Positions 1 to 64,000 of a DNA stretch of 64,000 nt are shown here, piece by piece. The notes under the pieces are model-generated. The model saw only the letters and a program-made list of their open reading frames with translations. It was not told the DNA's origin and did no database searches. The translations under genes were made by a program, and so were the position numbers. How positions within the stretch are numbered: the first letter of the stretch is position 1; the number at the start of each line of letters is the position of its first letter. Origin of the DNA: a virus; the IMG/VR virus record IMGVR_UViG_3300017917_002108, positions 62,001 through 126,000 of that record; one strand, written 5' to 3'.

Positions 1-2
1 TT

Positions 3-632
3 GGTCCGTTTAAAGTAGTCTTACTTGACGAGGCCGATTATCTGTCACCAAACGCACAGGCAGCACTCCGCGGTGTAATGGAAGAATATCATGCAACAGC
101 TCGCTTCATTCTTACTTGTAACTATCCCAATCGTATTATTCCTGCTATACATTCGAGGTGTCAAGGATTCCACGTTGAACGTACTGATAATACTGAGTTT
201 ACTGCACGGGTGGCTACTATCCTTGTCAATGAATCTGTGGACTTCGATCTCGATACCTTGGATGATTATGTAAAGGTCGCATATCCTGATCTTCGCAAAT
301 GTATCAATCTTGTCCAACAAAACATAAACGAGGGTCATTTGAATCCTCCTAATAAGAGTGATAGCGGAGAAGCTGATTGGAAGTTTGATATGGTCGAACT
401 TTTCAAAGCAGGTAAAATACAAGAAGCAAGAAAACTGCTGTGCGGTAAGTTACGTGCAGAAGAAATGGAAGAAGTATATCGCTGGTTATATGACCATGTT
501 GAAATTTTCGGTAGTGATGAGAATCAAGACAAAGCTATTCTTATTCTTAAACAAGGACTAGTAGATCACACATTGGTAGTAGATGTAGAAATTAATCTAG
601 CTGCTGTGTTGATTAAACTAGCGAGACTCTGA
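3..632 (+). CDS. 44: Sliding-clamp loader large subunit, gp44-like AAA+ ATPase (5' partial)
   Basis: The reading frame is open from the left edge, so the N-terminus and Walker A motif lie outside the window. What remains starts just before the Walker B motif ([11 protein letters not shown]). Sensor 1 follows ([11 protein letters not shown]), then the SRC arginine-finger motif typical of RFC-type clamp loaders, and finally a helical C-terminal collar domain. In T4-like phages gp44, with gp62, loads the gp45 clamp onto primer-template DNA using ATP. No gp62 is recognisable directly downstream; a ferredoxin gene follows instead, with its ATG overlapping this stop codon (TGATG). The family call is firm. 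Equivalence to gp44 rests on the phage context. Confidence 0.88.
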
Positions 633-955
633 TGAGTTATCTGGTCACTGAAAATTGTATAAAATGCAAACATACAGATTGTGTTAATGTTTGTCCGGTT
701 GATTGTTTCTATGAAGGCCCAAATTTTCTAGCTATTAATCCTGACGAATGCATTGATTGTGGTGTTTGTGTACCGGAATGTCCTATCGATGCCATTAAAG
801 CAGATTCTGATAAAAATATCGACGGTATATTTTGGACCGACTTAAATAGACGACTAAGTCTAAAATGGCCTAACATCACAAGATCTAAACTGCCTTTGCC
901 TGATCACGATCAGTGGACCGATCAACCAGATAAAATAAAGTTTCTAGAAGAATGA
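632..955 (+). CDS. fdxA: 7Fe ferredoxin ([3Fe-4S][4Fe-4S], FdxA type)
   Basis: This 107-residue protein has the full length and cysteine pattern of the Azotobacter FdI/FdxA family. Cys9, Cys17 and Cys50 match the 3Fe-4S ligands. Cys21, Cys40, Cys43 and Cys46 match the 4Fe-4S ligands, and Cys12 and Cys25 are the extra conserved cysteines. The C-terminal half, with WPNITRSK and LPDHDQW, also matches the family beyond the clusters. It would be a soluble low-potential electron carrier. The gene is translationally coupled to the clamp-loader gene upstream and to the next gene (ATGA overlap). In a phage it is an auxiliary metabolic gene. Possible clients, by inference, are the five radical SAM enzymes in this window, which need reduced clusters. 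Confidence 0.93.
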
Positions 956-1443
956 CCGATAAAGAAAGCAATGTCGCTAAAGGCAAAGACAGCTATGATG
1001 CTAATATCGGCGACGGTCTAGTTGCTTTCTTTAATAGAAATGTCACTGCTTATCCCACAGAAGTAGGGGGTCCTGCTTTTGATCTAATACCTGTAGAACG
1101 TCAAAAAGACATAATGATTAATGTTGCCCGAATGCACGGTCAACAAGAGTATAATCGTATCATGGAATTAGTATCTGTCTTACAAAAACAAGCCGCTAGT
1201 ATCAAACGTAGATTAGAAATCACCGATTGGATACATTCGGCTGTGTATCAATTTCAGATAGCCCATGGCCAATGTTATTGGTTGGCTTTTGATACACGCA
1301 AGGGCGGAACCATTTTAACCATGCATGGTCCACAAGATTGGTCTACCGGAGCTCCGGATTGGTATGATTACATCTGTAGAGTAAAGTGGTTAGGTGATTA
1401 CACCTGGAGTGAAGTTGACAACGATGGAAATCCTGTATCATGA
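952..1443 (+). CDS. Conserved hypothetical protein, DUF2452-like
   Basis: The protein has 163 residues and no signal peptide or membrane segment. An early [10 protein letters not shown] segment, a central helical stretch and a Trp-rich C-terminal half ([20 protein letters not shown]) resemble DUF2452 proteins as I remember them, which have no assigned function. The start ATG overlaps the ferredoxin stop (ATGA), and the end overlaps the next gene by four bases, so it sits in a tight operon. The domain name is from memory and no function is proposed. Confidence 0.75.
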
Positions 1444-1676
1444 GATATATGATAGTAACCTATATCAAACGTCCCGACGGCAAGCATGACGAATTGACAG
1501 AATTTAAGAGTAGTGTAAAATTAAAACACTATCAAAGTGCAAAAGTAATTTTAGACCTTAAGAAAAAACAATGTCTTAAGAACGGGTTAAACCCGCAAGC
1601 ATCATATCAAGATATGATAGATTTCTATAAAAAGATGTTAGGGGATCGATTGACCCCCTACCTCCCTAAAGATTAA
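1440..1676 (+). CDS. Small conserved hypothetical protein
   Basis: A 78-residue, lysine-rich protein, probably soluble, starting with a short beta-strand segment ([11 protein letters not shown]). It overlaps the preceding stop by four bases and is the last gene of the clamp loader-ferredoxin operon. Its stop codon shares bases 1673-1676 (ttaa) with the stop of the convergent phoH gene. I do not recognise a family with a known function. Confidence 0.7.
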   Translation: MRYMIVTYIKRPDGKHDELTEFKSSVKLKHYQSAKVILDLKKKQCLKNGLNPQASYQDMIDFYKKMLGDRLTPYLPKD

Positions 1677-2407
1677 GAATCACCATATATTGCAAGTATC
1701 TCCTTTACCGCCTCGTGGCGTTCGATGTCACTAATATCAAAGTGACAAATATCAACATATCTGTGATTTACAAAGTTGTTATACAACTTAAGGAATTCTA
1801 GCAGTCCATTATTTGAAGGTCGATCTGCTTGTTGTAAATCACCCGTTACGATCATCTTTGATCCTTGACCTAACCTAGTAAGCAGCATTTTCATTTGACT
1901 AGGTGTAGCGTTTTGCATTTCATCAGCTATGATGACTGCATTCTTAAAAGTTCTTCCTCTCATATATGCTAAAGGACTGGTTTCAATCACCCCCTCAGTT
2001 ATCATGTTAGTTATTTCTTTAGCATTATAATTTTCGGCGAAGACATCCATTATAGGCTTAGTCCACGGCTCCATCTTTTGATTAAGATCGCCCGGTAGGA
2101 AACCGTGCTGTTCATCTACTGAAACGGCTGGTCTTGTAATTACGATTTTGCTGGCTTCTCCATACTTTAGTTGATCTATAGCCCATTGTACCGCTAGCAT
2201 TGTTTTACCTGTACCTGCAGGACCTATAGCGAAAATGATCATTTTTTGCTGATCATTTAGCTTAAGTAGGTATGATTCTTGGTTGAGGTTTTTAGGATAG
2301 ATTTGGACTCTAGGTCTTCTTTGATGGTTTTTGTCTACTAATTTAATTACATTAGACTCTTCTTGAAACGAGTTAGCCTTCAGTGCTGCTGCTCTTCGTC
2401 TTTTCAT
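1673..2407 (-). CDS. phoH: PhoH-like P-loop ATPase
   Basis: The protein has 244 residues. It carries a Walker A motif (GPAGTGKT), a Walker B region (VIIADEMQNATPSQMK) and the conserved TRPAVSVDEQHGFLPGD segment of the PhoH family. A strong Shine-Dalgarno (AAGGAGG on the minus strand) lies just upstream of the ATG. PhoH proteins are ATPases, often linked to RNA metabolism or phosphate stress, and are very common in T4-like phages. Their role in infection is unsettled. The gene is transcribed alone, divergent from the gene at 2552 and convergent with the preceding operon. Confidence 0.94.
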   Translation of the reverse strand: MKRRRAAALKANSFQEESNVIKLVDKNHQRRPRVQIYPKNLNQESYLLKLNDQQKMIIFAIGPAGTGKTMLAVQWAIDQLKYGEASKIVITRPAVSVDEQHGFLPGDLNQKMEPWTKPIMDVFAENYNAKEITNMITEGVIETSPLAYMRGRTFKNAVIIADEMQNATPSQMKMLLTRLGQGSKMIVTGDLQQADRPSNNGLLEFLKLYNNFVNHRYVDICHFDISDIERHEAVKEILAIYGDS

Positions 2408-2430
2408 ATAAGGTTAGCCCTCCTTTTTAA

Positions 2431-2474
2431 GTGCTAGGCACGGACCTTTAACCGTTGTGCCCGTACCGAGCACA
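2431..2474 (-). promoter_or_regulatory. phoH leader with two GTGC/GCAC hairpins
   Basis: Two short inverted repeats lie between phoH and the divergent gene: GTGC-3 nt-GCAC at 2431-2441, and TGTGC-9 nt-GCACA at 2456-2474. Both use the same GTGC/GCAC arms. Read on the minus strand they would lie in the phoH 5' leader, the first ending about ten bases before the AAGGAGG ribosome binding site. No clear -10 box was found for phoH. A regulatory role is inference. Confidence 0.3.
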
Positions 2475-2528
2475 AAAGTATTTAACATAGAGGGCAAAAA
2501 TTTAAATGATATGTTTAAGTTTTTGACT

Positions 2529-2536
2529 GATAAATA
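2529..2536 (+). promoter_or_regulatory. Putative T4-type late promoter (GATAAATA)
   Basis: GATAAATA lies 16 nt before the ATG at 2552 and upstream of the GGGAGA ribosome binding site. T4 late promoters consist of a TATAAATA -10 element read by gp55 with the clamp as coactivator. The same box precedes other late-type genes in this window. It would drive the lysis region. Confidence 0.6.
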
Positions 2537-2551
2537 CATTTGGGAGAAATC

Positions 2552-3082
2552 ATGGCTGACATCAAAGACATTATTAACAACATAGAACAGATCTACGGCT
2601 CTAACAACAGCTTAAATATGCTCAAAGACTTCGAAAGAGTCATTGATGAGCTAGATATCTACGTTTACGACAACTGGCTCGACGGAGAATTAGTAAGCGG
2701 ACCGAAAGAATCACGCTATTTTGTAGAGTGTACTTTTATGTGGCCGAAAGATCGTATGCCCGAACCTCAGGGCGGAGTAAGGTTATTAGATTATGGATGT
2801 AAAGTCCAAGTAGCTGAATCAAGATTAGCCAAGGTACGTAGAATTAAAAAACCAGACGATATTCGTCCTGGGACTAAAAAAGGAAAGATTGATCACGAAG
2901 ATATTTGGATGGTAAAAATAACTATTCCTAAAAAATTGATGAACGATATTAATCGTGGTTACAAAAATCTAGATAAGAATAAAGTTGAAGATATATTAAA
3001 CCTCAGTGGCGTGGTAGCTCAGGCCAATGATCAAAATGCACCAGCACAGGATACAGCAAATGCCGAACAACCAGCAGCTTAA
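2552..3082 (+). CDS. Conserved phage hypothetical protein, late expressed
   Basis: I chose the ATG at 2552 because GGGAGA lies seven bases upstream; an upstream in-frame TTG at 2540 would overlap that ribosome binding site. The 176-residue product is soluble and mixed alpha/beta. It ends in a low-complexity Ala/Gln/Asn tail (QNAPAQDTANAEQPAA) that looks like a disordered linker. A GATAAATA late-promoter box precedes it. No function recognised; its place before the lysis genes does not define a role. Confidence 0.72.
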   Translation: MADIKDIINNIEQIYGSNNSLNMLKDFERVIDELDIYVYDNWLDGELVSGPKESRYFVECTFMWPKDRMPEPQGGVRLLDYGCKVQVAESRLAKVRRIKKPDDIRPGTKKGKIDHEDIWMVKITIPKKLMNDINRGYKNLDKNKVEDILNLSGVVAQANDQNAPAQDTANAEQPAA

Positions 3083-3800
3083 CGAAGGTCTTAGATCTAG
3101 AGATCTAGAAAACATGATCAAACCTGTATTGTCTATCGATACTTTTAGATCTAAGATGGGAGAAGATCGAGACGTCTGTGTTGTCAGCGTCGTGGCCAAA
3201 GATAGAAATCCTGCCAAGGATCTCATGGAGTTCTTAGAAAAAGGTTATAACTTTGTTCTAGATTCAGATGTGAGTTCGGGCGAAAACACCGACGGCGAAT
3301 ATGTAGTCTTTATTGAACTATCAAGAACTCCTGAGTTAGCCGAGCAGATAAGAGAACTCACGTATGGTATAAAGAAGTTAACAGGCATTAATGAATTTAA
3401 ATTTAAATATCATAAAAGAGATGGTGTTCACGACCTAACAGAAGAAAGTTTGAAATCAATCATACCTTCTACTCCTAGCTTGTATGATAGTTTTCTTAGC
3501 GATGTGAAAACAGAGGAAATAAAAAAGTTTTTTAGTAAGACATTGATGGACGACCTTAGGTTAGACAAAGATATTATTACTATATACAAACCATTTGACA
3601 AGATTTTGAAATTTAAAATCGTGGGCGAATCTGATTCTGTCTTAGAGAATATCACAGGACCAGTGTCGATCGATGACAAGTCAATGAGCGAAGTTTTTTG
3701 GTTAACTAAAGTACTAGGTGATTATGGTATTAATAAAGTTGATCAAAATTTTGTTTTTCAAAACGGAAAACAAACTATGTTATTACAAAGGATCGAATAA
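3060..3800 (+). CDS. Conserved hypothetical protein
   Basis: This 246-residue soluble protein has no signal peptide or membrane helix. The ATG at 3060 gives a 23-base overlap with the previous gene. A start at 3114 would avoid the overlap, and the open frame also reaches an ATG at 3027. The body from about residue 20 looks like an alpha/beta fold, with acidic stretches near the middle. It ends TAATG, overlapping the endolysin start, so it is coupled to the lysis genes. No family with a known function is recognised. Confidence 0.68.
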   Translation: MPNNQQLNEGLRSRDLENMIKPVLSIDTFRSKMGEDRDVCVVSVVAKDRNPAKDLMEFLEKGYNFVLDSDVSSGENTDGEYVVFIELSRTPELAEQIRELTYGIKKLTGINEFKFKYHKRDGVHDLTEESLKSIIPSTPSLYDSFLSDVKTEEIKKFFSKTLMDDLRLDKDIITIYKPFDKILKFKIVGESDSVLENITGPVSIDDKSMSEVFWLTKVLGDYGINKVDQNFVFQNGKQTMLLQRIE

Positions 3801-4429
3801 TGAGTTTTACATTTAATTTCAATAAAAATCAATTAAAAGAAATGATACCAAAGAATCCATATGTGGATCATTGGTTCGAAGCTCTGTCAGAAATATTACC
3901 AGAATATGAAATAAACACTCCACAGCGTGTGGCAGCATTCCTAGCACAGTGCGCTCACGAAAGTGGGGGATTCATTTTCTTAAAAGAGAATTTAAATTAC
4001 AAGGCTGCTAGCCTACGCAAAGTATTTCCTAAATACTTCCCCGATGACGCTACGGCAGCTCATTATGCAAATAGACCAGAAATGATCGCAAATAGAGTCT
4101 ATGCTAACCGTATGGGCAATGGGGATGAACACAGCGGCGATGGTTGGAAATACTGCGGTAGGGGATTGATCCAGTTAACCGGTAAGGACAACTATACATT
4201 TTTCGCTGCTAGTTTAGATATTCCGGTAGAAGAAGCCAGTGAATATCTTCAAACATTTGAAGGTGCGGTTCAATCCGCTTGCTTCTTTTGGGAACAAAAT
4301 GGTCTAAATCAATGGGCAGATAAAGGAGATATCCTTACATTGACTAAACGTATTAATGGTGGGACCATTGGATTAGAAGATCGAATCAAGCACTATAATC
4401 ACGCCTTGCATATATTCGGAGCACATTAA
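3800..4429 (+). CDS. Endolysin, GH19 (chitinase-like) peptidoglycan hydrolase
   Basis: The 209-residue protein matches the glycoside hydrolase family 19 fold throughout. The catalytic glutamate is probably Glu54 in AQCAHESGGF. The downstream GDGWKYCGRGLIQLTG motif and C-terminal KRINGG segment are also characteristic. Phage GH19 enzymes cut the glycan strand of peptidoglycan at lysis. There is no signal peptide, so it needs a holin to reach the wall. It is followed within 3 bases by a membrane protein with a coiled coil and then a small lipoprotein, forming a lysis cassette. Confidence 0.93.
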   Translation: MSFTFNFNKNQLKEMIPKNPYVDHWFEALSEILPEYEINTPQRVAAFLAQCAHESGGFIFLKENLNYKAASLRKVFPKYFPDDATAAHYANRPEMIANRVYANRMGNGDEHSGDGWKYCGRGLIQLTGKDNYTFFAASLDIPVEEASEYLQTFEGAVQSACFFWEQNGLNQWADKGDILTLTKRINGGTIGLEDRIKHYNHALHIFGAH

Positions 4430-4431
4430 TT

Positions 4432-4899
4432 ATGTGGCAATTTCAATGGATGCTTAGTTTAATTCCAGATAGTTTGTTTATCTGGATCACTTACATACTT
4501 ATGGCCATTGGGGTGACTTTGTATGTGGTCAGTAAACTAGTTACCTGGCTTCCTTTGATACAGCAATATAAACTACCTGCCGAACTAGCCGGAATCGTAG
4601 GTATGATTATAGGAGCATTCTTATTTGGCGGGTATGGCGTTGAGATGTCGTGGCGAGACAAAGTTCGACAACTAGAAGAAAAACTTAGAGCAGCCGAATC
4701 TCAAAGCCAAGAAGTAAAGATAAAAATACAGGAAAAAATCATTTATAAAACTAAGATTGTAAAAGAAAAAGAAACTGTATATGTAGATCGTGTCAAGGAG
4801 ATAGCCAAAGAAGTTGATGCCAAATGTGAGGTTGATCCAAGAATTATAGATATAATGAACAAAGCAGCCGAAGATCCTACAAAGGAGCAGACAAAATGA
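4432..4899 (+). CDS. Membrane protein with coiled coil, probable i-spanin (Rz-like)
   Basis: This 155-residue protein has two hydrophobic segments, about residues 12-38 and 47-65. A long charged coiled coil follows from about residue 72 (KVRQLEEKLRAAESQ, then KEKETVYVDRVKEIAKEV). Its position between an endolysin and a small outer-membrane-type lipoprotein gene, overlapping the latter by four bases, is the classical i-spanin/o-spanin arrangement. Typical i-spanins have a single N-terminal membrane segment, so the second one is unusual and a holin-like role remains possible. Confidence 0.72.
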   Translation: MWQFQWMLSLIPDSLFIWITYILMAIGVTLYVVSKLVTWLPLIQQYKLPAELAGIVGMIIGAFLFGGYGVEMSWRDKVRQLEEKLRAAESQSQEVKIKIQEKIIYKTKIVKEKETVYVDRVKEIAKEVDAKCEVDPRIIDIMNKAAEDPTKEQTK

Positions 4900-5159
4900 A
4901 ATATATTGTTCTAGCATTAGCAATATTCATAACCGGCTGTAGTACTGCACCTGTAGTAATGAAATTTCCTGAAGTACCACAAGCATTGATGGAAAAATGC
5001 GAAGATTTAGAAAAAGTTGCACCGGGCACAAAGCAGTTGAGTACCACTACCGAAGTAGTAATTCGCAATTATAGTAAGTATCATCAATGTCGAATCAAAG
5101 TTGAAGAATGGCAAGAATGGTACAACTCAAACAAAAAAATTTACGAAAACGTTAAATAG
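4896..5159 (+). CDS. Small lipoprotein, probable o-spanin (Rz1-like)
   Basis: The 87-residue product has a short signal peptide ending in a lipobox (ITGC, Cys15), so it should be lipidated and sorted to the outer membrane. The mature part is short and charged. The start overlaps the stop of the coiled-coil membrane protein (ATGA). A lipoprotein directly after an i-spanin-like gene and an endolysin fits an o-spanin, which joins with the i-spanin to fuse inner and outer membranes at lysis. This implies a Gram-negative host. Confidence 0.78.
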   Translation: MKYIVLALAIFITGCSTAPVVMKFPEVPQALMEKCEDLEKVAPGTKQLSTTTEVVIRNYSKYHQCRIKVEEWQEWYNSNKKIYENVK

Positions 5160-5182
5160 CGTATTAATTAAGAGGAGCGCAA

Positions 5183-5746
5183 ATGGCATTACACGATTCG
5201 ATCTTAAAGATCTTAAATAAAGAACCTAAAGATTCCGATGCACCTAAACCGGCACCGGGCAGTCGTTCAGAACGTGAAGCAAAAATCAAAGACAAAGCAG
5301 GTATGGTGATTTCTGTGTTCGCTTTGTTTCTAGCGGTCAATAGTTGGTATGGCGGTAAACTATCTGGTACAGTATTAACAAATACCCTAGGTGCCAACAA
5401 CGCATGGGCACAGTATCAGGCTAAAAATAATCGACTAGTTAGTTATGAGATCGCCAGCAAGACAACTAGTGATCCCGCTCTAAAGAAAGAATTTAAAGCA
5501 GAAGCAGAACGCATGGATGCTGACAAAAAAGAGATTGCTGTCAATGCTCGTAAGATGGAGGCTGATCGTGAACTGGCTAAAAAGTCTAGTCCGTGGATAG
5601 GATATGCGAGTACAGCCTATCAACTAGCCATTGTTGTTCTTTCAGCTAGCATTCTCGCTGTAAGTATGCCAATGTTCTGGGCAAGTTTTGCAGTAGCAGG
5701 TATTGGACTAGTACTAAGCCTTAACGGTTTATTCCTCTGGTTCTAA
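5183..5746 (+). CDS. DUF4337-like membrane protein
   Basis: The 187-residue protein starts after a GAGGAG ribosome binding site. It has one membrane segment near residues 42-58, a central soluble region (NNAWAQYQAKNNRLVSYE, then KKEFKAEAERMDADKKE), and two closely spaced membrane segments at the C-terminus (about 148-187). The WAQYQAK segment and this topology match DUF4337 proteins as I remember them, whose function is unknown. Its location between spanin-like genes and a holin suggests a role in lysis or membrane remodelling, but that is inference. Confidence 0.72.
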   Translation: MALHDSILKILNKEPKDSDAPKPAPGSRSEREAKIKDKAGMVISVFALFLAVNSWYGGKLSGTVLTNTLGANNAWAQYQAKNNRLVSYEIASKTTSDPALKKEFKAEAERMDADKKEIAVNARKMEADRELAKKSSPWIGYASTAYQLAIVVLSASILAVSMPMFWASFAVAGIGLVLSLNGLFLWF

Positions 5747-5765
5747 CAGATAATAGGAGCGAAAA

Positions 5766-6299
5766 ATGACAGATTATAAAGATATGAGCGATGCTGAAAA
5801 GAAAAAAGAGGATTGGATGAATAGTAAATGGCGTCCAATGATGGGGTGGATGTACATGCTGGTCTGTACTATGGACATGATTGTATTTCCTATACTATGG
5901 AGTTTATTACAGACCATAACACATACTCCCATCACACAATGGAATCCTTTAACTCTACAAGGTGCCGGTTTATTTCATATTGCCATGGGTGCAGTACTAG
6001 GATTAGCCGCATGGGGTCGTACACAAGAAAAACTAGGAGGAGCGAATAATGGCGGATTACAGACAGCACCTAGCACTCCAGCATTTGGCTCTGCTCCGGC
6101 AGCACCAAGCAGTTTCTCGACACCAGCTGCGCCAAGTGGATTCGGAGCATCAACCGCACCAAGTAGCTTTGGCGGAAGCGGCTTTGGAAGCACACCTAGT
6201 CCGTCGCAGAGTTTCGGAGCAACGGTTGCTCCTGCAAGTCCCGTAATGAGCAGTACTGGCAAACCAATGCCTGTACAACCAACACAACCAGAACTATAA
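5766..6299 (+). CDS. Holin-like protein, GTA-type (3TM) with low-complexity tail
   Basis: Residues 1-20 are charged, followed by KWRPMMGWMY and hydrophobic segments around 28-50 and 66-84. This resembles the GTA_holin_3TM family (holins of gene transfer agents and phages) over the first 90 residues. The last 85 residues are a Ser/Ala/Pro/Gly/Phe-rich tail with repeated APSSF and SGFG units, probably disordered. The holin would open the inner membrane to release the endolysin encoded at 3800. Such a long tail is not a usual holin feature. Confidence 0.75.
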   Translation: MTDYKDMSDAEKKKEDWMNSKWRPMMGWMYMLVCTMDMIVFPILWSLLQTITHTPITQWNPLTLQGAGLFHIAMGAVLGLAAWGRTQEKLGGANNGGLQTAPSTPAFGSAPAAPSSFSTPAAPSGFGASTAPSSFGGSGFGSTPSPSQSFGATVAPASPVMSSTGKPMPVQPTQPEL

Positions 6300-6310
6300 A
6301 GGAAACTAAA

Positions 6311-6526
6311 ATGAAAACATCATTGGCAATTTTTCTGTTAACCAGCGTGTTAGCACTACCTGTATCTGCTGCTGACCAACCACCTGCTACCAAGCAGGTA
6401 TGTGTAGACGTCATGAAAGACGGTAAGCCAGTAGTAGATCCAAAAACTAAAAAAACCAAACAAAATTGTAAGACAGTAAAGGTACATAAAAAACACGAAG
6501 GCACTGAAGTTCCACAAAAAAAATAA
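6311..6526 (+). CDS. Small secreted periplasmic protein
   Basis: The 71-residue precursor has a clear Sec signal peptide, with basic MKTS, a hydrophobic core to about residue 17 and a VSAADQ cleavage region. The mature part of about 50 residues is lysine-rich with two cysteines (QVCVDVMKDG and KQNCKTVKVH) that could form a disulfide. It is the last gene before a strong hairpin terminator, so it ends the lysis operon. No known family is recognised. Confidence 0.75.
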   Translation: MKTSLAIFLLTSVLALPVSAADQPPATKQVCVDVMKDGKPVVDPKTKKTKQNCKTVKVHKKHEGTEVPQKK

Positions 6527-6551
6527 ACAGTAGTTGGTAGACATTAAATAC

Positions 6552-6572
6552 AAGGCCGCTAGACGCGGCCTT
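6552..6572 (+). terminator. Hairpin terminator after the lysis operon
   Basis: An 8-bp perfect stem (AAGGCCGC/GCGGCCTT) with a 5-nt loop is followed by TTTGTCTTC. It lies in the gap between the secreted protein gene and dnaJ, as expected for a rho-independent terminator, though the T-tract is short and interrupted. Confidence 0.75.
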
Positions 6573-6582
6573 TGTCTTCATG

Positions 6583-6595
6583 TATAATATAAATT
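6583..6595 (+). promoter_or_regulatory. TATAAT / TATAAATT box directly before dnaJ
   Basis: A perfect TATAAT (6583-6588) overlaps TATAAATT (6588-6595), ending at the base before the dnaJ ATG (6596). If the first is a -10 box, transcription would begin at or next to the start codon, giving a leaderless mRNA. No good -35 hexamer is visible, and no Shine-Dalgarno precedes the ATG. Confidence 0.45.
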
Positions 6596-7438
6596 ATGGA
6601 TTATTATAATATTTTAGGTGTAGCTAAAAACGCTAGTCAGGACGAAATTAAATCAGCCTATCGGAAGATGGCCATGAAGTTTCATCCCGATAGAGGTGGG
6701 GACGAAAAGAAATTCAAAGAAATAGAAGAAGCTTACCGAACACTTAGCGATCCTCAGAAAAAACAGATATTTGATTTAGGCGGTGATCCGAATAATCAAA
6801 ACGGCGGATTTTACAATCAAGGACCGTTCGAGTTCCATTTTGGAACTAACAACATGAATGATGTATTTGGAAACTTTGGTTTTGGAGGACCGTTTGGATT
6901 TGGTGCTAGGCAAAGAAATAAATCGATAAACATCGTAGTAGAACTGACCTTGGAAGAAGTTCTTGTCGGCAAGGATATAGATGCCGAGATATCTATCCCT
7001 GGCGGGAAAAAGAAAATCATTAACATCAGTGTTCCGCCCGGAATAGAGGAAGGACAACAGATTAGATATCAAGGTATGGGAGATAATAGTATCCCTCATA
7101 TTCAACCCGGAGACCTGTTAGTCAATATCCGTATACTACCGCATGCAGAATTTAGGCGAGAAGGATCTAATATTATTTTAGATAAAACAGTGTCTGTATG
7201 GGACGCTATACTCGGCTGTTCTTTGACTATCAAAACTTTAGATCATAAGACTTTACAAATTTCTGTGCCTGCTGGTACACAACCAGAGACTGTACTCAGC
7301 TGTAAAAATGAAGGATTACCATTAATGAGAAATCAAAGACGAGGTAATCTTCTAATTAAAATTAAAGTGGAAATTCCTAAAAATATCGGTCATCAGATGA
7401 AAGCCGCTGTAGAAAAACTAAAGAATAATGATGTATGA
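6596..7438 (+). CDS. dnaJ: DnaJ/CbpA-like co-chaperone (class B J-protein)
   Basis: Residues 1-65 are a J domain with the HPD motif at 30-32, which stimulates Hsp70 ATPase. Residues about 68-108 are Gly/Phe-rich (NVFGNFGFGG type). The rest is the two-barrel substrate-binding C-terminal domain. The Cys-rich zinc finger of DnaJ proper is absent, so it is CbpA-like. At 280 residues it is slightly shorter than CbpA. It would recruit host DnaK, since no phage Hsp70 is in the window. It is followed by a tiny ORF and a ClpA-type unfoldase, making a chaperone-unfoldase operon. Confidence 0.93.
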   Translation: MDYYNILGVAKNASQDEIKSAYRKMAMKFHPDRGGDEKKFKEIEEAYRTLSDPQKKQIFDLGGDPNNQNGGFYNQGPFEFHFGTNNMNDVFGNFGFGGPFGFGARQRNKSINIVVELTLEEVLVGKDIDAEISIPGGKKKIINISVPPGIEEGQQIRYQGMGDNSIPHIQPGDLLVNIRILPHAEFRREGSNIILDKTVSVWDAILGCSLTIKTLDHKTLQISVPAGTQPETVLSCKNEGLPLMRNQRRGNLLIKIKVEIPKNIGHQMKAAVEKLKNNDV

Positions 7439-7523
7439 TCACTTAGATGGTATATGTTTAGTTGACAAAGTGAGTCAGCTGGAATTAAACTTAGATATAA
7501 AGAAACTTAGGAAAAAGAAATAA
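7431..7523 (+). CDS. Short ORF (30 aa) bridging dnaJ and clpA
   Basis: ATG at 7431 opens a 30-codon frame ending TAA at 7521-7523. It begins MYDHLDGI and ends with a basic LRKKK tail. It overlaps the dnaJ stop by eight bases, and its stop overlaps the clpA ATG as TAATG. So three genes are tiled without a gap, the usual pattern of translational coupling. With no length support, the evidence is only the perfect tiling. It could be a small adaptor-like peptide or a coupling ORF. Confidence 0.5.
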   Translation: MYDHLDGICLVDKVSQLELNLDIKKLRKKK

Positions 7524-9862
7524 TGATAGAACCAAGCTCAAATCTGCAACAAATATTTGATAATGCAGTTGAACATGCGAAAAAATTAAATCACGAATAT
7601 ATCACAATTGAGCATTTAGTATATGCTATAGTCTGTGACGGTCCCTCATTTCAAATCATAGAAAATTATGGAGCAGATGCAAATTTTATCAAGACTAATT
7701 TAGAACATTATATCAGAAATAATTTGAACGACATCAAAGCTTCTGATCCTAATCAGAAGCCAAAAAAGACCAGTTCAGTTGAAAGAGTTCTAAATCGTTG
7801 TTTTACGCAGGTATTGTTCAGTGGTAGGCAACGTATGGAAGTTGCTGATATCATTATCAGTATTCTAAGTGAAAAAAATAGCTTTGGTTTTTACTTCTTA
7901 AGTAAAGGTGGTCTGACCAAAGAAAAATTTATCCAGTATTTCCAAGAAAATCTAGAGATAGAAGAAGAAGAACCGTCTACTCAAATTGCGACTAATTCAC
8001 AGATGGAAAGAATCATTAATCAATTTTGTACCAATCTCAGCCTACTAGCCAAACAACGTAAGATTGATCCAGTCATTGGCAGAGATGAAGAATTAGAAAA
8101 AATTCAATTGATTCTGGCACGTAGAAATAAATGTAATGTTCTAATGGTAGGAGATCCTGGCGTGGGCAAAACTGCCATTGCAGAAGGCCTGGCTCGTAAG
8201 ATCTTTGAAAAGAAAGTTCCTAAGTTCATCCAAGATCATCAAGTCTATACATTAGATATCAGCTCTTTACTGGCAGGTTCTAAGTATCGAGGTGACTTCG
8301 AAGAGAGGATCAAAGCAGTACTAGCATCGTTAGAGAAAAAAGGCAAGATCATATTGTTCATCGATGAAGCACATATGATGCAAGGAGCAGGTGCAGCTAA
8401 TCAAAGCTCAAACGATCTAGCTAACATTCTTAAGCCTATACTGACCAAAGGTATCATAAAACTTATCGCATCAACCACATGGGAAGAATATCGCAAACAT
8501 TTCGAAAGCGATAGAGCATTAATGCGTAGATTCCAACGTGTAACGGTCGATGAACCTAGCCAAGAGATGACTGTTAAAATTATCAAAGGTATTAGAAAAT
8601 ATTATGAAAAACATCATAATGTTAAAATTACCGATGCAGGAATTGATCAAGCAGTAAAGTTATCAATCAAATATATGGCTGATAAAAAATTGCCGGATAA
8701 AGCCATTGATATCATAGACTGTGCCGCGGCTAGATATAAACTCAAAGATGATCCCACCGAAGAAGGCATCGAACAGTTAGTTGACGTTGAACAGGTCACA
8801 TATGAACTCAGCAAAATGATCAACATGCCATTGGAAACTGTGGCTCAGAAAGAAAGTAAAAATCTAACCGGTCTTGAAAAAGGTATGAAGGCTGCTGTAT
8901 ACGGACAAAATGAAGCTGTTGATACCTTGCTTGATAAGATTTTTGTCGCCCAAGCAGGCATGAAGCAACCAAATAAACCCATTGGGTCTTTCCTATTCCT
9001 TGGACCCACAGGCACAGGCAAGACCGAAACTGCTAAGACATTGGCAGATAAGATGGGCATGCAATTGGTAAGATTTGACATGGGAGAATATCAAGAGAAG
9101 CATAGCGTGGCAAGGCTAATCGGTGCGCCTCCCGGATATGTGGGCTATGAAGATAACGCAGGTCAGCTGATTACCAAACTTCAAGAACATCCTAACAGTA
9201 TTATTTTACTAGATGAGATTGAAAAAGCTCATCCAGATGTTAGTAATATTTTATTAGCATTTATGGATAATGGATTTATCACAGGCAGCAATGGAAAACA
9301 GGCAGATGGCAGGAACTGTATCCTCATTATGACATCTAATCTAGGAGCCAGAGACAACGAAAATAATGCCATTGGATTTGGTGATCTAGATAAAGACGGT
9401 GAAGATGACAAAGCGGTCAAGAAATATTTTGCTCCTGAATTCCGCAATCGTTTAGATGCAGTAATTAAATTTGATAAGCTAGGACTAGATGTAGTTATAC
9501 AAATTGTCAATAAATTTATATCAGAATTAAATTCTCAGCTGAAAGATAAAAATATTGAAATCGTATTGACCCATAAGGCTCAAAATTGGTTAGCAGAAAA
9601 AGGCTACGATAAAAAAATGGGTGCAAGACCGTTATCTCGATTGATAGATAATAAGATCAAATCTCCGTTGAGCCGCAGAGTATTGTTTGGAGATCTATCT
9701 AACGGTGGTAAGGTAACTGTTGATATTGAAAATGACGAACCGATATTTGCCGTCGAAGACTATATCAAAACATTGACCAGAGCTGCCAAAAGAAAACTAG
9801 GCATAGTTGATGAAATCCTAGAAGCTAAGACCGATGATATCAAAGAAGAAAATAACCAATAG
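7523..9862 (+). CDS. clpA: ClpA-type AAA+ unfoldase with ClpP-docking IGF loop
   Basis: The 779-residue protein has an N-terminal Clp_N-type domain to about residue 150. D1 carries Walker A GDPGVGKT (210-217) and Walker B ILFIDEAH. There is no long ClpB middle domain. D2 carries Walker A GPTGTGKT (494-501), Walker B ILLDEIEKAH, and a C-terminal domain ending in an acidic tail. IGF at residues 617-619, just before the FAPEFRNRLD motif, matches in position and sequence the loop by which ClpA and ClpX bind ClpP. So the protein should be able to dock on host ClpP. Length fits ClpA (about 758) rather than ClpB. No ClpP or ClpS is encoded in the window. Confidence 0.93.
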   Translation: MIEPSSNLQQIFDNAVEHAKKLNHEYITIEHLVYAIVCDGPSFQIIENYGADANFIKTNLEHYIRNNLNDIKASDPNQKPKKTSSVERVLNRCFTQVLFSGRQRMEVADIIISILSEKNSFGFYFLSKGGLTKEKFIQYFQENLEIEEEEPSTQIATNSQMERIINQFCTNLSLLAKQRKIDPVIGRDEELEKIQLILARRNKCNVLMVGDPGVGKTAIAEGLARKIFEKKVPKFIQDHQVYTLDISSLLAGSKYRGDFEERIKAVLASLEKKGKIILFIDEAHMMQGAGAANQSSNDLANILKPILTKGIIKLIASTTWEEYRKHFESDRALMRRFQRVTVDEPSQEMTVKIIKGIRKYYEKHHNVKITDAGIDQAVKLSIKYMADKKLPDKAIDIIDCAAARYKLKDDPTEEGIEQLVDVEQVTYELSKMINMPLETVAQKESKNLTGLEKGMKAAVYGQNEAVDTLLDKIFVAQAGMKQPNKPIGSFLFLGPTGTGKTETAKTLADKMGMQLVRFDMGEYQEKHSVARLIGAPPGYVGYEDNAGQLITKLQEHPNSIILLDEIEKAHPDVSNILLAFMDNGFITGSNGKQADGRNCILIMTSNLGARDNENNAIGFGDLDKDGEDDKAVKKYFAPEFRNRLDAVIKFDKLGLDVVIQIVNKFISELNSQLKDKNIEIVLTHKAQNWLAEKGYDKKMGARPLSRLIDNKIKSPLSRRVLFGDLSNGGKVTVDIENDEPIFAVEDYIKTLTRAAKRKLGIVDEILEAKTDDIKEENNQ

Positions 9863-10514
9863 AAAGTTTTACGGTAAATGGTTATATAAAATTACCTTAA
9901 AAATCAATGGTGTGTCTATTATAAGGACGAATTCCTTAGAGGACACCATTGATTTTATGATGAATCCAGAGACACATATATTAAAAAACTATTCTTACAA
10001 CAGACGTTCCTTAGGAAGATCAGAAGAAATCATCAATCTCTGTAGATTCCTACTGCCTTTAGGGCTAGAAGATTACACCAAAAGATTAGAATCCAATCTC
10101 ATAGACATTTACACCAACGACGAAACCATTTATAAAAATGCCTGCTCGTTGTTTTATGATCAAATAGTACATCACTTCGAACCCGAACAAAGTTCAGTTA
10201 ATCTATTATCCAAATCCAATTTCATTGTAGTTAAGAAACTACCGCACGACAAGTTTAGATATAAGGTTTTTCTAACTCCTCATAGGCTCAAACACGATAA
10301 AGAAAAAAAACAACAATTTTTATCTTGGCTAGACACACAAAATGACCGGATAAGAATATCAGGAACAGTAAAAGATTGGTTTATTAGAACTGACTGGAAC
10401 TGGGATCGCAGATATGTGCTCGTCACAGACGAAGCGACTCTGCTGATGATGAAGATGGCTAATCCTGATGCAGTGGGCAAAGTATATGAGCACGTGGTGT
10501 TGATAAATACTTGA
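9834..10514 (+). CDS. Conserved phage hypothetical protein
   Basis: This 226-residue soluble protein starts 29 bases inside clpA and has an N-terminal FYGKWLYKITLKI segment. The central region is helical, and a C-terminal half has several Arg/Trp-rich stretches (DWFIRTDWNWDRRYVLV). No catalytic motif is recognised. The overlap places it in the dnaJ-clpA operon, and the end overlaps the next ATG (TGATG). I cannot name a function. Confidence 0.7.
   Translation: MISKKKITNRKFYGKWLYKITLKINGVSIIRTNSLEDTIDFMMNPETHILKNYSYNRRSLGRSEEIINLCRFLLPLGLEDYTKRLESNLIDIYTNDETIYKNACSLFYDQIVHHFEPEQSSVNLLSKSNFIVVKKLPHDKFRYKVFLTPHRLKHDKEKKQQFLSWLDTQNDRIRISGTVKDWFIRTDWNWDRRYVLVTDEATLLMMKMANPDAVGKVYEHVVLINT
10502..10509 (+). 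promoter_or_regulatory. GATAAATA box abutting the next start codon
   Basis: GATAAATA ends only four bases before the ATG at 10514. A T4-type late start site would fall at about the A of that ATG, giving a leaderless transcript. It lies inside the previous coding region, so chance is possible. It is kept because the following gene looks structural and other boxes here have the same core. Confidence 0.35.
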
Positions 10515-10870
10515 TGTCCAACGAAATTCGAACACTACTAGCAAATATCGGTCTAGAATCAGCAGATTCTACATTTGTTTACGGCAATAAAAGTCCAGGA
10601 GCAGGATATCACAAAAGCAATAATTCAATACATACGGTAATTTATCAGGTTTCGGATTTCGTAGGTACTATAAAAATACAGGCTACACTAGCTCTGGATC
10701 CGGCAGATTCGGATTGGTTTGATGTAGATGATACCACGATTGGAATAGGATCAGACAGTTCAGCGTGGACCACTAGTAATACCTTCAATTTTTCAGGTAA
10801 TTTTGTATGGATTCGCGCTGCATATAACATACAAAACGGTTCTATTACCTCGATTACTTATCTAGTCTAA
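10514..10870 (+). CDS. Small beta-rich protein, possible virion component
   Basis: The start ATG at 10514 overlaps the previous stop (TGATG). The 118-residue product is Ser/Thr/Asp-rich with alternating beta-strand patterns (TVIYQVSDF, TIKIQATLAL, FVWIRAAYNI). It lacks charged clusters and cysteines, like small phage decoration or fibre domains. It lies between a late-promoter-like box and a second one at 10883, at the start of the putative structural block. The virion assignment is inference from composition and place. Confidence 0.6.
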   Translation: MSNEIRTLLANIGLESADSTFVYGNKSPGAGYHKSNNSIHTVIYQVSDFVGTIKIQATLALDPADSDWFDVDDTTIGIGSDSSAWTTSNTFNFSGNFVWIRAAYNIQNGSITSITYLV

Positions 10871-10882
10871 GATTTCAAAAGC

Positions 10883-10890
10883 GATAAATA
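10883..10890 (+). promoter_or_regulatory. Putative T4-type late promoter (GATAAATA)
   Basis: GATAAATA in the 44-base intergenic gap lies 24 nt before the ATG at 10915. Placement relative to a coding start is as expected for T4 late promoters. It would drive the charged modular genes from 10915 to about 15.6 kb. Confidence 0.65.
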
Positions 10891-10915
10891 TAGTATCATC
10901 TTACGGAAGATACTA
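10891..10915 (+). promoter_or_regulatory. Inverted repeat covering the ribosome binding site of the 10915 gene
   Basis: TAGTATC (10891-10897) and GATACTA (10909-10915) form a 7-bp stem just downstream of the late-promoter box. The loop and 3' arm contain the GGAAG ribosome binding site and the first base of the ATG. In an mRNA this could hide the start. A regulatory role is inference. Confidence 0.35.
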
Positions 10916-12354
10916 TGAGAGACCTATTATCTAAATTAGACGCTATTGTTAGCGAAACAGAATTAAAAGACAAAGAAGATCTTGCTGCTAAACGCAAGGC
11001 CTTACAGGATTTAGAAAACGATCCTGTAGCTACGGAAGATCCGCAAATCAAACAGGCCATTGATCAACGAAAAAATGACCTAGAAAAAGAAGCCAAAATC
11101 AAGGGATTCTCTGAAAGTATTCAATTAGGAGATGAGTTTGGTATAAGTTTTAATGAAGATTTTGAGATAGGTTCATCCGTAGTAGGCTTTGTCAAAGATG
11201 GAATCGTTATAGAACTAGACCAATTCGCATTGGATCTATTAGAAGGACAGGGATTCGATTTCATTGATGGATATCTTAAAGAATCAGAAAAACAAAAAGG
11301 CGTAGACGGTAAAGCCTGCTGGAAAGGCTATAGACGCATGGGCACCAAAAAGAAAGGTGGCAAGACTGTAGACAACTGCGTCAAGGTCAGTGAAGGCTTT
11401 GGTTCTTTAGAAGATGAAGTTATGAAACTTCTAAAAAAGTTCGATGAAGATATGAATGAGATAGGCGGATATGGTGATCCTGATATCAAAGAAATCGTAC
11501 AACATTTAAAAAACGGTGATGCTGAATCAGCAGCTGAAGTAGTATGGTATGCCTACAGCGATCAAGATGGCGGTGAAATTAGAAACATGGAACCGTATGT
11601 CGATGATCTCCAAGCAGAATTTGAAGAACTTGCAGGCGGCGGAGATGAGGATAACGAACCTAGCGGATCATATGATAGTAGCGACGATGCTGATGCTCTG
11701 GCATCAGCAGGACACGGTTCAGACGAAGACTACGGCGATTATGGTTTTGAAGAAGATCATTCAGAAGACCCCAATTCTCCCGAAAACCATTCAGAATATG
11801 ACAACGAAGGCGATATGGCCAAAGACGATCTACGCACCATCAATGATGCTGCACAAGAATTGTATGGCATGCTAGACGTAGATGATAATTTACCGGAGTG
11901 GGTTCAAAGCAAAATCAACAAGGCAGCTGATTATATAGATACTGCCAGAGATTATATGAAATCAAACCATTATGCAGAGGGTAAATATCCTTTTGCAGGA
12001 AAGAAGGTTGGACAAAAAGAAGGGCCAGCAGGACAACTAAAAGGCCGAGACCCGGCAGGATATCCCAAAGGAAAACTTGTAGGTGGCAGTGAAAGTATTG
12101 AGCATGACCTCGACGAAGCAGACTATCAAGGAAGAAAAGTTCAATTAGGCAAGAAGATGTCCGGTGACGTCAAGAAATATAAAGTATATGTACGTAAACC
12201 AAACGGTAATATCGTTAAAGTAAACTTTGGCGATAAGAAAATGCGTATTAAGAAATCTAATCCTGCACGTAGACGCAGTTTCCGTGCAAGACATAACTGT
12301 GCTAATCCGGGACCAAGATGGAAGGCACGTTATTGGAGCTGCAGGAACTGGTAA
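10915..12354 (+). CDS. Large acidic modular protein, probable head/virion associated
   Basis: The protein has 479 residues. The N-terminal 60 residues are a charged helix (KLDAIVSETELKDKEDLAAK). Around residues 130-158 is a basic Cys-containing module (ACWKGYRRMGTKKKGG then DNCVKV). A very acidic Asp/Glu/Ser-rich region follows at about 170-330. The C-terminal 60 residues are a basic module with FRARHNCANPG and WKARYWSCRNW. The C-terminal cassette resembles conserved tails of late proteins in T4-like aquatic phages. Composition suggests a packaged or scaffold-type protein. A late promoter precedes it. No enzyme motif is seen. Confidence 0.65.
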   Translation: MRDLLSKLDAIVSETELKDKEDLAAKRKALQDLENDPVATEDPQIKQAIDQRKNDLEKEAKIKGFSESIQLGDEFGISFNEDFEIGSSVVGFVKDGIVIELDQFALDLLEGQGFDFIDGYLKESEKQKGVDGKACWKGYRRMGTKKKGGKTVDNCVKVSEGFGSLEDEVMKLLKKFDEDMNEIGGYGDPDIKEIVQHLKNGDAESAAEVVWYAYSDQDGGEIRNMEPYVDDLQAEFEELAGGGDEDNEPSGSYDSSDDADALASAGHGSDEDYGDYGFEEDHSEDPNSPENHSEYDNEGDMAKDDLRTINDAAQELYGMLDVDDNLPEWVQSKINKAADYIDTARDYMKSNHYAEGKYPFAGKKVGQKEGPAGQLKGRDPAGYPKGKLVGGSESIEHDLDEADYQGRKVQLGKKMSGDVKKYKVYVRKPNGNIVKVNFGDKKMRIKKSNPARRRSFRARHNCANPGPRWKARYWSCRNW

Positions 12355-12355
12355 T

Positions 12356-12694
12356 ATGCTACTAAAAGAAATGTTTAGTCCTATAGGGGCTCCTAAATCT
12401 GAGGAAGACGATATCGACTGGTTAGGCGATTTAAAATTTTTCATCGACAACGACAACGAAATGTTGAATAGATATTTTTTTCCTGCTGTCGAAAGACATA
12501 AAAAACATATAGGAAATCCCCATGCCTATAAAATCTACATCAGACCTTTAGAAAGTTGCCTAGAACAATATTGCGAAAAATACGAAGTTGAAGAACCGGA
12601 AACTAAATTTCCCAAAGAAAAAATCATCGAACTAGCAAAAAAAATTGCAGGTCAACAAGATTCTTTCCTAAACAAAGGCGATTATAAAAAATGA
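12356..12694 (+). CDS. Conserved phage hypothetical protein
   Basis: I use the ATG at 12356, directly after the upstream TAA. A longer frame from 12227 would lie inside the previous gene's conserved C-terminal module. The 112-residue product starts MLLKEMFSPIGAPKSEED and is rich in aromatic and charged residues (FFPAVERHKKH, YKIYIRPLESC, YCEKYEVEEPE). It is probably helical and soluble. The end overlaps the next start by four bases. Function unknown. Confidence 0.7.
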   Translation: MLLKEMFSPIGAPKSEEDDIDWLGDLKFFIDNDNEMLNRYFFPAVERHKKHIGNPHAYKIYIRPLESCLEQYCEKYEVEEPETKFPKEKIIELAKKIAGQQDSFLNKGDYKK

Positions 12695-13935
12695 AACTGT
12701 TACAGTTATTCGAGGCTGAGACCGGAGGAAAACACATTACTTTCTGTTTTGGAAGATTGAATCCTCCGACTATAGGTCACGAACAACTGCTCGACACCGC
12801 ATCGAAGGTCGGGGGTGACTATAAGATTTTTGTAAGCCAAAGCCAGGATGCGAAAAAAAATCCGTTAGACTATGCAACAAAAATTAAATTTATCAAGTCT
12901 ATGTTTCCTCAACATGCAGCGCATGTGGTCGAAGACACTAGTTTAAATACCATAGTAAAAATTGCATCGTATCTATATGATCTAGGTTATAGAGATGCTA
13001 CCTATGTAGCAGGTAGTGATCGATTAGAAGATATGAAAAAACTTCTAACCCAGTACAATGGTGTAGAAGGTAAGGCACACGGTTATTATAAATTTGAAGT
13101 TCTTGATTTTGTTTCAAGCGGTGAAAGAGAAGATGGTGCTGAAGGTGTTGCTGGTGTCAGTGCATCTGGTGCTAGAGCGGCAGCGGCCAATAATGATCTA
13201 GCAGCATTTCAAGAGGCCACAGGTGCTGGAGATTTGGCTAAACCTTTATTTGATGCGGTACGAAAAGGTATGAAGATAGGAGAAAATATTTCAGAAGCTC
13301 CTATAGAAATGGATCCTGCTGACCCAATGGATCCTATGATCCATAGTCATGATAAGGCCAATCCTGCAAAACTAAAGTATAGGATGTTAAGAGCGGCAGG
13401 ACAGATAAAAGATCTTGCCAGCAGAGTCGACAACGCAAGCCCTAGCGAATGGCAATTAATGACTCGTCAATTTGACGAACTAAAAATGAATGTTGAACAA
13501 ATCCGACATGCTCTAGAAGAATTAGCCAAAGTACGTAAGAAAGGCGGTGTTCGCAGTCGCGGTATAGACAAATTTATCGATAGCGTAGAAGAAGGTTGGA
13601 AAAGTAAAGTGGCCGGTGCTGCATTAGCAGCGGCTAATCTTATTGCTCCTTCTGCTCAAGCAGAGGAACCAGAGAAACCAATTACTATTGCCTATGTTAA
13701 AATTGACGGCGAAGTAAGGAAATATAATTTAGGTGATAGATTCGCCAATGCTAAAGAAGCAGAAGAATTTATCAGCGGAGTATTATCTAAACAAGGCTTA
13801 CAAGGATATCAATTAGATATAAGACACGGATATCCTAAAAAGAAAGAAGTCAAAGAAGGATACGGACGTTATTGGTGCTCAACAGATAAGAAATGGAAAA
13901 CTCGTAAGGGTCCTAAACAGAGTAGAAAATCATGA
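12691..13935 (+). CDS. NMNAT/cytidylyltransferase-like domain fused to a virion-type tail
   Basis: Residues about 14-190 form a nucleotidyltransferase HIGH-superfamily domain. FGRLNPPTIGH holds the (T/H)xGH nucleotide-binding motif with Gly29 and His30, and a later VSASGARAAA segment resembles the ISxTxxR motif. Such domains make NAD or related dinucleotides from ATP. The rest is different: a helical linker, then an Ala-rich hydrophobic stretch with an AQAEEP end like a signal sequence (about residues 305-325), a small alpha/beta region, and a basic C-terminal cassette (GRYWCSTDKKWKTRKG). In total it has 414 residues, against about 180-340 for NMNATs. Activity cannot be judged from sequence; the fusion suggests delivery with the virion. 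Confidence 0.72.
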   Translation: MKLLQLFEAETGGKHITFCFGRLNPPTIGHEQLLDTASKVGGDYKIFVSQSQDAKKNPLDYATKIKFIKSMFPQHAAHVVEDTSLNTIVKIASYLYDLGYRDATYVAGSDRLEDMKKLLTQYNGVEGKAHGYYKFEVLDFVSSGEREDGAEGVAGVSASGARAAAANNDLAAFQEATGAGDLAKPLFDAVRKGMKIGENISEAPIEMDPADPMDPMIHSHDKANPAKLKYRMLRAAGQIKDLASRVDNASPSEWQLMTRQFDELKMNVEQIRHALEELAKVRKKGGVRSRGIDKFIDSVEEGWKSKVAGAALAAANLIAPSAQAEEPEKPITIAYVKIDGEVRKYNLGDRFANAKEAEEFISGVLSKQGLQGYQLDIRHGYPKKKEVKEGYGRYWCSTDKKWKTRKGPKQSRKS

Positions 13936-14729
13936 AAGCAAAAGAATTTATACCAGCAAGCAAGCCGCGTAATTTTGTAGCCAAGAATCAAAAAACTGCA
14001 GGTGCTGGCGCACACCGTGATAAAAAGAAAGAACAAAAGCAAGGCTACGAAAAACATAAAAAGCAAGGTGTGGCGGAAGGCTCAGAAGAGGATAGAGTTT
14101 TTTATGCTGTACAAGACCCTGACAAATCCTATCACATTTATTCAATAACAGGTAACATTACTGATTTAGATGAATTTCAAGGTAAGTTTGGTCGCAAGTT
14201 ATGGATAGAAGGTCCATTGTTTAATGTAGACAAGGCTCACCAAGCAGTTCATATGCATAAACAGAAGCAAGGTGTGGCGGAAGGCTCGGAAAATCTCGTA
14301 GCTGTCATCGATGGCGTGCGTAGCGATAGAACCTACAACGATAAAGACCATGCTCATAATTCACTAGGAAAGTTAGTAGCTTACGGCAAAGCCAAAGTAG
14401 CAGAATTATATATCGATGGCGAAAAAGTAGAACACTTTGAAATAGGTAAAAAATATTTAGATTTCGAACCAAAACAGTTAGAATCAAAGATGGCAGAAAG
14501 AATAAGAGATCCCGAAGACTGGGACGAAGGTAATACAGAACCACCGAATAATTTTGCTGTTTATATCAACGGTAAAAAATGGAAGGTATTTCAAGGCAAC
14601 GGATACTACGCTGACGACGAGCGTGAAATGCGTCAGTATTATAAACTACAAGATTGGGCTCGTAAAAAATCAGAAGCTACCGGTAAGAAGTGGGAAGTAT
14701 CACGCACCGGCGAACCGGCCACAGCATAA
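13932..14729 (+). CDS. Basic modular protein with internal direct repeat
   Basis: The protein has 265 residues and starts at ATG 13932, overlapping the previous stop. The first 45 residues are very basic (KKKEQKQGYEKHKKQG). Two copies of KQGVAEGSE follow, 68 codons apart, encoded by an exact 23-base direct repeat. They bound a small alpha/beta module, and a second and third module follow. The C-terminal part (NNFAVYINGKKWKVFQG then WEVSRTG) looks like a small beta-rich fold. No catalytic motif is recognised. Late, possibly virion-associated, by context. Confidence 0.65.
   Translation: MKAKEFIPASKPRNFVAKNQKTAGAGAHRDKKKEQKQGYEKHKKQGVAEGSEEDRVFYAVQDPDKSYHIYSITGNITDLDEFQGKFGRKLWIEGPLFNVDKAHQAVHMHKQKQGVAEGSENLVAVIDGVRSDRTYNDKDHAHNSLGKLVAYGKAKVAELYIDGEKVEHFEIGKKYLDFEPKQLESKMAERIRDPEDWDEGNTEPPNNFAVYINGKKWKVFQGNGYYADDEREMRQYYKLQDWARKKSEATGKKWEVSRTGEPATA
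14061..14287 (+). repeat. 23-bp in-frame direct repeat bounding a 204-bp unit
   Basis: The sequence beginning aagcaaggtgtggcgg is identical at 14061-14083 and 14265-14287. The offset is 204 bases, exactly 68 codons, so the frame is kept. At the protein level it encodes KQGVAEGS twice. The sequence between the copies is not a duplicate of that after the second copy, so this looks like a module boundary and not a simple tandem duplication. Confidence 0.85.
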
Positions 14730-14959
14730 TGGACGAATTAGCACAAATTAAACGTCTAGCCGGTATCAATGAATTTAAAGGCTATCAGCCTTATAATATC
14801 GAACAAGGTAGTAATATTAGTCTAACCGGAAATGAAAAAGGCGAACTAATGAAAAAACACGATATCAGACCAGGAACTCCGGAATGGTTTAAGTTATGGT
14901 TCAGCCTACCCTATCTAACCGGTGAGAAACCTATTGGGAACGATGAATGGTTACGATAA
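14729..14959 (+). CDS. Small conserved phage protein
   Basis: ATG 14729 overlaps the preceding TAA (TAATG) and gives a 76-residue product starting [16 protein letters not shown]. The second half ([19 protein letters not shown] then [10 protein letters not shown]) is strongly patterned and familiar from T4-like aquatic phages, but I know no function. The end overlaps the Fe-S carrier gene by 13 bases. Confidence 0.7.
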
Positions 14960-15270
14960 GTCCTTCTGCCAAGATAAAAATCACAGATCTTCTAGACGAA
15001 GAAAACAATCCAGATCTAAAATTACGAACATTTGTTCAGGGCGGTGGATGTTCAGGATTTCAATACGGTTTTACTTTCGATAATGAGCAAAATGACGACG
15101 ATTTCGAAATTATATTAGGACGTTGGAAAATATTAGTAGATGCTATGAGCATGCAATATATGACTGGTGCAGAAATAGATTATGTCGAAGATCTGCAGGG
15201 CAGTCAATTTGTTATTAGAAATCCCAACGCACAGACTACCTGTGGCTGCGGCAGCAGTTTTTCAGTATGA
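14947..15270 (+). CDS. A-type Fe-S cluster carrier (IscA/ErpA/HesB family)
   Basis: The 107-residue protein has the complete family signature: Cys35 in GGGCSGFQY and a C-terminal Cys99-Gly-Cys101 in TTCGCGSSF. These three cysteines bind Fe or an Fe-S cluster. Length and the ISPSAKIKI start match the family. A-type carriers deliver clusters to apo-proteins. Its phage clients are unknown; a ferredoxin and five radical SAM proteins in this window are obvious candidates (inference). It sits inside a late structural-type operon, which is unexpected for a metabolic gene. Confidence 0.93.
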
Positions 15271-15476
15271 GAATTAGAGAATTTATTTTAGATCTCAATG
15301 AAAATTTTGCTGACGGTCGTGTCAAAGGCAAAAGTCGTCCGGGTAGAGTAAAGCGTTCCGGTGCTAGCTGTAACGGGTCCGTAACTGATTTACGCAAACG
15401 TGCTAAAAATGCATCAGGAGAACGAGCTAAAATGTATCATTGGTGTGCTAATATGAAAAGCGGGCGCAATAAATAA
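15267..15476 (+). CDS. Small basic Cys-containing protein
   Basis: This 69-residue, Arg/Lys-rich protein starts [12 protein letters not shown] and has a basic body with two cysteines ([16 protein letters not shown] and [11 protein letters not shown]). It overlaps the Fe-S carrier stop (ATGA). The pattern resembles the basic Cys modules at the C-termini of the 10915 and 12691 products, here as a free-standing protein. DNA or RNA binding, or virion packaging, is plausible but unproven. Confidence 0.7.
15468..15475 (+). promoter_or_regulatory. AATAAATA box abutting the 15481 start codon
   Basis: AATAAATA overlaps the preceding stop and ends five bases before the ATG at 15481. A T4-type late start would fall exactly on that ATG. 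It could be a leaderless late promoter or chance in AT-rich sequence. Confidence 0.35.
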
Positions 15477-15480
15477 TACT

Positions 15481-15669
15481 ATGAAAATACGCGAGTTATT
15501 AGAAACAGCCACAGCAGGAGCAACATCTGCGGGCAATGTTTCAGTTGGAGTTGTTTATCCTAATAAGCCCGGAAAACAGCCCAAAAAGAAAAAAGATGGT
15601 ACTGCGCCTAATGCTTTAGATTTACCAGGGGTAAATCTGCTATCTGGCGGTTCTATTGTCAAAAGATAA
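15481..15669 (+). CDS. Small Gly/Lys-rich protein
   Basis: A 62-residue protein starting MKIRELLETATAGATSAGN, followed by PNKPGKQPKKKKDGTAPNALD and ending in KR. It is low complexity, basic and probably disordered. It shares its MKIREL start with the neighbouring MRIREF protein. Small proteins of this style recur in late regions of aquatic T4-like phages. Function unknown; internal virion protein possible. Confidence 0.6.
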   Translation: MKIRELLETATAGATSAGNVSVGVVYPNKPGKQPKKKKDGTAPNALDLPGVNLLSGGSIVKR

Positions 15670-15672
15670 ATA
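15665..15672 (+). promoter_or_regulatory. Putative T4-type late promoter (GATAAATA)
   Basis: GATAAATA overlaps the previous stop codon and lies 33 nt before the ATG at 15706, which has an AAGGATT ribosome binding region. Good position for a late promoter of the single gene that follows, which ends in a strong terminator. Confidence 0.62.
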
Positions 15673-15705
15673 CAATATGACTCTTTAAGATCAAGGATTT
15701 TTAAC

Positions 15706-16584
15706 ATGGACTTCAAATCATTAATTACTAAAATCAGCGAAATGGACGATAAAATCAATACCATCGCTGCTCCAGAATTACCAAAAGCGGTGCAACTCAA
15801 CGAAGATGCACAACTTCGTGTATTAGCTGGAACTTCAACTATCTTGGAAGAAGCCAAGAAAATGAAGAAAGATGAGAAAAAAGAAGAAAAGGTCGACGAA
15901 GGTCAAGAAGATCTTAAGAAAGTAGGTGATAAGGTCAAGACCCAACACGGTACAATGACTAAAACAGCCACTGGTGTCAAGCACGAACGTTCCTATGGTA
16001 AAGACAAGGACGACGAAGACGATGAGCCAAAATCCAAAAAGAAAGCAAAAAAAGAATCTCTTGATCCTGAACTATTCAAGTCTAAATTCTTAAAAATGGT
16101 TGAAGCTAAAAAATCAGATGCTGATAAGAAAAAAGCTGACAAAAAGAAAAAGATGGACGAAGCTGCTAAACCAGATTTCTTAGATCTAGACAAAGACGGT
16201 AACAAAAAAGAACCAATGAAGTCTGCTGCTAAAGGCAAAGACGGCGAAAAGAAGGACAGCGGCAAGAAAGGCATGAGTGCTGCACAGGAAAAATACTTCG
16301 GCAAGAAAAATGAAAGCAAAATGATGCCGAAAGGTAAAAAGCGTCCTGTCAAAGAAAGTATCGAACAAAAACTTTCTTTCCGTGACATGATGAAATTAGT
16401 AGTCGAAAGCGGTGGACAACAACAGATCGATCCGCTAGACAAAGAATTGTTTGCATGGGCCGAACGTGTTGCTAAGACCAAATTAGGTGAAAATATGAAA
16501 GCTGAAGTCTATGCAGGTATGGTCTACGAACGCATGGGCGGCAGGTTCGAAATGTACGATGTTCTAAGCGAAGATCAAAACTAA
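15706..16584 (+). CDS. Lysine/glutamate-rich late protein, possible internal head or scaffold-type protein
   Basis: The protein has 292 residues. N- and C-terminal parts are ordinary helical sequence (LITKISEMDDKINTI; LSFRDMMKLVVESGG). The middle (about 55-215) is an extreme Lys/Asp/Glu region with KKDEKKEEKVDEG, KSKKKAKK and KKADKKKKMDE runs, including a DFLDLDKDGNKKEP segment. Such composition is typical of prohead core or internal proteins but not diagnostic. It is a monocistronic unit with its own late promoter and terminator, so it may be abundant. Confidence 0.62.
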   Translation: MDFKSLITKISEMDDKINTIAAPELPKAVQLNEDAQLRVLAGTSTILEEAKKMKKDEKKEEKVDEGQEDLKKVGDKVKTQHGTMTKTATGVKHERSYGKDKDDEDDEPKSKKKAKKESLDPELFKSKFLKMVEAKKSDADKKKADKKKKMDEAAKPDFLDLDKDGNKKEPMKSAAKGKDGEKKDSGKKGMSAAQEKYFGKKNESKMMPKGKKRPVKESIEQKLSFRDMMKLVVESGGQQQIDPLDKELFAWAERVAKTKLGENMKAEVYAGMVYERMGGRFEMYDVLSEDQN

Positions 16585-16602
16585 ATTTAACATTTGGTAA
16601 AC

Positions 16603-16633
16603 AAAAGCCAGTCATTAGTTGACTGGCTTTTTT
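16603..16633 (+). terminator. Rho-independent terminator
   Basis: An 11-bp perfect stem (AAAAGCCAGTC/GACTGGCTTTT) with a 7-base loop is followed by a run of six T. It ends the 15706 gene. The 3' arm overlaps the -35 box of the next promoter. Confidence 0.92.
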
Positions 16634-16647
16634 ATTGACTATATAAT
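16619..16647 (+). promoter_or_regulatory. Sigma70-type promoter for dsbA, nested in the terminator
   Basis: TTGACT (16619-16624), 17 bp spacer, TATAAT (16642-16647): a near-consensus early/middle promoter. The -35 box begins in the loop and runs into the 3' arm of the terminator hairpin. Transcription would start around 16654, just before the AAGGAGA ribosome binding site at 16656-16662. Confidence 0.82.
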
Positions 16648-16668
16648 AGTCCTATAAGGAGAGATTAT

Positions 16669-16935
16669 ATGGCAAAAATGTACGGTCCAGAAGAAAAGGC
16701 CAAACTAGAACGTTTGATCAATGAGGGCGGTAATGTTCTAAGAGAGATAGAAGATCTTCAAGAAGGTCTTAAAGAAACTGTCAAGGCTGTAGCAGAAGAA
16801 CTACAGGTTAAACCTAGTATCATTAACAAAGCTATCAAAATAGCACATAAAGATAATTGGAAATCTCATGAAGAAGAATGGGATGAAATTGAAATGATTC
16901 TCGGTGTAACTAAAAAATTGCCAGAGAAAGATTAA
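16669..16935 (+). CDS. dsbA: DsbA-like late-transcription DNA-binding protein
   Basis: The 88-residue, highly charged helical protein has a C-terminal half (VKPSIINKAIKIAHKDNW then EEEWDEIEMI) that resembles T4 DsbA in length and in the HKDN motif. T4 DsbA binds double-stranded DNA and modulates late transcription. Here it has a near-consensus promoter and a strong ribosome binding site, and it precedes the polymerase region. Confidence 0.82.
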   Translation: MAKMYGPEEKAKLERLINEGGNVLREIEDLQEGLKETVKAVAEELQVKPSIINKAIKIAHKDNWKSHEEEWDEIEMILGVTKKLPEKD

Positions 16936-17229
16936 ATGATCAATGATTTATTCAGACCAACTCTAGAATGGATTAAAGATGATTGGAACAGTAATCCTGG
17001 GAGGTTTATTGTTGAGCTTGTGGCTTGGGCTATTAGTATCGGTTGTAGCATCACTATGGCCCTTACAGTTCCCAATCCGCCTCTTTTGGTTCTTTATCCT
17101 ATCTGGATTAGCGGCTGTGCCATGTATGCTTGGGCTGCTTATACTAGGCAATCGTTTGGCATGTTGGCTAACTACATCTTGCTAACCACTATAGATAGTA
17201 TAGGGCTAGTAAGGATGATAATTAGTTAA
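16936..17229 (+). CDS. Small multi-pass membrane protein
   Basis: Begins with the ATG immediately after the dsbA stop. The 97-residue product has a charged amphipathic start (LEWIKDDWNSNPGRF) and three hydrophobic segments, about residues 26-44, 49-68 and 74-95. Similar small membrane proteins sit near replication genes in T4-like phages. The function is unknown; PnuC-like or holin-like roles cannot be assigned. Confidence 0.7.
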   Translation: MINDLFRPTLEWIKDDWNSNPGRFIVELVAWAISIGCSITMALTVPNPPLLVLYPIWISGCAMYAWAAYTRQSFGMLANYILLTTIDSIGLVRMIIS

Positions 17230-17275
17230 ATAAAGTTAGATGGTAGGCGAGGCCATAAACCGCATGTTAGGTATT

Positions 17276-17301
17276 TGCAAGCCCTAAATTGCATATGGAG
17301 A
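17276..17301 (+). promoter_or_regulatory. Hairpin next to the gp43 ribosome binding site, candidate autogenous operator
   Basis: TGCAA (17276-17280) and TTGCA (17289-17293) form a 5-bp stem with an 8-nt loop (GCCCTAAA). Two bases later comes the Shine-Dalgarno TGGAGA (17296-17301), and then the polymerase ATG at 17305. T4 gp43 represses its own translation by binding an mRNA hairpin of just this geometry (5-bp stem, 8-nt loop) next to its ribosome binding site. The loop sequence differs from T4 (AAUAACUC), so recognition must have changed if the function is kept. Confidence 0.5.
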
Positions 17302-17304
17302 TAT

Positions 17305-19974
17305 ATGAGTTACGTTGACGCATTCTACGATCGCGACGACGACACAATCCGTGTTGTTGAACGTGATGACAAGGGTCAGAGGCATTTCAAAGATTACCCT
17401 GCCAAACATCTATTCTATTATAGAGATCCCAAAGGTAAATTCCAAAGCATTTATGGAGAACCGTTATCTAGGGTTTCATGTAAGAACATCAAAGAACTTC
17501 GCAAAGAACTTGCGATACATTCAAATAAAAAATTATACGAATCCGATATAAATCCTATCTATCGGTGTCTCGAAGATCATTATCTAAATCAAGATGCTCC
17601 TAAACTTAATGTAGCATTTTTTGACATCGAGGTAGACTTTGATCCAGAACGTGGTTATGCATCACCAGACGATGCATTCATGCCTATTACCGCTATCGCT
17701 GTTCATTTGCAATGGATGGATACTCTTGTATGCTTGGCTATTCCGCCTAAAACACTTTCCATGCAAGAAGCTAAAAAAGCCGTAGAAGAATTCCCCAATA
17801 CCATGTTGTTCGATAACGAAGCAGACATGTTAGACACATTCTTAGATCTCATACAAGATGCAGATGTATTAAGCGGTTGGAATTCAGAAGGCTTTGATAT
17901 TCCCTATACTGTTAATCGTGTTACCAAAGTTCTAAGCAAAGAAGACACACGTAGATTCTGTCTTTGGAATTGCTATCCCAAAAAACGTGAATATGAAAAG
18001 TATGGCAAAACTGCTGTTACCTATGATCTCATAGGTCGAGTACATCTAGACAGTCTCGAACTTTATAGAAAATATACCTATGAAGAACGACATACCTATC
18101 GATTAGATGCCATCGGTGAGATGGAAATTGGAGAAAATAAAACTGTCTATGAAGGCACATTAGATCAATTATACAATAATGACTTCAAAAAGTTTATTGA
18201 ATATAATAGACAAGATTGTGCATTGTTAGATAAACTTGATAAGAAACTAAAATTTTTAGATTTGGCCAATACACTGGCTCATGAATGTACTGTTCTACTA
18301 CAAACTACCATGGGGGCTGTGGCTGTTACTGAGCAAGCAATTATCAATGAAGCTCATAAACGAGGGATGATCGTTCCTAATCGTAAGAAGATGGATGAAC
18401 AAGGTGATACACAGGCCGCCGGTGCCTATGTGGCATATCCTAAGAAAGGCATACATGAGTGGATTGGTTCTCTTGATATTAATAGTCTTTATCCTTCTGC
18501 TATTAGAGCTTTGAATATGGGTCCAGAAACCATCGTAGGCCAATTGCGTCAAGACGGTACTAAGGCGCATATCGAATCCGAAATGGCCAAGGGAAAATCA
18601 TTTGCTGCTGCGTGGGAAGGGATGTTTGGTAGCGTAGAATACACATCGGTGATGTCTAAAGAAGTGGGTAGAGAAATTACTATCGATTGGGAAGAAGGTA
18701 ATCATGATACCCTAAGTGCTGCTCAAATTTATAATCTTATATTTGAATCAAATCAGCCGTGGATGATCTCCGCTAACGGTACTATCTTTACCTATGAGAA
18801 AGAAGGAATCATTCCAGGTCTGTTGAAACGTTGGTACGCTGAACGTAAAGACATGCAGAAGAAACTTAAAGAATCTATTGCAGCCGGTAATAAGATCGAA
18901 GAAGAATATTGGGACAAACGTCAGTTGGTCAAGAAAATTAACTTGAACAGTTTATATGGTGCTATTCTTAATCCTGGCTGTCGTTTCTTTGATAACAGAA
19001 TTGGACAATCAACAACATTGACAGGTCGAGCTATTGCTAAACATATGGCTGGTAAAGTCAATGAAATCATCACAGGTACATTTGATCATATAGGCAAGGC
19101 GATTATCTATGGTGACACTGACTCATGTTACTTTTCAGCATACAACACTCTTAAAAAAGACATAGACAAAGGTTCCATACCTTGGAGTAAAGAGAATATT
19201 ATTGAGCTCTATGATACCATAGGCGAAGAAGTAAATTCAACATTCCCTAAATTTATGCAGGATGCGTTTCATTGTCCTAAGACTCGAGGAGAAGTGATCA
19301 AGGCCGGTCGAGAAATTGTCGCATCAAAAGGACTTTTCATTACCAAGAAACGTTATGCTGTTCTTTACTATGACAAAGAAGGCAAGCGTCAAGATGTAGA
19401 CGGAAAGACTGGTAAGATCAAAGCCATGGGACTTGATCTCAAACGTTCGGATACTCCTGTGGTCATTCAAGACTTTTTAAGTGATGTACTGACTCGTGTT
19501 CTTAATGGTGAGAATCGAGATGATATTCTTACCTATATCACGGATTTCCGCACTGAGTTCAAGACCAGACCCGGTTGGGAGAAGGGTTCGCCTAAACGTG
19601 CCAACAACATTACAGAATACGCTGCCAAGGAAAAGAAAGCAGGCAAAGCCAATATGCCAGGGCATGTTCGTGCAAGTCTTAACTGGAATACTTTGAAACG
19701 TATGATGGATGACAAGTACTCAATGAACATAGTCGATGGTATGAAGGTCATTGTCTGTAAGATCAAAGACAATCCCATGGGCTATACTTCAGTGGCATAT
19801 CCTGTAGACGAACTTAGATTACCTCAGTGGTTCAAAGATATGCCGTTCAACGACGCAGAGATGGAAAATGCGATCATTGACGAAAAACTAGAAAACTTAA
19901 TTGGCGTTCTAGAATGGGACATCGGTTCGACAAGATCCGATAATAATTTCAACAAATTATTTGATTTTGAGTGA
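17305..19974 (+). CDS. 43: DNA polymerase, family B (gp43-like)
   Basis: The start at ATG 17305 follows a GGAGA ribosome binding site; an upstream TTG (17275) would lie in the leader hairpin. The 889-residue length is that of T4 gp43 (898). The 3'-5' exonuclease has motif I DIE at 107-109, motif II SGWNSEGFDIPY and motif III YNRQD. Polymerase motif A is DINSLYPS (from 391), motif B is KKINLNSLYG, and motif C is YGDTDS (Asp604, Asp606). A KKRYA motif is also present. No intein or split is seen. It is the replicative polymerase and would work with the clamp encoded at 20037 and the loader at the left edge. Confidence 0.98.
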   Translation: MSYVDAFYDRDDDTIRVVERDDKGQRHFKDYPAKHLFYYRDPKGKFQSIYGEPLSRVSCKNIKELRKELAIHSNKKLYESDINPIYRCLEDHYLNQDAPKLNVAFFDIEVDFDPERGYASPDDAFMPITAIAVHLQWMDTLVCLAIPPKTLSMQEAKKAVEEFPNTMLFDNEADMLDTFLDLIQDADVLSGWNSEGFDIPYTVNRVTKVLSKEDTRRFCLWNCYPKKREYEKYGKTAVTYDLIGRVHLDSLELYRKYTYEERHTYRLDAIGEMEIGENKTVYEGTLDQLYNNDFKKFIEYNRQDCALLDKLDKKLKFLDLANTLAHECTVLLQTTMGAVAVTEQAIINEAHKRGMIVPNRKKMDEQGDTQAAGAYVAYPKKGIHEWIGSLDINSLYPSAIRALNMGPETIVGQLRQDGTKAHIESEMAKGKSFAAAWEGMFGSVEYTSVMSKEVGREITIDWEEGNHDTLSAAQIYNLIFESNQPWMISANGTIFTYEKEGIIPGLLKRWYAERKDMQKKLKESIAAGNKIEEEYWDKRQLVKKINLNSLYGAILNPGCRFFDNRIGQSTTLTGRAIAKHMAGKVNEIITGTFDHIGKAIIYGDTDSCYFSAYNTLKKDIDKGSIPWSKENIIELYDTIGEEVNSTFPKFMQDAFHCPKTRGEVIKAGREIVASKGLFITKKRYAVLYYDKEGKRQDVDGKTGKIKAMGLDLKRSDTPVVIQDFLSDVLTRVLNGENRDDILTYITDFRTEFKTRPGWEKGSPKRANNITEYAAKEKKAGKANMPGHVRASLNWNTLKRMMDDKYSMNIVDGMKVIVCKIKDNPMGYTSVAYPVDELRLPQWFKDMPFNDAEMENAIIDEKLENLIGVLEWDIGSTRSDNNFNKLFDFE

Positions 19975-19982
19975 TTTCTAGG

Positions 19983-20011
19983 TTGCTTTTTACTCACGAT
20001 CTAAATATAAT
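19983..20011 (+). promoter_or_regulatory. Sigma70-like promoter upstream of the clamp gene
   Basis: TTGCTT (19983-19988), 17 bp spacer, TATAAT (20006-20011), in the 62-base gap between polymerase and clamp genes. The -10 is perfect and the -35 matches in four positions. The ribosome binding site GGAG (20024-20027) lies between the expected start site and the ATG. Confidence 0.7.
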
Positions 20012-20036
20012 CTTAATATACATGGAGACTCTCTAA

Positions 20037-20774
20037 ATGAAGGACATTTTACAAGACATCGTAAGCCATACACAAAATCTAGGCTTCTTAACCACAGTCA
20101 AAGTCACAGGCTCAGATGATAAGACACAGATCTTTTCTATGGCTGATGACAGATCGGTTATCATGGAGGCAGAAACTGCTAATCCATATTCGGATATGAT
20201 TGGTACTTTTGGTATGCCGCAGTTACAAAAGTTGAAATATCTCGTAGACGGTGCTGAATATCGTGACGAAGCTAAGATCAATATTACTTTTGCCGAAAGG
20301 AATGGCGAAACTATTCCTGTGGGTATTCACTTTGAAAACAAAGACGGCGACTTCAAGAACGACTATCGCTTTATGAATCAGGAAATCATCAACGAAAAGA
20401 TGAAGACCGTTAAGTTCCGCGGTGTTAAGTGGGACGTAGAGATTGAGCCAACTGTGGCAGCGGTACAGCGTTTTAACTTTCAAGCAGGTGCGCACAACGA
20501 ACATCCGACTTTTCTTGCCAAAACTGAGAATAGTAATCTAAAATTTATTTTTGGTGATGCATCAACTCATGCAGGTGAATTTATTTTTGCGCAGAATGTA
20601 GTAGGCAAACTGGACAGAGGTTGGACCTGGCCAGTGTTACCTATTCTAAGCATCCTTAAAATTGCCGATGTTAATAACACTAAAATGTCATTGAGTAACG
20701 AAGGTGCTATTCAGATCACTCTAGACAGCGGTCTTGCTACTTACAAATACATTATTCCAGCACAGGCGGCCTAA
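20037..20774 (+). CDS. 45: Probable sliding clamp (gp45-like)
   Basis: The 245-residue protein is beta-rich with no membrane or signal segments. It lies directly after the polymerase, has its own promoter and is close to gp45 length (228). Alternating strands and the final TLDSGLATYKYIIPA segment resemble the closing strands of gp45/PCNA-fold clamps, and MIGTFGMPQLQKLKYLV resembles the gp45 domain 1 region. In T4 the gp45 trimer tethers polymerase to DNA and activates late promoters. Sequence similarity is weak by eye, so the assignment leans on position and fold pattern. Confidence 0.65.
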   Translation: MKDILQDIVSHTQNLGFLTTVKVTGSDDKTQIFSMADDRSVIMEAETANPYSDMIGTFGMPQLQKLKYLVDGAEYRDEAKINITFAERNGETIPVGIHFENKDGDFKNDYRFMNQEIINEKMKTVKFRGVKWDVEIEPTVAAVQRFNFQAGAHNEHPTFLAKTENSNLKFIFGDASTHAGEFIFAQNVVGKLDRGWTWPVLPILSILKIADVNNTKMSLSNEGAIQITLDSGLATYKYIIPAQAA

Positions 20775-21142
20775 TGATTAATAACATTAGTAGTTCTAGC
20801 CAGCATCTCTATGCCGCAGGAGGTAGTTCAATGCCCTATGTGTCAGTGAATCATAATAATCCTTCATCAGGCATGTTACGTCTCAATGGTTCCGATATGG
20901 AAGTGTTTGACGGCAATACATGGATGAAAATTTATGCCAGTTCTGCCAACGTCGGCCTAAATAGTGATGCGGAACAGGCTGTTTCTTGGGCCATCAAACG
21001 TATGAAACAAGAAAAAGAGTGGTATGAGTTGGCTACAACTAATGAAGCAGTTCGTATAGCATTAGATCAGTTAGAACAGGCAAAGACAAGATTAGAACTC
21101 ACAACAATATTGGCAAAAGAACATGAACAGACAACCAGTTAA
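20774..21142 (+). CDS. Conserved phage hypothetical protein
   Basis: Starts in the clamp stop codon (TAATG). The 122-residue product has a Ser/Gly/Asn-rich first half with a fibre-like LNGSDMEVFDGNTWMKI motif, then a helical, probably coiled-coil second half (EQAVSWAIKRMKQEKEWYEL). The FDGNTW motif resembles the DGxxW units in phage fibre N-termini. Its place between replication and dpdA is odd for a fibre part. Function unknown. Confidence 0.65.
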   Translation: MINNISSSSQHLYAAGGSSMPYVSVNHNNPSSGMLRLNGSDMEVFDGNTWMKIYASSANVGLNSDAEQAVSWAIKRMKQEKEWYELATTNEAVRIALDQLEQAKTRLELTTILAKEHEQTTS

Positions 21143-22664
21143 TTTAACACCTTTACAGAAAGACTATGCCGTTTATCTACCTGCGATAAGTTGTTTCTTT
21201 TCTACCTATATCAGTAAACAGAGATTTGATAAATTTGTACCGGACGATAGGATTCCTCAGGGATTTGATCGTGGTATCGAAGGTATGAATTTTCTAAATC
21301 CTGAACAAGGGTATTTTACCTACAAGTATGGTCTGTATTCTGCGGGTCATGCACAATTAGATCTTGAAAAAACAATAATTCAAGATGCAATGATCCAAGA
21401 TAGAGATCGTAATAATACGGTAATCGTTGGCGATTCAGGTGGTTATCAAATTGGTAAAGGCGTTCTTAAATTTGATTGGCACAACTTCGAAGGCACAAGC
21501 GCCAATGCTACTAGAGATAAGATCCTCAATTGGCTCGAGCTGACCGCAGATTGGAGTATGTTGCTGGACGTCCCTACTTGGGCTAGTGATCACATACATA
21601 GTCCAAAAACCGGATTGAAAAGTTTTGAAGATTGTCTAAATAAGACTCTACACAATAATGACTACTTTATTCGTAATAGACTAGGACAGACTAAGTTTCT
21701 CAATGTCTTACAAGGCAGTGATTGGGAAACTGCACAAACTTGGTACGAAGCAGTAAAACATCTACCAACTGAAGGTTGGGCCATGGGTGGTAAGAACATG
21801 TGTGACATGGAAGTCGCACTCAAAAGACTTATCATCCTTCGTGATGACAAACTGTTAGATGATAGAAATTGGATGCACTTCTTAGGAACAGCTCAATTAG
21901 ATTGGAGTTGTTATCTAACCCTGATTCAAAGACAGATTAGGAAACATGTTAATGAAAACTTTACCATTTCTTTTGACTGCGCATCACCCTTCATTGCAAC
22001 CGCACACGGACTTGTCTACACCAACGCCCAACACACTAACAAACGCTGGTCAGTCATCATGGACAAAGCCCCAGACAACAAAGCCCTTAGCCAGGCTTTT
22101 AATGTCCCCTTTCCGTTCGAATCAGAAATCGGACGTAGATTGTCAATCGGAGACATTTGCTGGTATAAACCGGGCATGTTGAATAAGGTTGGCAAAGAAG
22201 GTAAGACATCGTGGGATAGTTTTGGTTATGCGCTAATGATGGCACATAATACATACTGCCATATTGTTGCTGTACAACGTGCTAATCAATTGATGGATAT
22301 CGAAACAACAAAGATCAGTCCTAACTGGCGCCAATGGAAGAATCTCAAAGACATGGACAAAAGCGATGAATATTCCGAATGGGTTCCTCGCAATATTCTA
22401 TACTTCCATAATTTTGTAGAAGAATTATTCAAGAGCGAAACTCCTATGCAGATGATTGAAGATGCTAGACCCATGTTGAATAAAATGATGGGCATGCGCC
22501 TACGTGGTGGTAACGCTAATAACACTTTTAACAAACATTTTGAAAGTGAAGAAATCGTACTAGATAAGTCAGTGTCACAGGTATCGGCCATGCCAGTACT
22601 AGATGAAGATAAATTGGATGAGCTTGCTCATGAGTTTTTAGAACAGGAGGCTAATAATGTATGA
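21123..22664 (+). CDS. dpdA: DpdA-like DNA guanine transglycosylase (7-deazaguanine insertion)
   Basis: The 513-residue protein is related to tRNA-guanine transglycosylase. VGDSGGYQIGKG (Asp104) matches the conserved TGT/DpdA glycine-rich active-site motif, LLDVPTWAS (Asp149) matches the second acidic motif, and GWAMGGKN matches the substrate-binding GG motif. Phage DpdA enzymes exchange guanine in DNA for a 7-deazaguanine base such as preQ0. The FolE and QueE genes downstream in the same operon would supply precursor, which supports DNA over tRNA as target. The start overlaps the previous gene by 20 bases. Confidence 0.88.
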   Translation: MNRQPVNLTPLQKDYAVYLPAISCFFSTYISKQRFDKFVPDDRIPQGFDRGIEGMNFLNPEQGYFTYKYGLYSAGHAQLDLEKTIIQDAMIQDRDRNNTVIVGDSGGYQIGKGVLKFDWHNFEGTSANATRDKILNWLELTADWSMLLDVPTWASDHIHSPKTGLKSFEDCLNKTLHNNDYFIRNRLGQTKFLNVLQGSDWETAQTWYEAVKHLPTEGWAMGGKNMCDMEVALKRLIILRDDKLLDDRNWMHFLGTAQLDWSCYLTLIQRQIRKHVNENFTISFDCASPFIATAHGLVYTNAQHTNKRWSVIMDKAPDNKALSQAFNVPFPFESEIGRRLSIGDICWYKPGMLNKVGKEGKTSWDSFGYALMMAHNTYCHIVAVQRANQLMDIETTKISPNWRQWKNLKDMDKSDEYSEWVPRNILYFHNFVEELFKSETPMQMIEDARPMLNKMMGMRLRGGNANNTFNKHFESEEIVLDKSVSQVSAMPVLDEDKLDELAHEFLEQEANNV

Positions 22665-22866
22665 AAATCGAATCAAGCATTTACAAGAATCACATCGACT
22701 TCTTGACAATCAAATTGAAACATTGATGAAAAATGGACTCTATGAAGATCTAAAACTAGAAGAATTGAAGAAACAAAGGTTGCTTTTCAAGGACGAAATT
22801 GCTAGACTTACTAGACTGCAATGGGAACATGATCACGAAACCGTAGATTATGACGAAGAAAGATAA
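22657..22866 (+). CDS. Small DUF465 (YdcH)-like helical protein
   Basis: A 69-residue, all-helical charged protein overlapping the dpdA stop by eight bases. The pattern HLQESHRLLDNQIETLM then LKLEELKKQRLLFKDEIARL matches DUF465/YdcH proteins, short helical hairpins of unknown function. In bacteria they are single small ORFs. Coupling to dpdA could mean a partner role, but this is only positional. Confidence 0.7.
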   Translation: MYENRIKHLQESHRLLDNQIETLMKNGLYEDLKLEELKKQRLLFKDEIARLTRLQWEHDHETVDYDEER

Positions 22867-22867
22867 T

Positions 22868-23059
22868 ATGATTTTACTTAGAAAAGATATAACACAGATT
22901 CAAAATATCCTAGATAAATTTCCCAACATATCTAGTTTTGAAATCAATCAAGACAATAGCAGTGGCATTGGCTCAGTAGTCACCATGACATTCGATCATC
23001 AGATAGAAGATATTCAAGGATCTTTTACTGTAGAAATTTCAGGCATAGAAAGTTGGTAA
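22868..23059 (+). CDS. Small hypothetical protein
   Basis: I start at ATG 22868, one base after the previous stop, with AAGAAAG as a possible ribosome binding site; an in-frame ATG at 22850 is also possible. The 63-residue product is a small alpha/beta protein (MILLRKDITQIQNILDKF then VVTMTFDHQIEDIQG). No family recognised. Confidence 0.6.
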   Translation: MILLRKDITQIQNILDKFPNISSFEINQDNSSGIGSVVTMTFDHQIEDIQGSFTVEISGIESW

Positions 23060-23061
23060 TC

Positions 23062-23469
23062 ATGTATACAGAAGAACAATACGAAGAATTTCAAAATCGT
23101 ATGCACGAACGTTTTCCTAAAATGTTTGCGGGAAAATATGGCGGCTTTGCCTGTGCACCAGGTTGGTGGCCTATGCTAGAAAATCTTTGCGAAGTTATAC
23201 AATCTCATATTGATCATAAAAAGGGCGAATGCTCTCAGGTTATCGTAGAACAAATCAAAGAAAAGTTTGGCACACTAAGATTTTATGTCAGCGGCGGTGA
23301 CGAATATACCAACGGTGCTATTTCTCTAGCAGAAAGCCTAAGCGGACATATGTGTGAGGAATGCGGTGCTCCTGGTAAGCGTGTCAGCGGAGGCTGGATT
23401 AAAACACTGTGCGAATTTCATATAGCCGAAAAAGAAGCACTTAAGGCTAATACTGTTAAGGAAGATTAA
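23062..23469 (+). CDS. Conserved phage protein with zinc-ribbon-like Cys motif
   Basis: The 135-residue product starts at ATG 23062, two bases after the preceding stop; an upstream TTG is less likely. It has a GFACAPGWWPMLENLC segment, a KFGTLRFYVSGG motif, and a C-terminal CEECGAPG...W..TLCEFH pattern that could bind one zinc (Cys-x2-Cys, Cys-x2-His). Proteins of this design are common in phages with no known function. Confidence 0.7.
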   Translation: MYTEEQYEEFQNRMHERFPKMFAGKYGGFACAPGWWPMLENLCEVIQSHIDHKKGECSQVIVEQIKEKFGTLRFYVSGGDEYTNGAISLAESLSGHMCEECGAPGKRVSGGWIKTLCEFHIAEKEALKANTVKED

Positions 23470-24026
23470 TGAAAAGAGATTACTCGTCCGGAGTATCTGA
23501 CAATATCACCTTCTTTACAGGTGTTGAAATTGAACGGACTCCTGCATATCAAATGAAAACTCTATTTGTTGTAGGAGTTCATGATCCGTACGACATCCTA
23601 GAAATAGTAACAGAAAGTAGATCATATTTAGACGAGTCTAAGCATATTCGTCATATCTATTTTGGTGCCAACCAAAGTTTTAAGACCAGCGGTGTAAACG
23701 ATGTCGAAACTTGGCGTTCGTGGGAAAATATGATTTATGTATGTCTAGATTCTAAATATGATCTTTGGTGTACTCTAGATTTTGATGTATCCGAAACGGA
23801 GGGATTGCTAGAAAGCGGTCTTACCGAAAAGCGTAGATTTATTCCGCAAATTAGTGTAAAATTACCTTATATTAATCAACTAGGCTATAACGCTACACTG
23901 AAGATAGACGACAAAGATTTTTGTGCAACTAATCCTGGGGTATGGTGCCATAACCTACAGGATCTAATGGGTAGAGATAAGTTTACCGATTGGGATCAAT
24001 ATGGCAAGGACGAGATAATCAAATGA
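23469..24026 (+). CDS. Conserved phage hypothetical protein
   Basis: The 185-residue soluble protein starts in the previous stop codon (TAATG). It is an alpha/beta protein: MKTLFVVGVHDPYDILEIV, HIYFGANQSF, then WCTLDFDVSE and a C-terminal GVWCHNLQDLMGRDKFTDW. The VGVHD and LDFDVS segments alternate like a Rossmann-type fold, but no cofactor motif is certain. Function unknown. Confidence 0.65.
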   Translation: MKRDYSSGVSDNITFFTGVEIERTPAYQMKTLFVVGVHDPYDILEIVTESRSYLDESKHIRHIYFGANQSFKTSGVNDVETWRSWENMIYVCLDSKYDLWCTLDFDVSETEGLLESGLTEKRRFIPQISVKLPYINQLGYNATLKIDDKDFCATNPGVWCHNLQDLMGRDKFTDWDQYGKDEIIK

Positions 24027-24376
24027 GTGGTTATGGACAAGCGATAGGTTATACTAATCAGGCAAAAGTGTCTGCGATTAGACCTGCTCGTAAAGTGAGG
24101 AAACAAAAAGTGAAACTTACATTGAAACAACGATTTCGCAATTGGTTAAATGACACTGAAGAGGCCGATGTTCCTCAATTAGTAGAGTCAGATAGATTGT
24201 CTAGTGAAGGTATGCGTCTGCAGGTTCATAGAGCCAATGGCGGTTATGTTATAGAAACTCGTCACTATGACCATCAAAAAGATCGACACTATAATAATAT
24301 CCATATCATCACAGACAGCGACGATCTAGGAAATAAATTAGGTCAAATCATAATGATGGAGGCATTGAAGCGATGA
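24023..24376 (+). CDS. Small basic hypothetical protein
   Basis: The ATG at 24023 overlaps the previous stop (ATGA) and gives 117 residues. The N-terminal half is strongly basic (RPARKVRKQKVKLTLKQRF); the C-terminal half is a small alpha/beta domain (GYVIETRHYDH, NIHIITDSDDLG). No known family. Confidence 0.62.
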   Translation: MSGYGQAIGYTNQAKVSAIRPARKVRKQKVKLTLKQRFRNWLNDTEEADVPQLVESDRLSSEGMRLQVHRANGGYVIETRHYDHQKDRHYNNIHIITDSDDLGNKLGQIIMMEALKR

Positions 24377-24576
24377 AAGAATTTACAGTAAAAGAAAATC
24401 AGGGTTTTAGATTACGTGTAAAGAGTTGGAAGTGTCTCAGTCCTTCTAATCTAAATAGCATCGAATTTATAAATGAATCTCTAAACGAAGAGGGAGAAGT
24501 AACAACTGCATCAACATATAATTTCTTTATGGATGACATAGAAATCAAAACTCTGTGCGAAGGAATGCTTAAGTGA
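24373..24576 (+). CDS. Small hypothetical protein
   Basis: A 67-residue soluble protein overlapping its upstream neighbour by four bases (ATGA) and its downstream neighbour by four (GTGA). Nothing in the sequence identifies a family. Kept because it tiles exactly with the surrounding genes. Confidence 0.58.
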   Translation: MKEFTVKENQGFRLRVKSWKCLSPSNLNSIEFINESLNEEGEVTTASTYNFFMDDIEIKTLCEGMLK

Positions 24577-24968
24577 TTATCAGACAAGATGTACGCCCAC
24601 ATAAAATGATTTGGGTGACCTTTCGAAAAGAAGGTATCCACAAATATCCGGCAGCCGCAACAGATCCTAATCTAGCAACAGGAGATGAATATGATGTTTC
24701 GTTTTTGGCTAATCCTCATCGCCATATTTTTCACTTTAGGGTTTGGCTTAGTGTCACCCACAATGATAGAGATGTGGAATTTATACAATTCAAGCGATGG
24801 CTCGAAAAACTGTATTCTAGCAACGAAGGTGTACTGTCGCTAGATTATAAAAGTTGTGAGATGATGAGCGACGATTTATATGCTCAGATTCACGCAAAGT
24901 ATCCAGATCGTGAGGTTTGGATTGAGGTCTCCGAAGACGGAGAAAATGGTTCGTTTATCAAATACTAA
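24573..24968 (+). CDS. Conserved hypothetical protein (GTG start)
   Basis: The frame opens at GTG 24573, which overlaps the previous stop (GTGA) as in other junctions here. The 131-residue product has Trp/Phe-rich strands (MIWVTFRKEGIHKYPAA, HIFHFRVWLSV) and a helical middle, then REVWIEVSEDGENGSFIKY at the C-terminus. The HKYPAA segment with a later FHFRV strand resembles small phage proteins of unknown role. No membrane segment. Confidence 0.6.
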   Translation: MIIRQDVRPHKMIWVTFRKEGIHKYPAAATDPNLATGDEYDVSFLANPHRHIFHFRVWLSVTHNDRDVEFIQFKRWLEKLYSSNEGVLSLDYKSCEMMSDDLYAQIHAKYPDREVWIEVSEDGENGSFIKY

Positions 24969-24981
24969 TAAGGAAATAAAA

Positions 24982-25236
24982 ATGGCTCGTAACTACAAGG
25001 ACATCGATTATTTTGCAAGTCGTCCTGATGTTGTGAAAGTCTGGGATGATCTAGACGCCTATCTCGACTATTGTCGATTTGAACTCTGTGAGTTCAACCC
25101 TGCAGATCTTTATCGTAAGGATTCTGCTAATTACCAATCTTACCTAGCAAGTAAGCGACCACGTAGGCCATATCAAGGTAACAAGCCTCGCTGGGATAAC
25201 AACGGAAGACGCAATGGTCAAAGTTTTTCTCGTTGA
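24982..25236 (+). CDS. Small conserved phage protein
   Basis: ATG 24982 follows AAGGAAA. The 84-residue product has a helical, acidic first half (KVWDDLDAYLDYCRFELCEF) and a basic, Arg/Asn/Gly-rich tail (RPYQGNKPRWDNNGRRNG). I know the pattern from T4-like aquatic phages but no function. The tail could bind nucleic acid. Confidence 0.68.
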   Translation: MARNYKDIDYFASRPDVVKVWDDLDAYLDYCRFELCEFNPADLYRKDSANYQSYLASKRPRRPYQGNKPRWDNNGRRNGQSFSR

Positions 25237-26314
25237 TCTAGAAGCTGTTGAAACAAGGTACACAGGCGAGTGGAAAAACCACTTGCCTGCCCTGTTAAGA
25301 AAGAGAGGACACGATGTTCAAATTATCTCTGGTCCTACGGACATTCCTAGTGCCACTACTCCTGGCGCCTTTCTTAATTTTGGCGGGACTAATATCTATA
25401 AGTCTAGCCAAGTTGAGCAGATGGGCCGTTTATTTTGTGACGGAGCCATTCATCCCGGCGATCACTTTATTTTTACTGATGCTTGGCATCCTGGTATCAT
25501 AAATCTAAAGTACATGAGTGAATTACTTGGCATTCCTGTCAAGATTCACGCACTATGGCATGCCGGTAGTTATGATCCCCAAGACTTCTTAGGACGACTC
25601 GTTGGCAACAAGCCTTGGGTGAGACATGCTGAGAAATCTTTCTTTTCAGCTATCGACTATAATTATTTTGCCACAAATTTTCATATCGAACTCTTTGTGA
25701 GAAATTTACTCAACGACGGAACCTGTGAAAATCCATATCTCAACGAGGATCTAGAAGAAATCATCGACGGAGGGTGGCCAAATATTGTAAGAAGTGGATG
25801 GCCGATGGAATATATGGCAGATGCATTAGCCATGTATAAAAATATGCCGAAGCGAAATCTAATACTTTTTCCGCATAGGCTGGCTCCTGAAAAACAATTA
25901 CCGATATTTCAAGATCTAAAAGAGCATCTTCCTCAATATGAATTCAAAATCTGTCAAGAATATCCTTTGACAAAAAATGAATATCATAATATGTTAGGAG
26001 AAGCTAAATTAGTGTTCTCAGCTAATCTACAGGAAACACTAGGTATCAGTTGGTATGAAGGTGCTCTAGTAGATGCTATCCCAATGGTTCCGAACAGACT
26101 CAGCTATAAAGAAATGGCTTTGGACACATTTGTTTATCCCAGCGAATGGACTGAATCTTTCGAAGCATATACCGTATACAGGAAAGAAATCTGTCATAAG
26201 ATAATCCAGTATATGGAAAATTATGAAAAATTTTTACCAAGCCTAAATAAACAGGTAGATATATTAACTAAAAATTTCTTTAGTTGCGATAATCTATTAG
26301 AGATGTTAAAATAA
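25214..26314 (+). CDS. GT-B glycosyltransferase-like protein
   Basis: The protein has 366 residues. The N-terminal domain is Rossmann-like (VFLVDLEAVETRYTGEW, then HFIFTDAWHPG). The C-terminal domain begins near LILFPHRLAPEKQLP and has the GT-B donor-site pattern SANLQETLGISWYEG...IPMVPNRLSY. The N-terminal part overlaps the previous gene by 23 bases. Phage glycosyltransferases of this type modify DNA bases or surface structures. Position next to dpdA and folE makes a DNA-base substrate conceivable, which is inference. Confidence 0.8.
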   Translation: MVKVFLVDLEAVETRYTGEWKNHLPALLRKRGHDVQIISGPTDIPSATTPGAFLNFGGTNIYKSSQVEQMGRLFCDGAIHPGDHFIFTDAWHPGIINLKYMSELLGIPVKIHALWHAGSYDPQDFLGRLVGNKPWVRHAEKSFFSAIDYNYFATNFHIELFVRNLLNDGTCENPYLNEDLEEIIDGGWPNIVRSGWPMEYMADALAMYKNMPKRNLILFPHRLAPEKQLPIFQDLKEHLPQYEFKICQEYPLTKNEYHNMLGEAKLVFSANLQETLGISWYEGALVDAIPMVPNRLSYKEMALDTFVYPSEWTESFEAYTVYRKEICHKIIQYMENYEKFLPSLNKQVDILTKNFFSCDNLLEMLK

Positions 26315-26349
26315 TATGTCATCCACGACTATAACTCGGAGAATAACAA

Positions 26350-27183
26350 TTGACAAAATTCATACCAGATCCTGTGCTTAACACAGAGATTAACAGAGAA
26401 TTTAAAAAAGATGAATACGAGCCGCTAGGCAAACCGGTATATGTAAAAAAAGAAACTGCTCTAGATGCTATGGCAGGTGATGGTGGATATGAAGAAGCAT
26501 ATCTCGGTGACCATTTGCGTTTTAAAATGAAACGTGAAGGTAAGCGTTTTTGGGCCGGTGACAACATCAGTGACTTTTTACGCGAAGGTGATAAAGAGCG
26601 TCTAATCGACGAAGCAACAGAGGCATTTGAACTAGTGCTTGATCGTTTACTGATTGATCGAGAAAACGATCCCAACAGCAAAGGTACAGCACGTAGATTG
26701 GCTAAGATGTATTTTAATGAAATCATGTCAGGAAGATATGATTCTCTACCGGACGCAACTGCGTTCCCTAATGATACCGAGGAAAGATATGAAGGCATGT
26801 TGGTTGTTCGTAGTGAGTTGCGTAGTATGTGCTCTCATCATCACCAGCCCGTGGTTGGTGTTGCTTATATTGGCATTATTGCCGCTAGTAAACTTATCGG
26901 CCTATCTAAGTACACACGTATCGCACAGTGGTGTGCAAGACGTGGTACTCTCCAGGAGGAGCTTTGTAATGATATTGCTAGGGAGATCGAACGTGCCACA
27001 GGAGCCAAAGACCTAGGAGTCTATGTTCAGGCCACACATGGTTGTTGCGAGAATAGAGGTATTATGGCACATAGTAGTCTAACACAAACTACTGTGTTAA
27101 AAGGCGCCTTCAAAGAAGATGCAGGTACAAAGAAAGAATTCTTTGATAATATTAAAATGCAACAGGAGTTTGCCCCAAGATGA
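26350..27183 (+). CDS. folE: GTP cyclohydrolase I (FolE-like)
   Basis: TTG at 26350 is the most likely start, since CGGAG sits eight bases upstream and no ATG precedes the conserved region closely. The C-terminal 200 residues carry the GTP cyclohydrolase I pattern: MCSHHHQPVVGVAYIG (Cys161, His163-165) and ATHGCCENRGI (Cys232, Cys233, matching the second zinc cysteine and catalytic region). The enzyme converts GTP to dihydroneopterin triphosphate, the first step toward queuosine-type 7-deazaguanines. A 70-residue N-terminal extension is longer than usual. In this operon it should supply DpdA. Confidence 0.9.
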   Translation: MTKFIPDPVLNTEINREFKKDEYEPLGKPVYVKKETALDAMAGDGGYEEAYLGDHLRFKMKREGKRFWAGDNISDFLREGDKERLIDEATEAFELVLDRLLIDRENDPNSKGTARRLAKMYFNEIMSGRYDSLPDATAFPNDTEERYEGMLVVRSELRSMCSHHHQPVVGVAYIGIIAASKLIGLSKYTRIAQWCARRGTLQEELCNDIAREIERATGAKDLGVYVQATHGCCENRGIMAHSSLTQTTVLKGAFKEDAGTKKEFFDNIKMQQEFAPR

Positions 27184-27383
27184 GAAAAGAAATGATCGGT
27201 GTTTTGAAACAACATTTTGAAGCACATATTTTAAAACACAAAATGAATGTAGATATTATGCTAGGCAACCCTAGAGCTATTCCAGAACATACAGATCTTA
27301 TGGATGCTATAGAAAAAGAAGTTGCACAGATTGCCGAGTACATGGATAAACTAGAAGTAATGGAAAAGTACTTTAAGGATTAA
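27180..27383 (+). CDS. Small helical protein
   Basis: A 67-residue helical protein overlapping the folE stop by four bases (ATGA). It has the pattern LKQHFEAHILKHKMNVDIML then PEHTDLMDAIEKEVAQIAEY. Similar short proteins are common in T4-like phages; no function is known to me. Confidence 0.62.
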   Translation: MRKEMIGVLKQHFEAHILKHKMNVDIMLGNPRAIPEHTDLMDAIEKEVAQIAEYMDKLEVMEKYFKD

Positions 27384-27385
27384 TC

Positions 27386-27604
27386 ATGGCCACTGCAAAA
27401 GACCTAATGGATAATCTTATATATAGAGCTAAAAACATTCAAGAATTTATTGTAGAACGAGAGTGGGAGTTGATTCCCAGCGGAGTGGTAAGATATAATA
27501 TTCAACATACCCAAGGCGAACTAGCTAGAATTTTCGTTCATGCAATGACACAAGATGAAGCAGAAAGATTAGTCGATGATTGGTTCGAAGAGGCAGAAGA
27601 ATAA
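27386..27604 (+). CDS. Small hypothetical protein
   Basis: A 72-residue acidic protein two bases after the previous gene, with its TAA overlapping the next ATG (TAATG). A central WELIPSGVVRYNIQH segment suggests a short beta hairpin between helices. Not recognised. Confidence 0.6.
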   Translation: MATAKDLMDNLIYRAKNIQEFIVEREWELIPSGVVRYNIQHTQGELARIFVHAMTQDEAERLVDDWFEEAEE

Positions 27605-28029
27605 TGCGATTCTTTTCTCCTCTACGCGATGACCTTATGGTCCAACAACAAGTAGATGATGCATGGCAACATTTTGTAGGTGTCATTATGCTCAATCAAA
27701 CAGGAAGGAAGGCAGTAAAGACTACACTTCCAGAATTCCTATATTGGTTTCCTACTCCTCATTCTTTATTACAGGCCAACGAAGAATTCGTAAAAAGCAT
27801 AATCGCTCCATTAGGTATGGTCAATATAAGATATAAGAGATTAAGAGGCATGTCCGAAGATTATCTATTATGGAATGGTGATAACGCTACCAAATTATAC
27901 GGTATCGGAAAATATGGCAGTGACAGCTATGAAATATTTTTCAAAGAAAATTACAGCGTAGAGCCAACAGATAAAGAACTTAAGCGATATCTTAACGAGG
28001 AGATCTTCAATGTTGTTAAAGTTACTTGA
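27604..28029 (+). CDS. HhH-GPD DNA glycosylase (EndoIII/MBD4-like)
   Basis: The ATG at 27604 overlaps the previous stop. The 141-residue protein has the compact HhH-GPD fold: FVGVIMLNQTGRKAV at the start and a helix-hairpin-helix LYGIGKYGSDSYEIF (Gly100 to Asp107). The catalytic Asp is at position 123 in PTDKELKRYL. KYGSDSY and the following residues resemble vertebrate MBD4, which removes T or U mispaired with G. The lysine used by bifunctional EndoIII at the hairpin is not visible, so it should be monofunctional. No 4Fe-4S cluster motif is present. Base excision near a base-modification set is suggestive. Confidence 0.85.
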   Translation: MRFFSPLRDDLMVQQQVDDAWQHFVGVIMLNQTGRKAVKTTLPEFLYWFPTPHSLLQANEEFVKSIIAPLGMVNIRYKRLRGMSEDYLLWNGDNATKLYGIGKYGSDSYEIFFKENYSVEPTDKELKRYLNEEIFNVVKVT

Positions 28030-28480
28030 AAGATTAGGTCGAAAACGAATCATATTTGATCGTGTGCATAACGAACCGTATCTAGAAAGATATTATCTCT
28101 TTTTAAAAGAGCGTGAACGTTTTCCCTTTAATGTATTCTTGCATAAGTTCTTAAAGGGAGATCCAGACGATGTCCATGATCATCCATGGCCATACGCAAC
28201 ATTGATATTGAAAGGTGGGTATTATGAATGGGTTCCACAGTTTGATGATCAAGGCCTTAAATCTTGTGAGGTGCGAAAGTGGCGCGGTCCTGGTCATTTT
28301 CGTATATGTAGTCCTAACTCGTATCACCGCATTGAGCTTAAACCTGGCGTAACTGCATGGACATTGTTTATGCCTGGTCCTCACAAACGTGATTGGGGAT
28401 TTCTTGTAAACAACAAATGGATACAACACGAACAGTATCTAAAGGAGAGATATGAACAAGCTCGTAATCGACCAGCGTGA
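28010..28480 (+). CDS. Cupin-fold phage protein
   Basis: The 156-residue protein has a DVHDHPWPYATLILKGGYYEW motif characteristic of a cupin metal site (two His in HDH plus a downstream Glu) and a C-terminal GPGHFRICSPNSYHRIEL strand with a third His. Cupins of this kind are widespread in phages with no assigned substrate. It starts after GAGGAGA and overlaps the glycosylase gene by 20 bases. Confidence 0.75.
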   Translation: MLLKLLERLGRKRIIFDRVHNEPYLERYYLFLKERERFPFNVFLHKFLKGDPDDVHDHPWPYATLILKGGYYEWVPQFDDQGLKSCEVRKWRGPGHFRICSPNSYHRIELKPGVTAWTLFMPGPHKRDWGFLVNNKWIQHEQYLKERYEQARNRPA

Positions 28481-29036
28481 ACTTCAAGGACTGGTTGCAA
28501 AAATATGTAGAGACATAACACAAAGTAATTGGAAACCAGATTATATCGTAGGAATCACTCGTGGTGGGCTGATTCCTGCTGTCATGATCAGTCAATATTT
28601 GAATATTCCAATGTGGACTCTTAATGTCAGTCTCAGAGACAACAACGAAGGCGAAAGTAACCTATGGATGGCCGAAGATGCTCTCGGACCTAATAGTAGA
28701 GATAGATTCATAGACGATCCAGACGATGTTGCAGGTGTCTTGAAGGCTGCAAGCGAGTTATTAGAAGCTGGCACATTCAAAGAAATATTATTAGTAGACG
28801 ATATCAACGACACAGGCTCCACATTTAATTGGATTATAAACGATTGGAAATCTAGTTGCTTTCCCGAAGATCCAGCTTGGGATGAAGTTTGGAATCAAAA
28901 TGTTAGATTCGCTGTTTTAATAGATAATCTTTCCAGTGACTGTGAATACAGTATGGATTATGTGGGTAAAGAAATTAATAAATCGGAAAACAATGTGTGG
29001 GTAGATTTTCCATGGGAAGAATGGTGGACAAAATGA
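28452..29036 (+). CDS. Type I phosphoribosyltransferase
   Basis: The 194-residue protein has the PRPP-binding motif ILLVDDINDTGST (Asp116, Asp117) and an early VGITRGGLIPAVM loop, as in hypoxanthine/guanine-type phosphoribosyltransferases. It joins a base to PRPP to make a nucleotide, so it could recycle bases from degraded host DNA. An AAGGAG ribosome binding site lies 4 bases before ATG 28452, inside the preceding gene. Base specificity cannot be read from sequence. Confidence 0.87.
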   Translation: MNKLVIDQRELQGLVAKICRDITQSNWKPDYIVGITRGGLIPAVMISQYLNIPMWTLNVSLRDNNEGESNLWMAEDALGPNSRDRFIDDPDDVAGVLKAASELLEAGTFKEILLVDDINDTGSTFNWIINDWKSSCFPEDPAWDEVWNQNVRFAVLIDNLSSDCEYSMDYVGKEINKSENNVWVDFPWEEWWTK

Positions 29037-29416
29037 TTAAAGTAGTACAAGAACAACCAAATGATATCGATGAATCTAAGGCCCCTTGGACTGAACTTGT
29101 TGAAGAAGATTATCATGTGAAAGTATTTCAAGACAAATATCCAGTCACTGAAGGTCATCTATTATTTGTGCCTAAATATAACACAGTACATGTTCTAATG
29201 GATGCTATGGAAGATGCTGTAAGATATGGATTACAAAAAGTAGAAACCAAAGAGTGGGATGGGTTTAATCTAGGTATCAACATAGGACAAGCAGCAGGTC
29301 AAACTGTTGGTTGGCCGCATGTTCATCTAATTCCAAGACGCCAAGGCGATATGGAAGATCCCACAGGTGGTGTCAGACATGTAATACCAGAAAGAGGTAA
29401 TTATAGAAAGTGGTAA
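29033..29416 (+). CDS. HIT-family hydrolase/transferase with altered first His
   Basis: ATG 29033 overlaps the previous stop. The 127-residue product shows the HIT layout: TEGHLLFVPKYN near the middle and GQTVGWPHVHLIPRRQGD at the C-terminus. In the histidine triad, the usual first His is replaced (Trp94 in GWPHVH), leaving His96 and His98. Related HIT proteins with PWLH-type motifs exist, so this need not be inactive. HIT enzymes cleave nucleotide conjugates. In this operon a nucleotide-salvage or repair role is likely. Confidence 0.83.
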   Translation: MIKVVQEQPNDIDESKAPWTELVEEDYHVKVFQDKYPVTEGHLLFVPKYNTVHVLMDAMEDAVRYGLQKVETKEWDGFNLGINIGQAAGQTVGWPHVHLIPRRQGDMEDPTGGVRHVIPERGNYRKW

Positions 29417-30249
29417 TGAACAAAAGAACTTTATTCATCGGTGATAGTCATACTATGGGGTATAAATCTGTTCCGGATAAAAATGGGCTGGGCAGTTTTA
29501 CTCAATGGAATGATAATAACTATGCAGAAATTTATTCAGAATACAATAAAAAACCTGTAGTCATCTATGCTTTATCGGGAGCAACAAATAGATTGTATAC
29601 CGATTGGCTAAAGTCTATGTTTGAAAAGTACGATGACATTGACGATGTGTTTATATGCCTTTCATCGTTTAATAGATTTATCATTGCCATTGATGATTTA
29701 ACTAACGAAGAAACTCTGCCCATTGATTGGTTTCAATACAAACTTGATAATTCAACAGATACTGTACATAGGTATATGGATGGCATAGTAAGAGACAAAA
29801 CTATGCAACTGTTGAATAAATCAACTTTTGCAGATTATGATAATTTTCCAGGAATAGAATTCAGTGGAGAAGATGGATTAATCACCCCCGATATAAGAAA
29901 ACATACCTATATGCAGGTTAAATTGTTTTTTGAACTAAACACATATCTCGAAAAGAGAGAATTTTTGAATAGTGTCTATACCTGGGATAATATTTGCAAA
30001 GATCACGGTGCTCAGCTCCATTTGTTCAATTTTACTAATAGATTAAAATTTCCCAGCGATTTAAGCTATTACGGGAAACTCAAAAATACTAAAGTAGCTA
30101 CTAAGACTGTAGAAACCTTTTTATCAGGCCTAGGAATAAATCATAAAGATTATTTAATAGAAGATAAAGAACATTACAATACCGAATATCATGAGTTAGT
30201 GGCAAAAAATTATATACCATGGTTAAAAACATTAAAAAATTACTCATAA
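29416..30249 (+). CDS. SGNH-hydrolase-like protein (first of a pair)
   Basis: ATG 29416 overlaps the previous stop (TAATG). The 277-residue protein begins with block I of SGNH hydrolases (LFIGDSHTMGYKS, nucleophile Ser) and ends near a His-containing HYNTEYHELVAKNYIPW segment that could hold the catalytic His. Blocks G and N are not clear. SGNH enzymes remove acyl groups from sugars or lipids. It is followed by a second protein with the same start motif. Confidence 0.7.
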   Translation: MNKRTLFIGDSHTMGYKSVPDKNGLGSFTQWNDNNYAEIYSEYNKKPVVIYALSGATNRLYTDWLKSMFEKYDDIDDVFICLSSFNRFIIAIDDLTNEETLPIDWFQYKLDNSTDTVHRYMDGIVRDKTMQLLNKSTFADYDNFPGIEFSGEDGLITPDIRKHTYMQVKLFFELNTYLEKREFLNSVYTWDNICKDHGAQLHLFNFTNRLKFPSDLSYYGKLKNTKVATKTVETFLSGLGINHKDYLIEDKEHYNTEYHELVAKNYIPWLKTLKNYS

Positions 30250-30812
30250 CTGGAGATAGTTTTGCTGCTGTTTGGCCGGATTCAACTAATGGTTGGGTTA
30301 ATCTATTGGCGAGAGAATATGAAGTTTGCAATCTGGCTAAAGCAGGAGTTGGCGAATATAAGATCCTAAAACAAATAGAAAATATCAACATAAACAATTT
30401 CGATTGTGTGATCGTAAGTCATACCAGCCCTAGTAGAATTCATACTAAAAATCATCCTTTGCATACCACAGGTTTTCATAACGAATGTGATCTAATAGTC
30501 ACAGATTTAATGGCACATTGGAATCCCTTGAATAAAAATTTATCAGGGGCCAAATCATTCTTCAAATACCACTATGACGAACAATATCAGTTAGATATCT
30601 ATAAATTGTTGAGGACCAAAATAAATGATCTAATAAACATACCCTATATTAGTGTCTCCCATGTAGAAATAGCTAATCAATTACGAATTGAATCTCGGCA
30701 TATTGATTTCAGTGACCTCTGGAAAACAGAAAGAGGTAATGTGAATCACTACACTGACGCAGGGAATAAAATTGTTTACAATCAAATTAAAAATATAATA
30801 GAAACCATATGA
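30219..30812 (+). CDS. SGNH-hydrolase-like protein (second of a pair)
   Basis: The 197-residue protein has LLITGDSFAAVWP as block I and a Ser-Pro-rich SHTSPSRIH segment that may hold block III, with a C-terminal NHYTDAGNKIVYNQI giving a DxxH-like ending (Asp and His reversed, HYTDAG). It overlaps the first SGNH gene by 31 bases. Substrates unknown. Confidence 0.7.
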   Translation: MVKNIKKLLITGDSFAAVWPDSTNGWVNLLAREYEVCNLAKAGVGEYKILKQIENININNFDCVIVSHTSPSRIHTKNHPLHTTGFHNECDLIVTDLMAHWNPLNKNLSGAKSFFKYHYDEQYQLDIYKLLRTKINDLINIPYISVSHVEIANQLRIESRHIDFSDLWKTERGNVNHYTDAGNKIVYNQIKNIIETI

Positions 30813-31009
30813 ACGATATACATGTAAATTGGAATCCTAAAAAAATCGATCATCTAGGATGGAACGAAATATGTTGCAGAATAACAGAACAATTTGGTCT
30901 CCCCGGAGATCGGTATGTGACTGAGGTCAGCGAAAATTATATGAAATTTAAATTTAGAGATGACCAAGATAGTCTGATGTGTAGGATGCTGTTAAGCGAA
31001 TACCTATGA
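30809..31009 (+). CDS. Small hypothetical protein
   Basis: A 66-residue protein in an ATGA junction with the preceding gene and overlapping the next gene by four bases. It has a central CCRITEQFGLPGDRYVTEV segment and a C-terminal YMKFKFRDDQDSLM strand-helix pattern. Not recognised. Confidence 0.58.
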   Translation: MNDIHVNWNPKKIDHLGWNEICCRITEQFGLPGDRYVTEVSENYMKFKFRDDQDSLMCRMLLSEYL

Positions 31010-31245
31010 TAAAATTTATTTTAGGATTCTTAGCTGCATGTTTGATTTGGGTTTGGGTATTGTCTAATGTTGATATACCCACATATAAAATCTATGACTG
31101 TGGTATGGCAGAATGGCATCCTGATACACCTCCCGAAGTGAAAGAAGAGTGTAGGAAAAGACGTTATCAAGAATGGATCAATCGACATGAAAGACAAATT
31201 AAAACACGCATACATGCAGACAGCATTTATTTTTTCAAGACTTAG
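31006..31245 (+). CDS. Small protein with N-terminal membrane anchor
   Basis: The 79-residue product has one hydrophobic segment at residues 2-19 (IKFILGFLAACLIWVWVL), a signal anchor, followed by a short Cys-containing periplasmic-type region (YDCGMAEWHPD, EVKEECRKRR). The C-terminus overlaps the dCMP deaminase gene by 59 bases, so its last 20 codons may be fortuitous. No family known. Confidence 0.55.
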   Translation: MIKFILGFLAACLIWVWVLSNVDIPTYKIYDCGMAEWHPDTPPEVKEECRKRRYQEWINRHERQIKTRIHADSIYFFKT

Positions 31246-31714
31246 TCATGCTCGTAGATTACACGTTGGCGCTATCATTGTAAAGGATGATAGGATTATT
31301 TCTATTGGGTATAACGGCATGCCAGCAGGATGGGACAACGATTGTGAAAATAAAGATTATATGTCTAGTGATGCTGGTGGTTGGCTTGATCCTGATGAGA
31401 TAGAAGAACGCTGGCCTTATCAAGAACAGCAACTTCCAAAAGATTCTAATATATGGAGACGATATGCTCTCAAAACTAAACCGGAGGTATTACATGCTGA
31501 AACGAATGCGATCGCTAAACTTGCTAGAAGCACTGAGTCTGGGCTCAATGCTACTATGTTTATTACTCATAGTCCTTGCCTTGATTGTGCAAAGCTCATT
31601 TATCAAAGTGGCATTAATGCTGTCTATTATGCTCATGCTTATCGTAACGAAGATGGAATATCGTTCCTCAAAGCATCGGGAGTAGATGTTGAAAAATTGG
31701 ACGTTAACAGTTAA
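31187..31714 (+). CDS. cd: dCMP deaminase
   Basis: The 175-residue protein has the complete zinc site: HAE in VLHAETNAIAK (His103, Glu105) and PCLDC in SPCLDCAK (Cys131, Cys134). GYNGMPAGWDN is the substrate-binding stretch of T4-type dCMP deaminases. The enzyme turns dCMP into dUMP for dTTP synthesis, and in T4 it is part of the nucleotide-synthesis complex. Its start lies inside the previous gene, and its end overlaps an AbrB-like gene by 29 bases. Confidence 0.92.
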   Translation: MKDKLKHAYMQTAFIFSRLSHARRLHVGAIIVKDDRIISIGYNGMPAGWDNDCENKDYMSSDAGGWLDPDEIEERWPYQEQQLPKDSNIWRRYALKTKPEVLHAETNAIAKLARSTESGLNATMFITHSPCLDCAKLIYQSGINAVYYAHAYRNEDGISFLKASGVDVEKLDVNS

Positions 31715-31877
31715 CGACGACGGAGTAATTGTTCTTCCAGATGATCTGTTAACAGACCTAGGATGGACAGAAGGGGATACTCTTAAATGGATTGACAATC
31801 ATAATGGTTCGTGGAGTATTGTCAAGGAAGAAGACTTGACAAACTTTATTAAAAAAGGTATAATAAGTAATGAGTAA
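31686..31877 (+). CDS. AbrB/SpoVT-type swapped-hairpin DNA-binding protein
   Basis: The 63-residue product starts inside the dCMP deaminase gene. Residues 6-40 follow the AbrB/MazE swapped-hairpin pattern: NDDGVIVLPDDLLTDLGWTEGDTLKW. The rest is a short Trp/Ser/Glu-rich tail. Proteins of this size and domain are usually dimeric transcription regulators or antitoxins. No toxin-like neighbour is seen; the next gene is QueE. It may regulate this operon. Confidence 0.78.
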   Translation: MLKNWTLTVNDDGVIVLPDDLLTDLGWTEGDTLKWIDNHNGSWSIVKEEDLTNFIKKGIISNE

Positions 31878-32724
31878 AATAAAAATCGCAGAGCTGTTTT
31901 ACAGCATCCAAGGTGAAGGACGCTATATGGGGGTGCCCAGTGTGTTCCTTAGAACCTTTGGCTGTAACTTTAAATGTGCTGGGTTTGGAATGCCTAGGGG
32001 TGAACTAAGCTCAGAAGTAGAAGCCATTGCTGCTAGAGTATCGGAGTTTAAGAAGTATGAAGAACTTCCATTGGTTTCTACTGGTTGTGATAGCTATGCT
32101 AGCTGGGATCCTCGCTTTAAGGATCTTAGTCCAATGCTTACTATTGACGCCATCGCAGAAAGAATCTGCGAAATTTTACCATTCAACGGATGGCGAGAAG
32201 AGCACTTGGTTATTACAGGAGGAGAACCGTTGCTTGGGTGGCAACGTGCTTACCCAGAATTGCTGAGACATCCTAAGATGCAAGGCCTTAAAGAAATCAC
32301 ATTTGAAACAAATGGTACTCAACCTCTAACAGAAGAATTTAAAGATTACTTATTGGAATGGTTGATGCCTCATCCAGAATATCAAAAAGAAATCACATTC
32401 AGCGTCAGTGCCAAACTAAGTTGTAGTGGCGAGGAAAGGCATGAAGCCATACGTCCAGAAGTAGTATGCGGATATCAAGACTGGGGACATACTTATCTTA
32501 AATTTGTTGTAGCCACAGAAGAAGACGTAGAAGAAGCTATTGAAACAGCAGATATCTATCGTGCAGAAGGATTTACTGGTTCAATTTACTTGATGCCTGT
32601 GGGCGGTGTTGAAAGTGTGTACACACTAAATAATCGTCGCGTAGCAGAACTAGCGATGAAGAACGGACTAAGATATAGCGACAGATTGCAGGTGCCGCTG
32701 TTTAAAAATGAATGGGGAACTTGA
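31870..32724 (+). CDS. queE: QueE-like radical SAM 7-carboxy-7-deazaguanine synthase
   Basis: The 284-residue protein begins with the QueE signature YSIQGEGRYMGVPSVFLR. Cys32 and Cys36 (GCNFKC) are the first two cluster ligands, but the third, expected two residues after Cys36, is displaced by about 36 residues. Cys73 lies in STGCDSYASW, which matches the CDTKY.W segment after the third cysteine of standard QueE. So an insertion splits the CxxxCxxC motif. VITGGEPLL follows. The enzyme converts carboxytetrahydropterin to CDG, precursor of preQ0. It supports a 7-deazaguanine pathway with FolE and DpdA. Confidence 0.9.
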   Translation: MSKIKIAELFYSIQGEGRYMGVPSVFLRTFGCNFKCAGFGMPRGELSSEVEAIAARVSEFKKYEELPLVSTGCDSYASWDPRFKDLSPMLTIDAIAERICEILPFNGWREEHLVITGGEPLLGWQRAYPELLRHPKMQGLKEITFETNGTQPLTEEFKDYLLEWLMPHPEYQKEITFSVSAKLSCSGEERHEAIRPEVVCGYQDWGHTYLKFVVATEEDVEEAIETADIYRAEGFTGSIYLMPVGGVESVYTLNNRRVAELAMKNGLRYSDRLQVPLFKNEWGT

Positions 32725-33188
32725 TGTTTACAAAAATAATTAAAAAAATTACAGGTATTGATAAACTTGAAGCCAGTATTGCTGAGATGCAGGCCAAAGA
32801 ACTAGAAGTGGTTGAGAAATTAGCTGCCAATCAACGAGAAGTAGAAAGAGCAAGACAGGCCGTAGAAGCAGCCAAAGAAGAAGAAGAATTAGCCAAACTT
32901 AATCCAAAAGAACGTGCTACCAGAAAAAAAGAACCGTGGGTAGCTGTGCTTAACACACATGTTAATAAAGACAATATCAGGAATGGATTCTTTGAGCTTG
33001 ACTGGAATGAGTATTTCGTGCTAAAATTAAAGCAAGAAGGATACGGTTTTGACGGGGACAAAGACGAAGAAATCGTAGATCGGTGGTTCAGAGAGCTCTG
33101 TGCTAATGTGGTAGTTGACGAAGGTGGCAACTTACCTGTTAATACAGGGGTTATTGATATTCAAAGTGTGAAAAAGAATAACCTATGA
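32724..33188 (+). CDS. Coiled-coil conserved phage protein
   Basis: The 154-residue product starts in the queE stop codon (TGATG). The first half is a charged coiled coil (KLEASIAEMQAKELEVVEKL, REVERARQAVEAAKEEEE). The second half (PWVAVLNTHVNKDNIRNGFF then DWNEYFVLKLKQEGYGFDG) is a globular domain seen in other T4-like phages. Function unknown. The end overlaps the RNase H start (ATGA). Confidence 0.68.
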   Translation: MFTKIIKKITGIDKLEASIAEMQAKELEVVEKLAANQREVERARQAVEAAKEEEELAKLNPKERATRKKEPWVAVLNTHVNKDNIRNGFFELDWNEYFVLKLKQEGYGFDGDKDEEIVDRWFRELCANVVVDEGGNLPVNTGVIDIQSVKKNNL

Positions 33189-34171
33189 CATATATTTTAG
33201 TTGATACTGCTAACACATTCTTTCGTGCTAGGCATGTTATTAACGGCGATGCCGATATCAAGCTGGGTATGGCATTTCATATTACTCTAAACTCTATTCG
33301 TAAAGCATGGCAGCAATTCCATGGCAGTCATGTTATTTTCTGTTTAGAGGGAAGATCTTGGCGCAAGGACTACTACGAACCATATAAACGCAATCGTGCA
33401 GAAGCCCGTGCTGCACATACAGAAAAAGAACAAGAAGAAGATCGTGTATTCTGGGAAGCTTTTGATACATTCAAAGAGTTTATCACAGACAAGACTAATT
33501 GTACAGTTCTACGAAATGATCAGCTAGAAGCAGATGATCTCATAGCAGGTTGGATACAAAGTCATCCGGACGATAATCACGTTATCATTTCGACAGACAC
33601 AGATTTCGTGCAACTTATCGCACCTAATGTAAAACAGTATAACGGTGTAATGGAATATACAATTACACACGAAGGAATCTTTGATGACAAAGGTAAACCG
33701 GTCATTGACAAAAAAACCAAAGAACCAAAAGCAGCCCCAAACCCGGAATGGCTCTTATTCGAAAAGTGTATGCGTGGTGATACCAGTGATAATGTCTTCT
33801 CAGCGTATCCGGGTGTGCGTACTAAAGGCACAAGCAAAAAAGTGGGTCTTGCTGAAGCGTTCGAAGATCGTGGCACCAAAGGATTTGCGTGGAACAATCT
33901 CATGCTTCAGAGATGGACTGACCACGAAGGCAAAGAACATAGGGTCCTAGAAGATTATGAACGCAATCGTCGACTAATCGATCTTAGCTATCAGCCAGAC
34001 CACATAAGAGAAATAATCTCTTCAACTATTTCTACAGCAATTACATCAAACAAAAATATCAGCCAAGTGGGAATCAGATTAATTAAATTCTGTAATCTCT
34101 ATGATTTGAAAAAGATTTCAGAACAGGCACAATCATATGCCGAACCATTAAATGCGAGGTATACAATATGA
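33185..34171 (+). CDS. rnh: RNase H / 5'-3' exonuclease (T4 rnh-like, FEN family)
   Basis: The 328-residue protein has the FEN/T4 RNase H pattern: YILVDTANTFFRAR (first metal Asp), QLEADDLIAGW (acidic pair), VIISTDTDFVQL (DTD motif) and GDTSDNVF (second metal site with H3TH start). Length is close to T4 RNase H (305). It removes RNA primers from Okazaki fragments. It sits at the end of the nucleotide-metabolism operon with ATGA overlaps on both sides. Confidence 0.93.
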   Translation: MTYILVDTANTFFRARHVINGDADIKLGMAFHITLNSIRKAWQQFHGSHVIFCLEGRSWRKDYYEPYKRNRAEARAAHTEKEQEEDRVFWEAFDTFKEFITDKTNCTVLRNDQLEADDLIAGWIQSHPDDNHVIISTDTDFVQLIAPNVKQYNGVMEYTITHEGIFDDKGKPVIDKKTKEPKAAPNPEWLLFEKCMRGDTSDNVFSAYPGVRTKGTSKKVGLAEAFEDRGTKGFAWNNLMLQRWTDHEGKEHRVLEDYERNRRLIDLSYQPDHIREIISSTISTAITSNKNISQVGIRLIKFCNLYDLKKISEQAQSYAEPLNARYTI

Positions 34172-34644
34172 CAGAGTTACATGCAAAACCAATCATTAAA
34201 GATAAATTTTGGATAGTAGAAAAAGACGGAGAAAAATTTGCTACGTTGCGTAAAAACGAAGATGACAGATTTATCATGAGTAATGAATTAGGTATTAAAA
34301 TATATGATAATCAAGAAAGTCTAACTCGTCAGTTTGGTAAAGATTTTTTTATTGCTAAAATTGTTCAAGAATCCGATGACAATCTACCTAACGAAGTTCA
34401 CGGTTATCAGGCCAGTACCACACCGTTCAACTCAATGTTCGATATAAAAAGAAAGCTGCCGTTGTTTACTAAAAGTGATGACAGCAAAAGTTTATATTGT
34501 GCTGGTTACTATGTTATTCGTTTCGATAAAGGTTGGGTAAAAAGTTTTTGTCCCAAACTCATTACTCTACAACGATATGAATATCGAGGTCCGTTTAAAA
34601 CAGAACTTGAAATGAAACAGGTGCTATCTAATGTCTCAAAATAA
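34168..34644 (+). CDS. Conserved phage hypothetical protein
   Basis: The 158-residue product overlaps the rnh stop (ATGA). It contains FIMSNELGIKIYD, TPFNSMFDIKRKLPLFTK, LYCAGYYVIRFDKGWVKSFC and RGPFKTELEMKQVL. This is a distinctive protein of cyanophage-like T4 genomes, but its function is unknown to me. Confidence 0.72.
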   Translation: MTELHAKPIIKDKFWIVEKDGEKFATLRKNEDDRFIMSNELGIKIYDNQESLTRQFGKDFFIAKIVQESDDNLPNEVHGYQASTTPFNSMFDIKRKLPLFTKSDDSKSLYCAGYYVIRFDKGWVKSFCPKLITLQRYEYRGPFKTELEMKQVLSNVSK

Positions 34645-34879
34645 TATTCCTAATAATTTACCCACTGTAGAAAAATTAATTCAGCGAGTTAATATGGCTG
34701 AAAAAAGTCAGCAGAAAGAGATTAGAATCACTGTACAAGAAGCCAGAGATTTAACTAACGAATTAGCTGTTATAACTTCTAAACTAGGTAGAACTATCCA
34801 AGAAATACATCAAACGCTAAATGAGATTAAGCAGTCTACATCTCAAATAGACATTAAATTCGACGGCGGAACATTCTAA
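34631..34879 (+). CDS. Small coiled-coil conserved phage protein
   Basis: The 82-residue product is helical (VEKLIQRVNMAEKSQQKEI, LGRTIQEIHQTLNEIKQST) and ends in an acidic FDGGTF motif. It overlaps its upstream neighbour by 14 bases and directly precedes a late promoter box. No function recognised. Confidence 0.65.
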   Translation: MSQNNIPNNLPTVEKLIQRVNMAEKSQQKEIRITVQEARDLTNELAVITSKLGRTIQEIHQTLNEIKQSTSQIDIKFDGGTF

Positions 34880-34884
34880 AAAGA

Positions 34885-34892
34885 CATAAATA
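34885..34892 (+). promoter_or_regulatory. Putative T4-type late promoter (CATAAATA)
   Basis: CATAAATA lies in the 43-base gap, 30 nt before ATG 34923. It marks a switch from the middle-type operon to the following small late genes. Same core as the boxes on the minus strand near 48 and 50.7 kb. Confidence 0.62.
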
Positions 34893-34922
34893 TATACGTG
34901 GTTAATTAGGAACACGTATATA

Positions 34923-35207
34923 ATGAGCAGACCAAAACCCAAGGTTATTCTTGAATACGCAAATAAGGAAACTTACAAGGTCGAACAGATACTTGAAAGT
35001 GAGGCCATATGGGCTGTATTCTACAAGGGTCAACCGTTTAATTTGAAAAGCGGTAGTCTCTTGGCATCATACCCTGGTCCAAAATACAAGAAAGTAAGTT
35101 TTAGTAATCCCGGACATGCACACAATCTAGCTAAGAAACTAAACAGATTATTTAAAACCAAAGACTTTTCTGTATATAAACTGAACCAAGGTGAGAGAAT
35201 AGAATAA
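34923..35207 (+). CDS. Small conserved late phage protein
   Basis: A 94-residue basic protein: VILEYANKETYKVEQIL, then AVFYKGQPFNLK and PGPKYKKVSFSNPGHAHNLAKKL. It follows a late promoter box. The pattern is familiar from T4-like cyanophages, and structure-associated functions have been suggested for such genes, but I cannot assign one. Confidence 0.68.
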   Translation: MSRPKPKVILEYANKETYKVEQILESEAIWAVFYKGQPFNLKSGSLLASYPGPKYKKVSFSNPGHAHNLAKKLNRLFKTKDFSVYKLNQGERIE

Positions 35208-35208
35208 T

Positions 35209-35598
35209 ATGAATATCAAGGATACCTATACAACGGTATTCCTAAGAGCGGCAGGACAACCGTTTACAGAGCAAACTGTTAAAAGTCTCAAGGGAAAATG
35301 GTGGTACAGTACCAGAGATAAAGAAGTTGGCGGCCTTCGCATAACTGACGATTGCTTGCAATTTGTCCGTGATAATGCTAAAATAAAAACATATGAAATC
35401 GATCTACCCAAGGATCTTATTCTTGGCCCGCAGGTCTTATTATGGTTGGATCAATTTTTAAATTCACCATTTCATTTAACCAAAAAAAATATCACAGTGT
35501 TGTCAGAAAAAACTGCTTTTGAACTGTATTTGTTTTCAGGTGATGTGAAAAAAATGGGTTCTGCAAAGGCAATGAATAAAAGACTTAATCAAGAATAA
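35209..35598 (+). CDS. Conserved phage hypothetical protein
   Basis: A 129-residue soluble protein one base after the previous gene, with a mixed alpha/beta pattern (KGKWWYSTRDKEVGGLRITD, LDQFLNSPFHLT, TAFELYLFSGDVKKMG). No motif. Probably late, cotranscribed with its upstream neighbour. Confidence 0.65.
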   Translation: MNIKDTYTTVFLRAAGQPFTEQTVKSLKGKWWYSTRDKEVGGLRITDDCLQFVRDNAKIKTYEIDLPKDLILGPQVLLWLDQFLNSPFHLTKKNITVLSEKTAFELYLFSGDVKKMGSAKAMNKRLNQE

Positions 35599-35633
35599 GC
35601 CCTTAAATTTTTCACACAAGTAAATAATTCGCT

Positions 35634-35906
35634 ATGATTGAAATTAATGCCCTAGACGTACTTAATCGTAGAAAAGTTGATTATATTCCTAATCATTTTT
35701 CTAGAATGAAGGTCAACGACAGCGAAGCCAATATTGTCGAAACTGAATTTTGGATTAAGAATAAGCTACGAGGACGATATTTTTTACTTAAAATTCCTGC
35801 TATTTCGCATGATGGAAAATTAAAAAATAATACTGTCGTGGGATTTGAAAATCATAAAGAGCTAACGTATTTTATGTTGGCCTGTCCACATTTAAGGAGA
35901 ACATGA
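35634..35906 (+). CDS. Small hypothetical protein
   Basis: The 90-residue product starts MIEINALDVLNRRKVDYIPN and has FWIKNKLRGRYFLLKIPAIS. It follows a 35-base gap that holds an AAATAATT stretch but no convincing late box. Its last codons overlap the next start (ATGATG). Not recognised. Confidence 0.62.
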   Translation: MIEINALDVLNRRKVDYIPNHFSRMKVNDSEANIVETEFWIKNKLRGRYFLLKIPAISHDGKLKNNTVVGFENHKELTYFMLACPHLRRT

Positions 35907-36136
35907 TGACTGACGAAATTAAACAAGAAACAGCACCAGCACCTGAAACCGCTGCACCGCAAGCTGCCGCACCACAGGGTCCAGATTTAAATCTAAGCGA
36001 TCTATCTGCACTAAGAAGTATCGTAGATGTAGCTAGTCAAAGAGGAGCATTCAAAGCGGGAGAATTAGAATCAGTAGGTAAAGTTTACAATAAACTTTCA
36101 AACTTTCTAGACTCTGTCGCTAAGAAGGAGGCTTAA
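35906..36136 (+). CDS. Small Ala/Pro/Gln-rich conserved protein
   Basis: I choose ATG 35906 since AAGGAGA (35894-35900) is five bases away; ATG at 35903 is too close. The 76-residue product has a low-complexity N-terminal half (TAPAPETAAPQAAAPQGPD), then a compact helical half (LSALRSIVDVASQRGAFKAG) ending KKEA. Small proteins with this C-terminal pattern are conserved among T4-like cyanophages; unknown role. Confidence 0.68.
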   Translation: MTDEIKQETAPAPETAAPQAAAPQGPDLNLSDLSALRSIVDVASQRGAFKAGELESVGKVYNKLSNFLDSVAKKEA

Positions 36137-36138
36137 TC

Positions 36139-36792
36139 ATGGCCGCTCCTTTAAAACACATAGGTAGAATTAAATCAAATAACAGCAAAGTTCTAACAAT
36201 TTTTAGAACATTACCCGGCGAATCAAATATGGCCTTAGTATTGCCAGTAGCCAATCTTTCAGATTCGTATCACGATTCTGTGATGAAATTAGTAGAAACC
36301 GAACAGGCTCAAGAAGCATTTGAGTTTGGAGAAATTATGTTCACCAGAACATTTCCAGATGGAAGACCTATGTTACAGGCCATGCAGGTAGATAACCAAC
36401 TTCTACGAGTTCCTACAGATACTGTTGAGATGATTCCTACTCCAGGCAGCAGTATTGATCTTCATCAATTAAATATCCTGATCGCAGAACAAAAAAACTG
36501 TGCGGTTGACGATCTTTATACATTCGTTTCCGGTGCACCTAAAAAAACTGATGCGGTAGTAGAAGATGTGGCCAAAATAGAGAATCTAGGCAGAGATGTA
36601 GGTGAACCGAATATTCCTAAACCATTAAAGGCTAAAGAAAATGAAGTTTTATCAGATCTTGATCTAGCCAAATCATATCGTAGCCAAGCAGATGCCATGT
36701 ATAAAGAGGCTGCAAGATTACGTAAACAAGCAGATGAATTAGATCCGCCAAAAAAGAAAACTGTAAAGGCAGCCGAAACCGCCGATGCCTAA
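36139..36792 (+). CDS. Conserved phage hypothetical protein
   Basis: The 217-residue protein has an N-terminal domain (TIFRTLPGESNMALVLPVANL, then LVETEQAQEAFEFGEIMFTR) and a charged, probably helical tail (SYRSQADAMYKEAARLRKQ). Conserved in T4-like aquatic phages. It is coupled to the next gene by an 8-base overlap. No function recognised. Confidence 0.65.
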   Translation: MAAPLKHIGRIKSNNSKVLTIFRTLPGESNMALVLPVANLSDSYHDSVMKLVETEQAQEAFEFGEIMFTRTFPDGRPMLQAMQVDNQLLRVPTDTVEMIPTPGSSIDLHQLNILIAEQKNCAVDDLYTFVSGAPKKTDAVVEDVAKIENLGRDVGEPNIPKPLKAKENEVLSDLDLAKSYRSQADAMYKEAARLRKQADELDPPKKKTVKAAETADA

Positions 36793-37093
36793 GCCTTTAT
36801 TTAAACCTCCAAAACATTTAGTACAAGAATGGCCGGAGGTATTTGAAGATCTCTACATGAATACTATGCCTGTACACTATCTAGAAAGTGTAAGGTTAGA
36901 ATTTCAGAATGGAAGAGTATGGGAAATAAATGTTGCTGATCAACTGAATCTTTCAGCCAGCGAAATAATTGCCGATAGATTAATAGAGACCTTTGCAGAA
37001 TATAAAGATGATATCAAGAAAATTGATTTTAAAATCAATATACTAAAATTAAAAGACGATATACAAAGTCAATCAAATAATATATTGAACTAA
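36785..37093 (+). CDS. Small conserved phage protein upstream of the radical SAM genes
   Basis: The 102-residue product starts MPKPLFKPPKHLVQEWPEVF, with MNTMPVHYLESVRLEFQNGR and a helical end. It precedes the first radical SAM gene by one base. It resembles small virion-morphogenesis proteins of T4-like phages but I cannot name one. It is too large and has no leader/core split typical of a peptide substrate. Confidence 0.62.
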   Translation: MPKPLFKPPKHLVQEWPEVFEDLYMNTMPVHYLESVRLEFQNGRVWEINVADQLNLSASEIIADRLIETFAEYKDDIKKIDFKINILKLKDDIQSQSNNILN

Positions 37094-37094
37094 T

Positions 37095-38714
37095 GTGGAC
37101 AAAAAAATCAAATTTTACGATAAGAATTTTCATAGTATCAGAGAGACGATTAATGAAATAAGCGATTCGTTCTGTGCTGCAAAATGGCTTCAGGTCAGCT
37201 TACATCTTACCAACGGTAAAACTCATAGTTGCTATCACCCCCCTACACATGATATTGACAGGCAGGATCTAGAAATAGATCCTGCTTCTTTGCATAATAC
37301 CAAACAAAAATTCATAGAAAGAAAAATGATGCTGGAAGGTCAAAGACCTCCGGGCTGCGAATATTGTTGGAAGATAGAAGATTCAGGACATATCAGTGAT
37401 AGGTATTATCGCAGCAGCGAACATTGGGCGGTTGATAAAATAGAATATATAAAAAATCTGCCCTATGATTTTTCTATCAATCCCACATATGTTGAAGTCA
37501 ATTTTAATCAGACCTGCAATTTTAAATGTTGTTATTGTAGTCCTCATCTAAGCAGCACATGGCAAGAAGAGGTCGAAGAATATGGTCCTTATAAGATAAA
37601 TTCTTCATTACATAATCACATAGCTACGTTACAAAATGCAGGACTCATGCCTACAGGATCAGCAACAAAAGATAATCCGTATTTAGAATCTTTCTGGAAA
37701 TGGTGGCCTGATTTATATCCCAATCTAAAAGTATTTCGCATGACCGGTGGAGAACCGTTAATGGATGCAAATACTTTTAAAGTTTTAGATTATGTTATAG
37801 AGCATCCTAATAAAGAATTAGAATTAAGTGTTACATCTAACCTTTGCCCGCCAAAAGAACTTTTTGAAAAATTCTTGACAAAAGTTAAACAATTAGATTG
37901 TGTAGACCATCGGGTAGAATGTTATGTTCCAGATCCTAAAAACGGAAAGCCTTGGCAAGAATGGCCGCACTATATTATTGGTGCAAAGAACAAAGAATAT
38001 CACAGAAGCAATTTACCTTCCATAGAACGAAATGATATACCAGAGACCTTTGAAGGCATAGGTCATGCAAAAGAAAACGGAAGTTTTACATATCTATATT
38101 CTTATAAAGATTTTGCCTGCAAACATTTTACATTATATGTAAGCCTAGATAGTGTTGATTCTCAAGCAGAATATATCAGAAATGGTTTAAATTTTTCTAC
38201 CCTAGAATATAACATAGATAAATTTCTTTCAGAAACAGAGAATACTAGTATTAGTTTTATCAACACATTTAATCGATTAAGTATTCCCGGATTACGAAAA
38301 TATTTAGAATTGATGTTAAAGTTACGTAGAAAATTTTCTGGATCTGCTCAGAGATTTAAAGGAACCAAGAGATTCCAGCGTATATGGTTTGATATTCCTT
38401 TATTACGTAAACCTGAATGGTTAAGTGTATTGAATTGCGGTCCAGAAGAAATAACAGAATTAAAGAATATTCTTATCTGGATGGAAGAAAACAAGAGCAG
38501 TAAATATGAGAAAAATTTACAAGGTTTTAGACCCTACGAAATTGAGAAGCTGAAAAGAAACATAGACGTTATAGAAAATAACAAATTTGATGAGATAACT
38601 AAATTAAATAACAACAAAAATTTTAAAGAATTTTTCACCGAACACGATAAAAGAAGAAATACTAATTTTGAAATCAGTTTTCCAGAATTAGCAGAATGGT
38701 ATAGGAATTTATAA
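37095..38714 (+). CDS. Radical SAM protein 1 (N-terminal twitch type)
   Basis: GTG 37095 is the only plausible start before the conserved N-terminus. Of the 539 residues, the first 110 form a twitch-type N-domain with SCYHPPTHDID, GCEYCWKIED and HISDRYY. The radical SAM core has CNFKCCYC (CxxxCxxC) in VNFNQTCNFKC, then FRMTGGEPLMDANT for SAM binding and an LYVSLDSVD strand. A long insertion occurs around residues 280-345, including DHRVECYVPDPKNG. The protein ends with DKRRNTNFEISFPELAEWY. Such twitch rSAM proteins are annotated in phages without known substrate. Confidence 0.88.
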   Translation: MDKKIKFYDKNFHSIRETINEISDSFCAAKWLQVSLHLTNGKTHSCYHPPTHDIDRQDLEIDPASLHNTKQKFIERKMMLEGQRPPGCEYCWKIEDSGHISDRYYRSSEHWAVDKIEYIKNLPYDFSINPTYVEVNFNQTCNFKCCYCSPHLSSTWQEEVEEYGPYKINSSLHNHIATLQNAGLMPTGSATKDNPYLESFWKWWPDLYPNLKVFRMTGGEPLMDANTFKVLDYVIEHPNKELELSVTSNLCPPKELFEKFLTKVKQLDCVDHRVECYVPDPKNGKPWQEWPHYIIGAKNKEYHRSNLPSIERNDIPETFEGIGHAKENGSFTYLYSYKDFACKHFTLYVSLDSVDSQAEYIRNGLNFSTLEYNIDKFLSETENTSISFINTFNRLSIPGLRKYLELMLKLRRKFSGSAQRFKGTKRFQRIWFDIPLLRKPEWLSVLNCGPEEITELKNILIWMEENKSSKYEKNLQGFRPYEIEKLKRNIDVIENNKFDEITKLNNNKNFKEFFTEHDKRRNTNFEISFPELAEWYRNL

Positions 38715-40105
38715 TGGGTACAAAATACATAGAGATTATTAAAGACACCAGAGACCAACTAAACACCGTAGGCAAAGGATTTTGTTTGGCTAAATGGAAT
38801 ATGGAAACTCTGTATCTTCATATGGGGGATAACCATAGTTGCTACCATCCCAGACCTCATAAAATTGATAAATCTCTACTGGAATCTAATCCTAGTGCCC
38901 TACACAATACTCCGTGGAAGAAAGAGCAAAGAAAACTTATGTTAGAGGGCGGAAGGCCAGAAGAATGTTATTACTGTTGGAACATCGAAGATCTACCCGG
39001 AGATCATATCAGCGACAGAATGAAACACAGCTCAAATCATATTCAAACATTAAAACAGATAGTAGATGCTGGATGGGAAGCAGATTACAATCCAAGGCAT
39101 CTAGAAGTTAGTTTTGGTAACGGATGTAATTTTAGATGCGGATATTGCTGTCCTCAGGCCAGCAGTTCATGGATGGAAGAGATTAAAAAACACGGTAACT
39201 ATGATATAACTTATAATCAATACGGTATTGATTTTTTAGGATATAGTGAATTTTATAATAAAGATGATCCGAATCCTTATGTAGATGCGTTCTGGAAATG
39301 GTGGCCTGATCTACAAAAAGATCTCAAGGTTCTTAGGATAACAGGCGGAGAACCGTTAATGAATCCTAATACATTTAATCTCTTAGAGATGTTAGAAAAA
39401 GAACCTGCTCCGCATCTGCAGATACATGTGAATAGTAATCTAGGTGTGACTCACCGGTTGGTTGTGAAATTAGTAGATCATGTTAAAAGATTGCTTGAAA
39501 AGAAAGCGATAAAAGATTTTAAATTGTATACAAGCATAGACACATGGGGTCCTCAGGCAGAGTATATCAGAACAAATTTAGATATCAAACTGTGGGAACA
39601 GAACCTAAGCTATTACTTAGATAATCTTCCTCAACAAGATATAAGTTTTATGATCACGTTCAACGTACTTACGGTGACTAACTTTAGAAATTTATTAGAA
39701 AAAATATTAGAACTTAGAACAAAATTTAAAGGTTCTCCCTGGCATCAAAGAGTACAATTCGATACACCATATTTAAAAGAGCCCCCTCATTGGATGATTA
39801 ATATACTTCCAGAGTCATTCAACACCTATATGGATCAGCACCTCGAGTTCATCAAAGACAATCTTATTAGAGACCCGGGAGACATCGGATTTAACGAAAT
39901 AGAATACGAAGTGTTCAAAAGAGTTAGAGACTATATGAAAGAAAATCCAGTTGATCCTAAAAAAATCTCTCAAGGACGTAGAGATTTCTATGTGTTCTTT
40001 AATGAAACTGATAAACGCAACGGTACAAAGTTTCACGAAGTATTTCCAGAGTACATAGAATTCATGGAACTTTGTAAACAAGAATATTTAAATTATGACA
40101 AATAA
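38714..40105 (+). CDS. Radical SAM protein 2 (paralogue of protein 1)
   Basis: The start overlaps the stop of protein 1 (TAATG). The 463-residue product has the same layout: SCYHPRPHKID and ECYYCWNIED in the N-domain, the core motif CNFRCGYC in FGNGCNFRC, LRITGGEPLMNPNT, YTSIDTWGPQAEYIRTN, and a C-terminal ETDKRNGTKFHEVFPEY. Shared FWKWWPDL and DKRxxTxF segments show recent common origin with protein 1, without its central insertion. No SPASM-type Cys cluster is obvious beyond the N-terminal cysteines. Confidence 0.9.
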   Translation: MGTKYIEIIKDTRDQLNTVGKGFCLAKWNMETLYLHMGDNHSCYHPRPHKIDKSLLESNPSALHNTPWKKEQRKLMLEGGRPEECYYCWNIEDLPGDHISDRMKHSSNHIQTLKQIVDAGWEADYNPRHLEVSFGNGCNFRCGYCCPQASSSWMEEIKKHGNYDITYNQYGIDFLGYSEFYNKDDPNPYVDAFWKWWPDLQKDLKVLRITGGEPLMNPNTFNLLEMLEKEPAPHLQIHVNSNLGVTHRLVVKLVDHVKRLLEKKAIKDFKLYTSIDTWGPQAEYIRTNLDIKLWEQNLSYYLDNLPQQDISFMITFNVLTVTNFRNLLEKILELRTKFKGSPWHQRVQFDTPYLKEPPHWMINILPESFNTYMDQHLEFIKDNLIRDPGDIGFNEIEYEVFKRVRDYMKENPVDPKKISQGRRDFYVFFNETDKRNGTKFHEVFPEYIEFMELCKQEYLNYDK

Positions 40106-41264
40106 AACGCCTATATACTGTGTAAATGCATATCATACTCTAAGTATTAATTCGGTTGGCACCTGTAAAAGTTGCTGTATGGCAGACGGTGGAACTGAAT
40201 GGGGTCAAAGAGTATCCGATACACCGTTAGATGTTATATGGGAAGATCCTTATTTCTTGGATATAAGGAAGTCTCTTGCAGAAGGAATAAGACATCCTGC
40301 ATGTAAGAAATGTTGGGAAGAAGAGGATGCTGGAAGACATAGTAAACGTATAAGAGATAACGATAAAAAATTTGGATTTACGCCCTCTGATAAGATCAAG
40401 ATAGTTGAACTCAATCTAGGAAATACCTGTAATATACAATGTCGTACATGCCACCCTTACAGCAGTAGCAAATGGCTCAAAGAATATTATGTGACAAATA
40501 ATATAGATATTACTTACAAAAAATTTCTAACCAATGCAAAGGTCTATAACGACTGCTGGGAAGACGATAGCCTGGTATGGTCAGAACTAAACAAGATCGG
40601 TAAAGATATAGAAAGAATAGAATTTTATGGCGGTGAACCTTTCCTTTTAAAACAACAATGGAAATTTTTACAAAAATGTGTAGATGAAGGTTGGTCAAAA
40701 AATCAAATGATACATTACAATACCAACGGTACTACATGGCACGAAGAGAATATTAAATTATTCGAACATTTCAAATATGTGGATGTAGGTTTTAGTATAG
40801 ATGGTGTGGGCGAACAATTTGAATTTATGCGATATCTGGCCAAATGGGATGTTGTTTTAGAGAATTTACAAAAAGCTAAAAAATTTCAAGAAGGCAAATC
40901 AAATGTTTGGTTTGACATCTGTCATACTATCAGTTCATTGAATGTTTACTACATACCAGAATTCATAGAATATTTTGGTAAAGATTGGCGTATATATCTT
41001 AATCTTGTTCATTGGCCTGACTATTATGCCATCACCATCTTTCCAGATGCTATCAAAGAATTAATTATAAAAAAATTAGATTCAATTAGTGAAATAGATC
41101 ATAATCAAATTGTTGGAATTAAAAATCTTGTGGCCAACGGAAAATTTGATCCGAAAATCTGGGAAGAATTCAAAAACAGAATCACAATCCATGACGAATT
41201 TAGAGGACAAGATTATTATAAAACATTTCCTGAATTTGGATCGATTATAAGGAATCACGGATGA
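40095..41264 (+). CDS. Radical SAM protein 3 (N-terminal twitch type)
   Basis: Overlaps protein 2 by 11 bases. The 389-residue product has GTCKSCCMADGG and CKKCWEEEDAGR in the N-domain, CNIQCRTC in NLGNTCNIQC as the cluster motif, and RIEFYGGEPFLLKQ as the SAM-binding motif, with VGFSIDGVGEQFEFMR following. The C-terminus has HDEFRGQDYYKTFPEFG, a diverged form of the tail in proteins 1 and 2. Same family, more distant. Confidence 0.9.
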   Translation: MTNKTPIYCVNAYHTLSINSVGTCKSCCMADGGTEWGQRVSDTPLDVIWEDPYFLDIRKSLAEGIRHPACKKCWEEEDAGRHSKRIRDNDKKFGFTPSDKIKIVELNLGNTCNIQCRTCHPYSSSKWLKEYYVTNNIDITYKKFLTNAKVYNDCWEDDSLVWSELNKIGKDIERIEFYGGEPFLLKQQWKFLQKCVDEGWSKNQMIHYNTNGTTWHEENIKLFEHFKYVDVGFSIDGVGEQFEFMRYLAKWDVVLENLQKAKKFQEGKSNVWFDICHTISSLNVYYIPEFIEYFGKDWRIYLNLVHWPDYYAITIFPDAIKELIIKKLDSISEIDHNQIVGIKNLVANGKFDPKIWEEFKNRITIHDEFRGQDYYKTFPEFGSIIRNHG

Positions 41265-42499
41265 AATTTTGGACTACAGATAATGTCATACAAGTACATG
41301 TAGAATTATCAACATTTTGTAATGCCGCATGTCCTAAGTGTCCTAGGTATATTGATGGAACGATGGTTCTACGTCCAGGATTAGAACTTGAACAAATTAC
41401 CTTAGAAAAATTTAAAAAATATTTTAATGAAACATTCATAAGGCAGACCACTCAATGGTTATTCTGTGGTACACACGGAGATCCAATGATGGCCAAGGAC
41501 GCCATAGACATATTTGAATATTTGTACTCTATTAATAATGATCTTCAAATCAGAATCAATACCAATGGCGGGATGCGCAATGAGAAAGACTGGAGACGAT
41601 TAGGAGAGCTTTCTAAGAAAGTTAATAATAGATTTACCATAACTTTCAGCATTGATGGTCTAGAAGATACAAATCATTTATATCGCAGAAATGTTGATTG
41701 GGCCACGCTAATTAGAAATGTTAAATCTTATATAAATGCTGGCGGTAGGGCCACTTGGGATTTTTTAGTTTTTAAGCATAATCAACATCAGATCGAAGAA
41801 GCAAAACAATTAGCAGCAGATTGGGGCTTTTCGGAGTTCGCTCCTAAAAGAGCATTAGGTTTTGAGTATGACGGAAATATAAGAGATGTGCCTGTATGGG
41901 ACGAAAATGGCAATTACACCCATACATTAGAAGCATCTACAAATCCGGAATTTACCAATCATACACCTGATCAAATTAAATCTGTGGTCAAAATGCCCAC
42001 AGAAAGTCTAGTTACATTTTATAAAAATAATAGAGATATACTTAAAGAAAAACATATCAACGAAATGAAACAATGGGATGGATTAAATTGGAACGACCAA
42101 ATATACGATTATTCCAAGTATAACGAAAAAGTTATAAATTGCAAATCAAACATTGTTTCTATGCATAAAGGAAAAGTTATCTACGGTTCAGAGATTTTCT
42201 TAACGGCAGGCGGTATTGTTGGTCCATGCTGTTATATAGGTACTCAGTTCGATGTTACCTATAGAACTGTAGAAGTACATCAATTACAAAAAAAGATATA
42301 TGAGTACGGAGTTGATAATTTTAATCTAAACAAAAAAACTCTTCACGATATCCTCGAAGAAGGTCATCTAAACAATTTGTATGCTTCGTCGTGGGATAAA
42401 CAAAATAATCAAAGAATATTATATTGTTCGCATACTTGCGGTGAAAATAGTCATATCGATCGAATCTGGAACGAAGAAGCTCGTGCTAAGTTCGATTAG
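41261..42499 (+). CDS. Radical SAM protein 4 (SPASM-like C-terminus)
   Basis: Overlaps protein 3 by four bases (ATGA). The 412-residue product lacks the N-terminal twitch region: the cluster motif CNAACPKC is at about residues 19-26. WLFCGTHGDPMMAKD replaces the GGEP motif (GTHGDP type), and TFSIDGLEDTNHLYR follows. The C-terminal part has GGIVGPCCYIGTQ and ILYCSHTCGENSHID, cysteines that could bind an auxiliary cluster as in SPASM enzymes. SPASM enzymes often modify peptides or proteins. The substrate is unknown. Confidence 0.88.
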   Translation: MKFWTTDNVIQVHVELSTFCNAACPKCPRYIDGTMVLRPGLELEQITLEKFKKYFNETFIRQTTQWLFCGTHGDPMMAKDAIDIFEYLYSINNDLQIRINTNGGMRNEKDWRRLGELSKKVNNRFTITFSIDGLEDTNHLYRRNVDWATLIRNVKSYINAGGRATWDFLVFKHNQHQIEEAKQLAADWGFSEFAPKRALGFEYDGNIRDVPVWDENGNYTHTLEASTNPEFTNHTPDQIKSVVKMPTESLVTFYKNNRDILKEKHINEMKQWDGLNWNDQIYDYSKYNEKVINCKSNIVSMHKGKVIYGSEIFLTAGGIVGPCCYIGTQFDVTYRTVEVHQLQKKIYEYGVDNFNLNKKTLHDILEEGHLNNLYASSWDKQNNQRILYCSHTCGENSHIDRIWNEEARAKFD

Positions 42500-44486
42500 C
42501 GTTTTCTAATTCGAACTGTTGATATAACCAATCAAAATCGTTGATCTTTCTTAATTGATCAGGATTGTCTAAATTATCTATACCAAACTTCTTTCCTGCT
42601 CTAGCACCCGATATGGCATACTCCCCGTAAGGCATATTCTTTCCCACAATACACCAGATATCTATTCTATCATCTGTTTCTTCTTGATAATTTCTATCAA
42701 TCGATTTACTGACTAGTTTACAGACTTCTCTGAAAGCAGATTTCCATGTATTGAAGGGATCTGTATTAAATGCAGTATAGTTGCTGACTTCTTTCATAAT
42801 ACGAATTTTTTCGCTTATACTGGTGGTCATATCAACACTATTCATATTCATATCTAACACAGCCTGCTTAGGTAGCAACTTGACTCCACCATAACCGTAT
42901 TCTAATCCGTTAATAGGATTTCTACTATGCCAGATATGTACTATATCTCTATCCCATTTGTGTAATAATAAATCAAATTTGAATTCGTCAATGATATCAG
43001 CGTCGCCGTCGACTACATAAAACATAGGTGTAGTTGACAATTTCGCAGCTTCTCTATGAGCATTGTGAATTCCTTTAACTCCGTGAACACGCTTTGCTCT
43101 AGGAAATCTAGATATTAATTTATCGTAGTTATAATCCGCATTTGGTTCATTGTAACTAATAAAAATTATGTCATAGGGCTTAAGTTCACTGGCAACGATG
43201 TCGTGCTCTTTTTTATCAATTAGATATCTATGGTCAATCTCTTTAGCGGTTACAGGAATATTTTTAGACACCAACATAAGACCGCTGTATTTGATTTCAC
43301 TCACATCTCGATTCAGAAAAACATGATTAAATTTTCTTTCGCTGCTGTTGTGAGAAAATAATGAATTAAAATCAAAATCTTCTAAAGGTTGAATTTCATT
43401 AGGGATAATCCAAAATAATTCAGTTCTTGTTTTTTCGCAAGCTGAAAGATAATCTTGATAACTTTCAATTTCAAATCGATCAAACGGTATTGTTTGAGAA
43501 CAAACGATGTTGTGTTCTTTCTTATCGATAAAAAATCTATGATCAAACTCTTTTTTAGAGACGGGTTTCTCAGTGGTAAAAAGAACTATACCACTGACAT
43601 ATGATTCTTCTTCGACAACTTTATTTTTGAAAATATGATTAATAGATCTATCAAAATCGTATTCACCATTAAACGGATCGTAGTACAAATCAAATATATC
43701 TGTATTATTGACTTCGACATCTTCCCACACGCACCAGAAAAGAGGTTGTTGTTCTTGAGCAATTATTTTTAAATAGTCTTCATAATTTTTAATCGTATAC
43801 CTATTATATCGATACCTGCTTGCGACAGAATCGTATTCTTTTTTATTGATTAAAAATCGATGATCAATTTCTTTCTTTGATGCTGGCTTATTTTTTGAAA
43901 ATAATACTGGACCGCTTACAAAAGATTCAGTGGTCATGCATAGATTTTTAAAAACATGATTTTCATTTCTATCATAGCTGTTATGATGACTAAAATAGAT
44001 TTTGAAAATCTGCTCATTTATAATTTCTGTATTGTTCCATATCGCCCAAAACATGTCGGTACTAGATGTATCCAATGCTCGAATATAATCATCATAATTT
44101 CCTATCTTAAAAACTTCGTATTTTTTAGGACGGCTAGCAACAACATTGAATTCTTTCTTATTAATATAAAATCTATGATTAAATTCTTTTTGTGTGATTT
44201 TGGTTTCTTTGGAAAATAGCCCGATACCATCATAGCTGTCCCCGTTCAACCAAAGATGTATGTAGCTCTCATCCCATTTAGATACTCTATGATCAAAATT
44301 AAATGTATTTTCGACAACTAGATCGTCCCATACTATCCAAAAAAATCTAGTAAAGGCCTTGTTCCTAATATCTTCGAATGATGCAACATTTTCTATTTTT
44401 TGAGCAGATGGAAATCTCGAACGAAACTGTTGCCAATCGTTATCATTGATTTCTTTTTTGCTGGTATAAAATATATCGTAAATCAT
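42486..44486 (-). CDS. Repeat protein with C-terminal GT-A glycosyltransferase domain
   Basis: The 666-residue protein has a C-terminal domain (from about residue 425) very like the 292-residue protein encoded just upstream: FISYNEPNADYNYDKL, RVHGVKGIHNAH, and a metal-binding FYVVDGDADI (DxD). The first 420 residues are four repeats of about 105 residues, each ending with a motif such as KKEIDHRFLINKKEYD. Each repeat has an FW.VW.D..V core like the transferase core but without DxD. So it appears to be one active transferase preceded by degenerate copies. Substrate unknown. Confidence 0.8.
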   Translation of the reverse strand: MIYDIFYTSKKEINDNDWQQFRSRFPSAQKIENVASFEDIRNKAFTRFFWIVWDDLVVENTFNFDHRVSKWDESYIHLWLNGDSYDGIGLFSKETKITQKEFNHRFYINKKEFNVVASRPKKYEVFKIGNYDDYIRALDTSSTDMFWAIWNNTEIINEQIFKIYFSHHNSYDRNENHVFKNLCMTTESFVSGPVLFSKNKPASKKEIDHRFLINKKEYDSVASRYRYNRYTIKNYEDYLKIIAQEQQPLFWCVWEDVEVNNTDIFDLYYDPFNGEYDFDRSINHIFKNKVVEEESYVSGIVLFTTEKPVSKKEFDHRFFIDKKEHNIVCSQTIPFDRFEIESYQDYLSACEKTRTELFWIIPNEIQPLEDFDFNSLFSHNSSERKFNHVFLNRDVSEIKYSGLMLVSKNIPVTAKEIDHRYLIDKKEHDIVASELKPYDIIFISYNEPNADYNYDKLISRFPRAKRVHGVKGIHNAHREAAKLSTTPMFYVVDGDADIIDEFKFDLLLHKWDRDIVHIWHSRNPINGLEYGYGGVKLLPKQAVLDMNMNSVDMTTSISEKIRIMKEVSNYTAFNTDPFNTWKSAFREVCKLVSKSIDRNYQEETDDRIDIWCIVGKNMPYGEYAISGARAGKKFGIDNLDNPDQLRKINDFDWLYQQFELENANRT
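42489..42517. terminator. Hairpin between convergent radical SAM and glycosyltransferase genes
   Basis: AGTTCGATTAG (42489-42499) and CTAATTCGAACT (42506-42517) form an 11-bp stem with one bulged base and a 6-nt loop. It covers the stop codon of radical SAM gene 4 and the last codons of the convergent minus-strand gene, whose stop is at 42486-42488. The genes overlap by 14 bases. It could stop transcription in both directions, but there is no clear T-run on either side. Confidence 0.5.
43209..44193 (-). repeat. Four protein repeats of about 105 aa in the 666-residue transferase
   Basis: Junction motifs lie at about 44152-44193, 43840-43880, 43518-43558 and 43209-43247. They read QKEFNHRFYINKKEF, KKEIDHRFLINKKEY, KKEFDHRFFIDKKEH and AKEIDHRYLIDKKEH. 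Spacing is about 310-320 bases. DNA identity is moderate, so the repeats are old or fast-diverging, and too long-period for slippage. Confidence 0.8.
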
Positions 44487-45361
44487 TTTAGATATGTGTT
44501 TGTTAACTTAATGGTTTCGTTATACAACTCTAATGTATATTTGCTTTGACGAGAATCTAACCAAGGATAATCTAATCCTAATTCTGTTTTAATTTTAACG
44601 GCAAGGTCCTGGGCATCTTCTTCTACAAAGGTATGATTAACCTTTGTTTCATATATCTCTCTTAACATTTCAAAATCTCTAACATCGACATAGTTCCAAT
44701 CTGTACAATTAGTCATCCATGTTCCCATTCGAGCACCAAGAATAGCATACTTCCCATTTTCTTCATGTGCGCCTATAGTTGACCAAATCTTTAATCTATG
44801 AAGATTATGCCACCATATGCGTTCTTTAATTTCATCTGCGGGAATTCTTACCCCGTCAAGCAGAGTCATTTTGACACCTTCACGGAATCCTGCTCGCCAT
44901 GCTTGGAATGGACTGCCTGTTATAACTGTATCACTATACGACTCTTTAAATTGTACGTATCCATCTTCCCAACAAAAATCTACTTGAGCTCTGTCAGTAT
45001 CACTGGCTTCATGAGTCTTCATATTGAGTATGAAATCTTTTTTCCATATTTTTACTCCGCCATTCCCATACAATAGACCATTTAATCGATTTCTTCCTAA
45101 CCAACTATAGACCTGTATCTTGGGATCAGAAAAATCTAATTCTAAATTAAAAAATTTATTGTCTACAATATTATCTGCGTCTATGGTAATTACCCAATCT
45201 GTTTCGGATGACTGAGCCGCTGCCTTATGGGCTGCGTCGCTGCCTTTTACTCCGTGAATGCGTTTAGCCCAAGGTACCTTATTACATAGATCCGCATAAT
45301 GCAGATCTGCATTAGGTTCGTCGTAACTCAAAAAGAATAGATCTAACTCAACAGCTTTCAT
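44483..45361 (-). CDS. GT-A glycosyltransferase
   Basis: The 292-residue protein shares FLSYDEPNADLHYADL and RIHGVKGSDAAHKAAAQ with the C-terminal domain of the next gene. TIDADN gives an Asp-x-Asp metal-binding motif, followed by GLLYGNGGVKIWKKD and FQAWRAGFREGVKM. It matches phage GT-A transferases found in T4-like aquatic phages. Overlaps both neighbours by four bases. Donor and acceptor unknown. Confidence 0.85.
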   Translation of the reverse strand: MKAVELDLFFLSYDEPNADLHYADLCNKVPWAKRIHGVKGSDAAHKAAAQSSETDWVITIDADNIVDNKFFNLELDFSDPKIQVYSWLGRNRLNGLLYGNGGVKIWKKDFILNMKTHEASDTDRAQVDFCWEDGYVQFKESYSDTVITGSPFQAWRAGFREGVKMTLLDGVRIPADEIKERIWWHNLHRLKIWSTIGAHEENGKYAILGARMGTWMTNCTDWNYVDVRDFEMLREIYETKVNHTFVEEDAQDLAVKIKTELGLDYPWLDSRQSKYTLELYNETIKLTNTYLK

Positions 45362-45948
45362 AGTTTTTCAAAAATATAATTATCAAAAATTCTTCGTGTA
45401 TAAAGACTAAATTTTTCAGTCGGTGCTATCTTTACATGTTTTGGCCTATCGATAAGATCGCCTATTCTTAGACTGATCATTTCTAATAAAATATTAGGAT
45501 CATTATATCCTGTTACTAGAAATATCATTTCAGTTTCACCCGACCAAATAAATTTAGTGTGTTTAGGATCTATTGAAAAAATTAACTCTTGATCTTCCTC
45601 GATATATTGTACCAATATGTCAGGATCTTGCACAGTAGACCATTGTTTTTCTATAATTCTATGTAACACATCATCTATTTTTATAAGATTATGGGTGGCA
45701 AATTTACTTAATTTAAAAAACTTTTTGGTCGGAATATCTACTCTATAGGAAAACAGACTTTCTTGACCAGTCAAAATTTTATGTGCTTCTTCTTCATCTA
45801 TTTTGATTTTATCTAAAAGATCTATACTGCCCTTATGAGGAATAACCGACGTGACGAATCCGTCCTCGTTGAAAATAGCATAAAATTCAGTAGGTGTTGA
45901 TTCTTGGATCAATATCCATTCGTCAAAATCCATTAGTTCTTGTTCCAT
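45358..45948 (-). CDS. Unknown protein in the glycosyltransferase cluster
   Basis: A 196-residue soluble protein starting MEQELMDFDEWILIQESTPTEFYAIF, with no metal, nucleotide or membrane motif visible. It overlaps the transferase genes on both sides (16 bases upstream, four downstream), so it should be cotranslated with them. It may be an accessory or acceptor protein; that is inference. Confidence 0.65.
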   Translation of the reverse strand: MEQELMDFDEWILIQESTPTEFYAIFNEDGFVTSVIPHKGSIDLLDKIKIDEEEAHKILTGQESLFSYRVDIPTKKFFKLSKFATHNLIKIDDVLHRIIEKQWSTVQDPDILVQYIEEDQELIFSIDPKHTKFIWSGETEMIFLVTGYNDPNILLEMISLRIGDLIDRPKHVKIAPTEKFSLYTRRIFDNYIFEKL

Positions 45949-46775
45949 GCTATGTCCTCTAATAAACTAATAATTTCGTCTGTGATTAAATCCTTCTCTA
46001 CATAATGAACTAAATCGGTCTGATTATAATTACCGATTTTGAGTTCGCCTGTGGGTTTGAAATAAAAACCTGCATGTTCTGTAACACGATCTGCCGACCA
46101 AGGCCAATTCTGTACCATAGGCTTGAGATGAACTACCTTAGGAAAATCTAAATCATAAGATATTTCGTCCGTGATATCTAGAAGTTTTGATGATAAAGCG
46201 AATGCCTCGTCAGTTCCTACAATTTTAGGTTTCAATTTATCTAAAAATATATTTTTAAATTCTAAAGGATTAGAAATTATAAATCTTCCCAATTCAAAAA
46301 ATTCTCTAGAGATAGTGCTGTCTTTTTTAAAATATGTATAAAGAGAATATAGATTAGGTAATTCATTGGCCGTAAAAGTTTTTCTATAAAAATCGTCTGA
46401 TATTATTTCGCCTCTATATGTATAAGATTTATTGCATATATACAATTCGCAATTTTCTACAAAATAATCAACCCAATGACTATAATCTCTAATAAAGATC
46501 ATATCGGCATCAATACAAATTGTATGTTCGAAAGGAGATAATTGATCCATCCAAGATCTACCATTCCAAAAAGTCTGCTCTCTCCATTCGATTACATGAT
46601 CAAACACCCAAGGACTTTTTATTTTATCTAGTTGACTTTTATCATCTATAACTAAAGCTACTTTATCATAGCCTTCTTTTTGTGTATTTTTAATACTGAG
46701 TGCGGCAGCATAGGCACACTTTAGATAATCAAAATCTTGATGAGCAGAGACAATAATCAAATAACCAAAGTTCAT
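45933..46775 (-). CDS. GT8-like glycosyltransferase
   Basis: The 280-residue protein has a GT-A start (LIIVSAHQDFDYLKCAYAAA) and a CIDADMIFIRD motif with DxD for the metal and nucleotide sugar. GTDEAFALSSKL and a C-terminal HLKPMVQNWPWS with conserved His fit GT8-like enzymes. It overlaps the next two genes (16 and 4 bases). It probably transfers a sugar onto a phage structural component or host glycan, by context only. Confidence 0.8.
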   Translation of the reverse strand: MNFGYLIIVSAHQDFDYLKCAYAAALSIKNTQKEGYDKVALVIDDKSQLDKIKSPWVFDHVIEWREQTFWNGRSWMDQLSPFEHTICIDADMIFIRDYSHWVDYFVENCELYICNKSYTYRGEIISDDFYRKTFTANELPNLYSLYTYFKKDSTISREFFELGRFIISNPLEFKNIFLDKLKPKIVGTDEAFALSSKLLDITDEISYDLDFPKVVHLKPMVQNWPWSADRVTEHAGFYFKPTGELKIGNYNQTDLVHYVEKDLITDEIISLLEDIAWNKN

Positions 46776-47632
46776 ATAATTTCCATTAGTCTCTCTTTGT
46801 TTCTAATTATACTTTGTTTATTCATAACATGTATATCGATTCCTTCGGTAGCTGCCGCCCAAAAACTACCGCAATCGTTGGGTTTATCAATTAAATGTAC
46901 AAGTTTATTTCCATCCACCGATAATAAAATATCTTTATCATAAACAGACAGCACAGGAGGTAATGAATATATCTGATCTACTTCGTATCCGTTCATAATA
47001 TGACGGGCCACACTAAATGCTATATCATTTCTAAACTGTCTGGGATCAAATCTATAAAGATCTGCATAGTACCTATAATTGTCTCTGACAAAGTTTACCA
47101 AGTGAAAAAAGAATTTACTTTCTTGACTTTTATCGAACATAACAGTTGTGGCCCAAAACATATGAATACCTGTCTCCGAGACTCTACGATCTAAAACGCC
47201 AATGCGTTCTCCTGTTATATCATTTATGGTTTGACCCATGATTACTGGCGAATCAACATTCCAGTATTCATTTAGGCTATTTGAAAAAATTAAAAAATCA
47301 GAATCGATCAAAAGTGTTTTATCATAGGGACTTAGGTCCCATGCTGAATATCTATTAGAATTTTCAAATGGAATGTTCTGGCTATCGAATCCGTCGTGTA
47401 GTTTTCTATAATTTTTTGTTACCGGTTTTTCTACTTCTATTATCTTGTCAAATATTTCTAATGCTTTATCTTTATTTCCAGACTCGGTCATCCATTCAAG
47501 GGTATACTTGTCAGTTACTAGGCTGACCGGAACATTTAAATTTTTCTTAGCCAACCCTCCGGCTATAATCGCCATTAATCCGTAATCCACACTAGGATTG
47601 TTATGAGCGAAGATCAATACACCGTTGTTCAT
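46772..47632 (-). CDS. Glycosyltransferase-like protein
   Basis: The 286-residue protein has VLIFAHNNPSVDYGLMAIIA at the start, a LLIDSDFLIF motif (DxD) and a later MFWATTVMFDKS, with a C-terminal DIHVMNKQS region. It is similar in style to its downstream neighbour, but only weakly by sequence. The DSD motif makes a GT-A fold likely. It is the first of the five transferase-cluster genes after the structural genes, and overlaps both neighbours by four bases. Confidence 0.75.
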   Translation of the reverse strand: MNNGVLIFAHNNPSVDYGLMAIIAGGLAKKNLNVPVSLVTDKYTLEWMTESGNKDKALEIFDKIIEVEKPVTKNYRKLHDGFDSQNIPFENSNRYSAWDLSPYDKTLLIDSDFLIFSNSLNEYWNVDSPVIMGQTINDITGERIGVLDRRVSETGIHMFWATTVMFDKSQESKFFFHLVNFVRDNYRYYADLYRFDPRQFRNDIAFSVARHIMNGYEVDQIYSLPPVLSVYDKDILLSVDGNKLVHLIDKPNDCGSFWAAATEGIDIHVMNKQSIIRNKERLMEII

Positions 47633-47979
47633 AGATCAAGTAATTTTTCAACTGTTCTGCTATTTTTAATTTTTTGATATTCTTCGTAATATTCGTAGGT
47701 AGATGTAAAATACCTATCAAGTATTTCATCTCTAAATTTGGTAAGATCGGGGATTAATATAGGATTGTCGTTTTGATCTACTAGGGGAACATTTTCGGTT
47801 CGATCCTGATCAATTAACATCTGTACAAAAACTATCAATGATCGATCTATTTTAAATAGACCTCCTTGATAGCCGTAGGTTAATTTAGCATTTATTTTTT
47901 CTTTTAGAGTTTTTCTCTGGATAGACAATGTCTGTCTATAATTGGAAAAGTCTAACGCCTTTTTTAGACGCTCGTCCAT
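47629..47979 (-). CDS. Conserved small virion-region protein
   Basis: The 116-residue product starts MDERLKKALDFSNYRQTLSI and has GGLFKIDRSLIVFVQMLID. It is strongly like a short protein found beside fibre genes in T4-like cyanophages, as I remember it. It has its own late promoter (CATAAATA at 48005-48012) and begins the operon that continues through the glycosyltransferase genes. Function unknown. Confidence 0.72.
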   Translation of the reverse strand: MDERLKKALDFSNYRQTLSIQRKTLKEKINAKLTYGYQGGLFKIDRSLIVFVQMLIDQDRTENVPLVDQNDNPILIPDLTKFRDEILDRYFTSTYEYYEEYQKIKNSRTVEKLLDL

Positions 47980-48004
47980 ACCGTCTCCTATAAAATACGC
48001 ACAT

Positions 48005-48012
48005 TATTTATG
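48005..48012 (-). promoter_or_regulatory. Putative T4-type late promoter (CATAAATA, minus strand)
   Basis: On the minus strand the box lies 25 bases before the ATG at 47979. Transcription from here would cover the small virion gene and the whole glycosyltransferase cluster, so those genes look late-expressed. Confidence 0.65.
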
Positions 48013-48036
48013 TGGGATAAAATAGGAAGAAAAAAT

Positions 48037-48954
48037 TTAACTACCGGTAATAGACGAAATGACTGTTGAACTTGGGCCCGAAACGGCAAAACTACCCGAA
48101 GTTCCGGTGGGCTGTAGAACTCCATAGGCTCTAACCGAGTCTACTGTAAGCGAAAGTGTACCATCGACTAGATCGCCCGGAGCAGGAAGTCCGGGATCAG
48201 AATAATTGTCTATCCAGGTAATTCTAAATGTGATAACATTAGCAGTACCTGTTGAATTATTGGCTGTATTGCAAAGAGCTTCTAGTCTCCAATTATTGGC
48301 ACTATAAGGGCTGCTAGAAGATAATGAATAAAATTGCTGATAACTAGATGTCAACGAATAAAAATTTACGGCACCTGTATTACCACCAAACGGCTGAACT
48401 CCTGCCGAAGATAATAAATTACTCCAAGCAGTATTTTGTGCCACCGAAGTTCCACCTGTCCTCGAACTTGCAAATCTTATTTTGCCACCTGCATTGAAAA
48501 AATTTCTAGCCTTTTCAGCATCGGAAAAAGACACTGTAACTGTACAAGACAAAGAATTTGACCAAGATGCAGATGTAGATTGAGATCCCAGTGCATCTGT
48601 TACATATTGTCCAGCACCAATATCAAATCTATTAGTTTGTGTTGTTGATGCTAGAGTATCATACTGAGTGTTAGGATTTCCGGCACCGTATCTAATTACA
48701 TCTGTATTCTGTACTGTAACCATAGAAGTTGGAGCAGTACCGGTTTGATGCAACAGTGCATTGTAGATGTCGTATCGTAATTGATCCCATTGGGTTTTTG
48801 TAATTTGATTTCCTACAGACACCGCAGAACTAAAAGTAGTTTGACCATATCCGTAACTAGCGTCTGCACCTGAATACGAAGTACTCATCACTCTAATAAT
48901 CTTACTTCTTATAGAATTATAATCCGTAGCCGAAATTAAATCACCGATTGCCAT
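48037..48954 (-). CDS. Virion structural protein, fibre-associated
   Basis: The 305-residue protein is Ser/Thr/Gly/Asn-rich and beta-rich. It starts MAIGDLISATDYNSIRSKII, with later KAQ-free repeats such as TSSYQQFYSLSSSSPYS. No coiled coil or enzyme motif. The composition and location after four fibre genes point to a virion adhesin or fibre tip protein. I do not recognise a precise homologue. Confidence 0.72.
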   Translation of the reverse strand: MAIGDLISATDYNSIRSKIIRVMSTSYSGADASYGYGQTTFSSAVSVGNQITKTQWDQLRYDIYNALLHQTGTAPTSMVTVQNTDVIRYGAGNPNTQYDTLASTTQTNRFDIGAGQYVTDALGSQSTSASWSNSLSCTVTVSFSDAEKARNFFNAGGKIRFASSRTGGTSVAQNTAWSNLLSSAGVQPFGGNTGAVNFYSLTSSYQQFYSLSSSSPYSANNWRLEALCNTANNSTGTANVITFRITWIDNYSDPGLPAPGDLVDGTLSLTVDSVRAYGVLQPTGTSGSFAVSGPSSTVISSITGS

Positions 48955-48964
48955 AATTTATACC

Positions 48965-50719
48965 TTACAATATTACTGCTTCAATTAGTTTTAAACCTAC
49001 ATCATCGCTGCTTTCTAGAGCAATAGCAAACACATCATTCGCATGCGGAACAGCGGCGGTAGCAGCACCATCATTAGATGCTATTAATCTTTGACCTTTT
49101 TTCACAGATCCAATTACTTTGACCGGAACACGTCCCTTGAGAGCAACATAAACACCCCCTTCGAGATCTTTATTCATCATAAACGCAGGATTAGCACTGA
49201 TAACACCTATAGCTCTGTCGCCCCAACTGCTGGCTGTGATTTCTTTTTCGCCGCCTATTACAACAACAGTACCTGGTTGATATTCAGCATCTGGTAGATA
49301 TTTTTCTGCTAGGTCGGCATATCTTGCAGCAGTAGCAGTTCCATTGAACAATGTAGCAGTTAGATTGCCAGATCCATCTCTAGCTGCAATAGTATCAGCA
49401 GTCGCGGTAGTTTTTGCAGATTTATAAGCAGAAGAATCATCTATCGCGGCATCGTCGATTTTTAGTTTATCTGTTTTGTCTGTGGTGCCAATAAATCTAT
49501 TAGCTGTAATATTAGCAGAGGTGTCTCTTAAGGCAATAGATGTTGCTACAGCACCAAGTTCTCCCACTAGACTATTGAGTGTAGTAGCGTTTGAAGCTGT
49601 TCCTGTAACTGAACCGATAACATTTCCGTTTAATGTCCCAGTAAAACTACCTATAAAGGTCTGTGTGGCTGCATTAAATGCCACCGTGTCGTCGTTGGCT
49701 CTAACATTTCCCTTATGGATACCTGTGCTATTTCCTGTGATATTTCCTGTGACATTACCGATAAGTGTGGTTGCATATATATTAGCATACTTACTAGCGG
49801 TACTTCCGATATTAAAAAAGTCTGTTGTACCTGGTAATATAGCACTAGGAGTGAATATAGCAACGTTTCTTAGATCGCTATCACTTACACGTATTCTTAT
49901 AGCTATAGTATTACCTAAACGATTCTCTATTACAGGTTCATCACCATTTTCTACCCTAAATCGTATATCGTTTTGATCACCTAGTGTGAAACCTGCATCA
50001 TTAAATGAAATTTCTTGTTCAAATGCAACTTCGCCTAGTCTGACAAAATCACTGGCTAGGTATCCGCCTAGTCTTGCTGAGTTTGATGCAGTACCCCAAA
50101 AATAATGATCGGTACTAGTAACACCAGTACTACCATTAGTATTAACTAGATTAAAACCTTTTTTGAGGATAGTGAAACCTGTGATAGGATTGATATCACT
50201 GTCTAGTGTAAATGCATCTTTACTGACTATTCCGATAACCTCGCCGCCCGAAAACAGCTTCATAATAGTGTGGTTAGTGCCTACATTATCTTTAACAACC
50301 TGAGAAGCAACTGTACTAGCACCCAAATCAGGTGCTGCTTCTGGTCCGATGAGAATGAATTCTGTACCGTTATAGGTATATAATTGTTCTGCACTGGTGT
50401 CAAACCACATATCACCTAGTTGTAAACCAGTAGGAGCGGTTGGTCCTACTTCTGCACCGCTGGCTGTTCTATATCTAATACCGTCGTAGAAACGCAGTTT
50501 TTTAGTACCGCTATCAAACCAAATCTGTCCAGAAAGAGATTTAGGTGGTTGTGTAGTGTTTGAAAAATTCTCTAGTAGATGTAGGAAGTTTTCGTTCTGT
50601 ACTTCACCATATCCGGCGTAATTTTTACCTACAAATCGTAGATCAGTAGTGGTGTCAATGGTGCCGTCGTCTACAGAGACTAAAAACGTTCCATTATATC
50701 TGTCTACTTGATATGCCAT
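48965..50719 (-). CDS. Tail fibre-like protein A (peptidase_G2-like C-terminus)
   Basis: The 584-residue protein shares its N-terminal 130 residues with three neighbours (VDRYNGTFLVSVDDG, NYAGYGEVQNENFLHLLENF, then GQIWFDSG). The middle is Ser/Thr/Asn-rich fibre repeat. The C-terminal 110 residues start ARYADLAEKYLPDAEYQPG and include GVISANPAFMMN and LKGRVPVKVIGSVKKGQ. They resemble a self-cleaving or peptidase_G2-like chaperone domain of phage fibres. A GATAAATA late promoter precedes the gene. Confidence 0.82.
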   Translation of the reverse strand: MAYQVDRYNGTFLVSVDDGTIDTTTDLRFVGKNYAGYGEVQNENFLHLLENFSNTTQPPKSLSGQIWFDSGTKKLRFYDGIRYRTASGAEVGPTAPTGLQLGDMWFDTSAEQLYTYNGTEFILIGPEAAPDLGASTVASQVVKDNVGTNHTIMKLFSGGEVIGIVSKDAFTLDSDINPITGFTILKKGFNLVNTNGSTGVTSTDHYFWGTASNSARLGGYLASDFVRLGEVAFEQEISFNDAGFTLGDQNDIRFRVENGDEPVIENRLGNTIAIRIRVSDSDLRNVAIFTPSAILPGTTDFFNIGSTASKYANIYATTLIGNVTGNITGNSTGIHKGNVRANDDTVAFNAATQTFIGSFTGTLNGNVIGSVTGTASNATTLNSLVGELGAVATSIALRDTSANITANRFIGTTDKTDKLKIDDAAIDDSSAYKSAKTTATADTIAARDGSGNLTATLFNGTATAARYADLAEKYLPDAEYQPGTVVVIGGEKEITASSWGDRAIGVISANPAFMMNKDLEGGVYVALKGRVPVKVIGSVKKGQRLIASNDGAATAAVPHANDVFAIALESSDDVGLKLIEAVIL

Positions 50720-50741
50720 TGATCAACTCCATTATAATAGT

Positions 50742-50749
50742 TATTTATC
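50742..50749 (-). promoter_or_regulatory. Putative T4-type late promoter (GATAAATA, minus strand)
   Basis: Reads GATAAATA on the minus strand, 22 bases before the ATG at 50719. It lies in a 44-base gap between two fibre genes. Confidence 0.65.
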
Positions 50750-50763
50750 GGAAATAATATCTT

Positions 50764-52854
50764 TTAAATCCTGCCCACTACTACTTCAATAATACCCGAA
50801 AAACCCTCAAAATCTTCTAGTGCCTTGCCTATAACTGACCCTATTTTAGGGTCTTGTGCAGATTTGGCCTGTCCAAGTCCTGCACTTACTAGCATATCTC
50901 CCTTGCATATCTTTCCTGTTACCTTGCAAAACACTCTACCCTGTAGTGCTAGGGGGACTACTGTTTGCCCTTGGAGCATGCTGTTCATTAAATATGCAGG
51001 ATTACTCGATACTACACCTGCAATTTTTCTAGTCTCGTTGGCGGCTAAAGTTACTTCTTGATCACCACCAAATTCTAATACAGTTCCAGCTTCATATATG
51101 TTATCGGCCAGATAATTTTCTGCTAAATCTGCATATCTTGCCGATGTAGCTGTACCTATAAAACTATTTGCACCAACATCAATGTCTTTATTTGCTACCC
51201 ATTTATCACCAGAAGTAGCATAAACAAAAGAAGCATTAGAACCTGCTATGAAAATACCTGCTCCATTTGCATCAGCATTATTATTAGAACCATTGGCCAG
51301 TGTGATTGTCTTGTCAGCTATTTCAACCTGTGTTGACGAAACTGTTGTTGTAGTTCCTTGTACGGTAAAATTACCAGAAACCACAAAATTTCCGTTGGCT
51401 GTTATAGTTGCTCCGCCAGTAGTTGGATATAATGCGCTGGCTCTTAGTTCAGATCCATAATAAGAAGTAGCATAAATTTTATTAAAACCTGAGGTATTAG
51501 TACCTATATTGATCGGACTTCCCGAAGGAACTAATGCCGTGGTATTTTCAGCTCCCTGTAATAATGCTGTCGCAGCATTAATAAAGGAAATGTCGGGCCC
51601 GGAAGATCCTAGATCAAAATTCAATGTGCCTGTAGTTGATCTTATAGTAGGAACCGTAGAATCTAGATATATTTTAAGAGGTGCTGTGCCACCAGGATTT
51701 CCTATGTTGATCGAACCACTGTCACTGACATTAATATAGGACAATGTTCCTAATGTGGTCAGTGCAGAACTTAATATATTTGATGCTAATGATGTACCTG
51801 TTAGAGTATTAGCTGCGGCAGGTACTGTGATGTCTTGTGTTCCATCAAATACAACGCCATTTATACTATGAGAAGATGATAATCTTGTAGCTGAAAATGC
51901 ATTACCGCTAAGTGTGGCTCCCACGAACTCGGTAGCAATTACAGTGTTAAAGGTACTCACACCATTACTAGTTATATCTCCAGCAACATTTCCTATTAAA
52001 TCTGCGGTTATAGTTCCTGCAGAAAAATCTCCGGCACTATCTCTTGCAACTACTTTTCCAATTTGATTGCTTGGCGTGGCATCTACTGTCCATGTTATTG
52101 TTGTAGATCCATCAAAATTATTACCGCTTAGATATTCTCCAGCTACAAGATTAGCAGTGGTGCTGGCTTTGATTGTTATGTTGTTCTCTCCGTTAAAGAA
52201 AACACCATTTATATTTCTGCCTGGTTCTAATTTATTAGCAGAGCTTGCATTGCCTAAGAGATTTCCAACAAAATTTCTATAATTAGTTACGTTAAATCCA
52301 CCTGTAATGGTAGGAAATCCAGGTAATAAATTAGAAGAACCCGGCGTAAATGTATCTTTAGATGCAATAGCAATTACTAGATCATCGACAGATAATTCTA
52401 AAATCGCATGATTTACTCCGCTGGTATCTAGCACTCCTCTGGATCTTATTTTTGTAAGGCCAAAACCTTCTACAGCTTCGGGTCCTATCAATTTCCATAC
52501 TCCAGTATCATATACGAATAACTGTTCTGTGGTATTTTTATACCACAGATATCCGTCATAACCTTCAGGTTCAGTGTCGGAAAATGATGCGGAACCTACA
52601 GGTGCCCAAACAGTTCCATCATAGACGTTTAGAGTTTTATTAGAAGTGTCGTACCATATTTGACCAGAAATAGGACGCGATGGTGGAGAACTGTTAGCAA
52701 AATTTTCTAGGATGTGTACAAAATTTTCGTTTTGTACTTCTCCATATCCTGTGTAATTTCTACCAACAAGACCTAAACTTGTGCTAGTATCTAATGTGCC
52801 ATCTTCTAGTACTACAAGTTCAGTCCCATCATATCTATTAATTAAATATGCCAT
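50764..52854 (-). CDS. Tail fibre-like protein B
   Basis: The 696-residue paralogue of fibre A has the same N-terminal module (INRYDGTELVVLEDG, NYTGYGEVQNENFVHILENF, GQIWYD) and the same C-terminal module (ARYADLAENYLADNIYEAG, AGVVSSNPAYLMN, LQGRVFCKVTGKICKGD). Between them is a longer fibre region with TTVSSTQVEIADKTITLANG, a segment also found in fibre C. This shows reassortment of middle modules. Confidence 0.84.
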   Translation of the reverse strand: MAYLINRYDGTELVVLEDGTLDTSTSLGLVGRNYTGYGEVQNENFVHILENFANSSPPSRPISGQIWYDTSNKTLNVYDGTVWAPVGSASFSDTEPEGYDGYLWYKNTTEQLFVYDTGVWKLIGPEAVEGFGLTKIRSRGVLDTSGVNHAILELSVDDLVIAIASKDTFTPGSSNLLPGFPTITGGFNVTNYRNFVGNLLGNASSANKLEPGRNINGVFFNGENNITIKASTTANLVAGEYLSGNNFDGSTTITWTVDATPSNQIGKVVARDSAGDFSAGTITADLIGNVAGDITSNGVSTFNTVIATEFVGATLSGNAFSATRLSSSHSINGVVFDGTQDITVPAAANTLTGTSLASNILSSALTTLGTLSYINVSDSGSINIGNPGGTAPLKIYLDSTVPTIRSTTGTLNFDLGSSGPDISFINAATALLQGAENTTALVPSGSPINIGTNTSGFNKIYATSYYGSELRASALYPTTGGATITANGNFVVSGNFTVQGTTTTVSSTQVEIADKTITLANGSNNNADANGAGIFIAGSNASFVYATSGDKWVANKDIDVGANSFIGTATSARYADLAENYLADNIYEAGTVLEFGGDQEVTLAANETRKIAGVVSSNPAYLMNSMLQGQTVVPLALQGRVFCKVTGKICKGDMLVSAGLGQAKSAQDPKIGSVIGKALEDFEGFSGIIEVVVGRI

Positions 52855-52878
52855 AATCGCCCCTTGAATATTCGTTCA

Positions 52879-54717
52879 TCATGATATAAAAGTCCATGAA
52901 CCGCTGATAATTTGATAGGTCTTTACTATTCTTGATACTGATAGATTAGGAGCAGCGATAGTTGCGGTAGAAAAACTAATGTTGTTTAGACCGAATGCTG
53001 TGCCGGTTGGTGTAACAAATTCAGTAGAACTGGTGGCAGTTAAAGGATTAATTTCTAAATTAGTTGTATTGTTCACTAATAGAGAACATAAAATTCTAGC
53101 TACTGTTCCGTTTCTGTATTCAGCAACAGGTGCTATTTGTTCTAACCATGCTGCAATTCCAGAATTTGAAATACCATCCGATATATCAAAAGTAAAAGCC
53201 AATGATCGTGTTTCTGTTACACTATCTACATATTCTTTGGTAGCAGCATCCTGAGCTAAGGTGGGATCAGCGAGATTAGAAATTTTCTTAGAACCTAAAT
53301 TCAATGTTCCCGTACCATTTATATCTAGTGTAAGATCTGTGTTTGATGCTGTTACCTGGATAGTAGCATCATTCATAAAAATATCATCTACTGTAAATTG
53401 GGTTTGAGCACCAAAAGATGTTACTCCAGGAATACTTGTAATTCCAGGTCCCAATGCTGTTGCAGATAATACAGTAACACCATTAATTTTAAATTCTTTA
53501 CCAGATGCTAGATTGAAATGTTCAGTACTGGTCCATGCTTGGCTAGCCAATGCAGGCAAAGAATCATTGTAACCCGCTGCCAGAGCTTCCGGAGAGGATG
53601 ATGTAGCAGCTTGGCCAACATCGTGCCATAAAAGCACATGACTCGATGCTCCTTGTAAGATCAGGCCGCCGCCTGCTGCATTAGAGTCTGTGGGAGTTAT
53701 TCCTGTTTGTTTTGCTAATACTAGATTTTTATCTTCTATGGTAACTGTGCTAGTATTGACTGTGATCATATCGCCGTTAACTGTTAGATCTCCATCAACT
53801 ACTAAGCTTCCTCCCATATAAACTTCGCTGTCGGCGTAACCATCATACATGACTATACGTCTAGCAAGGGATTCGATCTGGAAAGCAGGTTCAGCAATAA
53901 CATCTCGTCTAACATTAAGAATCATATTCTTATTAGAAGCGATGTTGGCTAAGATTAAGTTTCCGTCTTGAACTTGAAACTGCCCTTGATTAGCATCACC
54001 AATGATCAAACCTAGATTCGAGGAAATAATAATCTGACCATTAATAATATTGGAAGTGTCATTTCTTACATAGGAACTAGCTGACTGATTACCTAATTTG
54101 TCTGAGTTGGTTGCGGTTACATTAAACTTGATTCCTTCCAAGGTGCCGGAATTAAAACCTGGTTGGATACTGCCGCTGAATCCCTCAATAGGCAATTTAG
54201 GAGTAAATGTATCCTTAGAAAAAATACCAATCAATATTCCGTTTGTGTATAAAGATGTTATAACTCTGTTTTGATTTAAGGTATCCAATATGTTTACTAC
54301 CTTAAGACCACTTACACCTTGGCTGGCTGAATAATCAGGTCCTAATAAAATCGTGCTTGTGCCGTCAAAGAAATATAATTGCTTGTCAACATCATTAAAC
54401 CACATGTCTCCAACACCTAATGTCAAAGGTTGAGAACTTGCGATTGTAGCCGAGCTCACCGGAACAAAACCGCTACCATTATAAACTTTAAGTTTTAGCT
54501 CTGAAGTATCAAACCATATCTGCCCACGTATAGGATGAACGGGTGCCGACGAATTAGAAAAATTCTCTAATAACTTGATAAGATTTTCATTAAACGCTTC
54601 ACCAAATCCACTATAATTTTTTCCGATAAGTGTGATATCTGACGAAAGGCTATCAACCTGACCATCTGCTACCGTTGCTAATATTGTTCCGTCTGTTTTA
54701 TTGATTGTATATGCCAT
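52879..54717 (-). CDS. Tail fibre-like protein C
   Basis: The 612-residue protein has the same N-terminal module (INKTDGTILATVADG, KNYSGFGEAFNENLIKLLENF, GQIWFDTS). Its middle has VDGDLTVNGDMITVNTSTVT. The C-terminus differs from A and B: it lacks the ARYADLAE module and ends in a beta-rich, Ser/Thr region (VSRIVKTYQIISGSWTFIS). It would be another fibre or fibre subunit. Confidence 0.82.
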   Translation of the reverse strand: MAYTINKTDGTILATVADGQVDSLSSDITLIGKNYSGFGEAFNENLIKLLENFSNSSAPVHPIRGQIWFDTSELKLKVYNGSGFVPVSSATIASSQPLTLGVGDMWFNDVDKQLYFFDGTSTILLGPDYSASQGVSGLKVVNILDTLNQNRVITSLYTNGILIGIFSKDTFTPKLPIEGFSGSIQPGFNSGTLEGIKFNVTATNSDKLGNQSASSYVRNDTSNIINGQIIISSNLGLIIGDANQGQFQVQDGNLILANIASNKNMILNVRRDVIAEPAFQIESLARRIVMYDGYADSEVYMGGSLVVDGDLTVNGDMITVNTSTVTIEDKNLVLAKQTGITPTDSNAAGGGLILQGASSHVLLWHDVGQAATSSSPEALAAGYNDSLPALASQAWTSTEHFNLASGKEFKINGVTVLSATALGPGITSIPGVTSFGAQTQFTVDDIFMNDATIQVTASNTDLTLDINGTGTLNLGSKKISNLADPTLAQDAATKEYVDSVTETRSLAFTFDISDGISNSGIAAWLEQIAPVAEYRNGTVARILCSLLVNNTTNLEINPLTATSSTEFVTPTGTAFGLNNISFSTATIAAPNLSVSRIVKTYQIISGSWTFIS

Positions 54718-54727
54718 AGTTTATACC

Positions 54728-56803
54728 TTAGAATGCCGGTGGTCCTGAACGAATAATATAGTTCAATGTAAGGAATGGATTCATCACTGAAAATTCTTGT
54801 CCCAACGAACCAGATGTTTTAACTCCACCCGAAGATGGTAGATATTGACTTTGTCCTATAGTCGTTGGACCTTTATCTGATAGAGAACCAGTATCACTAG
54901 GAATGGCGCTATCTACTCTAGTAGAATAATATTGTTGCCCAGTTGACCCTTTCATGCTGTGTTCATGTTCAGGTAAATTATTAACTGTTAAACTATTAGA
55001 ACTCTGGCCTCCACTGTCTCCAAGGTTATCTGGTGCTGTTCCTGCTACTCTATCTATGTTGCCGCCTCCGGCATCAATATAGCTACCCAACGAATTCGGA
55101 ACAGTATTATTGTTATCCATATTGTCTTTGCCCAAAGGAAATCTTCCTCTTAAATCAGGCAATCTAAACGTACCAACACCATTGAGTGCTATAGAATTAT
55201 ATCTGTTTCCTAAAACGTCATACAAATCCGGAAACTTTGATCTTTCTACTTCGCTACCATCGCACAAAAGATAACCATATGGTGCTTCTGTACCTGCATA
55301 TGGTAATATCCCCCCAATCGGCACTGCTAAATCAGAAACAAATGTATTCCTTGTTTGTTTTAGTAGACCTTCCGTTGATCTGTATACTAAAACATAATCA
55401 TTCTTTTTCGATAAGTTAGGTGAAGGTTCGTTTTTAGAACTGATCAACGCAGAAGTTAATGTAGTATTAAAAGTTTTAGTGAGTCCACCGACTTGTCCGT
55501 CAAATGTGAAACTAGGAGATGTCACATCCCCTTCCATCTTGAAAGTTGTGACAAATTTAAGATTAGTAGAAGTTGCCGAATTTCCTGTAATGTTTCCAGA
55601 AAGCACTCCCTGAAGGGTTTCAGCAACGACAGTCTTAGCATGGACTGTGTTCCATCGTTTTAATTCTGACCCGACATCATATGTGTCTTTGAGTTTAGGT
55701 TGTATATTATGGAATTGTGATGTACCTGTGACATCTATTCCATCTCCGACTAATAGGTTTTTAGTAATAGCTGCACCACCGGCGGTAATCAAAGTGCCGT
55801 TTTCAAAATTGGTGCTAGCGGTAGTATCTGTTAATATCAACGATCCATTAGATTTAATATTTCCATCAACGTCTAATGCTTCTGTTGGAGCTGCGACATT
55901 TATACCTACAGTATTTTCTAAAACTCTAAGAATCGTATTAGGAATGCCATCTCGATTGACCTGTAAATCAATACTAGATCCGGGACTGGCATTATAAATT
56001 TTTCCTGCTATATCGCTGTTAGAAATACTGAAAGTACCGTTAACACCTAAAGTAATGCCTTGATTGTTCCTGACGTTAATTCCGTATTCTGTAGTATTGA
56101 CAATGTCAGATCTTAAAAATTTACTGGCTGCTATCTCTACATTATTAATTGTAAGAGATTCTGCAGAAGTATTGGTTCCCCAAATTTTTGTATCTAATCC
56201 TCCCGTACCAATTTCATTACTGGTAAGATTCATACCTGATTTGATGGAGGTGAATCCACTGATCGATACCTTAGGTGTAAAACTATCTTTACTGAAAATA
56301 ATTACAGGTATGTCTTCAATATAAAAAGTTAAGACCACACGCGAAATATTATCAGAATCTATAATCTGTTCTACCAACGGTCCGCTTCTTAGACCTGTTG
56401 AAAAATTAGGCCCTACTAAAATCCAACGTGTTCCAGAGAATACATATAACTGTTGATTAGTTGTATCTACCCATAACTCGCCAACTTTAGATGAAGCTAC
56501 TGCAGGTTCTACACTGCTCTTCTGGATCTGAGATGCTGCTTTCCAAGTAGTACCATCAAAAACTTGTAGAGACGACACAGCTTCTGAAGAATCATACCAT
56601 AGTTGTCCTTCTACTGGGTTTACTGGTGCAGTGCTCTTTGCAAAATTTTCTAATATCGCTAAAAAATTTTCGGCAATGGTTTGACCATATCCCGTAACAT
56701 TTCGGCCTGGAAATGTCAAACTGGTATCTGTACTTGATGTATTGTCATACACCGTGATCGGTAATTTATTATCTTTGTCTGTAAAGTTTACGATATATGG
56801 CAT
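54728..56803 (-). CDS. Tail fibre-like protein D with tail collar domain
   Basis: The 691-residue protein again has the N-terminal module (GRNVTGYGQTIAENFLAILENF, GQLWYDSS). Near residues 500-560 there is a phage tail collar domain: VGGILPYAGTEAPYGYLLCD and GTFRLPDLRGRFPLGKDN. The end is Gly/Ser-rich, with a final TLNYIIRSG. Collar domains are host-recognition or attachment modules. It is the most upstream of the four fibre genes. Confidence 0.86.
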   Translation of the reverse strand: MPYIVNFTDKDNKLPITVYDNTSSTDTSLTFPGRNVTGYGQTIAENFLAILENFAKSTAPVNPVEGQLWYDSSEAVSSLQVFDGTTWKAASQIQKSSVEPAVASSKVGELWVDTTNQQLYVFSGTRWILVGPNFSTGLRSGPLVEQIIDSDNISRVVLTFYIEDIPVIIFSKDSFTPKVSISGFTSIKSGMNLTSNEIGTGGLDTKIWGTNTSAESLTINNVEIAASKFLRSDIVNTTEYGINVRNNQGITLGVNGTFSISNSDIAGKIYNASPGSSIDLQVNRDGIPNTILRVLENTVGINVAAPTEALDVDGNIKSNGSLILTDTTASTNFENGTLITAGGAAITKNLLVGDGIDVTGTSQFHNIQPKLKDTYDVGSELKRWNTVHAKTVVAETLQGVLSGNITGNSATSTNLKFVTTFKMEGDVTSPSFTFDGQVGGLTKTFNTTLTSALISSKNEPSPNLSKKNDYVLVYRSTEGLLKQTRNTFVSDLAVPIGGILPYAGTEAPYGYLLCDGSEVERSKFPDLYDVLGNRYNSIALNGVGTFRLPDLRGRFPLGKDNMDNNNTVPNSLGSYIDAGGGNIDRVAGTAPDNLGDSGGQSSNSLTVNNLPEHEHSMKGSTGQQYYSTRVDSAIPSDTGSLSDKGPTTIGQSQYLPSSGGVKTSGSLGQEFSVMNPFLTLNYIIRSGPPAF

Positions 56804-56805
56804 TT

Positions 56806-57477
56806 TTATACCTCAACAAAACTTGTGAGACTTTGAATTCTAATAGTGTAATCTATTTGAATTAAACGATTTAAAGATTTTTGTACGGGATGGAATATCA
56901 CATGAGTCAATAATTTTCCATCTCCGCTAGGATTGTATGATTTTAATCCTAATTCATCGAAAATAAAATCGCCATTCATAGTCTGGCTGTTATCAAATGC
57001 TTCTTGACCGTCAGGTTCGCCGTAGTCTAAAATACAGGAAATTAAGATGTCGCTGTATGTGGCTCCGCTAATATGTCTTATTTCCATCTTATTTCTTACT
57101 GGATCTAAATTTGCATCTGCATTCTGATCAATTATTTTAAAATAAGTTTGATTATATAAACTTGTATTAATACCAACAGTATTTGGAGTCAAATAGGTGA
57201 TTAATCCTGTCGGGTCAACGGTTGTGCCTCCGTTTCCAAATACCATTTCATAGATGGTACCCTGTCCTTGATTGGACAAAGCATTTACCATGGCTATACT
57301 CATATTTTCATAATGTATAGCATTGCGTTTATCTATAAAAACTTCTTGTGTTTCTGGGTCAAAAATCTTAATATGCCCTTCAAAATGGACTCCTCCGATC
57401 TCGTTAGGGCGTTTTTCGGCGATTTTTGCTTGTTCCGATTCAATATTTTTGGGCATATTAGTCTCTGGCTTTGTCAT
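56806..57477 (-). CDS. Conserved virion/baseplate-type protein
   Basis: A 223-residue beta-rich protein with RPNEIGGVHFEGHIKIFDPE, MVFGNGGTTVDPTG and YSDILISCILDYGEPDGQ. It lies between the giant protein and the fibre genes and has a late promoter box directly upstream. Similar proteins are annotated as virion components in T4-like cyanophages. It could connect fibres to the baseplate, by inference. Confidence 0.72.
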   Translation of the reverse strand: MTKPETNMPKNIESEQAKIAEKRPNEIGGVHFEGHIKIFDPETQEVFIDKRNAIHYENMSIAMVNALSNQGQGTIYEMVFGNGGTTVDPTGLITYLTPNTVGINTSLYNQTYFKIIDQNADANLDPVRNKMEIRHISGATYSDILISCILDYGEPDGQEAFDNSQTMNGDFIFDELGLKSYNPSGDGKLLTHVIFHPVQKSLNRLIQIDYTIRIQSLTSFVEV

Positions 57478-57484
57478 AATAGTG

Positions 57485-57492
57485 TATTTATT
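57485..57492 (-). promoter_or_regulatory. Putative T4-type late promoter (AATAAATA, minus strand)
   Basis: AATAAATA on the minus strand, seven bases before ATG 57477, within the last codons of the giant gene. It is closer to the ATG than usual, so the transcript would be almost leaderless. Confidence 0.4.
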
Positions 57493-60400
57493 CTGGTAAT
57501 TCTGTTGTCTTAGCCGCTATGAATCTTGCGATAGGCGTATCGTTAGACAACAAACTTATTCCTTTGCTGGCAGTAACTTGGCCTCTTTCGTACCAAATTC
57601 TTCCTACTTTCCTTACGATTGTTATTCTAGTTCCGGCTGCAACTTTTTCTGTTAACCTAATATACGGAGTAAGTCCGTCGACTGAAAATTCAGCTTCTTC
57701 TATAGTATCTGATGTTGGACTGGTAGCTCCTAGTGTTTGGTCATACAAGCTGACAGAATTCTTTCTTAATCTACGGCCGCCTACAAATACTTCTATCTCA
57801 TCGCAGCAGTAATAATTATTAGGAATAGAATTTCGAATCCATCCAGATCTGTTAGAATTTTTAGGGGTATAATCTAACGGACCAATGATAAGACTACTAC
57901 CATCACTGACGAAATCTGTTTTCTCTTGAGATTCTAAATATGGAAGTGTTTCGTCTGCTCCAACACTTACCACATAACTATCTTTAGCATGAGATTCTTT
58001 AATTGAAGTTCCCAGACATCCTCTTCTTAATTGGCTAACAATATTACCTTGGATCACAAAATATTCTATTCTTTCATTGTTAATAATCACAACACCTGGA
58101 ATATTTCTCAATTGGTCAGGTATCGATAGAGTGCTGGTATCAGTTAATTCCATTGAAGTATCATAATATTTCAATTCCTTGGCCAATAAAATTTGATTAG
58201 ATTTTGAATATCTCTTATAATGGTAATTATTCAACATATCCTTATGAATTTCAAAAGCTCTGGGAGATTCGTATACAATATTACCGAATTCGATAATCTT
58301 GATTTTATCGTTGACTGATGTTTCGTCATTTAGATACACTATAGATCTAGCAGGATCAAGATAATAATCTCTGTCTCTTGTGAGACGATAACCATTTTTA
58401 TAGACCCACAGATAATTTACATCAACAGGAGTTCTAGCTAATTTATAATTGATTTGACCTCCTGCGAATTCGTCGGAAATCAAATTCATAGTAGGATACT
58501 CGGAGAACCAAGTAACAATTATTTCATCTGTTTGATTTAATACTAAAGACGGACTGAATAGTAGATTGTAATTATCAACAAAGTATTCTGCTCTGGTATC
58601 AGTGGTTATTCTAATGATATCACCAATTTCTAAATTACTCTGAGGAACATTGATTAAGTTTAGATTACCATTATAGGTATAATCTATAACGAATCTCTGT
58701 AGAACATTATTAATATAAACCTTAATAGAGCCAGACACGATAGTACCTATAGCTTCATTAGGATCAACACCTACTTCGATATTATTATTTGTTCCATCGT
58801 ACACCACATATGTTGTATCGACACCAACTAAAACTCTACCATTGATTTCTACAATGATATTAGAAACTGCCGAAGCTTTAGATAAAACTACGAACCTGTC
58901 TAAGTCATAAGACCTAGAACTACCGTCATAAACAATCACTTGCTTGTTGATTCGAGTAAACGGCACATTAGTAGAATCGGTTTCTTCAGAAGCTCCAAAA
59001 CAAATTATCTTAACAACTTTTCTAAATTCAGGAGCAGTTCCAAATTGCACTATTGTCTTATCCTTAGTCTCAATAAAATCAGTGCTATCGGCGAATCCGA
59101 CATTTATAATTTCACCATCAACAGTGACTAATACCGATGATGTTTGATTGTATAAGGCCTTAGTTAGGAATAAATTCGTAGTACCGTCGGCAACGAACTC
59201 TTGATAATCTAAAAGTTGTATACCTCCAATTCCTATAGAAATAATCTCAACTATTGACCCCAATGCTGGTGCAACATTAAATTCTACGGTATTTGTGATA
59301 AAATTAATTGAATAATTTATAGAGCTATCGCCTGTGTATTCTTGTTTTATTTTATCAATATAAACCATTACAGAACTAGCTTCAAAAATCGTCAATCCGA
59401 TATCGTATGTTAAAGTATGACCATCTCCTATAACCACTTTGTTTTGTATTGCAGATGCTCCTGGACTAGTTAACGTAAAGACCTTGAAGCTTAGACTGTC
59501 TAATACTTGACCAGGAAGATTTTCTTCTGGAGCAGGAACATTATCCGGTGTTATAAATTTATCACCGTCAATTACAATCTCTTCCGGAGTCAGTCCAGCT
59601 GCTGTTACGTATGCTCCACCAATTGCTGCAAGACTGCCTCCACTGATTCTAGTATCTAGTAAGTTCACGTCAGTAATTGTTACCGATCCATCACTGTCTA
59701 ATTTTCTAAAAATCAGTGTATCACCCGGATTGGTGCTGATATAATCATGTATTTCTACAATATTAGTAGAACCGTCGCCGACAAAAGTCGGTAGCAGAGC
59801 ATTATTAGGTGCTAGAGTTCTTCCATTGGGCTGTGGCGTTGAACCGTCATATGCTAAGAAATACGGATCATCTACTCTTATAGGTCGATTTTCATTGACT
59901 CTTCTCAAATATATAGATATAGGTTGATTATTTTCTGGAACATAAGGCAAGACCACAAATGTAGTACTACCATCGGCTACATAATAAAAATCAGAATTAC
60001 TCTCAACACTGTCCCAGTTATCGGTAAACCACGGTAAGGCGTCCCATCCTCCTGTTACATCAAAGGTTGTTCCTTGAACTTGCACTCCTCCGTAATCTAT
60101 TCCGGTCATGAGTTGATTGATTTCTTTACCCAGCATACCAGCAGTTGGTTGATAATATTTTTCAATTCTATTAACACTATCTAATAACTGATCATTCTTA
60201 TCATATTCGATGACTATGATATCGCCTGCTATTGGAGCAACAAAAAATCTAACTTTACCTTTTAATACTGTATAACCACTTTCTTTAACTGTATAAAGAT
60301 TTATTTCATATTCGTTAGGTAAAACTAATTGATTATTTTTTACTATATGGATCTTAGTTTTATCTGTGCTAGGCGGATAGTTTAAATTAAACATTGCACT

Positions 60401-63400
60401 ATATCCTGTAGCAGTAAAAGTTTGTGTATTTGTAAAACTATTATATAGACCCTGTTTCGCTATTCTATCAAATTTTATCCCTAGATCAAAACTTCTTATC
60501 TTAGTGTTACCTAATATAGCAACAGCATTGGCAATATCTGTATTGGTTCCGTTACCCCCGACAAGAGATATTGACGGCGTTTTTGTATAACCGTATCCTT
60601 GATTGTCTACTCTGATTCCAGATACTCGTCCACTAGATATAAAAGCTGTAGCAGAAGCTCCGATACCGTTACCTTCTATAAGAACTATAGGAGGAGTTTT
60701 ATATCCCGAACCTGGATTGTTTATCTGGATATCGACGATTGAGAAACCGTTGTTCTCTGCCCAGGATTTCCAAGGATATTCATCAAATCTATTATAAGTT
60801 GAACCAACTGGCAATATTTTTCCGTCTCTAACTGACCAAGCGGCAGGAAGATCAAAATCTGTTAGGGCCGAACCATAATTGTTTTTATCAGTATATCTTG
60901 ATGTATATTCTCTGACCGTGGTCCTATATGGTTTGACTTCGTCTATGTAATTTCTGAATTGATCTAAATTATCATTTTTATAATTAGGACGTTGATCTAA
61001 ATCGCCAACATTATGTATTGCATTTAAAAAGCTGGTCTTAAATGCCCAATCTATATATTGTTGTTCTGAGTAAGCATATTTTATCGAACTAAAGAATAAT
61101 TTATTCCATTCTACACTTAGATCATCAACAAAAATGTCTTCTTTTGCTGCTTTGAGAATCATTCGTAATTCTTTGATAGGTTGTAGATCATATAATACAG
61201 AATCATAAGATCCTATATTGTCATATCCTAAAGACGCTGTAACCGCATTGTATAAAGATTCTTTAATACTGATAGTTCCATTTTGTCTACCTATCAAATT
61301 ATAGTTGTTTAGAATAGACCCCATGCCGGTTTCAGTTCTTTCTAAGACTGCCCATCCGCCGCTGCCAAATTCTTTGATTCTTAATAGAGATCCTTGTGTT
61401 ATAGTAATTGATGGTTCTTGGTACAGATAATTAATTTCTTTGAATATTTTAGATTTTTCATCAAATCCGGTTGCCCACCAATCAGTATATTCCCAATACA
61501 AGCTGGTATTATAACCTTGAGATTTTCTTCTGTAGAATATTTTTCTCAATTGGTCCCAACCGTATAAGCTCCAGAAATTCTTATCTGTAGAATCTGTTCT
61601 AACTAACACTGAGAAAGGTCTTATTTTCACTATAGCAGTAGTGTATTTTCTACCTTTTGTCAAGACTGTACAAGTTGCCACACGACCTTGGGTATCTAAA
61701 GTCACGGCGGCCTTTGCGCCAGTGCCGGTGCCTTCAATTTCTATAAACGGCACTGTTCTATATCCGAATCCAGAATCAATAATATCTATAGTGTCAATTT
61801 GACCATTGATGATATTAGCTCTGAATTCTGCTTTTCTAATCTTAGCTGTCCCTACCTGTTCTAGATCGATATATTCATCTACAGCAATATCATATTCGTT
61901 GAGCTCTTCGCTAGGCAACGGATCTACACTATTAAGATTTTCAAAATTAATTAAATCAGTAAAGGGTCTGGTTTTTAATATACTGTTAATGTTATCAATT
62001 ACAATCTTAAGTGCTTTGTTTCTATTAACAAACATAGTTTGTCTAGGTCTAAAACCAAGTCCATATCTTTGGTTACTTGACAAACTGAAATCTGGTACGG
62101 TATTACCTGCCTGATCAAAACCCACAAGACTGTCTAACCACTTTCTCTCAAGGGTATCAGCAGGCAACGAATCCGCAACTCCTTCGGTCAATAATTGATA
62201 TTCTCTGTGTACAGGATTTAGATTTAATTTGGCTAAATTGTATTCGATATTAATTCTTGCGGTATCGCTGTTTAGAATTGTTTTGAAATTATAGAAAGCG
62301 AACTTATCAGAATCTAGAATTGCTACAAAAGGAATCCCTGTTCCGATAGGATTATTAATATAGGAATTTATAGATGCAGTAGATAATCTTCTATTCGCAG
62401 CATCGGGCAATGTAGTTTTATTTTTCACCCAATAATAATATAATGTTCCTGTAGGATTTCCTGTTGAAGGATTGACCAGCACCTTGGTGTTATATACTGT
62501 GTCATCGGCATTTTTTGGTTGCCCAGAAATTCCTTCGGCGAGTCCTTCAACAGTATCAGCTAGAATACTCCATTCTGATGGTAACAGAGGAGTCTCTACC
62601 CATTCATAAACATCAATGCTGGAACCCGTTGCCTGATTATTCCAGTTTCCTATTCTATAGCTTAGATCGTCTTGTTCATAATTAATAAACTTTACGGTAC
62701 TTAGATTCCACCATACTTCACCTACTTGATCCTCAAACCATGCTTGAGATTCATCTACCGTAACTGTATCATCACCTAGCATATAAATGGCAGGATCATA
62801 GATTGTTTTGTATTTTATATCTTGGTCGGCAATCGACAAAGTTTTTAATTTATAATGATCTACAATATCTAAATCAGCTAATTTAATATTTTTCTTATCA
62901 TCATAAATTTCTATATTCTTGATAGAATCTATATCAACCTGCTGTGCTTGTTGTCTAATAACAGCAAGACTGTTTACTGCTGAATCTTTTTTAAATAGTC
63001 GAACCATCCCAACTTCTATATTATTAACTTTATATGTTGGGGAACCAACTACGATAGTAGAGCTTGTACAATCGACCGAATTACCAAAAGATTCGAAAGA
63101 AACAAAATCAGCTTCTAGTTTTTCGGCTAACAAGTAACCTTGATCTTTTCTTTCAAACACGTACACCTGTCCAGGATATCCCAATTTAGTACTGTAGGTA
63201 GTGCGTCTACTATCAAATGTACTGGTGCCAGAATCGAATGTTGTTAATAAATCATAACCAGAATTTTTTGCTCCGACAACTATTCTTTCAGTGGCCGCAC
63301 TAATCGACACGCTAGATCCAAAATACTCATTGGTATAATTTTCAAAACTCTCAAGTTTCTGTACTAGTCTGAACTGGGATTCGGTAGAACTATTTTTCCT

Positions 63401-64000
63401 AAATATATATACTGCGCCCTGATTTTGTTTTATAATGTCTGCAAGAGGGCTACTTACAATAATGGTGGTTCCCGAAGCATCTATGTCTACAGAATATCCG
63501 AACTGATCGCCCGAACTTATTTCAGCCGAAGTAACAGTGCTATCATTTATTTCATCTAAATTAGAAGCAGCTATTGTCTGTGTAAGTTCGTAAACACCAT
63601 AGATATTTTTTTGATATATGAATACCTTTCCTGTATTAGTTACAGAACTATCTCCTATATTACTCCAAGGTTCTCCATCATCAGGTTTTTCGTTCAAACT
63701 GGTGCTGGTTGAGCCGTCATTGAGATTAAGATCTAAAAGTATATGATATCCGGATTGATACTTGACAACATCGCCGGCAAGGTACTCTTGATAAGGACTC
63801 CAAATTCCTTTGTAATTTGCAAAATATTGTGCATCGCCATTTGGAATTCCTACCACTAGTATTGAACTGTCTCTAGACATAGCTAGGCTATGACCGAACT
63901 GATCGCCGTCTTTGATTAATTCTGCAAGCTGTGATTGATCTAACAATCCCAAGGCCAATGTTGATCCATCGTCATCTAAGGCAACACTGCTTGGTAAAGA
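57488..64000 (-). CDS. Giant virion tail protein with FG-GAP-type repeats (5' end beyond window)
   Basis: The frame is open to the right edge, so the N-terminus is missing and at least 2170 residues are encoded. The N-terminal part of what is visible has several FG-GAP/beta-propeller-type repeats (DQFGHSLAMSRDSSILVVG, DQFGYSVDIDASGTTIIVS, EYFGSSVSISAATERIVVG, SFGNSVDCTSSTIVVG). The middle has three copies of a GxGYxxxPxIxIxGxG motif (DSGFGYRTVPFIEIEG, NPGSGYKTPPIVLIEG, NQGYGYTKTPSISLVG). The C-terminal half is beta-rich, ending in WYERGQ. It is probably a long tail or baseplate adhesin. Confidence 0.85.
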   Translation of the reverse strand, partial: SLPSSVALDDDGSTLALGLLDQSQLAELIKDGDQFGHSLAMSRDSSILVVGIPNGDAQYFANYKGIWSPYQEYLAGDVVKYQSGYHILLDLNLNDGSTSTSLNEKPDDGEPWSNIGDSSVTNTGKVFIYQKNIYGVYELTQTIAASNLDEINDSTVTSAEISSGDQFGYSVDIDASGTTIIVSSPLADIIKQNQGAVYIFRKNSSTESQFRLVQKLESFENYTNEYFGSSVSISAATERIVVGAKNSGYDLLTTFDSGTSTFDSRRTTYSTKLGYPGQVYVFERKDQGYLLAEKLEADFVSFESFGNSVDCTSSTIVVGSPTYKVNNIEVGMVRLFKKDSAVNSLAVIRQQAQQVDIDSIKNIEIYDDKKNIKLADLDIVDHYKLKTLSIADQDIKYKTIYDPAIYMLGDDTVTVDESQAWFEDQVGEVWWNLSTVKFINYEQDDLSYRIGNWNNQATGSSIDVYEWVETPLLPSEWSILADTVEGLAEGISGQPKNADDTVYNTKVLVNPSTGNPTGTLYYYWVKNKTTLPDAANRRLSTASINSYINNPIGTGIPFVAILDSDKFAFYNFKTILNSDTARINIEYNLAKLNLNPVHREYQLLTEGVADSLPADTLERKWLDSLVGFDQAGNTVPDFSLSSNQRYGLGFRPRQTMFVNRNKALKIVIDNINSILKTRPFTDLINFENLNSVDPLPSEELNEYDIAVDEYIDLEQVGTAKIRKAEFRANIINGQIDTIDIIDSGFGYRTVPFIEIEGTGTGAKAAVTLDTQGRVATCTVLTKGRKYTTAIVKIRPFSVLVRTDSTDKNFWSLYGWDQLRKIFYRRKSQGYNTSLYWEYTDWWATGFDEKSKIFKEINYLYQEPSITITQGSLLRIKEFGSGGWAVLERTETGMGSILNNYNLIGRQNGTISIKESLYNAVTASLGYDNIGSYDSVLYDLQPIKELRMILKAAKEDIFVDDLSVEWNKLFFSSIKYAYSEQQYIDWAFKTSFLNAIHNVGDLDQRPNYKNDNLDQFRNYIDEVKPYRTTVREYTSRYTDKNNYGSALTDFDLPAAWSVRDGKILPVGSTYNRFDEYPWKSWAENNGFSIVDIQINNPGSGYKTPPIVLIEGNGIGASATAFISSGRVSGIRVDNQGYGYTKTPSISLVGGNGTNTDIANAVAILGNTKIRSFDLGIKFDRIAKQGLYNSFTNTQTFTATGYSAMFNLNYPPSTDKTKIHIVKNNQLVLPNEYEINLYTVKESGYTVLKGKVRFFVAPIAGDIIVIEYDKNDQLLDSVNRIEKYYQPTAGMLGKEINQLMTGIDYGGVQVQGTTFDVTGGWDALPWFTDNWDSVESNSDFYYVADGSTTFVVLPYVPENNQPISIYLRRVNENRPIRVDDPYFLAYDGSTPQPNGRTLAPNNALLPTFVGDGSTNIVEIHDYISTNPGDTLIFRKLDSDGSVTITDVNLLDTRISGGSLAAIGGAYVTAAGLTPEEIVIDGDKFITPDNVPAPEENLPGQVLDSLSFKVFTLTSPGASAIQNKVVIGDGHTLTYDIGLTIFEASSVMVYIDKIKQEYTGDSSINYSINFITNTVEFNVAPALGSIVEIISIGIGGIQLLDYQEFVADGTTNLFLTKALYNQTSSVLVTVDGEIINVGFADSTDFIETKDKTIVQFGTAPEFRKVVKIICFGASEETDSTNVPFTRINKQVIVYDGSSRSYDLDRFVVLSKASAVSNIIVEINGRVLVGVDTTYVVYDGTNNNIEVGVDPNEAIGTIVSGSIKVYINNVLQRFVIDYTYNGNLNLINVPQSNLEIGDIIRITTDTRAEYFVDNYNLLFSPSLVLNQTDEIIVTWFSEYPTMNLISDEFAGGQINYKLARTPVDVNYLWVYKNGYRLTRDRDYYLDPARSIVYLNDETSVNDKIKIIEFGNIVYESPRAFEIHKDMLNNYHYKRYSKSNQILLAKELKYYDTSMELTDTSTLSIPDQLRNIPGVVIINNERIEYFVIQGNIVSQLRRGCLGTSIKESHAKDSYVVSVGADETLPYLESQEKTDFVSDGSSLIIGPLDYTPKNSNRSGWIRNSIPNNYYCCDEIEVFVGGRRLRKNSVSLYDQTLGATSPTSDTIEEAEFSVDGLTPYIRLTEKVAAGTRITIVRKVGRIWYERGQVTASKGISLLSNDTPIARFIAAKTTELPE

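Follow-up and report, generated by a model that had tools for sequence, protein, structure and literature searches.

The closest described systems to the locus analysed here are the Escherichia coli ClpA-ClpP-ClpS machine (ClpAP; PDB 1KSF, 6W1Z) and the Clp proteins of several jumbo phages. Published Clp family members of Agrobacterium phage Atu_ph07 include gp292 (ClpA), gp676 (ClpP) and gp708 (ClpS), alongside gp293 (DnaJ) (PMC6102473); the accessible part of that paper contains no description of a cassette, of a deformylase gene (def) or of an embedded promoter. The RaK2-type jumbo phages (RaK2, 121Q, GAP32, CBB, XaC1) carry ClpA and ClpP genes in one genome, and Sinorhizobium phage Phosso (PV764938), represented by its deposited annotation only, has dnaJ, peptide deformylase and clpA in that order, together with its own ClpP and ClpS. 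Huge-phage translation sets that include PDF, tmRNA, SmpB and IF1 were described by Al-Shayeb et al. 2020 (PMC7162821), in the main text of which Clp proteins and chaperones are unmentioned and deformylase is not linked to a DnaJ-ClpA cassette. In the openly licensed literature we found no phage dnaJ-def-clpA cassette, no biochemistry of phage ClpA or ClpP, and no jumbo phages with both tmRNA and DnaK.

Our window is the whole 64,000-nucleotide stretch of DNA that was analysed; the IMG/VR record from which it is taken is a 146.6-kb fragment (G000), collinear with the interval 61.8-207 kb of a 353-kb relative (G030). Here dnaJ overlaps a short ORF by 11 nt, and that ORF overlaps clpA by 1 nt, such that the three tile positions 6596-9862 (Table 1); the gapless succession of a J-protein, a tiny ORF and a ClpA-type protein given in the original prediction is confirmed. 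Wherever enough upstream sequence was available, the gene directly upstream of clpA was dnaJ (47/47 distinct IMG/VR loci), a pairing that is far beyond chance, and an intact def, with all three of its motifs, lies between the two genes in 46 of 68 distinct relatives. The locus is best read as a dnaJ-(def)-clpA cassette that belongs to a clade of jumbo phages. Two further genes follow: the 226-aa protein, detected in 70/73 distinct relatives and mostly overlapping the clpA stop, has no Pfam and no PHROG match; the 119-aa protein was found at 116/117 loci, and also in Atu_ph07, Phosso and PA5oct, and has phrog_13657 in common with a PA5oct structural protein annotated 'ESI-MS/MS'. A scan of genome contigs for a bacterial source returned 32 loci only: the nearest are 55-57% identical, keep the dnaJ-clpA pair and resemble phage contigs binned into MAGs, and the remainder with whole-length matches are about 41-43% identical.

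Table 1. Features of the locus, in window positions; regulatory elements are predicted
Feature	Position	Strand	Description
Terminator-like palindromic hairpin	6552..6572		AAGGCCGC-TAGAC-GCGGCCTT; closes upstream unit
dnaJ promoter-like element	6560..6588	+	TAGACG-17-TATAAT
dnaJ, 280-aa J-protein	6596..7438	+	J domain, G/F-rich linker, DnaJ_C
31-codon ORF, peptide deformylase (def) remnant	7428..7523	+	def start codon, last 29 codons and stop
clpA promoter-like element, inside def remnant	7462..7491	+	TTGACA (7462-7467), 18 nt, TAAACT (7486-7491)
Shine-Dalgarno-like site for clpA, inside def remnant	7509..7514	+	AGGAAA
clpA, 779-aa ClpA-type double AAA+ unfoldase	7523..9862	+	N domain, D1, D2, small C-terminal domain
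ClpP-docking tripeptide codons	9371..9379	+	I617-G618-F619, D2 loop
Unknown-function protein, 226 aa	9834..10514	+	overlaps clpA 3' end; candidate member of unit
119-aa protein	10511..10870	+	homologue of PA5oct structural protein (mass-spectrometry-detected)

The J domain of DnaJ is recognized by PF00226 (E=3.4e-24), with HPD at residues 30-32. Profile matches to bacterial DnaJ skip the zinc-finger segment and no class A zinc finger was found, which points to a class B-like J-protein; its dN/dS against the def-bearing relative L007 is 0.045, at a high dS. The -35 of the dnaJ promoter-like element sits inside the loop of the terminator-like hairpin; of 16 readable relatives listed, 10 have CTTGAC in the hairpin region itself, and the element is TTGACG-17-TATAAT in several relatives. 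Since just 7 nt separate the end of the -10 from the ATG, the dnaJ mRNA is predicted to be leaderless. This short spacing from -10 to ATG is a distinct class within the phage group.

The ClpA protein has Pfam matches to Clp_N, AAA_2, AAA_lid_9 and ClpB_D2-small, and in both ATPase modules the Walker A and B motifs are intact, accompanied by the pore loops KYRG and GYVG and the arginine-finger motif EFRNR. Its top match among solved structures is E. coli ClpA (1KSF, E=1e-200), a similarity that we take as decisive for the predicted fold. TIGR02639 is the best family, yet its 888.1 bits fall short of the NCBIfam equivalog cut-off of 993.15, and we therefore describe a divergent phage ClpA-type protein and do not file it as a cellular ClpA orthologue. 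The IGF tripeptide, which conforms to the (I/L/V)-G-(F/L) pattern of the docking loop, shares residue numbers and alignment column with I617-G618-L619 of E. coli ClpA, and is invariant in 73/73 distinct relatives, in which several flanking loop positions are just 41-60% conserved; dN/dS for clpA is 0.015, with dS saturated. Judged by its motifs and conservation, this is a complete, conserved unfoldase with a docking loop under strong constraint. A ClpB-like disaggregase paired with DnaJ and DnaK is ruled out: the docking loop, absent from E. coli ClpB in the alignment, is present, there is no coiled-coil middle domain, and the ClpB profile matches the 779-aa protein only as two separate stretches. 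The original prediction of a ClpA-type protein with a ClpP-docking IGF at 617-619 has thus held up, as ClpA rather than ClpB, and the mutation-tolerant IGF that it named as grounds for doubt is not seen within the clade.

No ClpP, ClpS or DnaK was found within the 146.6-kb record. The collinear relative G030 encodes a ClpP with an intact triad, ClpS, DnaK, Hsp20 and a permuted tmRNA, and it has these partner genes at 24.9-57 kb and at 341.8 kb, outside the interval that our record matches. The earlier remark that no phage ClpP is seen is accurate for the record, but this is explained by the fragment boundaries. ClpP is present in 8/8 of the complete isolate jumbo-phage genomes tested that have this ClpA; it was found in G030, Atu_ph07, Phosso, PA5oct and 6 RaK2-type phages, and the catalytic triad is intact in all 8 phage ClpPs that were aligned. 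ClpS and DnaK both occur in G030 and in G019, ClpS in three isolates, and tmRNA, with a tag that ends LAA, in G030 and G019; ClpP was not detected in G019 (a 280-kb fragment with clpA near one end) despite its DnaK, ClpS and clpA. SmpB was found in none of 11 genomes, so the phage tmRNA would need host SmpB.

We consider it probable that the cassette contributes an unfoldase and a J-protein to a quality-control set encoded by the phage itself (ClpAP-ClpS, DnaK-DnaJ, deformylase and tmRNA). Phage ClpA would thread substrates into a phage-encoded ClpP, the gene for which, to judge from the relatives, lies outside the fragment; phage ClpS may feed N-degron substrates to ClpA-ClpP; and DnaJ, with a DnaK that is phage-encoded in two large relatives and otherwise presumably the host's, would hold or refold clients. 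With deformylase and phage tmRNA, this would amount to a phage-owned quality control of nascent proteins that supplements host proteostasis during infection. A wider proposal, which we advance more tentatively, is that the clade carries an essentially complete line of its own (tmRNA, deformylase, DnaK-DnaJ-Hsp20 and ClpA-ClpP-ClpS) around dnaJ-def-clpA, in which def may double as the clpA promoter and repeated loss of the enzyme would leave behind promoter-bearing stumps that resemble tiny genes.

The main rival, since the cassette adjoins structural genes, is a role in virion assembly: ClpA and DnaJ would act mainly on phage structural proteins, by folding or remodelling them or by clearing mis-assembled tail or head parts, rather than on proteins of the host or in quality control at large. 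Assembly roles are proposed in PMC7824862 and PMC6102473. The conserved 119-aa neighbour is consistent with such a role through its mass-spectrometry-detected PA5oct homologue, as are the tail genes that come after dnaJ-clpA in PA5oct and the position of the RaK2-type clpA between tail-sheath and large virion genes. However, the cassette travels with a deformylase, which is unexpected for an assembly factor; the clpA promoter-like element is sigma70-like and presumably early; and the neighbourhood alone does not show the choice of substrate. A ClpAP machine could serve both purposes. We regard assembly as the principal role as rather unlikely.

A second alternative is that phage ClpA uses IGF to dock with the ClpP of the host, which is thereby redirected, and that DnaJ enlists host DnaK. 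Such docking is possible: IGF is of the ClpX type and near the IGL of ClpA, and should fit the pocket of a standard bacterial ClpP; for the DnaJ part, host DnaK is a likely partner in Atu_ph07, Phosso and PA5oct, from which DnaK is absent. The joint absence of ClpP, ClpS and DnaK from the record would also fit, but the record matches only part of G030, and all complete isolate relatives tested encode ClpP. Moreover, the docking loop and the phage ClpP pocket have diverged together in the RaK2-type phages, and the sole loop-less phage has no ClpP match, although this comparison covers 8 phages in two lineages and shared ancestry may account for the co-divergence. Because complete or near-complete relatives have ClpP and ClpS genes of their own, and a few of them DnaK as well, the redirection of host ClpP and DnaK put forward in the original prediction is not favoured, and we judge it improbable.

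As to the tiny ORF, it exists as first described, but it has 31 rather than 30 codons and is a deformylase stump, not an independent gene. It aligns with the 164-aa def product of L007 at residues 136-164, with 86% identity over 29 aa (E=4.6e-20). Retained from YDHLDG onwards, it has lost the first two catalytic motifs and also the HE of HExxH; the deformylase motifs GxGLAAxQ, EGCLS and HExxH are missing here and intact in relatives, which identifies a def remnant and not an enzyme. No def relocated elsewhere was found within the 146.6-kb record. On the ClpA tree def changed at least 8-12 times, and the window phage and L107 differ from their def-bearing sisters, so def appears to have been lost repeatedly in the clade.

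What is retained appears to matter to clpA. The promoter-like element occurs at the same position in 45/46 distinct intact defs, and in remnants; at least 10/12 consensus matches were seen in those 45/46, versus a mean of 8.4 (maximum 17) of 46 in 200 synonymous recodings, a test from which relatedness is not fully removed (of 38 representatives under 85% identity, 37 fit). The last 24 codons of def hold 7/8 of its most synonymously biased columns, among them those that make TTGACA, the -10 and AGG, and the AGG codon is the column under the strongest synonymous constraint. We infer that the def 3' end carries a sigma70-like promoter for clpA, together with its ribosome site, and has been retained because of them, and that the apparent tiny gene is mainly a control element. 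With a promoter-like element for each of dnaJ and clpA, this is not a simple single-promoter operon; the operon originally proposed is not supported, and the ORF in its middle is a def remnant with the predicted clpA promoter rather than an operon member.

That the ORF makes a functional 31-aa peptide (e.g., one that inhibits deformylase or serves ClpA as an adaptor) and truly belongs to an operon is very unlikely, even if its frame is open from the def start codon to the natural stop with 4 amino-acid changes in 29 codons relative to L007. The L107 stump at the same position is frameshifted with its promoter kept, stumps of other lineages retain promoter and ribosome site but not the peptide sequence, and the dS of the stump (0.32, from only 16 synonymous sites) lies far under the 1.7-2.8 of the flanking genes, which argues for constraint on the DNA rather than the peptide. 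An assembly error is scarcely credible: one metagenomic contig is the sole source of this stump, but similar stumps occur on independent contigs (L107, L008, L074, L076) and def is also absent from the isolate genomes Atu_ph07 and PA5oct.

Incomplete genomes can thus give the false impression that a phage lacks ClpP, and a proposition that can be tested is that some jumbo phages have the full ClpAP-ClpS and DnaK-DnaJ machinery of their own rather than hijack that of the host. The link to deformylase comes as a surprise and connects N-terminal deformylation with an N-end-rule protease and a co-chaperone, a combination that points to quality control of nascent chains. The embedded promoter offers a specific explanation of how a frequent error of annotation arises, in which a promoter-bearing stump is taken for a tiny gene, and the loss of def forms a clean evolutionary series, for which at least 8 changes are inferred.

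Compared with E. coli ClpAP, the phage ClpA has the same domain order, the same Walker and pore motifs and the tripeptide at 617-619, likewise lacks the ClpB middle domain, and has relatives that also encode ClpP and ClpS; it differs in its sequence (about 44% identity), in having IGF rather than IGL, in its C-terminal tail, which is different and variable, and in lying beside dnaJ and def, whereas E. coli clpA lies beside clpS. The RaK2-type phages have no dnaJ or def adjoining clpA, and their docking loops are IGV, IGM, LGM or VGF, with an altered ClpP pocket. Deformylase, tmRNA and IF1 in huge phages are a feature shared with the published translation sets. Atu_ph07 resembles our locus in its adjacent dnaJ and clpA, its IGF loop and its own ClpP and ClpS, and differs in a genome without deformylase and DnaK; Phosso has the same gene order, with a ClpA that is 42% identical and a def without the embedded TTGACA/-10 promoter.

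The dnaJ, tiny and clpA ORFs of the original prediction tile as it described (see the table), the tiny one having 31 codons, and the Walker A/B, pore-loop and D2 arginine-finger motifs of ClpA were all found and are kept among relatives. Most IMG/VR relatives have ~490 bases between dnaJ and clpA, a space that holds an intact ~164-aa peptide deformylase (PDF; gene def) with the motifs GIGLAANQ, EGCLSYP and QHExDHLxG. The tiny ORF matches residues 136–164 of the 164-aa deformylase of the closest relative, L007 (86%, E = 4.6e-20): by sequence, it is a deformylase stump. The gene is present in 46 of 68 distinct loci and absent from 22, and the window differs in this respect from its sister L007; on the ClpA tree 12 changes are needed, eight of them forced by well-supported branches, a count that does not separate gain from loss, so that repeated def loss is what we infer. 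Loss is backed directly by the stumps in the window and L107, and more weakly by L008, L074 and L076. A 226-aa protein without a family match (window 9834–10514; detected in 70/73 relatives, overlapping the clpA end in most) is a candidate ClpA adaptor.

Features of the dnaJ-clpA locus and of tmRNAs in the large relatives G030 and G019
Feature	Position	Description
dnaJ	6596-7438	HPD motif and DnaJ_C, no zinc finger
def stump	7428-7523	def start codon (overlapping dnaJ end), last 29 codons and stop, from junction comparison
clpA	7523-9862	complete: Clp_N, two AAA+ modules, D2-small domain
clpA promoter-like element	window 7462-7491	TTGACA-18-TAAACT
AGGAAA	window 7509-7514	accompanies the promoter-like element in the stump
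tmRNA	L123:4880-5318 (G030 24.9 kb); L152:6573-7023 (G019)	permuted, betaproteobacterial-type

Of the 46 distinct intact defs, 45 contain a TTGACA-18-TACAAT-like element ~60 nt upstream of clpA; the stumps have it as well. Since such a sequence inside def must encode protein too, synonymous recoding offers a test: in 200 recodings of the 46 defs, a mean of 8.4 and a maximum of 17 matched at least 10 of 12 consensus bases, whereas 45 of the actual sequences do, as do 37 of 38 representatives below 85% identity. When def columns are ranked by synonymous bias, seven of the top eight fall within the last 24 codons, among them codons forming GTT-GAC, TTA and AGG (hypergeometric 4.5e-6, in a rank test that takes columns as independent and leaves the tree unmodelled). 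Given this recoding excess, this codon bias and the frameshifted L107 stump, which keeps the element, a control element that has been retained is the best reading of the stump. In loci that lack def and have a gap below ~20 nt (e.g., L027, L038, L045, L062), dnaJ abuts clpA and no such element remains.

At window 6552–6588 the dnaJ promoter-like element overlaps a terminator-like hairpin, its -35 inside the hairpin loop, as in 10 of 16 readable relatives. Across G000 (the record containing the window), G030 and G019, sigma70-like sites form two classes by -10-to-ATG spacing, 4–9 nt (n=25) and 20–35 nt (n=48), with few at 10–19 nt (n=3), and a scrambled -35 control gave 0 sites at 4–9 nt; that spacing defines a predicted leaderless class, to which dnaJ belongs (its site and spacer at window 6560–6595).

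No ClpP, ClpS, DnaK or PDF was found in G000 (146,604 bases; window, 62001–126000); the HSP70 match was sub-threshold and lies within clpA. This record, whose window also encodes DNA polymerase and tail-fibre-type genes, is collinear with only about 61.8–207 kb of the 353-kb G030 (ClpA identity 81.6%), and by that collinearity it is therefore a jumbo phage fragment. The original remark that no phage ClpP is seen holds for the record, but not for several relatives. G030 encodes a ClpP with 63% identity to that of E. coli, its triad intact and docking pocket mostly retained, a second ClpP-like protein, and consecutive dnaK-hsp20-clpS; these partner genes (34.5–37.3, 56.5 and 341.8 kb) lie outside the interval common to G000. 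Among isolates, ClpP is accompanied by ClpS in Atu_ph07, Phosso and PA5oct; ClpP also occurs in RaK2, 121Q, GAP32, CBB, XaC1 and the partial Vibrio phage 2.275.O. In G019 (280 kb) DnaK and ClpS are present and ClpP was not detected; in LR756501 (735 kb) ClpP was not found, and its ClpA-like protein lacks the docking loop.

Permuted tmRNAs in G030 and G019 (RF04321, 120.5 and 143.7 bits; tags ending VALAA and FALAA) hint, by their type, at a betaproteobacterial host; a search for SmpB found none. Their tag ORFs are unusually long (28–31 codons), and a cspD-like gene adjoins. Elsewhere, a homologue of translation initiation factor IF-1 adjoins a tRNA cluster (G000:4669-4881, G030:66599-66811), genes for a heme oxygenase and a ferredoxin-dependent bilin reductase lie directly 3' of dnaK-hsp20-clpS (G030 37.6–38.8 kb; L123:17575-18796), and proteins at window 38714–42499 include radical SAM phage family matches.

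ClpS delivers N-degron substrates, and ssrA-tagged proteins are degraded by ClpAP. Read onto the observed gene content, gene order, conservation, remnant identity and codon-level constraint, ClpA with phage ClpP and ClpS would form a processive protease, DnaJ would partner DnaK, and PDF and tmRNA would put the gene set at nascent-chain quality control. The strongest rival is a role in virion assembly: a 119-aa protein encoded downstream is related to a structural protein of PA5oct detected by MS, and clpA of RaK2-type phages sits amid virion genes. Redirection of host ClpP, as originally proposed, is possible, but most of its support falls away when G000 is seen to be a fragment.

ClpA and ClpX dock ClpP via IGL/IGF loops, and I617-G618-F619 of the window ClpA, correctly placed in the original prediction, aligns exactly to I617-G618-L619 of E. 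coli ClpA. IGF is present in 73 of 73 distinct ClpAs, gathered with patterns that exclude the loop and including Atu_ph07, Phosso and PA5oct (~40% identity), while several neighbouring loop positions vary. The RaK2-type phages depart from it, with IGV, IGM, LGM or VGF, and where the loop differs from IGF the ClpP pocket tends to differ as well, at the residues corresponding to F82, M92 and L114; as this involves two lineages, the co-departure is suggestive only, and PA5oct ClpP departs at some of these positions yet its ClpA keeps IGF.

Phage ClpA, ClpP, ClpS and DnaJ have each been published (PMC6102473, PMC7824862), as have DnaK with DnaJ in moraphages (PMC12619734) and PDF with tmRNA in huge phages (PMC7162821); the openly licensed literature searched yielded no account of a dnaJ-def-clpA cassette, of its recurrent def loss or of the promoter embedded in def. 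Among isolates, Phosso has the order dnaJ-PDF-clpA, like most of the IMG/VR relatives, whereas Atu_ph07 and PA5oct have dnaJ-clpA without PDF.

Follow-up and report, generated by a model that had tools for sequence, protein, structure and literature searches.

Radical SAM genes in known phages

T4-like phages with several radical SAM (rSAM) genes are already known, as are rSAM cassettes beside phage glycosyltransferases. PMC5332604 describes an environmental viral genome of the T4-like type, TARA_ERS488813_N000010, in which 12 rSAM genes occur together with an A-type Fe-S carrier. For T4-like phages, PMC7029224 presents the host recognition cluster of pelagimyophages as a hypervariable island; besides tail fibres it holds GT8 and further glycosyltransferases as well as rSAM cassettes, the rSAM genes receiving only a brief mention. 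Cultured phages with rSAM genes of the N_Twi type (NCBIfam NF033640, N_Twi_rSAM) are represented by Vibrio phage K566 and the KVP40 group, and in K566 these genes alternate with GT8 glycosyltransferases. rSAM enzymes recur, so far unexplained, in aquatic T4-like phages.

The phage analysed here is uncultivated and T4-like. The window comprised 64,000 nt, positions 62,001 to 126,000 of IMGVR_UViG_3300017917_002108, and all coordinates are counted from its start. It contains four consecutive rSAM genes at 37095-42499 on the + strand, all intact. As in TARA_ERS488813_N000010, many rSAM genes and Fe-S assembly genes occur in one T4-like phage, with up to 23 N_Twi matches per record in the present data compared with the 12 rSAM genes of that genome. 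Neither the operon grammar nor the glycosyltransferase pairing described below was found in the available account of that genome or in the other reports consulted on multi-rSAM phages. The locus shares with the pelagimyophage cluster the presence of tail fibres and glycosyltransferases in one hypervariable island. The K566/KVP40 group differs more, with 22-24% identity to the third protein, other glycosyltransferase families and another gene order.

Layout and family membership of the four proteins

The genes encode rS1 (37095..38714, 539 aa, GTG start), rS2 (38714..40105, 463 aa), rS3 (40095..41264, 389 aa) and rS4 (41261..42499, 412 aa). An initial sequence-only reading had reported four adjacent, overlapping ORFs with CxxxCxxC, a GGEP motif in proteins 1-3 and GTHGDP in protein 4, and each of these features was confirmed. 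Neighbouring frames share 1, 11 and 4 nt at the three junctions, leaving no intergenic space.

To place the proteins within the superfamily, they were compared with family profiles. Pfam Radical_SAM matched rS2, rS3 and rS4 (40.4 bits for rS4) above its cut-off, and rS1 below it (21.1 bits against 29.5). Together with the CxxxCxxC motif in all four and the GGE-type SAM motif in three, these matches place the proteins in the radical SAM superfamily. The AF2 model of rS3 (pLDDT 91) also matched rSAM structures. NF033640 has a curated cut-off of 170 bits, which rS1, rS2 and rS3 exceeded by a wide margin (296, 307 and 302 bits), whereas rS4, which is without the N-terminal twitch, scored 47.1 bits. 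The family is so far only a name; here it appears within four consecutive rSAM genes that form a head pair and a swappable tail pair with a GT-A partner.

The motif cysteines were invariant in alignments of 50 N_Twi homologues and 42 rS4-family homologues. In the N-terminal domain of the N_Twi proteins, C9/C27/C70/C73 were present in 50/50 homologues, and proteins 1-3 are assigned from these alignments as twitch-domain rSAM proteins with a predicted four-Cys auxiliary-cluster domain at the N-terminus. The rS4 family retained C20/24/27 and C294/C323/C389/C393, consistent with a C-terminal twitch-like domain predicted to hold a single auxiliary cluster. The SPASM-like ending earlier ascribed to protein 4 was rejected because of the cysteine count: a full SPASM domain has seven Cys and two auxiliary clusters, and only four extra invariant Cys were found in the rS4 family, as in N_Twi. 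A DKRxxTxF tail, also ascribed to proteins 1-3, was found in proteins 1 and 2 and not in protein 3, which ends HDEFRGQDYYKTFPEF; the family-wide C-terminal trait of N_Twi proteins is D..R...FPE.

Positions 11-83 of the N_Twi profile matched residues 183-257 of BtrN (E 1.9e-6), which lie in its auxiliary/twitch domain. BtrN is a twitch rSAM 2-deoxy-scyllo-inosamine dehydrogenase, an aminocyclitol enzyme. The twitch domain is C-terminal in BtrN and N-terminal in N_Twi, and is in this sense transposed.

Selection and duplication history

When the rSAM genes were compared with three relatives, synonymous sites were saturated (pS 0.69-0.89) against a pN of 0.12-0.34, indicating strong purifying selection on all four. 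Because pS was saturated, pN was low and the motif cysteines were invariant, the four ORFs are judged to be real genes. The most conserved was rS2, with 81-83% identity in relatives.

It had been proposed that proteins 1-3 arose by duplication. This holds for rS1 and rS2, which are 43% identical and together form one clade in the tree (99 SH-aLRT; 98 for the rS1 clade, B1), and not for rS3, which is a separate deep lineage. A recent duplication of the three within this phage is contradicted by the tree. The duplication that gave rS1 and rS2 is old and common to many phages.

Operon grammar across phages

Public collections were searched with single proteins and with the rS4 alignment as queries. 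One common grammar was found in approximately 38 non-redundant phage loci: the conserved head pair rS1-rS2 is followed by a swappable pair of one N_Twi and one C-twitch protein, either rS3-rS4 or another. The set usually adjoins a protein with a modelled GT-A fold, and tail fibres are often found at a distance of 6-11 genes. A swap of the tail pair was observed in loci L169 and L174. The island is variable, with 2 to 23 N_Twi matches per phage record and homologues in many gene orders. The comparison with rSAM subgroups and phage genomes, as suggested beforehand, gave the N_Twi_rSAM match for proteins 1-3 and revealed conserved neighbours. Relatives scattered singly and at random, the pattern named in advance as evidence against an operon-wide role, were looked for; instead, arrays recurred with the shared grammar. 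The gene set is widespread and modular among phages. The earlier proposal of a multi-step pathway gains support from the conserved gene order, co-inheritance, purifying selection and recurrent pairing.

Glycosyltransferase and tail-fibre neighbourhood

A set of glycosyltransferase genes on the - strand converges with the rSAM genes. The first encodes a 666-aa glycosyltransferase-like protein (42486..44486), which overlaps rS4 by 14 nt, carries repeats visible in the sequence and clusters with the GT-A family, with no Pfam match. It is followed by a 292-aa GT-A fold protein (44483..45361; AF2 pLDDT 91) of a family that accompanies N_Twi arrays, and by a 196-aa conserved partner (45358..45948), which has no Pfam match and whose homologues lie close to N_Twi genes in 26 loci. 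The last two are a 280-aa glycosyltransferase-like protein (45933..46775), which shares 37% identity with a homologue in the vicinity of other arrays and has no Pfam match, and a 286-aa GT8-like protein (46772..47632), which scored 21.8 bits to PF01501, just under the 24.3 cut-off. Most of the neighbour families likewise gave no Pfam match. Upstream on the same strand lies a tail-fibre cluster of five genes (48037..56803), of which four matched PHROG tail fibre or tail protein families and the 305-aa gene at 48037-48954 had no PHROG match.

The sequence of the GT-A family gave no match in the PDB, so a fold search was performed. The matches listed for the 44483-45361 protein were all glycosyltransferases or glycan synthases, with modest TM-scores of 0.27-0.42 depending on the query, and the best PDB fold match was a PBCV-1 enzyme linked to capsid glycosylation. 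A DxD-type motif was also present in the family, with D63 invariant and D61 conserved in at least 90%. Based on modelled fold and motif, the protein is assigned as a putative GT-A glycosyltransferase.

This family was found in 44/75 viral loci with N_Twi and 1/20 without (p 9e-6; relatedness ignored, many of the loci being from one clade and fetched with rS2), and was missing within reach in the other 31 of the 75. In bacterial contigs it was present in 9/24 with N_Twi and 0/50 without (p 1e-5; relatedness ignored). Tail fibres were located 6-11 genes from the array in 30/71 loci with at least two N_Twi genes and in 0/24 others. Other phage arrays adjoin genes for DegT aminotransferase, UDP-Glc/GDP-Man dehydrogenase, GDP-Man dehydratase/epimerase, cytidylyltransferase and carbamoyltransferase; in the examined parts of this phage's own record, no sugar-nucleotide pathway was evident. 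The link to the convergent glycosyltransferases drawn by the sequence-only reading is seen again in relatives, where both orientations occur, and in bacteria; K566 provides an independent case with GT8.

Putative late promoters

The sequence TAAATA, which resembles a late promoter, occurs on the + strand at 35621..35626, 5' of a contiguous block of genes (35634-42499) whose last members are the rSAM genes, and 7/7 relatives inspected have it a short distance 5' of the corresponding homologue. A second element, on the - strand at 48005..48010, precedes the glycosyltransferase operon and was kept in the relatives covering the site (L262, L252, L173 and L179). Intergenic sequence makes up 3.8% of the total and contained 12/48 TAAATA sites (p 2e-7). 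The full T4-type late promoter TATAAATA had no match in the window, and the shorter TAAATA core fits where the full form does not. Sigma-70 promoters and terminators showed no excess over shuffled sequence. By analogy with T4 and cyanophage practice, TAAATA may be a late promoter, and the rSAM unit is probably expressed late.

Proposed function

The rSAM genes are postulated, with a probability of about 0.57, to encode a modular pathway, probably expressed late, by which an unusual sugar is made or tailored for a surface glycan of the virion or the host. The 5'-deoxyadenosyl radical would start redox, epimerisation, deoxygenation or C-C chemistry on the sugar. The N_Twi head pair rS1-rS2 would perform a step common to many phages, and the tail pair, rS3 (N_Twi) and rS4 (C-terminal twitch), a clade-specific step, such that swapping the pair would change the product. 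The neighbouring GT-A and GT8 glycosyltransferases would then attach this product to a surface acceptor. In favour of this reading are the modelled GT-A fold of the adjacent family and its association with N_Twi in phages and bacteria, the alternation with GT8 in K566, the sugar-nucleotide genes beside other arrays, the match to the BtrN twitch, the nearby tail fibres, the conserved TAAATA elements and the grammar of head and tail pairs. Less favourable is that the closest matches of the rSAM core include peptide maturases (SkfB, CteB) in addition to small-molecule and sugar-nucleotide enzymes. Both sugar substrate and acceptor are suggested by gene context. The phage's own virion, in particular the tail fibre, is tentatively favoured as acceptor, with the host O-antigen or capsule a more doubtful candidate. 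A broader and rather speculative extension is a combinatorial glyco-chemistry, in which the fixed head pair would provide a radical-modified sugar as a common intermediate, to be finished variously by exchangeable N_Twi/C-twitch pairs and transferred to tail fibres by dedicated GT-A enzymes. Related phages would thereby diversify the virion as bacteria do O-antigens, with a cellular version in Bdellovibrionota.

The sequence-only reading had left the substrate as a structural protein, a peptide or a sugar; context favours the sugar or glycan. The strongest of the alternatives, though still unlikely, is the maturation of a ribosomal substrate, either a RiPP-like peptide or virion side chains, with the glycosyltransferases acting on the same protein. 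Many SPASM/twitch enzymes modify such substrates, and SkfB was the best sequence match of the rSAM core. The fold matches of the core include CteB, SuiB, ChlB and the sulfatase maturase anSME, the C-terminal part of rS4 matches the peptide epimerase YydG, and an Asp/Arg hydroxylase-like gene lies near some arrays. The identifiable neighbours, on the other side, are mostly glycosyltransferase and sugar-nucleotide genes. A peptide is disfavoured because the operon has no space for a precursor gene, although a precursor could be remote or very short, and because Pfam matched only Radical_SAM in the four proteins and thus no recognised leader-binding domain, although divergent RREs can escape Pfam. 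In addition, no precursor-like family of small ORFs was seen among the conserved neighbours (ORFs of at least 60 aa).

Modification of a free small molecule, perhaps a metabolite against competitors or host, or of nucleotides or DNA, in either case unrelated to the tail fibres, is less probable still. Carbamoyltransferase, amidinotransferase/deiminase-like, B12-rSAM and aminotransferase genes, typical of such pathways, lie in or beside other phage arrays, and a similar metabolic island, though one lacking N_Twi, occurs in the cultured phage Mosig. For nucleotides, the phage carries QueC/D/E-like genes, but the other 7-deazaguanine genes are located elsewhere in its genome. Such a role would leave two observations unexplained: GT-A genes neighbour N_Twi genes in phages as well as in bacteria, and the distances to the tail fibres vary little. 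That the rSAM genes are passengers with no shared pathway, which duplication and transfer have piled up in a hypervariable island, would fit the variable copy number and gene order. It is very improbable and is already disfavoured, on sequence grounds, by pN/pS and grammar: all four genes are under strong purifying selection, the head pair is conserved, the tail pairs are consistent and the glycosyltransferase partner recurs.

If the surface-glycan proposal is correct, radical chemistry joins phage glycosylation, and a function is gained for an rSAM subfamily that is uncharacterised and has its twitch domain transposed. With the recurrent grammar, the glycosyltransferase partner and the cultured phage K566, the oxygen-sensitive radical enzymes of phages become a testable surface-glycan question.

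Other iron-sulfur genes of the phage

A coupling of Fe-S supply genes to rSAM copy number was considered and rejected, with IscU in 4/33 records and carriers over the cut-off in 10/33, and no visible relation to the number of N_Twi matches. IscU- and IscA-like genes are also present in the phage analysed here. The QueE-like protein encoded at 31870-32724 is a fifth rSAM protein within the window.

Four overlapping radical SAM genes in a T4-like phage

Four radical SAM (rSAM) ORFs, rS1 to rS4, lie at 37095-42499 on the + strand, with successive overlaps of 1, 11 and 4 nt; their presence and coordinates as first read from the sequence were borne out, with corrections. Proteins 1-3 belong to NCBIfam NF033640 N_Twi_rSAM (N_Twi); protein 4 is likewise a radical SAM protein but does not fall in this family. 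The source record is 146,604 bases long (the window being its bases 62001-126000), and its DNA polymerase falls in the T4 superfamily, with at most 50% identity to the best phage matches compared. Upstream of the array are conserved small genes, an exonuclease and QueE. A glycosyltransferase-like gene set on the - strand converges with the array, preceded in its own transcription direction by tail fibres.

Domain arrangement of the enzymes

Alignment of 50 phage N_Twi proteins showed C9, C27, C70 and C73 (protein 3 numbering) to be invariant, as were the SAM-cluster cysteines C112, C116 and C119 and the GGE motif. When PDB sequences were searched with the N_Twi profile, its core matched SkfB, GDGT-MAS, MoaA and BlsE, and residues 11-83 matched BtrN 183-257 (E 1.9e-6). 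As this region of BtrN is the C-terminal twitch domain, the predicted auxiliary-cluster domain of N_Twi proteins stands ahead of the barrel, whereas that of BtrN is C-terminal. The AlphaFold model of protein 3 was confident (mean pLDDT 91) and matched rSAM structures with modest TM-scores, as would be expected for transposed domains. The SPASM-like ending attributed to protein 4 did not hold: four extra invariant Cys behind the barrel in its family indicate a predicted twitch domain instead.

Order and divergence of the array genes

Across 95 non-redundant viral loci, arrays with rS1/rS2-type genes recurrently encoded two B-type proteins followed by a tail pair. By our count from the gene orders, the tail was rS3-rS4 in 19 loci and another rS4-type/N_Twi pair (s8-n16 or s8-n18) in 10, with others in 9. 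Two loci, L169 and L174, combine flanking genes like those of the window's clade with the other tail pair, a direct sign of module exchange. N_Twi genes can be numerous, with 23, 21 and 19 NF033640 matches in phage records of 138, 180 and 99 kb, respectively.

Against three relatives sharing the window's gene order (L262, L251 and L252), synonymous sites of rS1-rS4 were saturated and pN was 0.12-0.34. Identity was 81-82% for rS2, on par with flanking core genes, 62-67% for rS1, 55-58% for rS3 and 47-49% for rS4. In the tree, rS1-type proteins formed a single clade (support 98), as did rS1 and rS2 types with one other phage protein (support 99); rS3 belonged to a different deep lineage.

Glycosyltransferase partner

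The 292-aa protein at 44483-45361 (-) had no match in Pfam or among PDB sequences. Its confident model (pLDDT 91) matched glycosyltransferases, the best match being a PBCV-1 enzyme linked to capsid glycosylation, and a DxD motif was almost invariant in its family (GT-A family). This family was found in 44/75 viral loci with N_Twi versus 1/20 without, and in 9/24 bacterial contigs with N_Twi versus 0/50 without, in tests that ignore relatedness and how the loci were fetched. Contigs with both were mostly from Bdellovibrionota. Among rS1/rS2-type loci, about 20 had the gene immediately before the head pair and in the same orientation, and about nine had it after the tail pair, convergently. Independent support for the pairing came from the distant, cultured Vibrio phage K566, in which the N_Twi genes are interleaved with GT8 genes and one weak GT4-like gene. 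Near other phage arrays were genes for DegT aminotransferase, UDP-Glc/GDP-Man dehydrogenase, GDP-mannose dehydratase/epimerase, cytidylyltransferase and carbamoyltransferase, and bacterial N_Twi surroundings included GT2 genes.

Four Bdellovibrionota contigs (L126, L120, L109 and L111) also carry rSAM genes of the N_Twi, rS4 and other types in dense clusters, accompanied by the GT-A family (L126 and L111), GT2 or PP-loop ATPase genes. Next to the array, a 666-aa protein (42486-44486, -) ends in a GT-like part that follows roughly four repeats (..HRF.I.KKE...VAS..); its homologues in close relatives range from 351 to 822 aa, which suggests a variable repeat number.

Tail-fibre linkage and late-type elements

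Of the 71 loci with at least two N_Twi genes, 30 had tail-fibre homologues at a distance of 6-11 genes from the closest N_Twi gene; none of the other 24 loci did. The hexamer TAAATA, the most under-represented of the whole phage record, was strongly depleted in the window (48 seen vs 107 expected). Intergenic sequence, 3.8% of the window, held 12 of the 48 copies (p 2e-7), ten of which stand shortly before a gene start, where a late promoter core would be expected. Examples are at 2531, 6545, 10885, 15667, 20002, 34887 and 35621 (+) and at 48005, 50742 and 57485 (-). The copy at 35621 precedes 35634, the start of a unit running gap-free into the rSAM genes, and that at 48005 precedes 47979 and the GT operon; relatives retain both copies even though the flanks vary. 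Late promoters of T4 and cyanophages offer an analogy for these elements, suggesting that both units may be expressed late.

Proposed pathway and acceptor

An auxiliary cluster is established to help bind substrate or take up an electron in twitch enzymes such as BtrN. In the proposed pathway, the reduced Fe-S enzymes would cleave SAM, the 5'-dA radical would take H from a sugar, free or nucleotide-linked, with the auxiliary cluster aiding in either role, and glycosyltransferases would pass the product on to an acceptor at a surface. A RiPP pathway is disfavoured, as there is no room for a precursor gene, but the similarity of the rSAM core to peptide enzymes is as great as that to sugar enzymes, so the proposed chemistry is tentative. 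The sequence-only reading, a multi-step modification pathway that may act on a structural protein, peptide or sugar, was supported in part.

For the acceptor of the proposed sugar product, tail-fibre linkage and the late-type elements favour the virion, and the literature and bacterial versions favour the host surface. In pelagimyophages, rSAM cassettes lie within a host recognition cluster bearing glycosyltransferases and tail fibres, and O-chain modification by the cluster's glycosyltransferases was proposed (PMC7029224). Multi-rSAM T4-like phages are already known, one of them having 12 rSAM genes along with an A-type carrier (PMC5332604). No publication in our literature search described the operon grammar or the GT-A partner, or assigned a function.

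Possible Fe-S supply and other pathway genes

Clusters and electrons could be supplied by the phage's own IscU-like protein (L271:13456-13860) and A-type carrier (L271:13832-14152), both outside the window, and by a second A-type carrier (14947-15270) and a dicluster ferredoxin (632-955) within it. Such genes were not a general companion of rSAM arrays in the related records compared, IscU being rare (4/33). QueE-like (31870-32724), QueD-like (PTPS; L271:9404-9952) and QueC-like (L272:14462-15055) genes probably constitute a phage 7-deazaguanine pathway.

An island of the cultured pelagiphage Mosig (L087 54464-70958), with no N_Twi genes, encodes hydroxylases, nitroreductases, aminotransferases, a carbamoyltransferase and MoaA-like rSAM proteins and looks like a small-molecule pathway. 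Phages of the window's kind also carry the tripartite tricarboxylate transporter TctA (L270:18020-19468 (-), outside the window, 299 bits; L006:17364-18827, 284 bits); its neighbour is a TctC-like protein that looks secreted and had no Pfam match.
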